Shown in pieces: positions 1 through 32,894 of a DNA stretch of 32,894 nucleotides. Below the pieces are notes generated by a model. The model saw only the letters and a list, made by a program, of their open reading frames with translations, ran no database searches and was not told the DNA's origin. Both the position numbers and the translations under genes were made by a program. This DNA comes from Thermovirga sp. (GTDB taxonomy: Bacteria > Synergistota > Synergistia > Synergistales > Thermovirgaceae): positions 1 through 32,894 of the forward strand of contig NZ_JACDOB010000017.1 in assembly GCF_017656375.1 (NCBI RefSeq). Reading direction: 5' to 3'. Each line of letters starts with the position of its first letter. Position 1 is the first letter of the stretch.

Positions 1-60
1 CCATATGACTGTATAAAAATGATTGTGTAGAGAAGTTTTAGCAGAATTTAAGCAATGTTG

Positions 61-108
61 AATAAAATTTGGAAGACCCGTTTTCTTCAAGGTGGTGTAG
101 GGTCTTCC
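61..108 (-). terminator. Rho-independent terminator after the PLP enzyme gene
   Basis: A 9-bp perfect stem, GGAAGACCC (71-79) with GGGTCTTCC (100-108), has a 20-nt loop. Read on the minus strand it is followed by AAATTTTATT (70 to 61). It sits 18 bases beyond the stop codon of the minus-strand gene that ends at 126, so it most likely ends that transcript. The loop is long and the T-tract interrupted, so efficiency is uncertain. Confidence 0.6.
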
Positions 109-125
109 AAAAGATTGTTTTGATT

Positions 126-1313
126 TTAGACTTCTTTTAGGGCAGAATCAAGGTCTTCAATAAGGTCTTTTACATTTTCGATCCCTACAGAGTAGCGAAT
201 CAGTGTTTCTGGTATCCCCAGGGCCTTCCTTTCTTCTGCTGAACATTCCACATGACTTGTTGTAGCAGGAACTCCAGCTATGGTCTCAACGGCTCCCAAA
301 TTGGCGGCTTTGTGTGCTAGTTTGAGTCGGGGAAGGAATTTTTTTACGGTCTCAAAAGAATTTCCTTTGAGGGTAAAGCTTAACATTCCGCCATAACCTC
401 TCATTTGCTTTTTGGCTATGTCATGACCCTCATGAAATTCAAGCCCTGGATAGAAAACCTGTTCAACTTTTGGGTGTCTTGATAGAAAGCTAGCTATCTC
501 CATAGCATTTCTGTTTTGCCTTTTTACCCTCAATTCCAGGGTTTTTATTCCTCTAAGTAAAAGGTAGGCAGACATTGGGTGCAATGTGGCTCCTATTATT
601 TCTTTGTAATGAAATATTTTGCTGATCAATTCTTTTTTGCCGCAGACTATGCCTCCCAAAGCATCTGCGTGGCCACCAAGGTATTTTGTAGCACTGTGTA
701 TGACCAAATCAGCTCCCAGTGCAATGGGATTTTGGTTTATTGGCGTAGCGAAAGTGTTGTCACATGCGACGATAGCCCCTTTAGCTTTGGCTTTGTGTGC
801 AAGTCTCTTTATGTCTACTATTTTCATAGTGGGATTTGTGGGAGTTTCTAGGTAGAGCAGGTCACACCCTTTCTCAATCTCATTTTCGATTTGTTCAAAA
901 TCAGTGGTAGGGCATAATACGGCTTCCAACCCTGATTTTGGGAAAAATTCCATAAAAATTTTGCTGGTCCCGCCGTAGGTGTCTCTCAGGCTGACTACTT
1001 TTTGCCCTTTAGATAAAAGGCCAAAAAGTACACCGCTTATAGCTCCCATGCCCGTGGAGAAACTTGTTGCTGCTTCGGCCCCTTCAAGAATCCTAACTTT
1101 TTCTTCCAGGGCATCTACAGTTGGATTGGTATTTCTGCTGTAGATGTGGCCCTTTTTAATTCCCAGAGCAGCTTTAAGCCACTCATCCACGTCCTGATAC
1201 CCAAAGGAGACGCTGTGAACCACTGGTATTTGGGTTGGTTCCCCATGTGTTGCCTGTTTTTCTCCTCCCCACACAGATAGAGTTCCCATATCCCATAGTT
1301 TTTCCTTTTCCAT
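126..1313 (-). CDS. Cystathionine gamma-synthase family PLP enzyme
   Basis: This 395-residue protein belongs to the Cys/Met-metabolism PLP family (fold type I), which catalyses gamma-replacement or gamma-elimination on homoserine esters, cystathionine or methionine. The PLP lysine is K210 in SATKYLGGH, the pyridine-nitrogen aspartate is D185 in ACDNTFATP, and the phosphate-binding Y58 and R60 are in the HIYSRNTNPT block. The length is normal. In the YGGTS segment a glycine (G115) stands where methionine gamma-lyases carry their catalytic cysteine, which argues against methionine gamma-lyase. Cystathionine gamma-synthase, cystathionine gamma-lyase and O-acylhomoserine sulfhydrylase cannot be separated from sequence alone. 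The start is an ATG preceded by GGGAGGGATGA at good spacing. The gene lies downstream of the opine dehydrogenase gene on the same strand, but 197 bases and a hairpin separate them, so cotranscription is unproven. Confidence 0.88.
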   Translation of the reverse strand: MEKEKLWDMGTLSVWGGEKQATHGEPTQIPVVHSVSFGYQDVDEWLKAALGIKKGHIYSRNTNPTVDALEEKVRILEGAEAATSFSTGMGAISGVLFGLLSKGQKVVSLRDTYGGTSKIFMEFFPKSGLEAVLCPTTDFEQIENEIEKGCDLLYLETPTNPTMKIVDIKRLAHKAKAKGAIVACDNTFATPINQNPIALGADLVIHSATKYLGGHADALGGIVCGKKELISKIFHYKEIIGATLHPMSAYLLLRGIKTLELRVKRQNRNAMEIASFLSRHPKVEQVFYPGLEFHEGHDIAKKQMRGYGGMLSFTLKGNSFETVKKFLPRLKLAHKAANLGAVETIAGVPATTSHVECSAEERKALGIPETLIRYSVGIENVKDLIEDLDSALKEV

Positions 1314-1449
1314 AATTCATCCCTCCCATCAATATTGAATATATTATGACAAAACTGGAAATTATGTGTACTTTTTGTATTGTAAAGAGGGCTTCGAAGC
1401 TCGAATATTAAGGGCAATGACGGATTTAGCAGATATATTTATGGTAAGG

Positions 1450-1478
1450 GGCCTCCGCAGCCGAACAGCGCGGAGGCC
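1450..1478. terminator. Strong GC-rich hairpin between two minus-strand genes
   Basis: A 9-bp perfect stem, GGCCTCCGC (1450-1458) with GCGGAGGCC (1470-1478), has an 11-nt loop. It lies 33 bases past the stop of the opine dehydrogenase gene ending at 1511, the position expected of a terminator. On the minus strand, however, the tail is CCTTACC with no U-run. The better T-rich tail (TTTATAAATATA) is on the plus strand. It could be an inefficient terminator or an RNA-processing or stability hairpin. Confidence 0.5.
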
Positions 1479-1510
1479 TTTATAAATATAAAAGGAGGGA
1501 GTGGGGCCAG

Positions 1511-2596
1511 TTAGGAAGTCAATTCTATAATCTCTGAAATAGAAAGGTTCTCGATGCCCAAGGTTTCTAGAGTAGTGCCTGAGGCGAGATAATCCTCGTC
1601 GTGTAGAAAGGATGCAAGTTTGACTACCATCTCTGCAATAGGAAGATCTAAGCCAGCCTTCTTAGTCAAAAGTAGTATAGGAACTATGACGCCAGGTACG
1701 TCTTCGGTGAGATATCTACCATATACACTTTGTCCAACTAGGTCCTTATAGGGGGATTCATTGCTATTTACATATTCGTATATGGTCTTAGTATCGTTGT
1801 TGCCGTAGTACATTTTTAGTTGAGATAGGCAATCTTGAAGGTTTAGGCCTAACTTTTTGCCAGCTATTATTCTCTCTTCGTCCAGCTTATGCATTTTTTC
1901 GGAGATTATCGGAGTGATGCCGTCCATGTAATGGCGAAATGTATTTCCGTTTTTCTCTATCTCGCCATAGTTAAGAAGGACAGGGAATGGATGGAGAGTG
2001 TAGTTAATGTTGTCAAAGTCGATCTCTAGAAGGTTTTTAGCAGGTATGTATTTCACATATCCATCAAAAATGTCGTTCATCACTTTGAGAATTTCATCGT
2101 TCTTACTGTTCGGCGAGGTTCCAATCTTCATGCAGAATTTTTTCTTGTATATCATTACCTTATTGTAGGTGTCTATCCTGCAGGCATACGGCATTGAGGC
2201 TGTTTCAGAGATAGTTATATTTTTGTGTATGCCAGCTTCCTTCATCATTTTCTTGAGCCTCAGGCCACCGAAATTACCGGGAACAATTACAATGTTTTGT
2301 CCATCTTCCAGATGGGGTATCATCTTTTTGAAAATTGGTTCATGGGCAAACGCAGGAACCACTACCAAGATAAAGTTTGCATCCTTAACGGCCTCAGCTA
2401 TATCCATGGTAGCTCCAAGAAGTTTGCCCCCTACATTTATATCGCCTTCAAGGAACATTTTCTTTTCTTCTCTTATTTTTTTGAAGTCTTCTGTTTCCTC
2501 CAGAGGTTCCCACATTATTACAGGATAATTTTTTGCAGCAATTTGGGCGCACCAAGCTCGTGCTCCGTTTCCACTACCCAAAACAGCGAATTTCAA
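1511..2596 (-). CDS. Opine dehydrogenase family protein 1 (NAD/NADP octopine/nopaline dehydrogenase)
   Basis: This 361-residue protein has an N-terminal Rossmann fold (VLGSGNGARAW, residues 5-15) and the helical octopine-dehydrogenase C-terminal domain. Family members make or oxidise N-(carboxyalkyl)amino acids with NAD(P)H, joining or splitting an amino acid and a 2-oxo acid. H202 in the LHPFPVLLN motif falls at the position of the catalytic histidine described for Arthrobacter opine dehydrogenase. The VPGNFGG loop and the ETASMPYACR segment are also family-like. The gene lies downstream of the TRAP binding protein but is separated from it by a terminator (2661-2699), and a copy of the divergent operator half-site (2636-2645) lies about 40 bases before its ATG. 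A second, divergent paralogue sits in the TRAP operon. The substrate is unknown; catabolic oxidation of an imported opine-like compound is an inference from context. Confidence 0.85.
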   Translation of the reverse strand: MKFAVLGSGNGARAWCAQIAAKNYPVIMWEPLEETEDFKKIREEKKMFLEGDINVGGKLLGATMDIAEAVKDANFILVVVPAFAHEPIFKKMIPHLEDGQNIVIVPGNFGGLRLKKMMKEAGIHKNITISETASMPYACRIDTYNKVMIYKKKFCMKIGTSPNSKNDEILKVMNDIFDGYVKYIPAKNLLEIDFDNINYTLHPFPVLLNYGEIEKNGNTFRHYMDGITPIISEKMHKLDEERIIAGKKLGLNLQDCLSQLKMYYGNNDTKTIYEYVNSNESPYKDLVGQSVYGRYLTEDVPGVIVPILLLTKKAGLDLPIAEMVVKLASFLHDEDYLASGTTLETLGIENLSISEIIELTS

Positions 2597-2635
2597 GATA
2601 AATGTCCCCCTTCCTCGAGTTAAATACTATGATTC

Positions 2636-2645
2636 TAATATCCTA
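2636..2645. promoter_or_regulatory. Possible operator half-site upstream of opine dehydrogenase 1
   Basis: The 10-mer TAATATCCTA is identical to one arm of the perfect palindrome at 6810-6830 in the dctQ/GntR divergent region. It lies between the dctP terminator and the ATG at 2596. The second arm is absent here. A 10-mer match could be chance, but the position is suggestive. Confidence 0.35.
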
Positions 2646-2660
2646 CAAATAATAAAGGTC

Positions 2661-2699
2661 AAAAATACTTCCCTGAGAAAATGTTTTCCCAGGGAAGTA
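2661..2699 (-). terminator. Rho-independent terminator after dctP
   Basis: A 10-bp perfect stem, TACTTCCCTG (2666-2675) with CAGGGAAGTA (2690-2699), has a 14-nt loop that can itself pair (GAAAA with TTTTC). On the minus strand it is followed by TTTTT (2665 to 2661). It begins 7 bases beyond the dctP stop, so it should end or attenuate the dctQ-dctM-odh2-dctP transcript before odh1. Confidence 0.85.
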
Positions 2700-2706
2700 A
2701 ACGTGC

Positions 2707-3711
2707 TTAATTGTTGATATTGTTAAGAACGTTATCTGCCCACTCCTCGCCAAGATCTTTCTTGATTTCTGGCCATACTTCTGCTCTGACTTTCTTGGCG
2801 ATGTTGTTTAGCTCTTCATCGGTTAGTGGAACGATAGTGATGCCGTAATCGGCGAGACGCTTTTCGTTAGCGGCTTGATCCTTCTCTGCCTGAACCATTC
2901 TTCTGGCCTCAAATTCCTTTGCTGCATTGAGGACAACGTCCTGGAGATCTTTCGGAAGCTTATTGAAGGCTTCCATGTTCATGTACAGGTACCACTGCTC
3001 AAAGTGGGTATTGGCCGGGATGTAGTACTTTATAACATCTCTAAAATTGGCATAATAGCCCTCAGCTCCAGAGCCGATTATGCCGTCGACTATACCAGTT
3101 TGGATAGCGGTGAAGGCTTCAGAGAAAGGTATAGGTGTAGCTTGGTATCCAATAGCGTTGGCTAGAAGCTGGAAAGATTTCAGCGGAGGAACTCGAACCT
3201 TGATGCCTTTTTTGACGTTGGGGTCTCCTGGTGCTACAGGATCAGCTTTAAGGGCAATGCCTCCGAAGTAAACAGGATATGCTGCGAGGTACTTTATGTC
3301 CTGCTTGGCGAAGAGTTCGGCAGCAACATTCATTAGAGGGCTTCCAGTGGCATAAACTTTTTTCGCCTGTTCCCATGTTGCTACCATGTAGGGCAAGTTG
3401 AGAATTTGAATCCTTCTGTCGGCTGCAACACCAGGGGGTTGGCAAGCCATTTCTATGGCTCCCACGCTTATTCTTTCATGAACAACTGTGTAATCCCCCA
3501 ATTGGCTAGCAGGATATATTTCTATCTTTATTTGACCTTTTGAATCTTCAAAGACCTTATCTGCAAACCAATGTACATCTTTGTCAATAGCTGTTCCCTG
3601 AGGACGAACATGAGATAGTTTCCACACGTATTTCGGTGCAGCCAGTGCTGCTCCAGCAAATGTCCCAAGGATGAAGGCCAATGCTACAATTGCTAGTATA
3701 GCTTTTCTCAT
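2707..3711 (-). CDS. dctP: TRAP transporter substrate-binding protein (DctP family)
   Basis: This 334-residue periplasmic solute receptor has a signal peptide (MRKA, then a hydrophobic stretch to about residue 24, with cleavage after GAALA). The mature protein begins with the family KYVWKLSHVRPQGTAID segment. The KGIKVRVPP motif at about 169-175 provides R173, the conserved arginine that in DctP proteins binds the carboxylate of the ligand. FSEAFTAIQTGIVDG, a strongly conserved block, follows. The ligand is therefore probably an organic acid; in context perhaps an N-carboxyalkyl amino acid, which is inference. It is the last gene of a dctQ-dctM-odh2-dctP operon and has AAGGGGAG upstream of its ATG. 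The opine dehydrogenase gene between the permease and the receptor is an unusual arrangement. Confidence 0.93.
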   Translation of the reverse strand: MRKAILAIVALAFILGTFAGAALAAPKYVWKLSHVRPQGTAIDKDVHWFADKVFEDSKGQIKIEIYPASQLGDYTVVHERISVGAIEMACQPPGVAADRRIQILNLPYMVATWEQAKKVYATGSPLMNVAAELFAKQDIKYLAAYPVYFGGIALKADPVAPGDPNVKKGIKVRVPPLKSFQLLANAIGYQATPIPFSEAFTAIQTGIVDGIIGSGAEGYYANFRDVIKYYIPANTHFEQWYLYMNMEAFNKLPKDLQDVVLNAAKEFEARRMVQAEKDQAANEKRLADYGITIVPLTDEELNNIAKKVRAEVWPEIKKDLGEEWADNVLNNINN

Positions 3712-3758
3712 TTTACTTTCTCCCCTTTCTTTATCCCTTTGATTATTTCTTATTTCCT

Positions 3759-4856
3759 TCAGCGCCCATTTTCTAGGTATTCAATCAGATCTTTCACCTC
3801 CAATCCATCAAGTCCTAGATTTTTAAGGCTTCTTCCCGTTTTCCTGAATGGCTCTTCCATTAGAGCAGAGCACAGGGTTATGATGCTGTCGATTATGGGG
3901 GTTTCCACTTTTGCTGCTTTTGCAAGGTCTGCTATTGGTACTAACAAGTTGGGAATGTCCTCTGTAATGTATCTGTGACGCACCTCTTTGGGAGCATCAG
4001 AACCATGGCTTGCGTAAACGGGGTTTTTAGCTAGGAGTTCATATATAGTTTCTCCCTCCACCGGATAAACTGCCTTTATCCAGTCAATTGCTGAGATTAG
4101 GTTTAACCCGTAGGCCTTTCCTACTTGTAGCCTTTCTTTATCCATAAGCTCTTGCAGTTTGCCGACAGAAGGTGTCACACCATCGGTGTAAAAGCGGAAA
4201 TTTCCTCCTGTGGACTCTATCCGTCCCGCATTGAGCAGAACTGTAGTTGGATGGACTATCATGTTCATGTTGGAAAAGCCTATTTCAAGAACGTTTTTTG
4301 TTGGCTTTAAAGGGATGGGGAAGTAATCTTGTATTCTCTTTATGAGGTTGTCGGTTTCTTTCCCAGGTAAGGCTGAGATATTTACAGATTTTTTTACTCC
4401 CCAAACGTTGACTACCCCAGGTTCAATCGCCCTGCAGGCATAGGGGAGAGTATCTGTCTCCGCCAGGGTTATATTCAAAGAAGTCCTTTTTTCTCCCATG
4501 TAGTGTGCGGCTTCTAGGCTGCCAAAATTTCCTGGGATAAGTATTACGCTGCTTCCTTCCTTTAATAAATGCGTTGCCTCTTTCAATATGGGCATCTGTC
4601 CAAAAGAAGGGACTACAACATATACAATTTCAGTTCCTTCCAAAGCCTCTTTTATATCTGACGTTACTGCCTGGAGTTGGCCAAACCCCTCAATAGTGCC
4701 TGTTAGTTTGACTCCTCCAGCCTTTCGGATAGGAGCCAGCTTATTCGAAAACTGAGGTAATTCATAAAGCTTGACTGATTTGCCCATCATGGCTAGGTGC
4801 CCACTGAGAGCTTGGCCTCCATTACCTGCGCCTAAGACTGCTATTTGTTTTTCCAT
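3759..4856 (-). CDS. Opine dehydrogenase family protein 2, inside the TRAP operon
   Basis: This second member of the octopine/nopaline dehydrogenase family has 365 residues from the chosen start. It has the Rossmann motif VLGAGNGGQAL (7-17), IPGNFGSLEA, ETDTLPYACRA and the catalytic-type H202 in IVHPTTVLLN, at the same residue number as in its neighbour ending at 1511. The reading frame opens nine codons earlier with a GTG, but AAGGAGG lies 9 bases before the ATG at 4856, so that start is preferred. It is flanked by dctM (36 bases upstream) and dctP (47 bases downstream). Its motifs are clearly related to those of protein 1, but the overall sequence has diverged strongly, suggesting different substrates or opposite stereochemistry rather than a recent duplication. 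The substrate is not known. Confidence 0.85.
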   Translation of the reverse strand: MEKQIAVLGAGNGGQALSGHLAMMGKSVKLYELPQFSNKLAPIRKAGGVKLTGTIEGFGQLQAVTSDIKEALEGTEIVYVVVPSFGQMPILKEATHLLKEGSSVILIPGNFGSLEAAHYMGEKRTSLNITLAETDTLPYACRAIEPGVVNVWGVKKSVNISALPGKETDNLIKRIQDYFPIPLKPTKNVLEIGFSNMNMIVHPTTVLLNAGRIESTGGNFRFYTDGVTPSVGKLQELMDKERLQVGKAYGLNLISAIDWIKAVYPVEGETIYELLAKNPVYASHGSDAPKEVRHRYITEDIPNLLVPIADLAKAAKVETPIIDSIITLCSALMEEPFRKTGRSLKNLGLDGLEVKDLIEYLENGR

Positions 4857-4892
4857 TTTGAAATGCCTCCTTATTTTTCTCACGTTTCAGGC

Positions 4893-6194
4893 TTAAAGGA
4901 AGCCTAGAAGTTTAGGTAAGAATAACGAAAGGTCTGGCCAGAAAGACGTCAAGAACACAACAGGTACATAGCCCAGTAGGAGCAGGACCATCGCAGGCTT
5001 GACTATTTCCATAAACTCGACTTTTCCAATCCTCATGCCAAGATATAGGATGCTCGCGTATGGAGGGGTAACTCCTCCCATGGCAAGATTGACACCCATT
5101 ATTGCTGCGAACTGAATGGGGTGTATCCCTATAGCTTGAACAAGGGGTAAAAGCAAAGGTGCAATAAGAATTACGCCTGTGATGTCGTTTACTATCATGC
5201 CCACGAAGAACAACAAGATGTTAATCATCACTAGGAGTATTACTTTGTTTTGGGTTATATCGAAAATTACTTGTACCAGAGCTTGGGGAACCCTCAGCAT
5301 AACGTATGTCTGGCTTAACATCAGGCAAAAGAGAATCATTATGAGTATGGCTCCAACGGATGTAGCGGAGTTCCAAGCTATTTCGTAAAAGTTCTTGAGA
5401 GTAAGGCCTTTATATATGAAAAAGCCCACAGGTATGGAGTAAATGACGGCTACTGCTGCAGCTTCTGTCGGTGTCATAATGCCCCCATATATTCCCCCAA
5501 GGATTATAAAAGGCATCATTAAAGCAGGAAGAGCAAGGCGAGTCCTTCTTTTGATTTCGTTCCATTTTTCTTTTGGAGGTAGTTTGGGCTCTAGCTTCAA
5601 GTCGAATTTTCTTGACCATATAATGTTTATGAGAGCGAAGAGGAAAGTTATCAAAAGGCCTGGCCCTACTGTCGCTAGAAAACATGCGAGTATAGAGGTT
5701 TCAGTAACCCAACCGTAAACTATCATGACCACACTAGGAGGAATTAGTAAGCCTAGAATTGAAGAATCGGTTACAAGGGCGGTCGCATACCCTCTAGGAT
5801 ATCCTTCTTGCTCCATTCGGGGAATCAATATGGGGCCAGTTGCCGCGACGCCTGTGAAGCCACTGCCAGATATTGCTCCAATTATAGCGCAACTTACAGA
5901 AGCTACTACTCCCAGGCCACCTCTCATTCTCCCTACAAAAACGTTGACAAAATCTAGAAGGTATTTAGCGATACCGCTTTCACTCATAAGAGTTCCTGCA
6001 AAGATAAAAAGTGGCACACAAAGAAGAACGGAGTTTGAAATTTGTCCAAGCCCCCATAGCAACATGCCCTTCATAGTTGCTCCACCCATAATGCTCATAA
6101 CCATTAAGCCTCCGCCGAAACAAAAAGGGAGAGGGACTCCCAATGTTAGGAATGCCACTACAACTAGAAGGGAAACTATTACAGTGAACATCAT
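4893..6194 (-). CDS. dctM: TRAP transporter large permease (DctM)
   Basis: This 433-residue integral membrane protein is of the usual length for TRAP large subunits, with about 12 hydrophobic segments. Recognisable family blocks are the N-terminal LGVPLPFCFGGG, VSCAIIGAISGSGFTGVAATGPILIPRM (near 100-125), IPPSVVMIVYGWVTETSI, GGIYGGIMTPTEAAAVAV near 235-250 and GGVTPPYASILYLG near the C-terminus. With DctQ it forms the Na+-coupled membrane complex that receives ligand from DctP. Its ATG overlaps the dctQ stop by 4 bases (ATGA), showing translational coupling. AAAGGAGAA precedes the paired ATG ATG start. Downstream lies opine dehydrogenase 2. Confidence 0.95.
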   Translation of the reverse strand: MMFTVIVSLLVVVAFLTLGVPLPFCFGGGLMVMSIMGGATMKGMLLWGLGQISNSVLLCVPLFIFAGTLMSESGIAKYLLDFVNVFVGRMRGGLGVVASVSCAIIGAISGSGFTGVAATGPILIPRMEQEGYPRGYATALVTDSSILGLLIPPSVVMIVYGWVTETSILACFLATVGPGLLITFLFALINIIWSRKFDLKLEPKLPPKEKWNEIKRRTRLALPALMMPFIILGGIYGGIMTPTEAAAVAVIYSIPVGFFIYKGLTLKNFYEIAWNSATSVGAILIMILFCLMLSQTYVMLRVPQALVQVIFDITQNKVILLVMINILLFFVGMIVNDITGVILIAPLLLPLVQAIGIHPIQFAAIMGVNLAMGGVTPPYASILYLGMRIGKVEFMEIVKPAMVLLLLGYVPVVFLTSFWPDLSLFLPKLLGFL

Positions 6195-6718
6195 GATAGG
6201 ATTCTCCTTTCAGATGATTGTGCTTTCTTGAAGAGATCAAAATTGTGGATGAGTTCTAGGAACGTGTAAAAAGAAATTACAACGAGAGCCATAAATACCA
6301 TAGCGTCAGCGTATATGGTAGGTATGTAGAGCGTAGGGCTTACTTTGTCTACCCTCATGGAGTATTTGAGGAAATCCCATCCCCAATAGCTTAACCAAAG
6401 TGAAACTATCAAAGAAATTATTGATGCTATGGAACGGACTAGGTAGATGGTCTTCTCTTTTTTTAGGAAAACTTCTAAAACTCTCGCTACTATTTGACTT
6501 CTTTCAAGGGATGCGTTCATAGCTCCTATGAAGTAGAGCCATATAGATGGAAAGAGCAATAGTTCTTCAATTCCCATCAAGGGAGCTTTGAAGACATAAC
6601 GTAAAACGACTTGAATAAAGACCATAACAGCCACGGCAACCATCAAGAAAGTTAATAAAGCGCGTTGGGCTTTCTCTACCCAACTAAGGAAACCGGAATA
6701 CTCAGTGTTACCCAACAA
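6191..6718 (-). CDS. dctQ: TRAP transporter small permease (DctQ)
   Basis: This 175-residue protein has four predicted membrane segments (about 20-40, 50-70, 92-113 and 130-155), typical of the DctQ small subunit. The GIEELLLFPSIWLYFIGAM stretch resembles the conserved E-E-hydrophobic core of the family. It is the first gene of the TRAP operon and overlaps dctM by 4 bases. The start is a TTG preceded by AGGGGGG at 6 bases; no in-frame ATG fits the ribosome-binding site. The promoter must lie in the intergenic region shared with the divergent GntR gene, where a perfect palindrome (6810-6830) is a candidate operator. Confidence 0.9.
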   Translation of the reverse strand: MLGNTEYSGFLSWVEKAQRALLTFLMVAVAVMVFIQVVLRYVFKAPLMGIEELLLFPSIWLYFIGAMNASLERSQIVARVLEVFLKKEKTIYLVRSIASIISLIVSLWLSYWGWDFLKYSMRVDKVSPTLYIPTIYADAMVFMALVVISFYTFLELIHNFDLFKKAQSSERRILS

Positions 6719-6809
6719 GGCGATCCCCCCTAAAGAATTAAATTATTGTATAATTTTCATATAAGCGCTGATATCTGATGAGCGCCCAAAATGTCAGCAG
6801 TATAAACAT

Positions 6810-6830
6810 AATATCCTAATGTAGGATATT
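6810..6830. promoter_or_regulatory. Perfect palindrome, likely operator of the TRAP/GntR divergent promoters
   Basis: AATATCCTA (6810-6818) and its exact complement TAGGATATT (6822-6830) flank a 3-nt centre, ATG. This short, symmetrical layout matches how dimeric GntR/FadR-family regulators bind. The site lies between dctQ (start 6718) and the regulator (start 6976), and one arm recurs upstream of odh1 (2636-2645). Binding by the adjacent GntR protein is inference. Confidence 0.6.
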
Positions 6831-6885
6831 TATATGGTGGTATGATAATAGCAAGAAAGTCGACGTGTCAAATGATTTTTCTTTG

Positions 6886-6903
6886 TATATTGAATGCAAT
6901 ATA
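6886..6903. promoter_or_regulatory. Second palindrome upstream of the GntR gene
   Basis: TATATTG (6886-6892) and CAATATA (6897-6903) form a perfect 7-bp inverted repeat with a 4-nt centre. It abuts TATGAT (6902-6907), a plausible -10 element for the regulator gene. This would suit autoregulation, but the sequence is AT-rich and differs from the palindrome at 6810-6830, so support is moderate. Confidence 0.35.
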
Positions 6904-6975
6904 TGATTAATTTGAGTTCTTTCATTATTTTGAGTCTAGGATTTTTAAATTGTATATATTGGAGGAGTGATAACA

Positions 6976-7692
6976 TTGTTTAAACCTGCTGAGAGGTCCA
7001 CCCTTTACAAAGAAGTAACGGAGCAGATGCTTTTGGCTATAAAAAATGGGGTGTGGAAGGTGGGGGATAAAATCCCCAGTGAAATGGAACTTGCTGAAAA
7101 GTTTCAGGTGGGCAGGAATTGCATAAGGGAAGCGACAAAATCTTTAGCTGTGTCGGGTATTCTGGAGGCGCGACCTGGACAAGGAACCTTTGTTTCTCCT
7201 GTAGCTTTGAGAAAGATTATGGCTTATGAACTTTTCGATTACATGAATGAAGAAAGGGCCTGGATAGAGTTGATGCAAGTCAGGGCAGCGTTGGAGGGGG
7301 ATTTGGCCTATTTGGCTGCTGAGAGAGCGACCCCTGAAGACATTAAAAAATTGGAAGAGATAATAGCAAGAAGCGTTAAACAGAATGGCAAATATCATCC
7401 GTTGGACCAGGAACACTTATTGGTGCATTCTGATTTTCATGAAGCAATAGCCGAGATAGCAGGCAATAATTTTGCTCTGAAGCTTTTAAAGTCTATCAAG
7501 TCGGAAATAAATGAACATCGTAAAAAGTACTGGGCATTTGACGAGAAAGTTTGGGAGAAGATGATAAGAGCCCACAAGCAAATTGTGGAATACATAGCGA
7601 ACAGAGAACCAGAGAAGGCAAGGCATCTTATGAGAAAACACCTAATGGAGAGTATAGAGGATTACAAAAAACTAAAGGAGAATTCAAAGTAA
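6976..7692 (+). CDS. GntR family transcriptional regulator, FadR/FCD subfamily
   Basis: This protein has 238 residues from the chosen start. The N-terminal winged helix carries the GntR signature (VGDKIPSEMELAEKFQVGRNCIREATKSLAVSGI, then the wing RPGQGTFV). The C-terminal all-helical FCD ligand domain has its metal-binding-type histidines in HSDFHEAIAEIAGN, RAHKQIV and LMRKHL. FCD proteins usually sense carboxylic acids or sugar acids. The gene is divergent from the TRAP/opine-dehydrogenase operon, so it is the obvious local regulator. The frame opens with a GTG at 6967 directly abutting GGAGGA, which is too close. The TTG at 6976 lies 10 bases from GGAGG and gives the natural N-terminus MFKPAERSTLYKEV, so it is preferred. 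Confidence 0.92.
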   Translation: MFKPAERSTLYKEVTEQMLLAIKNGVWKVGDKIPSEMELAEKFQVGRNCIREATKSLAVSGILEARPGQGTFVSPVALRKIMAYELFDYMNEERAWIELMQVRAALEGDLAYLAAERATPEDIKKLEEIIARSVKQNGKYHPLDQEHLLVHSDFHEAIAEIAGNNFALKLLKSIKSEINEHRKKYWAFDEKVWEKMIRAHKQIVEYIANREPEKARHLMRKHLMESIEDYKKLKENSK

Positions 7693-7697
7693 CACAA

Positions 7698-7715
7698 GAA
7701 GGTTGAACAACCTTC
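7698..7715. repeat. 18-bp palindrome between the GntR gene and the V-ATPase operon
   Basis: GAAGGTT (7698-7704) and AACCTTC (7709-7715) flank GAAC. It begins 6 bases after the GntR stop but has no U-run on either strand, so it is a poor terminator. It covers the -35 area of the TATAAT at 7735-7740, so an operator role for the ATPase promoter is equally possible. Confidence 0.4.
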
Positions 7716-7734
7716 CCTTAAAAAATATAACTTG

Positions 7735-7740
7735 TATAAT
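7735..7740 (+). promoter_or_regulatory. Candidate -10 box of the V/A-ATPase operon
   Basis: This is a perfect TATAAT, 36 bases before the first ATPase start codon. No good -35 lies upstream (TTCCCT at 7713 with 16-bp spacing is weak), which would suit an activator-dependent promoter or a chance AT-rich match. Confidence 0.4.
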
Positions 7741-7776
7741 AAATTAAAGGTGATGCTTTTTGTGGAGGTAAATGGT

Positions 7777-8403
7777 TTGGCTGTTAAGGTTGTACCAACA
7801 AGAGGTAATTTATTTAAGCTCGTTCGTAAGTTGAGAATGGCTCGCAAAGGGCATGGGCTTTTGGAGCAGAAGCGCCAAATTTTAATGTTGGAATTGAGTT
7901 CAACAATAGCCAAAGCCCGAAAAGTTCAAAAAGAAGTAGCGGAAGTGTTTGAAGATGCGTATTCGGCTTTACAACGAGCGAATATATCCTTGGGGGTTGA
8001 GACAGTAGAGGAGATAGCCCATTCCATACCAGAGGAACAGCGCTTCGTAATACGTCTGAGGTCGGTCATGGGAGTGGAAATCCCTGAGGTGGACCCCTTA
8101 GAGCCCAAAACTACCCCTGCATATTCCTTTTTGGAAACATCCAGCTCGATGGATGAAGCTTATCTTGCCTTTTGTAGAGTTCGATCAATGCTTTCACAAC
8201 TTGCCGAGGTGGAAAACGCCGTTTACAGGCTTGCTGTGCAGGTTCGCCGTACCAACAGGAGAGTCAACGCTCTAGAAAAAGTCGTCATTCCAGCGACGAT
8301 GGCTTCAATTGCTGAAATCTCGTCTGTGCTGGAAGAAAGTGAGCGCGAAGATTTTGTCAGGATGAAGACAGCAAAGAATCAAAAGACTAAGAAGGAGGGA
8401 TGA
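7777..8403 (+). CDS. atpD: V/A-type ATPase subunit D (central rotor shaft)
   Basis: This 208-residue protein has the family's hallmark N-terminus, beginning (TTG start as Met) M-AVKVVPTRGNLFKLVRKLRMARKGHGLLEQKRQIL, and the C-terminal NALEKVVIPATMASIAEISSVLEESEREDFVRMKTAKNQK region. It forms the antiparallel coiled-coil shaft rotating inside A3B3. The frame is open for 15 more codons upstream, but GGAGG at 7764-7768 is 8 bases from the TTG at 7777, and homologues start exactly there. In most bacterial and archaeal operons D follows A and B; here it is the first gene. The stop overlaps the first in-frame start codon of the next gene. Confidence 0.93.
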   Translation: MAVKVVPTRGNLFKLVRKLRMARKGHGLLEQKRQILMLELSSTIAKARKVQKEVAEVFEDAYSALQRANISLGVETVEEIAHSIPEEQRFVIRLRSVMGVEIPEVDPLEPKTTPAYSFLETSSSMDEAYLAFCRVRSMLSQLAEVENAVYRLAVQVRRTNRRVNALEKVVIPATMASIAEISSVLEESEREDFVRMKTAKNQKTKKEG

Positions 8404-8405
8404 GT

Positions 8406-8753
8406 ATGCCCTCATTACAGGAATCTTTAGCCGTCCTACTTGGCGCTGAGAGCGAAGGTGTCAGGGAGGTAGAAGAAGCCAAAACAGAGGCAAAGAGGAT
8501 CCTCGCCTCGACTAGTGAAAAAATAGCAAAGGAAAGACAGCGTCGGCTGCAGGCAGCCAAGGAAAGGGCAAGGGCTGTCCTTGAAGGAGCGAGAGCCGCT
8601 GCCGATGAAGAAGCCAGACAAATTGCCGAGATGGGCAAAGCAGAGAGGGACAGAATTCAACGACGATTTGAGGAAGTAGTGGAATCAGTTGTAGATGCTC
8701 TTGTTGAAGAACATATAGCAAACTTATTAAAGGGTAAGGGTATAAATAAATGA
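8406..8753 (+). CDS. V/A-type ATPase subunit G/H (peripheral stalk)
   Basis: This 115-residue protein is almost entirely a charged, alanine-rich amphipathic helix (about residues 15-95, rich in E, K, A and R), as expected for the stalk subunit that pairs with subunit E as a right-handed coiled coil. Sequence identity in this family is low, so position and composition carry the call. An ATG at 8400 overlaps the atpD stop but sits one base from GGAGG. The ATG at 8406 has 7-base spacing and is preferred. The stop overlaps the next gene's ATG by 4 bases (ATGA), indicating coupling to subunit C. Confidence 0.85.
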   Translation: MPSLQESLAVLLGAESEGVREVEEAKTEAKRILASTSEKIAKERQRRLQAAKERARAVLEGARAAADEEARQIAEMGKAERDRIQRRFEEVVESVVDALVEEHIANLLKGKGINK

Positions 8754-9844
8754 TATCCTTTTTCTCTTTAGGAACACGTGTTGTTGCAGGGAGCCGTTCT
8801 CATGTTTTGTACGCCAGACTCCTTAAAGATGAGGAAATGTGGCGAATACTAATGTGTGATGATGTGCATGAGATAGTGGATCAACTGGCTAGGATTCCAG
8901 GTTATAGCGATGCTGTGAAGTTTATTCGATCTGAGGAGATTAGCAGAGTCCAATTAGAAACACGCCTTAAATTAATACCTCTTCAGCAAACCCAAATTTT
9001 CCTCAAGCTAATGCGCGGAAAATATAGATATTTTCTGTTGTCGTGGATAGGTAGATATGAGGCTGCCACACTTAAGAGGATTCTTAGATATATTTTGACG
9101 AAACATGGTAATAGAGAAAATATCAGGAAGTGGTTGCTTTCATTGGGAGATACTACTATACCCTTTGAGTTACTTATTTCAAGCAGAGACTTTACTGATG
9201 CTTTTGAAGCCCTTAAGGGGACTATTTATGAAAAACCGTTGAAGGAACCTTTGAAACGGCTGGCATCTGGAGAAGAAAATTTGTTTTACGCCGAAACGGC
9301 AATTGACATTATGACTGTGATGAATCTTTTTAAGGCTGCTAAGGCACTGCCTGGTTTAAATCGCTATAGGGTACTTAAAATAATAGGCTTGTATGTAGAC
9401 CTATTAAATGTGATGTGGATATACAGAGGCATAAGATACTACGATATGACCCCAGAACAGCGTTTGGCTCGCCTTTTGCCATGTCATTACAAGTTCAGTA
9501 GAAGTGTTTTGAGGTCTTTGGCTAGGGCAGTTGATATCAACGAATTTTGGGATTTACTTAGATCCACCGTTTACGGCAGTTTGTTTGAGGACAGTGCCTT
9601 AGAAAGTGAGATTATCTTTGAGAGGGATTGCAGAAGAGCCGTTCGAAAAGCTGCCCACCAAGTTTTTAGGGCTGGCAAGCCAGATTTTTCGTCTGTAATA
9701 GCCTATTTGACTTTATTGGAATACGAGATAAATGACCTCTGCACCATCATAGAGGATGTGCGTTATGATTATGATAGACGTCAAGCTGCTTTATATCTGG
9801 TAAGGCCTTTAATACCGGAAGGTGAAATACGATGGCCGTTGTAA
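8750..9844 (+). CDS. atpC: V/A-type ATPase subunit C (AC39-type rotor adaptor)
   Basis: This 364-residue protein is of the AC39/subunit C family, the funnel-shaped helical protein that joins the central shaft (D-F) to the membrane c-ring. Typical features are the N-terminal VVAGSRSHVLYARLLKDEEMWRIL segment and a helical protein with a three-fold repeat architecture, including LLNVMWIYRGIRYYDMTPEQRLARLLP and ending in LYLVRPLI. Length is close to the Thermus protein. It is translationally coupled to the gene before it (ATGA) and overlaps the start of subunit I by 13 bases. It has no obvious strong Shine-Dalgarno of its own (AAGGG is nearest), in keeping with coupling. Confidence 0.9.
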   Translation: MISFFSLGTRVVAGSRSHVLYARLLKDEEMWRILMCDDVHEIVDQLARIPGYSDAVKFIRSEEISRVQLETRLKLIPLQQTQIFLKLMRGKYRYFLLSWIGRYEAATLKRILRYILTKHGNRENIRKWLLSLGDTTIPFELLISSRDFTDAFEALKGTIYEKPLKEPLKRLASGEENLFYAETAIDIMTVMNLFKAAKALPGLNRYRVLKIIGLYVDLLNVMWIYRGIRYYDMTPEQRLARLLPCHYKFSRSVLRSLARAVDINEFWDLLRSTVYGSLFEDSALESEIIFERDCRRAVRKAAHQVFRAGKPDFSSVIAYLTLLEYEINDLCTIIEDVRYDYDRRQAALYLVRPLIPEGEIRWPL

Positions 9845-11796
9845 GAATGTTGGCCCTTACTCTTATAGGGCCCAAAAAAGAAATGGAGAAAGTTGCCAGT
9901 TTGATGGTTCTTTCAGGAGGGTTTCAGCCTTTACCTCTAGATTTGCTTTTAAAGGATAGAACCATTCGTTCAAAAATAACGTCTGTTTCTGAGAATCCTT
10001 ATGATGAACTTCTTGTAAAGCTTGCTTCAATTTGGCAAGCTGCTGGAGAAAAACCCCCTCTTCCTATGCCCATTCAAGTGTCGCCTGATTTTAGCCTTAA
10101 GATAGCATCCATGCAGATCAACAAGATAGTCCGTCGTTTGGAGTTGTGGGCTTCCAAAAAAGAGGAACTTAGCGAAAAGCTAGAAAGGCTAGAGGCTATA
10201 TTGATCTTGATGAGGGCACTGAAAGAAAGAAGCCTAAATTTGGAGGACCTCTTCGACACTAAATATTTGGTCCCTATTTTCGCAAAGGCCAGTGACGACA
10301 ACTTCCGAAGGTTGGTGGATTCATCAGAAGAAGCGCCATTATTAATAGAGCCGTTGCTTTCAAGAGGAGGTAATACATGGTTTTTAGGTCTTACTGCACC
10401 AGGCTATGAAGAAGGAGCCCAAAAACTTTTGGAAAGCCTTTATTGTAAAAAATTTTCTCTGAAAGATTTGCAGCAGGAGTTAAGGGGTAATGTAGAAGAA
10501 TCTATTTCCAAAAGGATAGAAAATCTAAAAAGAGCCATAAGTGGGCTTGAAAAAGCTTCATCTATGCTCCTTGAGCAAAACAGGGAATACTTCATTAACC
10601 TTTATTCCACCATTTATACAATGCAGAGAGTTTATGAATTGTGTCGTGGCAGGGGGGAGTTGAAAGACCTGTACATTCTATCGGGATGGATTCCAGAGGA
10701 TATATTGGAAAGAGTGCGTCCAGATTTAGAGAGGCTTGCACCTCAGACAGTTATTCATGTGGAGGAAGTAAAGGCAATACCATATTCGGGGATAAAAGTC
10801 CCTACCTTGCTTAAGAATTTACCTTTTGTAAGAGCCTTTCAAGATGTTGTAGCCCTTTATAGCTTGCCTAGCTATGGAGAAATGGACCCTTCTTTTTTGG
10901 TAGCGATAACCTTTTGCCTGTTCTTTGGATTCATGTTTGGAGATGTAGGTCATGGAGCGATGTTGTTTGTGATAGCAGCAATCCTTCAAAAAAAGAAAGT
11001 CCTTTCCCGTTCCATGGGGATCGTACTTAAATCAGCGGGAGTCTCTTCAGCTCTTTTTGGCTTCCTGTATGGAAGCATGTTCGGTATAGAAGGAATAATA
11101 CATCCGCTGTGGATTTCCCCTATGGAGGATATGGGAGACCTTTTGGGGTTTTCCATAGGCATTGGGGTATCTATTTTGACTTTAGGAATGGTCTTGAACA
11201 TGATAATTCAATATAGGGCAAAAGATTTTGGAAGACTCCTTTTTGATGGTCGAGGGCTAGCAGGTGCCATCCTGTATTTATCTCTTGCTGCTATGAGCTA
11301 TGCAACCTTCAAAGGAATCCCGTTGCCCGGGCCTAAATGGGTCTATTGGTCTATTCCAATACTTTTGTTTTTAGTCATTTTGTTTAGAGATATCTTGGCA
11401 CGGGTTATCTTGAGAAAGAGGGAAAAAGAAGAGGAAAAGCTAGGGCTTTATGTTTTCGAGGTTTTTCACAACTTATTAAGTTTTTTAAGTAATACGGCAT
11501 CCTTTGTTCGTCTTGCTGCCTTTGCTTTAAACCATGTGGGTTTGTCTTTGGCGGTAATGATGCTTTCGGATATGGTTAGAGACCTGCCAGGTGGTTTGAT
11601 TTTAAAGGGCACCTTGCTGGTCTTAGGGAATGTTTTGATTGTGGGTTTGGAAGGGTTAATTGTTTTCATACAGACGTTGCGTCTTGAATATTACGAGTTT
11701 TTTGGGAAATTCTACCGTGGTGGCGGCAAAGCCTTCAGACCAGTTACTTTTGAGGGGAAGATGCCATTTCGCAAATCAAGGTCAGTTATCAAATAG
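9832..11796 (+). CDS. atpI: V/A-type ATPase subunit I (a-type membrane subunit)
   Basis: This 654-residue protein has a soluble N-terminal half (about 1-350, with coiled-coil regions near 90-130 and 215-250) that binds the peripheral stalks, and a C-terminal membrane half with about eight segments starting at FLVAITFCLFFGFMFGDVGHG. The ion-channel arginines are present: R560 in SNTASFVRLAAFALNH and R617 in IQTLRLEYYEFFGKFY, with Q614 just before the latter. All match conserved positions of the family. The start is an ATG with AGGTG upstream, overlapping subunit C by 13 bases. Subunit K follows after 23 bases. Confidence 0.95.
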   Translation: MAVVRMLALTLIGPKKEMEKVASLMVLSGGFQPLPLDLLLKDRTIRSKITSVSENPYDELLVKLASIWQAAGEKPPLPMPIQVSPDFSLKIASMQINKIVRRLELWASKKEELSEKLERLEAILILMRALKERSLNLEDLFDTKYLVPIFAKASDDNFRRLVDSSEEAPLLIEPLLSRGGNTWFLGLTAPGYEEGAQKLLESLYCKKFSLKDLQQELRGNVEESISKRIENLKRAISGLEKASSMLLEQNREYFINLYSTIYTMQRVYELCRGRGELKDLYILSGWIPEDILERVRPDLERLAPQTVIHVEEVKAIPYSGIKVPTLLKNLPFVRAFQDVVALYSLPSYGEMDPSFLVAITFCLFFGFMFGDVGHGAMLFVIAAILQKKKVLSRSMGIVLKSAGVSSALFGFLYGSMFGIEGIIHPLWISPMEDMGDLLGFSIGIGVSILTLGMVLNMIIQYRAKDFGRLLFDGRGLAGAILYLSLAAMSYATFKGIPLPGPKWVYWSIPILLFLVILFRDILARVILRKREKEEEKLGLYVFEVFHNLLSFLSNTASFVRLAAFALNHVGLSLAVMMLSDMVRDLPGGLILKGTLLVLGNVLIVGLEGLIVFIQTLRLEYYEFFGKFYRGGGKAFRPVTFEGKMPFRKSRSVIK

Positions 11797-11819
11797 ACTA
11801 AATGAGGGGGAATGTTCAG

Positions 11820-12230
11820 ATGTTCGGCCTTTTGGTGTTGGCTTCAGCCTCTATTGCAACCGTTTGTTTGGGTCTTTACTTGAGTAAGGCTGTGTTGAGC
11901 AAGGGAAGATCTATTTTGCGATTTGTATTGCTAGGCCTGTTTGCTTCTCTCGTTTTAGGGGGTATTTTAACAATTTCCCCCGGAGTATCGTTGGCTGCCG
12001 AAGGGGTTTTGTCTTCTGGTGCTGGAATGGGTTTCATAGGAGCCGCGGTTGCAGCCGGTCTTGCTTGTATTGGCGCAGGGATAGCTGTTGCTGTAGTTGG
12101 AGCTGCGGCAATGGGGGTTATAGGTGAGAAGCCTGAGATGTTGGGTACTACCCTTATATATCTAGGGTTGGCCGAAGGTATTGCTATATATGGGGTCATA
12201 GTTGCCTTGCTTATCTTGGGCAAAATATGA
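11820..12230 (+). CDS. atpK: V/A-type ATPase subunit K (c-ring proteolipid)
   Basis: This 136-residue protein has four hydrophobic segments. Residues 68-135 are one standard c-type hairpin with the ion-binding E119 in YLGLAEGIAIYG. The first 60 residues form two additional hydrophobic segments without a carboxylate, ending in SPGVSLAAEG, which resembles a signal-peptidase site. Aligned without gaps to Na+-type c subunits, V90 replaces the Na+-ligating glutamine and G120-I121 replace the Ser/Thr ligands, so protons are the more likely coupling ion (inference). The ATG at 11820 is chosen because AGGGGG lies 9 bases upstream. An earlier ATG at 11802 would add six residues and has no ribosome-binding site. 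Confidence 0.9.
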   Translation: MFGLLVLASASIATVCLGLYLSKAVLSKGRSILRFVLLGLFASLVLGGILTISPGVSLAAEGVLSSGAGMGFIGAAVAAGLACIGAGIAVAVVGAAAMGVIGEKPEMLGTTLIYLGLAEGIAIYGVIVALLILGKI

Positions 12231-12245
12231 GGGTTTGATATAAAA

Positions 12246-12557
12246 ATGCGTGCCTTTTTAATAAGCGATAATTTGGATAGCCTGGTGGGAATGCGCCTTG
12301 CTGGTGTAGAAGGTTGCATTGTAAGAAACGCAAACGAAACGAGCCTCGCCATTGAAGAAGCTTTGAAAGATACAGAAATAGGTATCCTCATCTTTACTGA
12401 AAAAACGGCATCGTGGGCTTCAAAGCAAGTGAAGTTCCTAAGGGAGCAAGGTCATCTCCCCCTAATCGTTGAGATCCCGGATCGTCACGGCATGAAAAGG
12501 GAAGCAGATTTCCTTACTTCCTACGTGCGGGAGGCTTTAGGAGTGAATATAGAATGA
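12246..12557 (+). CDS. atpF: V/A-type ATPase subunit F
   Basis: This 103-residue protein is a compact alpha/beta protein that binds the central shaft D subunit. The opening MRAFLISDNLDSLVGMRLAGVEG and the later IGILIFTEKTASW segment match the family pattern (an N-terminal strand-helix with a G-hydrophobic-G turn, then a switch strand). Length is normal. It follows subunit K by 15 bases, with GAGGG about 12 bases before the ATG. Its stop overlaps the subunit E start by 4 bases (ATGA). Confidence 0.9.
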   Translation: MRAFLISDNLDSLVGMRLAGVEGCIVRNANETSLAIEEALKDTEIGILIFTEKTASWASKQVKFLREQGHLPLIVEIPDRHGMKREADFLTSYVREALGVNIE

Positions 12558-13168
12558 GCGAAGAGATAAAGGAAAAACTAAATAGCTTAAGAGAACTCCT
12601 CTTGATGGAGGCCGAACAAGAGAAAACTAAGATCCTCGACATGGCTAAAAAAGAAGCGGAGGCCATGGAAAAAGAAGAGATGGAGAAGATATCGAGAGAG
12701 GAAGCTCTGATCCTTAAGGAAGCTAATGAAAGGGCTGAATCCCTTAGGCGACGACAGGTTATGGCTGCGGAAAGAGAGAGGAGAACGGAGCTTCTTCGGT
12801 TACAAAATAAATTGATTAAAGAGGCCGTTAATATGCTGGAGGACAGGTTGAATCAGCTTAAAGATGATTCTCGATATCCCCAGATACTCGTTGCGCTGGT
12901 AGAGGAAGGTGCTTCTGTGTTGAAAGACGTGGCTATTATAAAAATAAGGTTGTCAGCCCAGGATGCAAGTTTAGGCGAGTATGTGGCTCAGGAAGCCCAA
13001 AGGAGACTTAAGGATCTCAAAGTTACTTTTGACAATGACCCTGCTCCTATATTTGGAGGCGTTTGGATCTACTCAAGCGATGGGAAACGTTTCGTAGGAG
13101 CAGATTGGAAAACTAGGGCTCAGGAATTAGCTACATCATTGGCTGATAGATTGTTGCCCCTTCTTTAA
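12554..13168 (+). CDS. atpE: V/A-type ATPase subunit E (peripheral stalk)
   Basis: This 204-residue protein has a long charged helix at residues 10-110 (KTKILDMAKKEAEAMEK and following, KEANERAESLRRRQ, AERERRTELL) that would pair with the G/H subunit, and a C-terminal globular domain with the FGGVWIYSSDGKRFVGADWKTR region typical of E. Length matches the family. It overlaps the F gene by 4 bases and is separated from A by 33 bases. Together the small helical protein at 8406 and this one account for the peripheral stalks. Confidence 0.9.
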   Translation: MSEEIKEKLNSLRELLLMEAEQEKTKILDMAKKEAEAMEKEEMEKISREEALILKEANERAESLRRRQVMAAERERRTELLRLQNKLIKEAVNMLEDRLNQLKDDSRYPQILVALVEEGASVLKDVAIIKIRLSAQDASLGEYVAQEAQRRLKDLKVTFDNDPAPIFGGVWIYSSDGKRFVGADWKTRAQELATSLADRLLPLL

Positions 13169-13201
13169 ACATGTAGAGGCTAGATAAGGGAGGATGTGGG
13201 T

Positions 13202-14983
13202 TTGAATAGTTTGGGCACGATTGTGAGTGTTAACGGTCCCGTAGTTAAGGCCAGAGCTATGCGAGCATTTGGAATGAGAGAGATGGTTCGTGTAGGGGAA
13301 CTCAACCTATGGGGCGAGATTATAAGAATGGAAGGAGACGAGGCCTTAATACAGGTTTTTGAGGATACTCAAGGGTTGCGTATTGGTGAGCCTGTAAGAG
13401 GCACAGGAAGGCCTCTTTCCGTCGAATTGGGACCGGGGCTTGTAGGGAAAATTTTTGATGGCATAGGGCGCCCTCTGGATGTTCTTTTGGAAGAGGAAGG
13501 GGCCATGCTCTCTCGTGGGGTTCAGGTGCCAATGCTTGATAGAAAGTCCTTGTGGACTTTTAAGCCATCTGTGAAGAAGGGGGACGCTGTTGCAGGAGGT
13601 ATGGTGCTCGGGAAAGTTCAGGAAACCCCGCTTCTGGAGCACAGAATACTGGTTCCTCCTTCAGTTGAAGGTGAGGTAATATATATACGTCAAGAGAGTG
13701 TAGTAACAGCCTCCGATGTTATAGCGAAAATCAAGGACGTATATGGAAATATAGTTGACGTTCCAATAGTTCATGTTTGGCCTGTAAGAAAGGCCCGCCC
13801 TTATAGAGAAAGGCTCTTGCCTAATGAACCCTTGGTCACAGGACAACGGATCATAGATGGGCTTTTCCCGGTAGCCAGAGGAGGAGTTGCAGCTATTCCT
13901 GGTGGTTTCGGTACAGGAAAAACTGTAACCCAACATCAGCTTGCCAAATGGAGCGATGCCCATTTAGTCGTTTATATAGGCTGTGGAGAACGAGGAAATG
14001 AGATGACTCAAGTTTTGGAGGAGTTCCCTCAGTTAAATGACCCTCGTTCAGGTAGACCTCTTATGGAACGCACTATTCTTATAGCGAATACCTCAAATAT
14101 GCCGGTTGCTGCCCGGGAAGCTTCGATATATACAGGGATAACTATTGCTGAGTATTTCCGCGACATGGGATATCATGTTGCTCTCATGGCAGATTCAACG
14201 AGCCGTTGGGCAGAGGCACTTAGGGAAATATCAGGGCGGCTAGAGGAAGTGCCGGCTGAAGAGGGATTCCCCGCTTACCTGCCTACTCGTTTGGCAGAGT
14301 TTTATGAAAGGGCAGGGCGTGTTGTCACTTTGGGAGGCGATGAAGGAAGCATCACTATTATTGGAGCAGTATCTCCTCCTGGAGGGGATTTTACGGAGCC
14401 TGTCACGAGAAACACCAAGCGCTTCATAAGGTGCTTTTGGGCTTTGGACAAGAGTCTAGCTGGAGCTAGGCATTTTCCTGCAATTAATTGGCTTGAGTCT
14501 TACAGCGAGTATGCAAAAGAAGTGGAAGATTGGTTTTCAACTCAGGTAAATCCCAAATGGGGTGATTATAGAGACAAAGTAAGAGCGCTTTTGGCGGAGG
14601 ATGAAAAAATACAGCAGGTTATACGCCTTGTAGGAGAGGACGTATTGCCTGATGAACAGAAATTGGTAGCGTTTACTGCATTTTTGCTGAAAAATGGATA
14701 TCTTCAACAGAATGCATTCAGCGAAGATGCTTATTCTCCTCCAGAGAAGGGCTTTGCAATTTTGGAGATAATTCTTCATTTTTATGAGAAAGCCTCCGAG
14801 CTTGTGAAGCGAGGAGTTCCTCTTTCTCTTATAAGGGAAGGCAAGCCTGTACTTGAAATAGTCCATGTTAGGGAAAAATCGAAGGAAAATATCATGATGG
14901 AAATATCCGATTTAAAGAGAGAATTAGATGCCTTTTTGGAAAAAGTTGGAAGTGAAAGAAAGGCTACGAGAGGAAGGGTCTAA
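13202..14983 (+). CDS. atpA: V/A-type ATPase catalytic subunit A
   Basis: This 593-residue nucleotide-binding catalytic subunit begins with a beta-barrel ([16 protein letters not shown]), followed by the non-homologous bulge region typical of A subunits, then the P-loop GGFGTGKT at residues 234-241 (most relatives have GPFGSGKT), the GERGNEM block, and Walker B and [39 protein letters not shown]. The length is normal. The frame opens with GTG at 13196 only 2 bases after GGGAGG. The TTG at 13202, 8 bases from GGAGG, gives [12 protein letters not shown] and is preferred. Subunit B starts 2 bases after the stop. Confidence 0.97.
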
Positions 14984-14984
14984 T

Positions 14985-16358
14985 ATGCCAGTAGCTGAGT
15001 ATATAGGTCTTAAAGCCATAAATGGGCCTTTTGTCTTGGTTGAGAATGTTAAAGGTGCAGGATATGGAGAGATAGTTGATGTTGTAGGACCTAATGGGAC
15101 AGCCAGAAAAGGCAGAGTTGTGGTTCTTGATGAGAGAGCAACATTAATTCAGGTGTTTTCTGGCACAGAGGATTTGATCCCAGAAAACACACGGGTTCGT
15201 TTTTTGGGAAGGGAATTAACAATGACATTAGCCCCGTCCATATTGGGGCGTACCTTCAATGGCCTAGGGGAGCCGAGAGACGGTTGTGGCCCAGTGTTTG
15301 GGAATTTGGTGCGTAACGTAAATGGCAGCCCTATTAACCCTATGGCCAGAGTATATCCAAGGGATTTTATTCATACTGGCATTTCTGCCATAGATGTTTT
15401 AACCACCTTGGTCAGAGGGCAGAAGCTGCCTATCTTTTCGGGCAATGGATTGCCCCATAATAGGTTGGCCGTTCAAATTGCTACCCAATCAAGACTTTTG
15501 GGTGCGGAAAACTTCGCGGTTGTTTTTGTAGGAATAGGGATAAAACATGATGATGCAACTTTTTTTGAGCGGAGCCTTATGGAACAGGGGCGAACTAACA
15601 ACATAGTAACGTTTTTGAATTTGGCGGATGATCCTGTCATAGAGAGAATTGCCGCCCCGCGGTTTGCCTTGACTGCTGCCGAATACCTTGCCTTTGACCT
15701 TGGCCTTCACGTGCTTGTTATAATGACAGATATGACAAATTATTGTGAGGCGCTGAGAGAACTAGGGGTGGCTCAAGGAGAGGTGCCAAGCCGAAAGGGT
15801 TATCCAGGGTATATGTATAGCGACCTAGCATCCCTGTACGAGAGGGCTGGGGTGCTGAAAGAAGGAAAGGGAAGTGTGACCCAGCTTCCTATCCTAACCA
15901 TGCCTAACGATGATATTACCCATCCTATTCCAGATTTAACTGGCTTTATAACTGAAGGCCAGATAGTTCTTTCGAGGGAGTTGGATAGTAAAGGTATTTA
16001 CCCACCCATTGACGTTATGGTCAGTCTTTCCCGTCTGATGAAGGATGCTATTGGCAAAGATTATACTCGGGATGACCACCCAAATGTGGCGAGTCAGTTG
16101 TTTGCTTCTGTGAGCAGGGTGGAAGAGGTGCGAGCTTTAGCTGGTGTAGTAGGTACTGATGAGTTGAGCGAGCAGGATAAGGCGAGCCTGAAGTTTGGAG
16201 AGTATTTTGAGAGGGAGTTCCTCAATCAAGGAGAAGACGAAGACAGAGACATAACTAAATCCCTTGATTTGGCCTGGAGTATTCTCTCCGAGTTGCCGAG
16301 AGAACAACTTACAAGGGTTACGTCTGAGGAGTTGAGGCTGCATATAAAGAAATTTTGA
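14985..16358 (+). CDS. atpB: V/A-type ATPase regulatory subunit B
   Basis: This 457-residue protein is the non-catalytic nucleotide-binding partner of A in the A3B3 head. It shows the N-terminal [18 protein letters not shown] barrel, the degenerate P-loop region [21 protein letters not shown] (no GKT lysine, as normal for B), [42 protein letters not shown], and [18 protein letters not shown]. The start is the ATG 2 bases after the atpA stop with AGGAAGGG upstream; the upstream extension of the frame overlaps atpA and is ignored. It is the last gene of the operon. No D gene follows, because D sits at the front, and no clear terminator is seen in the 115 bases that follow. Confidence 0.97.
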
Positions 16359-16390
16359 AAGAGGTGGCACTTCTATTTCTTGTATATAAA

Positions 16391-16419
16391 TTTACTTTAG
16401 TAGAGTGTAGGTGTATTAT
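16391..16419 (+). promoter_or_regulatory. Candidate promoter of the universal stress protein gene
   Basis: TTTACT (16391-16396), 17 bases and TATTAT (16414-16419) lie 55 bases upstream of the ATG at 16474, within a 115-base gap after atpB. Confidence 0.45.
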
Positions 16420-16473
16420 TGAGTTAACCTGGGATGTGTGATTTCTTGCGAGTGAAGGGCAGGGGGATTTGAT

Positions 16474-16929
16474 ATGAAAAAAGTTGTTGTGGCGGTGGAT
16501 GGTAGCCAAACAAGCATAGATCTCCTCGAACAATCTTTCAGATATGCGGAAAAAGAGAAGGATGTGTCTTTGTTTATCTTTCACGCAATAGAATCATCGG
16601 AAGGTAAAACTTTATGGTATGGGAACTACCCAGTTTACTACGTACCTTCGGAAGAAGAGGTCAAAGAAAAAATCAAACAGATTGTAAATAAGGCTTTGGA
16701 GAAAACAGACCTTTCAAGGGATTTACCTATTGAAATTGTTGTAAGAACAGGAATTTCTTATGAGTGTATTGTTGATTATGCCAAGGAAATTGACGCATCG
16801 ATGATAATGATAGGGCATAGGGGGCTGTCAAATTTACAGAGATTTTTTATAGGCAGCGTTGCAGCAAAAGTTGTGTACCATGCTCCATGCAGCGTATATG
16901 TTTACAAGCAGAAGGAAAAGGTTAAATAG
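16474..16929 (+). CDS. Universal stress protein family (UspA-like, ATP-binding type)
   Basis: This 151-residue single Usp domain begins with the strand KKVVVAVDGSQTS, whose aspartate D9 contacts adenine or ribose in relatives. The C-terminal G-2x-G-9x-G-S motif is intact (GHRG, then nine residues to IGSVAAKVV), predicting an ATP-binding member such as the MJ0577 type rather than the UspA type that lacks it. The segment ESSEGKTLWYGNYPVYYVPSEEEV is the variable dimerisation insert. It follows the ATPase operon but has its own candidate promoter. AGGGGG precedes the ATG. Its specific role is unknown. Confidence 0.9.
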   Translation: MKKVVVAVDGSQTSIDLLEQSFRYAEKEKDVSLFIFHAIESSEGKTLWYGNYPVYYVPSEEEVKEKIKQIVNKALEKTDLSRDLPIEIVVRTGISYECIVDYAKEIDASMIMIGHRGLSNLQRFFIGSVAAKVVYHAPCSVYVYKQKEKVK

Positions 16930-16953
16930 AGATTAGAATAAAGAGGGCTAAAC

Positions 16954-16981
16954 TTGACAAAAAATTATTAAAGAGGATAAT
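16954..16981 (+). promoter_or_regulatory. Strong sigma-70-type promoter of the DEAD-box helicase gene
   Basis: TTGACA (16954-16959, perfect), 16 bases and GATAAT (16976-16981, one mismatch). Transcription should start near 16988, giving a leader of about 87 nt that contains the hairpin at 17003-17041. Confidence 0.75.
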
Positions 16982-17002
16982 GGCTTAAGTTGTATTGGGA
17001 GG

Positions 17003-17041
17003 CAGGACGAGGGGCACCCAAAGGGGGTGCCCCTCGTCCTG
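17003..17041 (+). promoter_or_regulatory. 17-bp perfect hairpin in the helicase mRNA leader
   Basis: The left arm at 17003-17019 (starting CAGGACGAGG) and right arm at 17025-17041 (ending CTCGTCCTG) pair over 17 bp without mismatch around a 5-nt AAAGG loop. No U-run follows on either strand, so it is not a normal intrinsic terminator. It lies about 15 nt after the predicted transcription start and 14 nt before the AGGAGG ribosome-binding site of the helicase. It may be a target for autoregulation, RNase III processing or cold-responsive control, or a mere stability element. Confidence 0.7.
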
Positions 17042-17074
17042 TGAGAAGAATATTAGGAGGAATTGATTAATTCT

Positions 17075-18784
17075 ATGATTGAGACGAAAATGCAGTACAT
17101 TGGTTTATTGAGGAAAGAATTGAAAACGGCTATGGAAGAGAGAGGGTTCAATACCCTTACCCCCGTTCAGGAGAAAGTGTTATCCCTGGATGATCATGGT
17201 CGTGACATGATAGTAAGATCCAAAACAGGGTCTGGAAAAACTTTGGCTTTTTTGCTGCCGCTTTTAAATGTGGGTTCATGGAGTGAAAACAAGCCAAAAG
17301 TTTTAGTTCTGTCACCTACGAGAGAGCTTGCCCAGCAGACGGCAAAGGAAGCCCGTTGGATTGGGAAAGGTTTAAACATCAAGTTAGGTGTACTTGTTGG
17401 TGGCATGGATATGGCTTCTCAGATAAGAGACTTAAGGAGAGGCGTTTCTATGGTAATAGGCACTCCAGGTAGGGTTTTAGATCACCTTAAAAGAGGCATT
17501 TTGGATTTGTCTGAGCTACACACTGTTATCCTAGATGAGGGAGATCAAATGCTAGATATGGGTTTTCGAGAGGAGCTTGAGGCAATATTGGAAAGTGCAT
17601 CAGAAAGAGAGAGAATTTGGCTTTTCTCGGCCACTATGCCTCCAGAAATACGTTCCCTTTCAAGAAAGTACCTTAAAGATCCTCAAATTTTATCTGTGGG
17701 AGAAGAGGGACAGCATTCAGATATAAGCCATAAGATTTACAGGGTGCCGCACGAAAGAAAATTGGAAGGTTTGGTTAATGCTCTTTTATGGGAAAATCCG
17801 GCAAAAGCATTGGTTTTTTGCCGCACAAAAGCAGAGACTGCAGATATAGCGGAAAAACTGTCGAAGGAAGGCTTTAACACTAGGTGCCTCCATGGAGACA
17901 TGTCTCAAAGAGACAGGAATCTAACTCTCAAGCTTTTCAGAGAGGGCCTAATAAGTGTTTTGGTCGCAACTAACGTGGCAGCTCGAGGACTAGATGTTCC
18001 TTACATAGAGAAAGTTTTCCAACTTGGATTGCCGGAGGACCTTGAGACTTTTACCCATAGAAGTGGCAGGACAGGTCGAGCAGGAGAAAAAGGAGAAAAT
18101 ATAGTAATTTTGAATTTGAGGGAAGCCGACAGGTTTAAGATGATGTTACAAAGAGCCAAGGTCAAAGCTGAATGGCTTGATATTCCTGATAAAAGTGAAA
18201 TTGAGGCTATGTCCCGTTACAGAAAACAGCTTGATCTAATGGAAGAAGGCCATGAGCCCACGGAGGAACTTCTGAAGTGGGCGGATGAGTTATTAGAAGG
18301 GATGGAGCCACGTCTTTTAGTGGCTAAATTATTGATTGAAATATCCAAGGATATGACTTGTGGTTATGAGCTGAGAGAAGAATTAATTAAGGAACGGAAC
18401 AGTCGTAAAAAAACTGGAAATAAAGCCCTTTCGAGAGAAAGGGCAGGCAACAGTAATCGATCTAAGGGGAGCAATGTCCATATAGGGTTGGACCCCTCTG
18501 TCGAGTGGAGTGTGGGGAAGGTTTTAGGATGTCTCTGTAATGCTCTTGATGTGAGGAGTTCTGAGGTTGCTCGAATAAAAATTAATAAACACAGCGTACA
18601 CGTGGAACTTTCTCCTGCAGCTTTGAGAAATATGAAAAAGCGTGAGGTAGACTTGAATCGATGGGGTTTTCATAAAATTAACCCAATCGATGAAGGCAGT
18701 AAGGTGAAAACTTCAAAAAGACGAACCTCAGGGACAAGATCGTCTAAGGGAACTAAGACAAGAGCCAGACGAAAGACTATTTAA
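17075..18784 (+). CDS. DEAD-box ATP-dependent RNA helicase with DEGD motif II
   Basis: This protein has 569 residues from the chosen start. All helicase motifs are visible in order: Q motif (FNTLTPVQ), I (SKTGSGKT), Ia (PTRELAQQ), GG, TPGR, II (DEGD at 17534-17545 instead of DEAD), III (SAT), V (ATNVAARGLDVP) and VI (HRSGRTGRAG). After the core, residues of about 465-545 resemble the small DbpA/CsdA-type RNA-binding domain (VHIGLDPSVEWSVGKVLGCL), followed by a basic tail (KTSKRRTSGTRSSKG). It would remodel structured RNA, for example in ribosome assembly. The frame opens with TTG at 17063, only 2 bases from AGGAGG. The ATG at 17075 is 14 bases away, but a GAATT/AATTC mini-hairpin (17060-17073) could shorten that gap. 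The start is therefore uncertain by four codons. Confidence 0.92.
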   Translation: MIETKMQYIGLLRKELKTAMEERGFNTLTPVQEKVLSLDDHGRDMIVRSKTGSGKTLAFLLPLLNVGSWSENKPKVLVLSPTRELAQQTAKEARWIGKGLNIKLGVLVGGMDMASQIRDLRRGVSMVIGTPGRVLDHLKRGILDLSELHTVILDEGDQMLDMGFREELEAILESASERERIWLFSATMPPEIRSLSRKYLKDPQILSVGEEGQHSDISHKIYRVPHERKLEGLVNALLWENPAKALVFCRTKAETADIAEKLSKEGFNTRCLHGDMSQRDRNLTLKLFREGLISVLVATNVAARGLDVPYIEKVFQLGLPEDLETFTHRSGRTGRAGEKGENIVILNLREADRFKMMLQRAKVKAEWLDIPDKSEIEAMSRYRKQLDLMEEGHEPTEELLKWADELLEGMEPRLLVAKLLIEISKDMTCGYELREELIKERNSRKKTGNKALSRERAGNSNRSKGSNVHIGLDPSVEWSVGKVLGCLCNALDVRSSEVARIKINKHSVHVELSPAALRNMKKREVDLNRWGFHKINPIDEGSKVKTSKRRTSGTRSSKGTKTRARRKTI

Positions 18785-18806
18785 TTTTTTTAGTTGACAT
18801 GAATTA

Positions 18807-18834
18807 AATGGGCCCCATGTGGGGCCCATTTTTT
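18807..18834 (+). terminator. Rho-independent terminator of the helicase gene
   Basis: A 10-bp perfect stem, AATGGGCCCC (18807-18816) with GGGGCCCATT (18821-18830), has the tetraloop ATGT and runs into six Ts (18829-18834). It lies 23 bases after the stop codon. Confidence 0.93.
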
Positions 18835-18848
18835 ATGGACATTCTACA

Positions 18849-18877
18849 TTTCATAGGCTTTAGTGATAGAGTATAAT
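18849..18877 (+). promoter_or_regulatory. Candidate promoter of the secreted LolA/DUF4412-like gene
   Basis: A perfect TATAAT (18872-18877) lies 17 bases after TTTCAT (18849-18854), a poor -35. It follows the helicase terminator and precedes the ATG at 18927 by 49 bases. Confidence 0.5.
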
Positions 18878-18926
18878 AAAACAATAAAGTTTTTAAACTG
18901 GTTGAGCAGAGAGGAGATGAGATATT

Positions 18927-19523
18927 ATGGGAAGACGAAAAATTCCGTTAATTGGTGGTTTGTTAGCGGTAGCAGTACTAGTGGTTTTGTGTACTTGCGC
19001 TCCTTCTAAAGCCGCTGAGTTCAGTGCTTCAATGACTATCGATAGCGCCCAAGGAGGCAAAATGACTGGCAAGGTTTACGTAAAGGGTAATTGGTTACGC
19101 CAGGACCTTGACACACCTATGGGAGTCCAGTCGGTAATAGTCAATCCTGAAGACAATTTGATGTATGTTTTGATGCCCGGACAACCCATTTACATGGAAA
19201 TGGAAAACCAGCAAGTAACGTTGAATGAGGAAGAGTCTATCGAATCTAAACTTTCTGACGTTGCAGACGTAAAGAAAACGGGAAAGGAAAAAATTCAAGG
19301 TTATACGTGTATTAAATATTTGGTTACCTATCACGACTCTAATCTTGGCAAATCCACAATATGGGTATCTGAGAAGCTTAATTATCCAATAAAGGTTTAC
19401 ACTGAGTCTCCCCAGGATACAGCTACTATAATTTATAGCGATATAGTGGAAGGAAACGTAGATCCTGCTCTCTTTGAAATCCCTGAAGGCTACAAGAAAA
19501 TGGACACGAAAGTGTTGTATTGA
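18927..19523 (+). CDS. Secreted LolA/DUF4412-like protein
   Basis: This 198-residue protein has a clear signal peptide (basic MGRRK, hydrophobic 8-22, probable cleavage after APSKA). The two cysteines at the end of the hydrophobic stretch (LCTCAP) do not form a convincing lipobox. The mature part (MTGKVYVKGNWLRQDLDTPMGVQSVIVNPEDNLMYVLMPGQPIYME, then KIQGYTCIKYLVTYHD and STIWVSEKLNYPIKV) has the repeated beta-strand pattern of the LolA/LolB-like or DUF4412 fold, which binds lipid or lipopeptide in the periplasm. Specific function is unknown. It precedes a Spy-like chaperone and a Cpx-like two-component pair on the same strand, suggesting an envelope-stress setting. It has its own candidate promoter, and GAGGAG lies 10 bases before the ATG. 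Confidence 0.7.
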   Translation: MGRRKIPLIGGLLAVAVLVVLCTCAPSKAAEFSASMTIDSAQGGKMTGKVYVKGNWLRQDLDTPMGVQSVIVNPEDNLMYVLMPGQPIYMEMENQQVTLNEEESIESKLSDVADVKKTGKEKIQGYTCIKYLVTYHDSNLGKSTIWVSEKLNYPIKVYTESPQDTATIIYSDIVEGNVDPALFEIPEGYKKMDTKVLY

Positions 19524-19541
19524 GTAAGACTTTTTGATGTG

Positions 19542-19588
19542 TTTACTGAATCTTTACATTTCTTTAAAAAAATGAACGCTGTCTTTAC
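19542..19588 (-). promoter_or_regulatory. TTTAC direct repeats, CpxR-box-like, upstream of the Spy-like gene
   Basis: TTTAC occurs at 19542-19546 and 19553-19557, exactly 11 bases apart. A degenerate TTTAA follows at 19563-19567 and another TTTAC at 19584-19588. On the minus strand the first pair reads GTAAA-N6-GTAAA, the layout of the E. coli CpxR box. OmpR-family regulators bind such one-helical-turn direct repeats, and an OmpR-family regulator is encoded at 20478. Regulation is inferred. Confidence 0.45.
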
Positions 19589-19635
19589 GGTCCTCCTTGT
19601 AAAATGTGCTCAAATGATTTAAGAGGAGGCGTAAG

Positions 19636-20448
19636 ATGATGAAAAAGATTTTAGGTGTTTTCTTGTTGGTGTCCATGTTGCTTCTCACTGGCCAATCTTT
19701 TGCTTTTGCCCAAAAGGGAGGTCATTTTAGAAGTTTGCATAACGGTGCTAGGGGGGCTGTGGATCCTTTTCTTCTTAGCTCTTTGAATCTTTCGGGAGAG
19801 CAGAAGGCTGCATTATGGGATGTGTTTTTCGACGCTAAAAGAGGTCCAGATGGGAAAGGGCGAATGAGGCTTGCCGGTAGAATTGTGGAACAAACCCTTA
19901 ACGAAAAGCCAGTGGATGAAAAAACGAAGATTCTGTTAAGAGAAAGAATAGAAGAGCAACTTATGGCAAGATATAGACAACTCGCCAAGGTTTATTCCAT
20001 ACTAAAGCCAGAGCAGAGGCTCATGTTCAAGGCTAAATTTAAGGAGCGTTTTGGAGAGCCGCGCGGAGCGAAAATGAGGCTCAAGGTAAAGCGCTTTGAG
20101 CAGGGGAATGGCAAAGTAGAGCACTTCTTTTTCATGAGCAAACTAAATTTGACCCCGGCTCAACAGGCTAAAGTGAAAGTAATTATGAAAGAAGCAGCGA
20201 ATAAAGTGAGGGTAAACCAAGATAATTTGCATGATTGCTTTGCCAAGATGTTCCATTTAGTTTGGAAGGACGAGCCAGATTGGAAAGAGTTGCGAATGGA
20301 GAGCAAGGTTGTTTCTGAAAAAATAGTTGATAACATTATTACTTGGCAGAAGGCTTTTATAAAAGTTCAACGGGAGCTTACTCCTGAACAAAAGAGGCAG
20401 TTAATGGAACATTTCAGAGGCAGGAATATCTTAAATATGTGGGAATGA
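19636..20448 (+). CDS. Periplasmic Spy/CpxP/ZraP-like protein with duplicated LTxxQ domain
   Basis: This 270-residue protein has a signal peptide (MMKKILGVFLLVSMLLL, cleavage near SFAFA-Q). The mature protein is nearly all helical and charged. It contains four LTxxQ-like motifs: LSGEQKAAL and LKPEQRLMF in the first half, and LTPAQQAKV and LTPEQKRQL in the second. One Spy/CpxP/ZraP protomer carries two such motifs in about 130-160 residues, so this looks like a tandem duplication that mimics the family's natural dimer cradle in a single chain. Spy-like proteins are ATP-independent periplasmic chaperones or sensors that inhibit Cpx/Zra kinases. It precedes the OmpR-type regulator by 29 bases, with AGGAGG before the ATG. 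Partner and stress signal are unknown. Confidence 0.75.
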   Translation: MMKKILGVFLLVSMLLLTGQSFAFAQKGGHFRSLHNGARGAVDPFLLSSLNLSGEQKAALWDVFFDAKRGPDGKGRMRLAGRIVEQTLNEKPVDEKTKILLRERIEEQLMARYRQLAKVYSILKPEQRLMFKAKFKERFGEPRGAKMRLKVKRFEQGNGKVEHFFFMSKLNLTPAQQAKVKVIMKEAANKVRVNQDNLHDCFAKMFHLVWKDEPDWKELRMESKVVSEKIVDNIITWQKAFIKVQRELTPEQKRQLMEHFRGRNILNMWE

Positions 20449-20477
20449 CAGTTTTTTGCTGAGGTGTAGTCGGAAAA

Positions 20478-21194
20478 ATGGAAAAAATATTGCTAGTCGA
20501 AGATGACGCAGAATTATGTGAGCTTTTGTGCGAGTATTTTAAAACAGAGGGGTTGTATGTGGAGTGGGTCCACAATGGCAGAGAAGGCCTTGATAAGGCC
20601 TTCTCTGGTATATATAGCATCATAATTTTAGATTTAATGCTCCCAGGCATGGATGGGTTGGAAGTGCTAAAAAATTTAAGGAAGGAATCGACCGTCCCAG
20701 TTTTAATCCTTACTGCTAAGGGAGATGATGTAGACAGAATAGTCGGCTTAGAGCTCGGAGCTGATGATTATCTTCCAAAACCTTTTAATCCCAGAGAATT
20801 GCTGGCTCGCGTAAGGGCAATTTTGCGAAGGGTTAGGGGAAATAAAAATGAGGATCAAGAGGATAAGGTAGAAAAAGTGCTATCTGTTGGAGACTTAAAG
20901 CTTTATCCCTCATCTAGAACGGCTATCCTTGACGGTAAAACAATAGAATTAACATCAACTGAATATGACTTGTTGGAGTTTCTTATGACATCTGCTGGTA
21001 AGTTAGTAAATAGGCAACATTTGGTTCAAAAGGTATTGAAGAGAAGTTATTCCCCCTTTGACAGGAGTGTAGATGTTCACATAAGCAACCTGAGGAAGAA
21101 ATTAGGTCCTTATAGTGACGGCCAAAAGAGGATAAAGACTATAAGGGGAGAGGGGTATATCTTCACTATCCCAAAAGAGAGAGATGAGCTTTGA
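20478..21194 (+). CDS. OmpR/CpxR-family response regulator
   Basis: This 238-residue protein has a receiver domain (1-115) with acidic pocket D9-D10, phosphoacceptor D52 in ILDLMLPGMDG, T79 and K101 (LPKPFNP). The C-terminal winged helix (about 135-232) shows ELTSTEYDLLEFLM, SVDVHISNLRKKLG and IKTIRGEGYIF, the OmpR/PhoB signature. It is paired with the kinase that follows (4-base overlap), and the Spy-like gene precedes it, recalling CpxR-CpxA-CpxP. Its likely targets include the TTTAC repeats at 19542-19557. A 13-bp perfect inverted repeat lies inside its coding sequence at 20579-20607. Confidence 0.95.
   Translation: MEKILLVEDDAELCELLCEYFKTEGLYVEWVHNGREGLDKAFSGIYSIIILDLMLPGMDGLEVLKNLRKESTVPVLILTAKGDDVDRIVGLELGADDYLPKPFNPRELLARVRAILRRVRGNKNEDQEDKVEKVLSVGDLKLYPSSRTAILDGKTIELTSTEYDLLEFLMTSAGKLVNRQHLVQKVLKRSYSPFDRSVDVHISNLRKKLGPYSDGQKRIKTIRGEGYIFTIPKERDEL
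20579..20607 (+). repeat. 13-bp perfect inverted repeat inside the response-regulator gene
   Basis: CAGAGAAGGCCTT (20579-20591) and AAGGCCTTCTCTG (20595-20607) flank GAT. It falls about 100 bases into the coding region, in the codons for the loop before the phosphorylation site. Such a strong hairpin early in a gene is unusual. No U-run follows. Confidence 0.6.
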
Positions 21195-22570
21195 GAAACC
21201 TAAGTATGTTTAAAACTATTTTTATGTGGTTTCTTTTCGGAATGCTTGTAGTAATAACTGTTAGTGCCTCCCTTACCATTTTTATGGCAAGAGAAGGAAT
21301 AATTTTGACTGGAAGGGAAGATATACTTTCTGCTGCGTTGGAGAGTCACGGGCTTAGATGTCTTGAAATATATCAAGAAAGAGGTCCCATGAGCTTACGG
21401 GAAGAACTCCGAAAAATAGCTGATGAGACGGGGCTTTTTATTCATATTTTAGATGAGCGAGGGAATCCTTTATTGCCTTATCCTCGATCAAGGAAGCTGA
21501 AGGAACTATGGTTTGAAGCCAAAAAGAGCAGGCAGGAGATTATTAACAGAAGAGATTTTGTTGCTATCTTTAAAAGAATCACCGTAGGAGATGGGAAAAA
21601 TTATATTTTGGTAGGAATTCTTCCCAAAAGGCCTCTTTTCCCAGGCTTTATAAGAAATCCCAAAGTTCTTGCCGTGTTAGTTGTAGGTTTTATAGCTTCT
21701 GTTATGTTGTTGGCCTATGTGCTGACCAGGCATATTACTGATCCTATATTAGAGTTGAGCCAAGCAGCAAAGGCCGTTACTGAAGGTGATTTCTCAATTC
21801 GTGTGGGAGAAAAGATAAAAAAACGCAGAGATGAAATAGGGCAACTAGGGAGAGTTTTTGATGAAATGACTTGTTACGTTAACGAGCTTTTGGAAGCTCA
21901 AAATAGGCTCTTGCGTGATATATCGCATGAATTGAGGTCTCCATTGGCTAGGTTAATGGTGGCATTGGAGTTGGTGCGTAAAGGCTTGCCCGAGCATAAT
22001 CAGAAGCTCTTGGATAGGGTGGAAAAGGAAGCTTCTACATTAGGGGAAATGATAGGCCAAATTCTTTCGGTTTCAAGACTTGAACAGGAGATGGGGAAGA
22101 AAAGCTTCTCCGAGGATGATCTAGTTCAATTTGTCAGGTCGATAATTGATGATTCTAAAATTGAGGCTGAAAAAGACGGCAAGGTTATGACCTTGCATTC
22201 TCAAGTTGATCGTTTGGTTGTTACTATGAAGCCATCTATGCTCAGAAGCGCTATTGAAAACGTGTTGCGCAACGCCATAAGGTTTAGCCCAAAAGGAGGA
22301 GAAATTCTCATTTATATTGAGAAAGAAGAAAATTTAGCAAAAGTGACTATTCGGGATCATGGCCAGGGAGTCCCTGAAGAAGATACAGAAAAATTATTTA
22401 GGCCTTTCTACAGGGTTGAAAGTTCTAGAGATAGGCAAAAAGGCGGGGTGGGGCTGGGGTTGGCTATAGCCAAGAGAGCTCTAGAGTATCATGGAGGAGG
22501 GATAGAGGCGACTAACGCCCCAGGTGGAGGTTTGATGGTAACCATGTGGCTTCCCCTTTGCAAGGGGTAG
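21191..22570 (+). CDS. CpxA-like sensor histidine kinase
   Basis: This 459-residue protein has TM1 at about 8-32, a periplasmic sensor of about 125 residues, TM2 at about 157-179, and a HAMP domain (to about 231). The HisKA domain has phosphoacceptor H246 in LLRDISHELRSPLARLMVALEL, a sequence very like CpxA/RstB. The ATPase domain has the N box (NVLRNAIRFSP), G1 (DHGQGVPEED), F box (LFRPFYR) and G2 (GGVGLGLAIAK). The TTG start overlaps the regulator's stop by 4 bases (TTGA), which supports coupling. An ATG five codons later is the alternative. With the duplicated Spy-like protein upstream it is most simply an envelope-stress sensor. Confidence 0.94.
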   Translation: MRNLSMFKTIFMWFLFGMLVVITVSASLTIFMAREGIILTGREDILSAALESHGLRCLEIYQERGPMSLREELRKIADETGLFIHILDERGNPLLPYPRSRKLKELWFEAKKSRQEIINRRDFVAIFKRITVGDGKNYILVGILPKRPLFPGFIRNPKVLAVLVVGFIASVMLLAYVLTRHITDPILELSQAAKAVTEGDFSIRVGEKIKKRRDEIGQLGRVFDEMTCYVNELLEAQNRLLRDISHELRSPLARLMVALELVRKGLPEHNQKLLDRVEKEASTLGEMIGQILSVSRLEQEMGKKSFSEDDLVQFVRSIIDDSKIEAEKDGKVMTLHSQVDRLVVTMKPSMLRSAIENVLRNAIRFSPKGGEILIYIEKEENLAKVTIRDHGQGVPEEDTEKLFRPFYRVESSRDRQKGGVGLGLAIAKRALEYHGGGIEATNAPGGGLMVTMWLPLCKG

Positions 22571-22573
22571 TTG

Positions 22574-22636
22574 TTATTCCTTCCTGTAGTAGAGTACTTT
22601 TATGTTCCCGAGAGCAACTAGGCCTTCCTTCATCAT
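22574..22636 (-). pseudogene. DUF190 gene remnant (C-terminal end only)
   Basis: The minus strand encodes MMKEGLVALGNIKV and on to a stop, matching the C-terminus of the intact DUF190 protein at 24681-25022 (MMKEGLVTLENIKV) at 16 of 20 positions. Everything upstream of this point in the domain, about 90 residues, is gone. It lies directly after the kinase stop, in the opposite orientation. It overlaps the stop of the crcB remnant. Confidence 0.85.
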
Positions 22637-22755
22637 TTTGCAAGGTCAGATAAAAAAGGTTGAATTCGTTTAGGAGCGCCTACTATTCTGCGAAGAGCTT
22701 GCATTGCACAGGTTATGACGAGCCATAGAGTTTTGCAAGATGTGGCTAATGTCAT
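22633..22755 (-). pseudogene. crcB remnant (N-terminal end only)
   Basis: A 40-codon frame begins MTLATSCKTLWLVITCAM, matching the start of the intact CrcB at 25044-25433 (MTLVTSHKILWLAVAGAM) at 14 of the first 23 residues. Similarity ends after about 23 codons, and the frame stops where the DUF190 remnant begins. The order and strand (crcB then DUF190) match the intact pair, so one internal deletion of an ancestral second copy explains both fragments. No ribosome-binding site or riboswitch is evident upstream. Confidence 0.85.
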
Positions 22756-22866
22756 TACATATACCAATTATATGCATGTTTAGTTGTTTATATTTGCTTT
22801 AATTCGTTTTTGGATTTCACATTATATTATTCGTAAAATAAGAGTATGCTGTTCTGCTACTGGAAA

Positions 22867-22881
22867 TGATATTCATTATCA
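22867..22881. promoter_or_regulatory. Fur/PerR-type box upstream of the flavoprotein gene
   Basis: TGATATT-C-ATTATCA is a 7-1-7 inverted repeat with a single mismatch to TGATAAT-N-ATTATCA. In the classical 19-bp alignment (22862-22880), 16 positions match the Fur consensus. It lies about 90 bases before the ATG at 22971, and a possible -10 (TAGAAT, 22885-22890) abuts it, so bound repressor would block transcription. Fur and PerR cannot be told apart here. Confidence 0.65.
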
Positions 22882-22970
22882 TGTTAGAATAAAGATGATT
22901 TTTGCACAAGTGGGAGTTCCAACTCATTATGTGAAAAAAATAACTATATTAGAAAGGGTAGGTGTATTGT

Positions 22971-24338
22971 ATGAAGACTCAGGTAACAGATGTGAAATCG
23001 AAATACGATGCAATCATTATAGGGAAAAGTGCTGGAGGTCTTACGGCAGCCACAGCAGCAAAGAAAATGTATCCTGAAAAAGATATTCTAGTTATTGATA
23101 AAGAAAAGATATCGATGATCCCTTGCGGGATTCCCTATATCTTTGGGACATTAGAAAGTGTTGATGATGATATACTGCCAGCCGAAAAAGTGCTTAATGG
23201 CGCTGGAATCGATCTTCTTATTGACGAGGTTACAGAAATAGGATTGGACTGTAAAACTGTTTTTACAAAAGGAGGTAATGCTATTGCCTTCGATAAGCTG
23301 ATCCTTGCTACAGGATCCAGGCCTGTTTTCCCACAGGTAAAGGGATGTAATCTTGATAATGTGTTGACTGTCCCCAAGACGTACGATTATCTCAAGGCTA
23401 TGCGTAAAAAACTTGATGAGGTAGATAACATAGTTATAGTGGGTGCTGGATTTATAGCTCTTGAGGTAGCAGACGAAATTCATAAATTAGGTAAAAATGT
23501 AACTGTTCTTTATCGCAGTCGGATTCTCCGGAAGAGCTTTGATCCGGAGTTTGGCGATATGCTTTTAGAGCGACTTAAGGAAAAAGGCATCCGTATGATC
23601 CATGATAATTTGGTGGAATTAAGGGGATCTGAACGGGTTACTTCGGTTCTACTGGAGAAATCAGGAGAGATTGAAGCAGATATGGTTATTTTTTCTATTG
23701 GATATCGGCCTAATGATGATCTTGCGATTAAGGCAGGATTAGATGTAGGGAAGAACGGCATCCGAACCGATGAGTATATGAGAACTTCTCATCCAGATGT
23801 TTTAGCTATAGGAGATTGTGCCGAACCCAGGGATTTCTTTACAAGTAAAGCTAGTGGCCAAATGCTTGCATCTACTGCAACATTTGAAGGTCGGGTTGCA
23901 GGAGCAAATCTCTTTAACATAAAGCTTGTGAAAGAGAGCAAGTGCAACATTGGTATTTATTCGACTCATATAGCTGGATTAACTTTAGGTGTTGCAGGTT
24001 TAACGGAAACTGTAGCATGTAAAGAGGGATTTGAAATTGTTATAGGGGAAGCTAGTGGTCCAGATAGGCATCCTGGGAAATTGGAGGGTGCTTCTAACAT
24101 TAAAGTAAAGCTGATTTTCTCTAAGGATCGCGGATCCATTTTGGGGGCAGAATTAGCAGGTGGTAAGAGCGTAGGTGAAATGATTAACATAATGGGATTA
24201 GCAATTCAAAAGAGATTAACCGCCTCGGAAATTTATACCGTTCAATTTGGTACACATCCACATTTAACAGCATCTCCTGTGGGGTATCAAATTATTAAAG
24301 CTGCTGAGAATGCTTTAACTAAATTTAGATATTGTTGA
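22971..24338 (+). CDS. CoA-disulfide reductase / NADH oxidase-like flavoprotein
   Basis: This 455-residue protein is a pyridine nucleotide-disulfide oxidoreductase of the single-cysteine branch. The FAD site is AIIIGKSAGGLTAA (residues 14-27). The redox cysteine is C52 in KISMIPCGIPYIFG, as in CoA-disulfide reductases, NADH oxidases and NADH peroxidases, and differs from the CxxxxC of two-cysteine enzymes. The NAD(P)H motif is IVIVGAGFIALEVADEI near 160-175, and the second FAD motif is VLAIGDCAE. A typical C-terminal dimerisation domain follows. It probably detoxifies O2 or peroxide or reduces CoA or polysulfide disulfides; sequence alone does not decide. The frame opens at a GTG (22962), but GGTAGGTG leads into the ATG at 22971. 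The Fur/PerR-type box upstream fits redox or metal control. A terminator follows. Confidence 0.88.
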   Translation: MKTQVTDVKSKYDAIIIGKSAGGLTAATAAKKMYPEKDILVIDKEKISMIPCGIPYIFGTLESVDDDILPAEKVLNGAGIDLLIDEVTEIGLDCKTVFTKGGNAIAFDKLILATGSRPVFPQVKGCNLDNVLTVPKTYDYLKAMRKKLDEVDNIVIVGAGFIALEVADEIHKLGKNVTVLYRSRILRKSFDPEFGDMLLERLKEKGIRMIHDNLVELRGSERVTSVLLEKSGEIEADMVIFSIGYRPNDDLAIKAGLDVGKNGIRTDEYMRTSHPDVLAIGDCAEPRDFFTSKASGQMLASTATFEGRVAGANLFNIKLVKESKCNIGIYSTHIAGLTLGVAGLTETVACKEGFEIVIGEASGPDRHPGKLEGASNIKVKLIFSKDRGSILGAELAGGKSVGEMINIMGLAIQKRLTASEIYTVQFGTHPHLTASPVGYQIIKAAENALTKFRYC

Positions 24339-24680
24339 TGGTGTTTCGCTCCATAGTATAAGTAAATAGTATTTTAAGAATTTAATTCGATAAGGTAAGT
24401 TCCATAAACTGGGACTTGCCTTATATTTTTATTATTAATTTATTTACTCATGTAAGAGAAGACTAAAGTATTTTTGTTATCATGGGGCAAAATTGAGTCT
24501 ATATATATTGAGTAGGGTGAAAAGTTGCAGTAAGGGCTTTGGATTTAAAATTAGGAAGCAAGCAAGCAAAACTAAGCATAATTTGAGGTGGTCTTCTTCA
24601 TGTATTCAAGAAAGGGCTAAATATGGTACTTATTTCGTGATTATAAGGAGGGTGTTTTACTTTTTATTTCAGCATGAATT
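24339..24680. other. Gene-poor gap between the flavoprotein and DUF190 genes
   Basis: It starts with the flavoprotein terminator (24391-24430). The remaining 250 bases are AT-rich and hold a 70-codon plus-strand open frame (24493-24705) that runs into the DUF190 gene and has no family resemblance or good ribosome-binding site. I see no RNA gene, repeat or convincing promoter. Confidence 0.5.
24391..24430 (+). terminator. Rho-independent terminator of the flavoprotein gene
   Basis: AAGGTAAGTTCC (24392-24403) pairs with GGGACTTGCCTT (24411-24422) over 12 bp including two G-U pairs, with a 7-nt loop, followed by ATATTTTT. Confidence 0.8.
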
Positions 24681-25022
24681 TCATTTATTGTCCCCTTTTC
24701 TGTAGTATATGACTTTGATGTTTTCTAGGGTTACTAGCCCTTCTTTCATCATTCCATCTACTTCGGGCAAAAACGCCTGGATGCGTTCAGGTGTGTCTAC
24801 TATTTCTATCACTAGTGGCAGGTCTTCAGACAACCTCAAAATTTTTGCGGAATGGATTCTGCTGTGGGCGCCGAACCCCAGTATTCCCCTCAAGACTGTT
24901 ACACCTGCCATGGAGAGTTCCCTCGCTCGCGTCACTATGGCTTCGTAAAGAGGTTTACCATTATATTTATCGCTTTCTCCTATAAAGATTCTTAGAAGTT
25001 GAGCTTCCCTGGGGAGTTTCAT
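24681..25022 (-). CDS. DUF190 family protein associated with CrcB
   Basis: This 113-residue protein of the DUF190 family has a ferredoxin-like, PII-related small alpha/beta fold. Recognisable segments are LLRIFIGESDKYNGKPLYEAIV near the N-terminus and AGVTVLRGILGFGAHSRIHSAKILRLSEDLPLVIEIVDTPERI in the middle. Members often sit beside crcB, as here. A regulatory or accessory role in fluoride export is suspected in general but not proven. AAGGAGG lies 7 bases before the ATG. It follows crcB on the minus strand by 21 bases and is likely cotranscribed. A decayed copy of its C-terminus lies at 22574-22636. Confidence 0.88.
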   Translation of the reverse strand: MKLPREAQLLRIFIGESDKYNGKPLYEAIVTRARELSMAGVTVLRGILGFGAHSRIHSAKILRLSEDLPLVIEIVDTPERIQAFLPEVDGMMKEGLVTLENIKVIYYRKGDNK

Positions 25023-25043
25023 GGCTTTTCCTCCTTAATTGAA

Positions 25044-25433
25044 TCAGATGAATTTGCCTATTATGATACCGCAAAACATGAAAATAATTCCCAATGTGTT
25101 TTGTAGAATAATATTTGCCATTGCCCATACAAATTGTCCATCTCTCAACATTTGAGTTGTCTCCAGCATAAAGGTGGAGAACGTAGAGAAGGCTCCGAAA
25201 AATCCGACGAAGAGTATTATCCGTATTTCCCCTGGCATCTCCAGTTTGTCTTGAAAAATTGTAAATAAAGCGCCAGCGAAAAAACACGCCAGAAGGTTGA
25301 CGAAGAACGTCCCCATGGGGAAAAGTATATTCAAGTTTTTCTGAATTAGCCCTGTTAACCCGTATCTACAAAGGGCTCCCATTGCACCGGCTACAGCGAG
25401 CCATAAAATTTTGTGAGATGTTACTAATGTCAT
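25044..25433 (-). CDS. crcB: CrcB/Fluc family fluoride exporter
   Basis: This 129-residue protein has four hydrophobic segments and functions as a dual-topology dimeric fluoride channel in the inner membrane. Family motifs are GAMGALCRYGL (residues 16-26), GTFFVNLLACFFAG (usually GTLxVNxxGSFxxG; alanine replaces the glycine) and GFFGAFSTFSTFMLE, which lines the fluoride path with phenylalanines. The frame extends 15 codons further upstream, but AGGCGGTG precedes the ATG at 25433, homologues begin here, and the remnant copy at 22755 starts at the same residue, all supporting this start. A promoter is visible at 25464-25492. No fluoride riboswitch was found in the leader, which is only about 25 nt long. 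Confidence 0.93.
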   Translation of the reverse strand: MTLVTSHKILWLAVAGAMGALCRYGLTGLIQKNLNILFPMGTFFVNLLACFFAGALFTIFQDKLEMPGEIRIILFVGFFGAFSTFSTFMLETTQMLRDGQFVWAMANIILQNTLGIIFMFCGIIIGKFI

Positions 25434-25463
25434 AGATATACACCGCCTATAAGGATATGTTAC

Positions 25464-25492
25464 TTTATAAAACTGCAAGTAGTTTTTGTCTA
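25464..25492 (-). promoter_or_regulatory. Promoter of the crcB-DUF190 pair
   Basis: On the minus strand, TAGACA (25492-25487), 17 bases and TATAAA (25469-25464), each one mismatch from consensus, lie about 30 bases upstream of the crcB ATG. Confidence 0.65.
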
Positions 25493-25691
25493 GTGTCTAT
25501 ATTATATGGAATTTAATTTGAGATGTTTCATCTATGATGCATAAATATATTATAAGTATTGCCGCAGAGGTCAGATTATTAAAATTTGTTTTATGAGTGA
25601 AATAATTGTTTAGTTATTATACTTATTTATTTGATAAACTTATATAGCGCGAATGGCTATTTCAGATGAGATATAAGAGGGTGCATGATAA

Positions 25692-26099
25692 ATGTATTTT
25701 AAACTTTTTCCGATAGGAATAGTTTGTTCCCCTTTTAAGACAAGGCAGGAGGTTCCTAGGCAGGGGGAAGAGATCTTGCCGCCTGTCAAGATAGAAATTT
25801 TTTCAAAGTACCTCACTGGGTTAAGGAAGTTGGCTGAAGGGCAAAGCATATACGTGTTAACCTGGCTTCATCTGGCAGATAGAAAAATTTTGGAGGTTCA
25901 TCCTAAAGGCGACAGGCGTCTTGCTTTACACGGTGTTTTTGCTACTCGCTCTCCCGATCGACCTAACCCGATAGGGTTGCATTTGGTTACGTTGGAACAA
26001 ATACTGGAAGATGGAATTATAGTGCATCCTCTGGAAGCAATAGATGGGACACCTGTCTTGGATATAAAGCCTTATTTATCAAGGGAAGGTATATATTAG
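25692..26099 (+). CDS. TrmO/TsaA family tRNA methyltransferase
   Basis: This 135-residue protein is of the TsaA/TrmO family, which N6-methylates the threonylcarbamoyl-adenosine at position 37 of certain tRNAs using SAM. The signature GVFATRSPDRPNPIGLHLVTL is intact (about 80-100), along with AIDGTPVLDIKPYL (117-130) and the N-terminal PIGIVCSPFKTRQEVPRQG. The length fits the single-domain bacterial or archaeal form; the E. coli protein has an extra C-terminal domain. GAGGGTG precedes the ATG. An unrelated SAM methyltransferase gene follows after 8 bases, so they are probably cotranscribed. Some close relatives act on other small molecules, so the tRNA role is by family. Confidence 0.85.
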   Translation: MYFKLFPIGIVCSPFKTRQEVPRQGEEILPPVKIEIFSKYLTGLRKLAEGQSIYVLTWLHLADRKILEVHPKGDRRLALHGVFATRSPDRPNPIGLHLVTLEQILEDGIIVHPLEAIDGTPVLDIKPYLSREGIY

Positions 26100-26107
26100 G
26101 TGACGAA

Positions 26108-26698
26108 ATGAAAAATCTTAAAGCAAAAGCTCTTAACAGGAAAGCGGCAAACAAGAAAAGTAGACCTGATGATATCTTGAAAGCCATGGATTTAAAGCCT
26201 GGAATGGTTATAGTTGATATAGGAGCAGGAGGTGGTTATTTTACCCTTAGGTTTGCTGAGATTGTGGGTGATGAGGGTAGGGTTTATGCTGTTGACACAA
26301 ATTCGACATCTTTGAAGTTTATCGAAGGTAATGCATTCAAGAAGGGGTTGAATAATGTACATGTAGTGTTAGCAAATGACACGTTAAATTTGCCCTTAAA
26401 AAAAGTTGATGTCATATTCATGCGCAATGTCACGCATCATATACCTGACAGGATACAATATTTTAAGAACCTGAGAAAATTTTTGAAAATTGATGGGAGG
26501 ATCGCCATTATAGAATATAAGAAAAGTAAATTCCTCAGCTTTCGTGGTATCTTCGGACATTACGTTTCAAAGAAGGCTCTTATGCACGAAATGTTGGAAT
26601 CGGGGTACACGTATGAAAAAGAGTACGATTTTTTACCGGAACAGTATTTTGTGGTTTATTCGAATGTGTCGGTGATTAATGCTCGTGGTTACGACTAA
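26108..26698 (+). CDS. Class I SAM-dependent methyltransferase
   Basis: This 196-residue protein has a Rossmann-type methyltransferase domain: motif I VIVDIGAGGGYFTLRFA (about 34-50), motif II with the acidic ribose contact in VYAVDTN, and the motif IV region VDVIFMRNVTHHIPD. The best family resemblance is to the UbiE/Methyltransf_11 or 25 group. The N-terminal lysine-rich stretch KNLKAKALNRKAANKKSRP is typical of one subset found in anaerobes. The substrate is unknown. AGGTGA lies 5 bases before the ATG. It follows the TrmO-like gene with an 8-base gap, and the DUF2284 gene follows 30 bases later. Confidence 0.85.
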   Translation: MKNLKAKALNRKAANKKSRPDDILKAMDLKPGMVIVDIGAGGGYFTLRFAEIVGDEGRVYAVDTNSTSLKFIEGNAFKKGLNNVHVVLANDTLNLPLKKVDVIFMRNVTHHIPDRIQYFKNLRKFLKIDGRIAIIEYKKSKFLSFRGIFGHYVSKKALMHEMLESGYTYEKEYDFLPEQYFVVYSNVSVINARGYD

Positions 26699-26728
26699 AG
26701 GATCACGTTGTCGTAAGGAGGAAGATAA

Positions 26729-27280
26729 ATGGGAGAGCTTTTGACGGACGGCATCTTGTTTGTGGATAAGCTTCTTTTAAGCAGGGGATTTGATGATTAT
26801 AAATGGATACGCCCTGGAAATATGCCAGTGTCATATTGGGTGAGAATGAAATGCATGTATGGTTGTCCCGATTACGGGCGAAATGCATCTTGTCCCCCCA
26901 ATGCCCCTACCATAGGAGAATGTAAAGCCCTCTTGGCAGAATATGAGAAGGCAGTGTTCATTCATCTCTTTTACGATTCTGGCCCAAAACTCATGAAGGA
27001 CTGGGTCATGAGAAAACAGAAGGAGCTCTTGGATATAGAAAAAAATATATTTATGCATAATATGGAGAAGGCATTTCTCCTTTCTTTTGATAATTGCAAT
27101 TTGTGTGACAAGTGCACAGGATCGGTTGATACGTGTCGTTTCCCATACATGAGAAGGCCGACTATGGAGGCCTTTGGCATAGATGTATTCTCGTTAGCCA
27201 AGATGCTCGGTTATCATATCTCGGTGAAAAAGGATTTCAAGGAATCTACCAATAGATATGCATTGATCTTGGTCAATTGA
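26729..27280 (+). CDS. DUF2284 cysteine-rich metal-binding protein
   Basis: This 183-residue protein is of the DUF2284 (predicted metal-binding) family. The two cysteine clusters are CMYGCPDYGRNASCPPNAPT (about 42-61) and CNLCDKCTGSVDTCRFPYMRRPTMEAFGID (about 122-151), consistent with an Fe-S cluster or zinc site. Function is unknown; the family is common in strict anaerobes and methanogens. AAGGAGG is 8 bases before the ATG. It ends tail-to-tail with the minus-strand UPF0282 gene, the two overlapping by 8 bases, so no separate terminator fits between them. Confidence 0.88.
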   Translation: MGELLTDGILFVDKLLLSRGFDDYKWIRPGNMPVSYWVRMKCMYGCPDYGRNASCPPNAPTIGECKALLAEYEKAVFIHLFYDSGPKLMKDWVMRKQKELLDIEKNIFMHNMEKAFLLSFDNCNLCDKCTGSVDTCRFPYMRRPTMEAFGIDVFSLAKMLGYHISVKKDFKESTNRYALILVN

Positions 27281-28235
27281 GAGAACATTGGCTACTGCTG
27301 CTATTGGCATTGTAAAACTTTTTACCCTGTTCCCAATAAACATCAGCGCTTATTTTTCCTTTTGCATATTTTGTGTGCCAATCTTGGGGGACTGGCATCT
27401 TCTCGTATAAATCTTTTCTGGAAGCTTCAAGAAGCATTCTTTGCTGATGCATAAAATCTGCACCACATATGATTCTCTTTCCTGTTTTACATGATAGTTC
27501 TTCTATCCATTTTATGCCTTCATAGTTCCTCATTATGTGGTGGTCTATAATGATTGTGCCTATGCTTTCCGCTAATTTCTTGATGTTGTGTTTGGCTTCT
27601 GCAACTTGATCCTTTGAAAGTGCTCTCGGGATATATAAGGGAGGGCCGTCGACGAAAACGATATCTGGATGCCAATCTATTATTTGGGATATGGCTTCAT
27701 CGTTTATTAATTGGATACCAGGAGCGTGGACAAACACGCGGTCTTCTTCCACTCTCGTCATTATGACTGTAGTTGAGAGGTCATTGCCATGGGTTACAGG
27801 TTGAGAAAATGTCATATTGTCCATGTTTCTACCTTCTGCTGCAATGGGTTTTTTGCCCAACATGCTGAATAGCTGTTTTGCGCGTTTTGATTCCAAGTCA
27901 GATAGATACATATCACTTTTTGTGTATATTTCTACGTTAGGATTCAAGCCAATTAAATTCTTTACATTGAGTTGGTAGGGATTGGCATCATATAGCGGAA
28001 CATGGTCTCCGTGGAAATGGCTGATTACTATAGATGTGGCCACAGACCAATACTCTATAATTTGGGCCCTAATCCTTTCACCTACTGCAATTTGGAAAGG
28101 ATGCGGCAGCAGTTTGTGCCTCATATAACCTAATGCAATGCCAGGGTCAATTAATATCTTTTTGTTTTTTGTCTCAATAAGGCAGCAACAACCTCTTACT
28201 CCTAGTGATTCTGTTCCTAGAATTTTTATTCTCAT
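27273..28235 (-). CDS. UPF0282 family metallo-beta-lactamase-fold hydrolase
   Basis: This 320-residue protein has the metal-binding motif HFHGDH (in VISHFHGDHVP, about 73-83), the strand-rich N-terminus MRIKILGTESLGVRGCCCLIETKNKKILIDPGIALGYMRHKLLPHP, and further metal-ligand candidates near HGND, FVDGPP and IIDHH. The GVRGCCCLIET and PHPFQ signatures are those of UPF0282, a family best known from archaea. Reaction and substrate are unknown. The cysteine triplet at 16-18 could bind metal or be redox-active. The Shine-Dalgarno is weak (AGAGA). Convergent overlap with DUF2284 and the archaeal-type family hint at transfer, but base composition does not obviously differ. Confidence 0.82.
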   Translation of the reverse strand: MRIKILGTESLGVRGCCCLIETKNKKILIDPGIALGYMRHKLLPHPFQIAVGERIRAQIIEYWSVATSIVISHFHGDHVPLYDANPYQLNVKNLIGLNPNVEIYTKSDMYLSDLESKRAKQLFSMLGKKPIAAEGRNMDNMTFSQPVTHGNDLSTTVIMTRVEEDRVFVHAPGIQLINDEAISQIIDWHPDIVFVDGPPLYIPRALSKDQVAEAKHNIKKLAESIGTIIIDHHIMRNYEGIKWIEELSCKTGKRIICGADFMHQQRMLLEASRKDLYEKMPVPQDWHTKYAKGKISADVYWEQGKKFYNANSSSSQCSLN

Positions 28236-28291
28236 TATTATTCTCTGTAAGTATAAGTTTTACATGAAATATGATACTGTAAAAAGTACGA

Positions 28292-28321
28292 AAGGAGCCT
28301 TCACGGGATATGAAGGCCCTT
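28292..28321 (-). terminator. Rho-independent terminator of glyA
   Basis: AAGG-(A bulge)-GCCTTCA (28292-28303) pairs with TGAAGGCCCTT (28311-28321) around a 7-nt loop, 6 bases beyond the glyA stop. On the minus strand the tail is TCGTACTTTTT, with a delayed U-run. On the plus strand GGTTTTTATT follows, so it may work in both directions. Confidence 0.65.
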
Positions 28322-28326
28322 GGTTT

Positions 28327-29604
28327 TTATTCGTTTGTAATACGTGTTAAAGAAGCGGAAATTTCGTGAGGAGTCATGTAAAGAGGATGTTTTAGGCACA
28401 GAGATATCACGGCTTCCTTATAGGGTTCAAGGTCAGCTTTATCTTTTTCCTCCAGTATGTTGCCTATAATGGAGGCTATTTCTTCTATATCTTTTTCGAG
28501 GAATCCTCTCGATGTTACAGCGGCTGTGCCTATTCTAATTCCGCTGGTGATTGTAGGTTTTTTGTCGTCGTAGGGTATCATGTTTTTATTGACGGTAATG
28601 CCGACCTTTGCCAGGCGTTCTTCGGCTTCAACTCCTGTAAGATTCCATGGCCTTAAGTCTACTAGCATGAGGTGATTATCTGTTCCTCCTGATACGATGC
28701 GAAGTCCCATTTCCTGAAGTGTCGAGGCCATTCTGCGGGCGTTGGTCTGGACTTGTTTTGCATATTTCTTGAATTCCTCGGTATCTGCTAATTTAAATGT
28801 AACTGCTTTCGCCAGGACGTTTTGCAATATTGGACCTCCCTGTGTTCCCGGGAAGATGGCTTTATCTATCTTAGAAGCGTGTTCTTTGCGGCATAAGATG
28901 AATCCTCCACGGGCCCCACGTAATGTCTTAGTAGTTGTGCTAGTTACGACATCTGCCCATGGTACCGGAGTTGGATGCACCCCTGCAGCTACAAGCCCAG
29001 CAATGTGAGACATGTCAACCATTAGGTAAGCTCCTACTTCGTCTGCTATGCGTCGAAAAGCCTCGAAATCTATAAAGCGAGAATAGGCACTGCAGCCAGC
29101 TACTATCAATTTGGGCTTGTGAGCTATTGCTAAGTCTCTGACTTGATCGAGGTCAATTTGTTCAGTCTTCTTACTGACTCCGTAGAAAACGGCATTGTAA
29201 AACTTTCCAGTTATGCTGACTTTGCTGCCGTGAGAGAGGTGGCCACCATGGCTGAGATCCATTGAAAGGATAGTATCGCCTACATTAAGAAGAGCCATAT
29301 AGGCTGCGAGGTTTGCATTTACTCCAGAGTGGGGTTGTACATTTGCGTGTTCAGCTCCGAATAGCTCTTTTGCTCGTCTGATAGCGAGGTCCTCAATCTG
29401 ATCTATAACTTCACATCCTCCATGATAGCGATTTCCTGGGTAACCTTCTGCGTATTTATTAGTGAGTACGCTGCCTTGGGCTTCCATTATGCATTCTGGG
29501 ACAAAATTTTCGGAGGCTATAAGTTCTATAGTGGTGCTTTCCCTCAGCAATTCTTTGGAAATTAATGCCGAGACCTCGGGGTCTACCGCTTCTAACTTGT
29601 GCAT
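28327..29604 (-). CDS. glyA: Serine hydroxymethyltransferase
   Basis: This 425-residue PLP enzyme interconverts serine and glycine with tetrahydrofolate and is the main source of one-carbon units. The PLP lysine is K226 in [14 protein letters not shown], with D197 and H200 in [10 protein letters not shown] (E. coli K229, D200, H203). [23 protein letters not shown] and [11 protein letters not shown] are intact. The start is ATG with AGGTG upstream. It is a single-gene transcript with its own terminator, divergent from the riboswitch-controlled OadB-like gene. No regulatory RNA is evident on its own strand. Confidence 0.98.
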
Positions 29605-29766
29605 ACGTTGCTCACCTTCCCTTAAAGTATTTTGTTGTTTCTATGTTAAAGGGATAATAGCACATAATCTCTGTAAAGACATAGTTGCTTTTTTAAGGCT
29701 AGTAGCCATAAGATGGGAATATTGCTAAAATAAAAACTACTTTTTGTTGATATTCAAAGTAACAAA
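29605..29766. promoter_or_regulatory. Divergent promoter region between glyA and the riboswitch
   Basis: This AT-rich stretch must contain the start sites of glyA (minus) and of the riboswitch transcript (plus). TATTAT on the minus strand near 29655 and GATATT (29749-29754) on the plus strand are -10 candidates, but neither has a convincing -35. Nothing else is seen. Confidence 0.35.
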
Positions 29767-29859
29767 GCCAAAGGGGAGTAGCTTGAAGGCAGAATCACCA
29801 GCACGGCCTCAAGGGGTCTGGTTCTGTCGGCATTTGAGGATGCTAGCGAGACCTTCGGC
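29767..29859 (+). ncRNA. yybP-ykoY-type (Mn2+) riboswitch aptamer
   Basis: The two conserved halves of this class are present: AAAGGGGAGUAGC (29770-29782) and UAGCGAGACCUU (29844-29855). Closing helix P1 is GCCAAAGG (29767-29774) with CCUUCGGC (29852-29859), with one A-C mismatch. Between them lie CUUGA-(A)-GGC (29782-29790) with GCCUCAAG (29805-29812), an intervening loop containing UCACCA, and a small hairpin GCAU/AUGC (29830-29843). The known class binds Mn2+ and usually controls Mn2+ exporters (MntP, TerC, UPF0016, P-type ATPases). Its 3' P1 strand also forms the terminator stem, so ligand binding should turn expression on. Confidence 0.8.
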
Positions 29860-29889
29860 GTGGCAGGTGCCATGCGAAGGTCTTTTTTT
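29850..29889 (+). terminator. Riboswitch-controlled intrinsic terminator
   Basis: GACCTTC (29850-29856) pairs with GAAGGTC (29876-29882), stacked on GCGTGG (29858-29863) with CCATGC (29870-29875), loop CAGGTG, followed by seven Ts (29883-29889). The first strand overlaps P1 of the aptamer, making aptamer and terminator mutually exclusive. Confidence 0.93.
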
Positions 29890-29927
29890 GTGAAGTTGGA
29901 TCTGCTAGCTGAAGGGAGGCAGAAAAA

Positions 29928-31049
29928 ATGGATTGGTTTTACATGTTAGCTGAAAGCTTTACATGGAAACAGTTAATTATGATCGGTGTGGGATTTGGGC
30001 TGATATGGTTAGCCGTAAAGAAAGAATATGAGCCAAATCTTCTATTGCCCATGGGTTTTGGAACTATATTAGTTAACCTACCGTTATCTTCTGCTATTAC
30101 CCAAATTGTTAACGGAGTACCTCATGAAGGAGCATTGAGCCTATTGTTTAATTTGGGAATAGCTACAGAGCTCTTTCCTCTTTTGATTTTTATAGCTGTT
30201 GGAGCAATGATAGATTTTACACCCCTTTTGGCCTGCCCTGTAATGTTTCTATTTGGATTAGCAGCTCAGGCTGGAATTTTCTTGACTCTTGGCATAGCTT
30301 TGTTTTTGGGGTTTGATTTAAAAGAAGCAGCTTCAATAGGTATAATAGGTGCTGCTGATGGTCCAACCTCAATATATGTTGCAAACAAGTTTGCGCCACA
30401 TCTTTTGGGGCCAATCTCGGTAGCTGCTTACACATATATGGCTATAGTGCCCATAATACAACCGCCAGTAATTAAAACTTTAACTACTAAGGCTGAGAGA
30501 AAAATAAAAATGAGGTATGCTTCAAGAGAAGTGTCCTATCGAACCAAAGTGCTTTTTCCAATAATTGTTACGATAATTGCTGGAATTGTAGCTCCTGCTT
30601 CGGTGTCTCTTATAGGATTTTTGATGTTTGGCAATATGATAAAAGAGTGCGGCGTGTTGGATAGGCTCGCTAAAGCTGCTCAAAACGAACTGGCTAATAT
30701 AGTTACATTGCTGCTTGGATTTTCTATTGCAGCAATGATGACGGGAGATCTTTTTGTGAGAGAGGAAACTATAGTTATAATTGGTTTAGGTCTTGTAGCT
30801 TTTATTCTAGACACAGCATCAGGGGTTCTCTTTGCTAAATTTGTTAATTTATTTTTGAAAAACAAGGTTAATCCCATGGTGGGAGCAGCAGGAATTTCGG
30901 CATTTCCTATGTCAGCGAGGGTTGTACAAAAGTTGGCAAAGGAAGAGGATCCGTCTAATTTTATATTGATGCATGCGGTGGGCGCTAATGTGGCGGGTCA
31001 AATAGGGTCAGTCCTTGCAGGAGGGATTCTTCTAATGTGGTTAGGCTAG
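29928..31049 (+). CDS. OadB/MmdB/GcdB-like membrane protein (Na+-transporting decarboxylase beta-subunit family), orphan
   Basis: This 373-residue protein has about 9-11 hydrophobic segments. It has the family's ion-translocation motifs: GIIGAADGPTSIYVA with D144 (Klebsiella OadB D203), GNMIKECGVLDRLAKAAQNELANIVTLLLG, and NPMVGAAGISAFPMSARVVQ with the conserved Asn and Ser. The beta subunit normally couples decarboxylation of biotin-bound CO2 to Na+ export and works with alpha (carboxyltransferase), biotin carrier and gamma/delta partners. None is encoded within the 3 kb upstream or 1.8 kb downstream that I can see. Expression is controlled by a yybP-ykoY-type riboswitch. It may share partners encoded elsewhere, or act as a stand-alone cation transporter, possibly for Mn2+ (inference). 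GGGAGG precedes the ATG. Confidence 0.88.
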   Translation: MDWFYMLAESFTWKQLIMIGVGFGLIWLAVKKEYEPNLLLPMGFGTILVNLPLSSAITQIVNGVPHEGALSLLFNLGIATELFPLLIFIAVGAMIDFTPLLACPVMFLFGLAAQAGIFLTLGIALFLGFDLKEAASIGIIGAADGPTSIYVANKFAPHLLGPISVAAYTYMAIVPIIQPPVIKTLTTKAERKIKMRYASREVSYRTKVLFPIIVTIIAGIVAPASVSLIGFLMFGNMIKECGVLDRLAKAAQNELANIVTLLLGFSIAAMMTGDLFVREETIVIIGLGLVAFILDTASGVLFAKFVNLFLKNKVNPMVGAAGISAFPMSARVVQKLAKEEDPSNFILMHAVGANVAGQIGSVLAGGILLMWLG

Positions 31050-31138
31050 AGCGTTATCGTGTTAGAGATTTAAAGGCTTCAAAACATTTTAAATATGCTG
31101 CTGCGGAATTATCAAATATTTAAAAGGGAGGTAAAAAG

Positions 31139-31969
31139 ATGGAAGAAAGTAAGAGAGAACGCCTTGAAGAGCTGGCCCGAGCTATTCGCTGCGATATCAT
31201 TAAGATGCTCGAAGCTGCAGGTTCAGGGCATCCGGGAGGTTCTTTGTCGGCCGTGGAGATAGTCACAGCTCTGTACTTTGAGGTAATGAGACATGATCCT
31301 AAGAACCCTCAATGGGAAGGCAGGGACAGGTTCATTCTCTCCAAAGGGCATGCTTGCCCGGTAGTGTACGCTGCCCTTGCAGAGGCCGGTTATTTCCCGA
31401 AGGAGGAGTTGCTTACTCTGAGACAGTTTGGATCCAGGTTGCAAGGCCATCCTGATAGGAAAAAACTTCCAGGTCTGGAAGCTTCTACGGGTAGTTTAGG
31501 ACAAGGGTTGTCCATTGCTGCTGGAATTGCCTTAGGTTTCAGAATGGATAGGAGAAGAAACGACGTATATTGTCTGATGGGTGATGGTGAACTTAACGAA
31601 GGACAGATTTGGGAGGCGGCTATGACGGCCTCACATTACAAGCTTGATAATTTATGCGGCATAGTTGACCATAACTGCCTTCAGATAGATGGTTGGACGT
31701 GTGAGGTTAAAAACATGGAACCCCTTGCGGACAAATGGAAGGCCTTTGGTTGGAACGTCATAGAAGTTGATGGACATAATATTGAAGAAATAATTGCAGC
31801 CTTCAAGAGGTTTAAGCACACCCACTTCAAGCCTACTGTGATAATAGCCCATACTATAAAAGGAAAAGGTGTGTCGTTTATGGAAGACGATGCAGCGTGG
31901 CACGGTAAGGCACCCAATAGTGAACAAGCAGCCTTAGCCTTGAAAGAACTCTGTGGGGGGTGTTGTTAA
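31139..31969 (+). CDS. Transketolase, N-terminal subunit
   Basis: This 276-residue protein is the thiamine-diphosphate-binding half of a split transketolase, as found in many anaerobes and archaea. Evidence: the AAGSGHPGGSLSAVEIVTALYF segment, DRFILSKGHACPVVYAALAEAG, EASTGSLGQGLSIAAGIALG, the TPP/Mg motif GDGELNEGQIWEAAMTASHYKLDNLCGIVDHN, and HTIKGKGVSFMED near the end. With the next gene it transfers two-carbon units in the non-oxidative pentose phosphate pathway. GGGAGG lies 8 bases before the ATG. The stop codon shares a base with the next gene's ATG (TAATG), indicating coupling. 89 bases separate it from the OadB-like gene with no clear terminator, so read-through from the riboswitch transcript is possible. 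Confidence 0.95.
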   Translation: MEESKRERLEELARAIRCDIIKMLEAAGSGHPGGSLSAVEIVTALYFEVMRHDPKNPQWEGRDRFILSKGHACPVVYAALAEAGYFPKEELLTLRQFGSRLQGHPDRKKLPGLEASTGSLGQGLSIAAGIALGFRMDRRRNDVYCLMGDGELNEGQIWEAAMTASHYKLDNLCGIVDHNCLQIDGWTCEVKNMEPLADKWKAFGWNVIEVDGHNIEEIIAAFKRFKHTHFKPTVIIAHTIKGKGVSFMEDDAAWHGKAPNSEQAALALKELCGGCC

Positions 31970-32894
31970 TGACGATAAAATTGGCGGAGAACATATACAA
32001 AGATGTAGATAAAATCCCCACTAGGTTCGGGTATGGAGACGGATTACTCAAACTAGGAGAGATGGATGAGCGCGTAGTCGTACTTGGGGCAGATTTGAGT
32101 TCTTCATTGCGAGTGGATCTATTCAAAGACGCCTACCCTGATAGATTTATTCAGACTGGGATAGCAGAACAGGATATGATGTGCCTCGCGGCAGGTTTGT
32201 CCCTTACAGGTAAGATACCCTTTGTTAGTACTTATGGCGTGTTTTGTACCGGTAGAGCTTGGGATCAGCTCAGAACTACGGTTGCTTATGGCAATTTGAA
32301 TGTAAAAGTGGGTTCAGGGCATGGTGGCATCTCGGTGGGAGCAGACGGAGCTACGCACCAAGCGTTGGAGGATATAGCTATAACGAGGGTTGTCCCTGGG
32401 GTTACAGTTATAGTCCCTTGTGACTATCATGAGACTGTTAAGGCAACCATAGCTGCTGCCCAAATAGAGGGGCCAGTAGTTATAAGGTTTGGCAGGGAAA
32501 AGGTTCCTGTAATAACTACGCCGGAAACACCTTTTAAAGTCGGTAGGGCAGAGATCTACAGAGAAGGCGAAGATGTGACTGTTGTCGCATGCGGAGTAAT
32601 GGTCTACGAAGCCCTTATCGCAGCAGAGATGTTGGCACAAGAGGGCATTTCAACTCAAGTCATAAATTGCCACACTGTAAAGCCTATAGATAAGGAGACA
32701 TTGATAGAAGCTGCCAGAAAAACGAAAGCGGTAGTAACGGCGGAAGAACACCAGGTTATGGGTGGCTTTGGGAGTGCAGTGGCCGAGGTCCTTTCACAGG
32801 ATATGCCTGTTCCTATGAGGTTTGTAGGTGTTCAGGACACTTTTGGGCAATCAGGGGCTCCTGATGACCTTATGAAGGCTTATGGCCTAAAAGC
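31969..32894 (+). CDS. Transketolase, C-terminal subunit (partial, runs off the window)
   Basis: 308 codons are visible from the ATG overlapping the stop of the N-terminal subunit. They include the pyrimidine-binding domain (RFIQTGIAEQDMMCLAAGLSLTGKIPFVSTYGVFCTGRAWDQLRT, whose E is the catalytic-type glutamate activating thiamine) and the C-terminal domain up to MRFVGVQDTFGQSGAPDDLMKAYGLK. Homologues are about 310-315 residues long, so only a few C-terminal residues lie outside. GGGGGG sits 8 bases upstream, but translational coupling with the preceding gene is more likely to set expression. Confidence 0.95.
   Translation, partial: MTIKLAENIYKDVDKIPTRFGYGDGLLKLGEMDERVVVLGADLSSSLRVDLFKDAYPDRFIQTGIAEQDMMCLAAGLSLTGKIPFVSTYGVFCTGRAWDQLRTTVAYGNLNVKVGSGHGGISVGADGATHQALEDIAITRVVPGVTVIVPCDYHETVKATIAAAQIEGPVVIRFGREKVPVITTPETPFKVGRAEIYREGEDVTVVACGVMVYEALIAAEMLAQEGISTQVINCHTVKPIDKETLIEAARKTKAVVTAEEHQVMGGFGSAVAEVLSQDMPVPMRFVGVQDTFGQSGAPDDLMKAYGLK

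Follow-up and report, generated by a model that had tools for sequence, protein, structure and literature searches.

A conserved TRAP transporter operon with two opine-dehydrogenase-family enzymes in Thermovirga sp., a candidate route of opine catabolism

Gene content and layout of the locus

The window, by which we mean the whole 32,894-nucleotide stretch of Thermovirga sp. DNA analysed here, contains five minus-strand genes in the order dctQ-dctM-odh2-dctP-odh1, with an FCD-type GntR gene diverging from them on the plus strand. All were found where the initial annotation had put them and are confirmed by Pfam models. The locus comprises the following features.

126..1313, minus strand: Cys/Met-metabolism PLP enzyme of the PRK08249 family, possible downstream member (NF006097, 657 bits, cut-off 600)
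1511..2596, minus strand: odh1, second PF02317 enzyme, 361 aa, TTG start (PF02317, 3e-35; 1BG6, E=6.3e-52)
2666..2699, minus strand: stem-loop with T-run in the dctP/odh1 gap, terminator- or attenuator-like (15 pairs, tail TTTTTGACCT)
2707..3711, minus strand: dctP, TRAP substrate-binding protein with signal peptide (PF03480, 2.6e-41; AF2 pLDDT 92)
3759..4883, minus strand: odh2, PF02317 opine-dehydrogenase-family enzyme (PF02317, 2.3e-49; 1BG6, E=2.8e-63)
4893..6194, minus strand: dctM, large TRAP permease, 433 aa (PF06808, 1.9e-88; TIGR00786 above cut-off)
6191..6718, minus strand: dctQ, small TRAP permease, 175 aa, TTG start (PF04290, 1.2e-15)
6810..6830, no strand: perfect palindrome AATATCCTA-ATG-TAGGATATT, candidate operator of the FCD regulator (1 site in the window, 0.04 expected)
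6967..7692, plus strand: FCD-type GntR regulator, divergent from dctQ (PF00392, 2.6e-18; PF07729, 2e-25)

The importer is of the DctP type, with DctQ, DctM and DctP all present, DctP predicted to be exported and its carboxylate Arg conserved. The better start of odh2 is probably the ATG at 4856 (365 aa), which has an AGGAGG box upstream; read from there, the catalytic-type histidine that had been noticed in both full-length enzymes falls at residue 202 in each. Because the stem-loop separates dctP from odh1, the latter is perhaps not fully co-transcribed with the genes before it; sites of this type are in no excess over shuffled sequences across the region.

The gene for the PLP enzyme, overlooked in the initial annotation, lies about 200 bp from odh1 with a GC-rich hairpin in between. 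Both genomes of the genus carry it downstream of odh1 (the counterpart in G001, also a neighbour of odh1, is 87% identical) and adjoins odh1 only within this genus. It was considered as a core part and rejected, since close homologues elsewhere are on a different contig from the ODHs or distant from them, and it is kept merely as a possible genus-level addition.

The regulator combines a wHTH with an FCD domain, and the palindrome in the divergent promoter region is its predicted binding site. The core, ATCCTA-N3-TAGGAT, has its only perfect copy in this genome here. Among 188 Synergistota genomes it occurs 13 times, and seven copies, in this and six other genomes, sit directly before the dctQ of such loci; around two stray copies (G112 and G149) there is neither a TRAP nor an ODH gene.

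Fold, catalytic residues and specificity of the two dehydrogenases

ODH1 and ODH2 are about 35% identical, are both full length, and fall in separate clades of ODH1s and ODH2s. For both, the best structure match by sequence is 1BG6, the opine dehydrogenase of Arthrobacter sp. 1C (N-[1-D-(carboxyl)ethyl]-L-norvaline dehydrogenase, CENDH, here ArODH). The ODH1 model (pLDDT 95.4) aligns to 1BG6 with TM-scores of 0.88/0.91, and its fold search returns opine dehydrogenases as the top four matches, with ketopantoate reductases ranking below. A Rossmann GxGxxG/A motif and the PF02317 helical domain are present, and both enzymes carry, in ArODH numbering, the His-Asp dyad H202/D297 and the NADH-sensing R292, which are kept in practically all of 95 ODHs aligned. 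The active-site Trp (W258 in ArODH, W278 in OcDH) is retained in ODH2 and replaced by Gln in ODH1. For this reason ODH1 is labelled an opine-dehydrogenase-family enzyme, not a proven opine dehydrogenase, and the two enzymes probably differ in specificity.

Two kinds of ODH pocket have been characterised, an apolar one with A111/N198 and an acidic one with R111/G198. Both window enzymes have N111/N198 and so match neither the ArODH type nor the mODH type, and we know of no N111/N198 enzyme with known activity. With ArODH, whose host was isolated growing with an opine as its only source of carbon (PMC4575208), they share the fold, the dyad, the Arg and an acidic residue at the NAD site, but ArODH is only about 31% identical to ODH1 and has Ala in place of their Asn at 111, as well as the Trp that ODH1 lacks. 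The hot-spring metagenome mODHs (PMC10787698) belong to the same family but to another clade; their signature, R111/G198 for acidic amino acids, is found in this genome's TAXI-linked ODH (C7, L005). At NAD, E34 occupies the place of the ArODH Asp in both window enzymes, and since hot-spring ODHs with Asn or Ser at the equivalent position mostly prefer NADPH (PMC10787698), use of NAD is likely. Comparison with the congener shows purifying selection on odh1 and dctP, with dN/dS of 0.026 and 0.015, respectively, and synonymous sites near saturation.

Conservation across Synergistota

A survey of gene order, suggested together with the initial annotation, extends the layout to two further Synergistota genera and probably a third. 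The exact order, including the divergent FCD gene, occurs in G071 (L084), the same five genes run up to a contig end in G082 (L085/L131), and G024 probably has the five-gene order, interrupted by a contig break (L081+L082). The congener G001 has lost dctM and part of odh2 to an insertion, which implies that the pathway is dispensable there. Related loci were matched when an alignment served as query and not when the single ODH2 protein did.

The four PF02317 genes of this genome, at three places, each adjoin a TRAP-type permease; with 16 DctM-family permeases in 1.80 Mb, this arrangement is not a matter of chance. Among Synergistota ODH genes with complete 5-kb flanks, 39 of 61 lie no more than 5 kb from a TRAP permease, against about 0.11-0.15 per ODH gene expected from permease density alone (our arithmetic), with the caveat that the compared genomes are related and the counts overstate independence. 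The recurrent partners of ODHs are PF02423 proteins and GrdEB reductases. Of 97 ODHs, 47 have a PF02423 gene at most 5 kb away, and one such neighbour scores best against SbnB; the GrdE proteins score best against sarcosine reductase. PF02423, the family of SbnB and of the sponge strombine and tauropine dehydrogenases (PMC4575208), thus supplies the most frequent enzyme partner in sister loci, but has no member in the window locus. Most ODH2 relatives outside Synergistota (in Halanaerobiales, Thermotogae and Thermoanaerobacterium) stand without TRAP genes beside a protein with a B12-binding domain; as R111/G198 enzymes of another clade, they are neutral for the reading of the window.

The DctP clade beyond Synergistota

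R173 of DctP, in the place of the carboxylate-binding Arg, is invariant in the alignments. A fold search returned generic DctP matches only, at 20-25% identity, with no clue to the ligand, so the ligand cannot be read from structure. For instance, IseP (the isethionate TRAP binding protein, 8T9T) and other DctPs share the fold and the carboxylate Arg, but at about 25% identity their ligands are not transferable.

The strongest support for an opine reading comes from outside the window. A single clade (support 1.00) unites the ODH-linked DctPs of Synergistota, Peptoclostridium litorale and Avidesulfovibrio with marine proteobacterial DctPs that are 53-57% identical to that of the window. Most proteobacterial operons with a clade DctP have the layout dctQMP-OdhB-OdhC-OdhA-RidA, as seen in Leisingera, Sulfitobacter, Oceanisphaera, Ciceribacter and Vibrio, whose DctPs are 54-57% identical to the window protein. 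The OdhA proteins share 42-44% identity with annotated OoxA subunits of opine oxidase and 50% with a protein of A. vitis pTiCG78. One importer clade is therefore paired with two non-homologous opine-dehydrogenase families, and the occurrence of this clade next to opine-oxidase-type enzymes in marine bacteria suggests that a route of opine recycling has gone unnoticed. In L089, a close DctP has GrdEB as its partner and no ODH. The P. litorale ODH has the ArODH signature A111/N198/W258; ODH-TRAP linkages outside Synergistota are anecdotal cases.

Proposed pathway and alternatives

Opine-type compounds consist of two acids joined through one nitrogen. Marine invertebrates make opines, and related N-carboxyalkyl amino acids arise in heated food. 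To our knowledge, genes for opine catabolism have been described on crown-gall plasmids, in a few soil bacteria and hardly anywhere else. We consider it reasonably probable that the locus is an inducible catabolic operon for such a compound (a dicarboxylate with a secondary amine, for example an N-(carboxyalkyl)amino acid), which would be cleaved with NAD+. DctP would take up the anion outside the membrane and DctQM would import it with Na+ or H+. ODH2 and ODH1 would then oxidise the C-N bond, and hydrolysis of the imine would yield an amino acid and a 2-oxo acid (pyruvate or similar), both usable by a host that ferments amino acids, with NADH disposed of elsewhere. The FCD regulator may act on the palindrome before dctQ in response to substrate or product. 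The presence of the Trp in ODH2 and its absence from ODH1 suggest that the two enzymes accept different amino-acid halves.

Uptake and oxidation of N-(carboxyalkyl)amino acids, as first proposed, thereby gain indirect support from the conserved order and putative operator, the opine-dehydrogenase structures and residues, the pairing of the DctP clade with an opine-oxidase-type flavoenzyme, and the PF02423 and GrdEB partners; that the route is 'dedicated', serves 'different opines or stereoisomers', or draws on decaying plant or animal matter, stays at the level of suggestion. More broadly, chances are about even that one DctP clade feeds interchangeable C-N-cleaving modules (paired NAD-ODHs, an ODH with a PF02423 protein, GrdEB selenoprotein reductases, or OdhABC flavoenzymes) in Synergistota, some Bacillota and Desulfobacterota, and marine Proteobacteria.

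Opine catabolism is a known process, of which TRAP with paired NAD-ODHs is a variant layout. OdhABC and the Ti-plasmid OoxAB/NoxAB (PMC4575208) share its chemistry class, and such proteins occur with the window's DctP clade in marine Proteobacteria, but they are non-homologous flavoenzymes and not NAD-dependent. Where Ti-plasmid opine operons combine an ABC importer (as in occ) with a flavin opine oxidase, the window has TRAP and NAD-type enzymes. The claim that no pathway of this layout had been described agrees with our literature search, in which, with most subscription papers outside its scope, no paper contained 'TRAP transporter' together with either 'opine dehydrogenase' or 'opine oxidase'. 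If the proposal is correct, anaerobes and marine bacteria share a conserved module of importer and enzymes that makes opine turnover testable, and TRAP transporters gain a new ligand class. The two N111/N198 clades would be useful for reductive amination.

The main competing explanation, which we hold to be unlikely, is that the TRAP system takes up a hydroxy acid or an amino acid of an ordinary or cyclic kind (D-hydroxyproline, 3-hydroxyaspartate or a D-amino acid, for example), the PF02317 pair having evolved into amino-acid or imine dehydrogenases instead of opine dehydrogenases. The OdhABC family contains proline, hydroxyproline and glycine-type dehydrogenases besides opine oxidases, a clade DctP in Roseovarius (L212) accompanies a D-amino-acid-dehydrogenase-like protein, BhcB and BhcC, and partners resembling serine dehydratase and alanine dehydrogenase occur in type B loci. 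Nevertheless, no serine-dehydratase-like gene was found in type A loci, the ODH catalytic residues are retained, and the structurally characterised relatives sharing H202/D297/R292 make or split opines. The reversibility of ODH reactions, the anaerobic host and the NAD(H) use suggested by E34 would also suit enzymes working reductively, with opine synthesis re-oxidising NADH in fermentation, as in marine invertebrates, and TRAP bringing in the keto or amino acid partner. This is improbable, as an importer that has an FCD regulator to itself and a conserved palindrome points to catabolism induced by the substrate, flavin dehydrogenases of oxidative type accompany the DctP clade in aerobic Proteobacteria, and no exporter was seen.

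Bacterial ODHs are best known from the staphylopine, pseudopaline and yersinopine clusters (PMC7438024), which raises the case of an opine metallophore made by the ODHs and retrieved by TRAP. In the fold match, metallophore ODHs share only 12-14% identity, and no nicotianamine-synthase-like, exporter or metal uptake gene, as in cnt-type systems, lies beside the operon; with these partners not found, the metallophore reading is rejected as highly improbable. Compatible with opine catabolism, and doubtful though less so than the foregoing, is that a single ODH works with TRAP while the other is a passenger for a separate reaction. Reduced loci with odh1 only (L056, L087 and L088), the loss of odh2 in the congener, a locus showing only odh2 before its contig ends (L038) and the stem-loop ahead of odh1 all fit this, whereas the order odh2-dctP-odh1 is retained in three genera, and probably a fourth, and both enzymes have kept their catalytic residues.

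Gene arrangement and conservation

The arrangement proposed in the initial annotation, with TRAP transporter genes, two opine dehydrogenases and a divergent FCD-type GntR gene, was confirmed in this 1.80 Mb genome of the Synergistales, as follows.

126-1313, about 200 bp downstream of odh1: PLP enzyme, PRK08249 family
1511-2596, minus strand: odh1
2707-3711, minus strand: dctP (substrate-binding protein)
3759-4883, minus strand: odh2 (probable ATG at 4856)
4893-6194, minus strand: dctM (large permease)
6191-6718, minus strand: dctQ (small permease)
6967-7692, plus strand: FCD-GntR gene

The dctQ and dctM genes overlap, gaps of 9 bp (36 bp if the ATG is the start) and 47 bp precede odh2 and dctP, respectively, and the dctP/odh1 interval holds a stem-loop with a T-run. 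Attenuators are common just after binding-protein genes. The PRK08249-family gene adjoins odh1 here and in the congener G001, and in no other locus of the same layout. After the FCD gene, the plus strand carries a V/A-type ATPase operon (7732-16358; subunits D, E, A, B and others).

The opine dehydrogenase (ODH) family PF02317 is present in 68 of 188 Synergistota genomes, and about 90 loci were annotated using HMMs built for this analysis. Genome G071 (L084) matches the layout exactly; G082 (L085/L131) has the same five genes on a contig that stops before the FCD position, and G024 (L081 and L082) is compatible, split over contigs. Reduced layouts without odh2 occur at L056, L087 and L088, while L038 shows odh2 and dctP and then the contig end. 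The odh1 and odh2 genes form separate clades of the ODH tree, which marks the pair as old rather than the product of a recent duplication. Comparison with G001 gives dN/dS values of 0.026 (odh1) and 0.015 (dctP), synonymous sites being almost saturated. In G001 (L064, 7876-9400), an insertion replaces most of dctM, leaving about its first 80 codons, and also the 5' part of odh2. Within the gap, a reverse ORF (8096-9274) weakly matches HTH_32; the inserted DNA is probably an insertion element, and the locus probably represents a natural loss of the importer with dctP and odh1 still intact. A type B TRAP operon in an Acetomicrobium hydrogeniformans MAG (L074) stands between two near-identical odh1 copies (224-1327 and 15334-16434) that are 15 kb apart; a further dctQMP set lies immediately upstream (L087).

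A perfect palindrome, AATATCCTA-ATG-TAGGATATT, lies at 6810-6830, where 0.04 such sites would be expected in the window. Its core, ATCCTA-N3-TAGGAT, directly precedes dctQ in the window, L064, L084, L081, L087, L038 and L050, and L041 and L052 carry it there with a single mismatch. Only 13 copies occur in the 188 whole genomes; of the remaining ones among these, two that were inspected have no TRAP or ODH genes nearby. From sequence, we infer a candidate site bound by the FCD protein.

The two dehydrogenases

Both enzymes match the Arthrobacter N-(1-D-carboxyethyl)-L-norvaline dehydrogenase, PDB 1BG6 (ODH1, 6e-52; ODH2, 3e-63). A fold search with the AlphaFold model of ODH1 (pLDDT 95) returned 1BG6 and scallop octopine dehydrogenase on top, ketopantoate reductases next. 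In ArODH (1BG6) numbering, the catalytic-type His202 claimed initially is present in each enzyme with its dyad partner Asp297, as is Arg292, the equivalent of the NADH-sensing Arg324 in octopine dehydrogenase (PMC2924402). Each NAD site has Glu34. The active-site Trp258 is kept in ODH2 and is Gln in ODH1. In hot-spring ODHs, positions 111/198 switch specificity, A/N favouring Phe and R/G favouring Asp (PMC10787698); both window enzymes have N/N, which by this signature is a third type.

Linkage to transporters and other partners

A TRAP permease lies within 5 kb of 39 of the 61 Synergistota ODHs with complete flanks, where about 0.11 permeases per ODH would be expected from 16 such permeases per 1.8 Mb; as the genomes are related, these are not 61 independent trials. 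PF02423 proteins, a family that includes sponge strombine and tauropine dehydrogenases (PMC4575208), are recurrent partners (47 of 97 ODHs), as are serine-dehydratase-like SDH_alpha, GrdE/GrdB reductase subunits, UxaA-type dehydratases and enolase-superfamily proteins. Contig C7 of the same genome (L005, 8738-9838) combines a TAXI-type TRAP transporter, an ODH and a PF02423 protein that scores best against SbnB, under that family's cut-off. This ODH has R111/G198, the signature of other enzymes measured on Asp/Glu opines; no other opine substrate in this genome is as predictable.

The DctP clade of the window is also linked to GrdE/GrdB (L089, 7164-12556, in G043; L006, L041, L044, L050, L096 and L099), at L089 without any ODH. 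The GrdE proteins of L006, L041 and L089 score best as sarcosine reductase, under cut-off, and the GrdB ORF in such loci ends at a probable selenocysteine UGA. A reductive route for N-substituted glycines is possible.

The importer clade outside Synergistota

The plasmid collection holds a discrete set of relatives of the window DctP (Leisingera, Sulfitobacter, Oceanisphaera, Vibrio, Ciceribacter, Roseovarius and others), 53-57% identical, the next ones being only 35% identical. Six records from five genera (Leisingera twice, Oceanisphaera, Sulfitobacter, Ciceribacter and Vibrio; HMM evidence for L205 and L210) share an operon of dctQ-dctM-dctP, a DAO-family flavoprotein, a 2Fe-2S protein, an FAD/NAD(P) oxidoreductase and RidA. 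The three enzyme subunits are organised like those of the flavin opine dehydrogenase OdhABC and of OoxAB/NoxAB (PMC4575208). The large flavoenzyme subunit is 42-44% identical to annotated OoxA of Agrobacterium and Rhizobium rhizogenes plasmids and 50% identical to a protein on A. vitis pTiCG78. In the DctP tree, the proteobacterial proteins branch as sisters of the window type (0.75 support); both belong to a clade with support 1.00 that also includes ODH-linked DctPs from P. litorale and Avidesulfovibrio, cases of ODH-TRAP linkage outside Synergistota being few.

The simplest account of both pairings would be a shared importer clade, serving one substrate class, with an exchanged oxidising enzyme, NAD-dependent in anaerobes and flavin-dependent in aerobes. 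The initial annotation had proposed uptake and oxidation of N-(carboxyalkyl)amino acids through one importer and two dehydrogenases; this interpretation is partly supported, and the OdhABC-like operons with the same DctP clade strengthen it as independent evidence. As the flavoenzyme family also holds amino-acid and hydroxyproline dehydrogenases (PMC4575208), secondary-amine dicarboxylates are the favoured substrate class, not a proven one.

On Roseovarius mucosus plasmid pSMR3-2 (L212, 9916-14907), the same DctP type lies beside OdhB/OdhA remnants, followed by a D-amino-acid-dehydrogenase-like protein, RidA, BhcB and BhcC, a set that possibly points to glyoxylate and glycine as the products of this lineage. 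In Halanaerobiales, Thermoanaerobacterium and Thermotogae (L149, L165 and L167), no TRAP genes occur near the ODH, which is followed, a few bases apart or overlapping, by a protein of about 545 residues whose only known domain is an N-terminal B12-binding domain. These ODHs have Asn at position 34, like NADPH-preferring ODHs.
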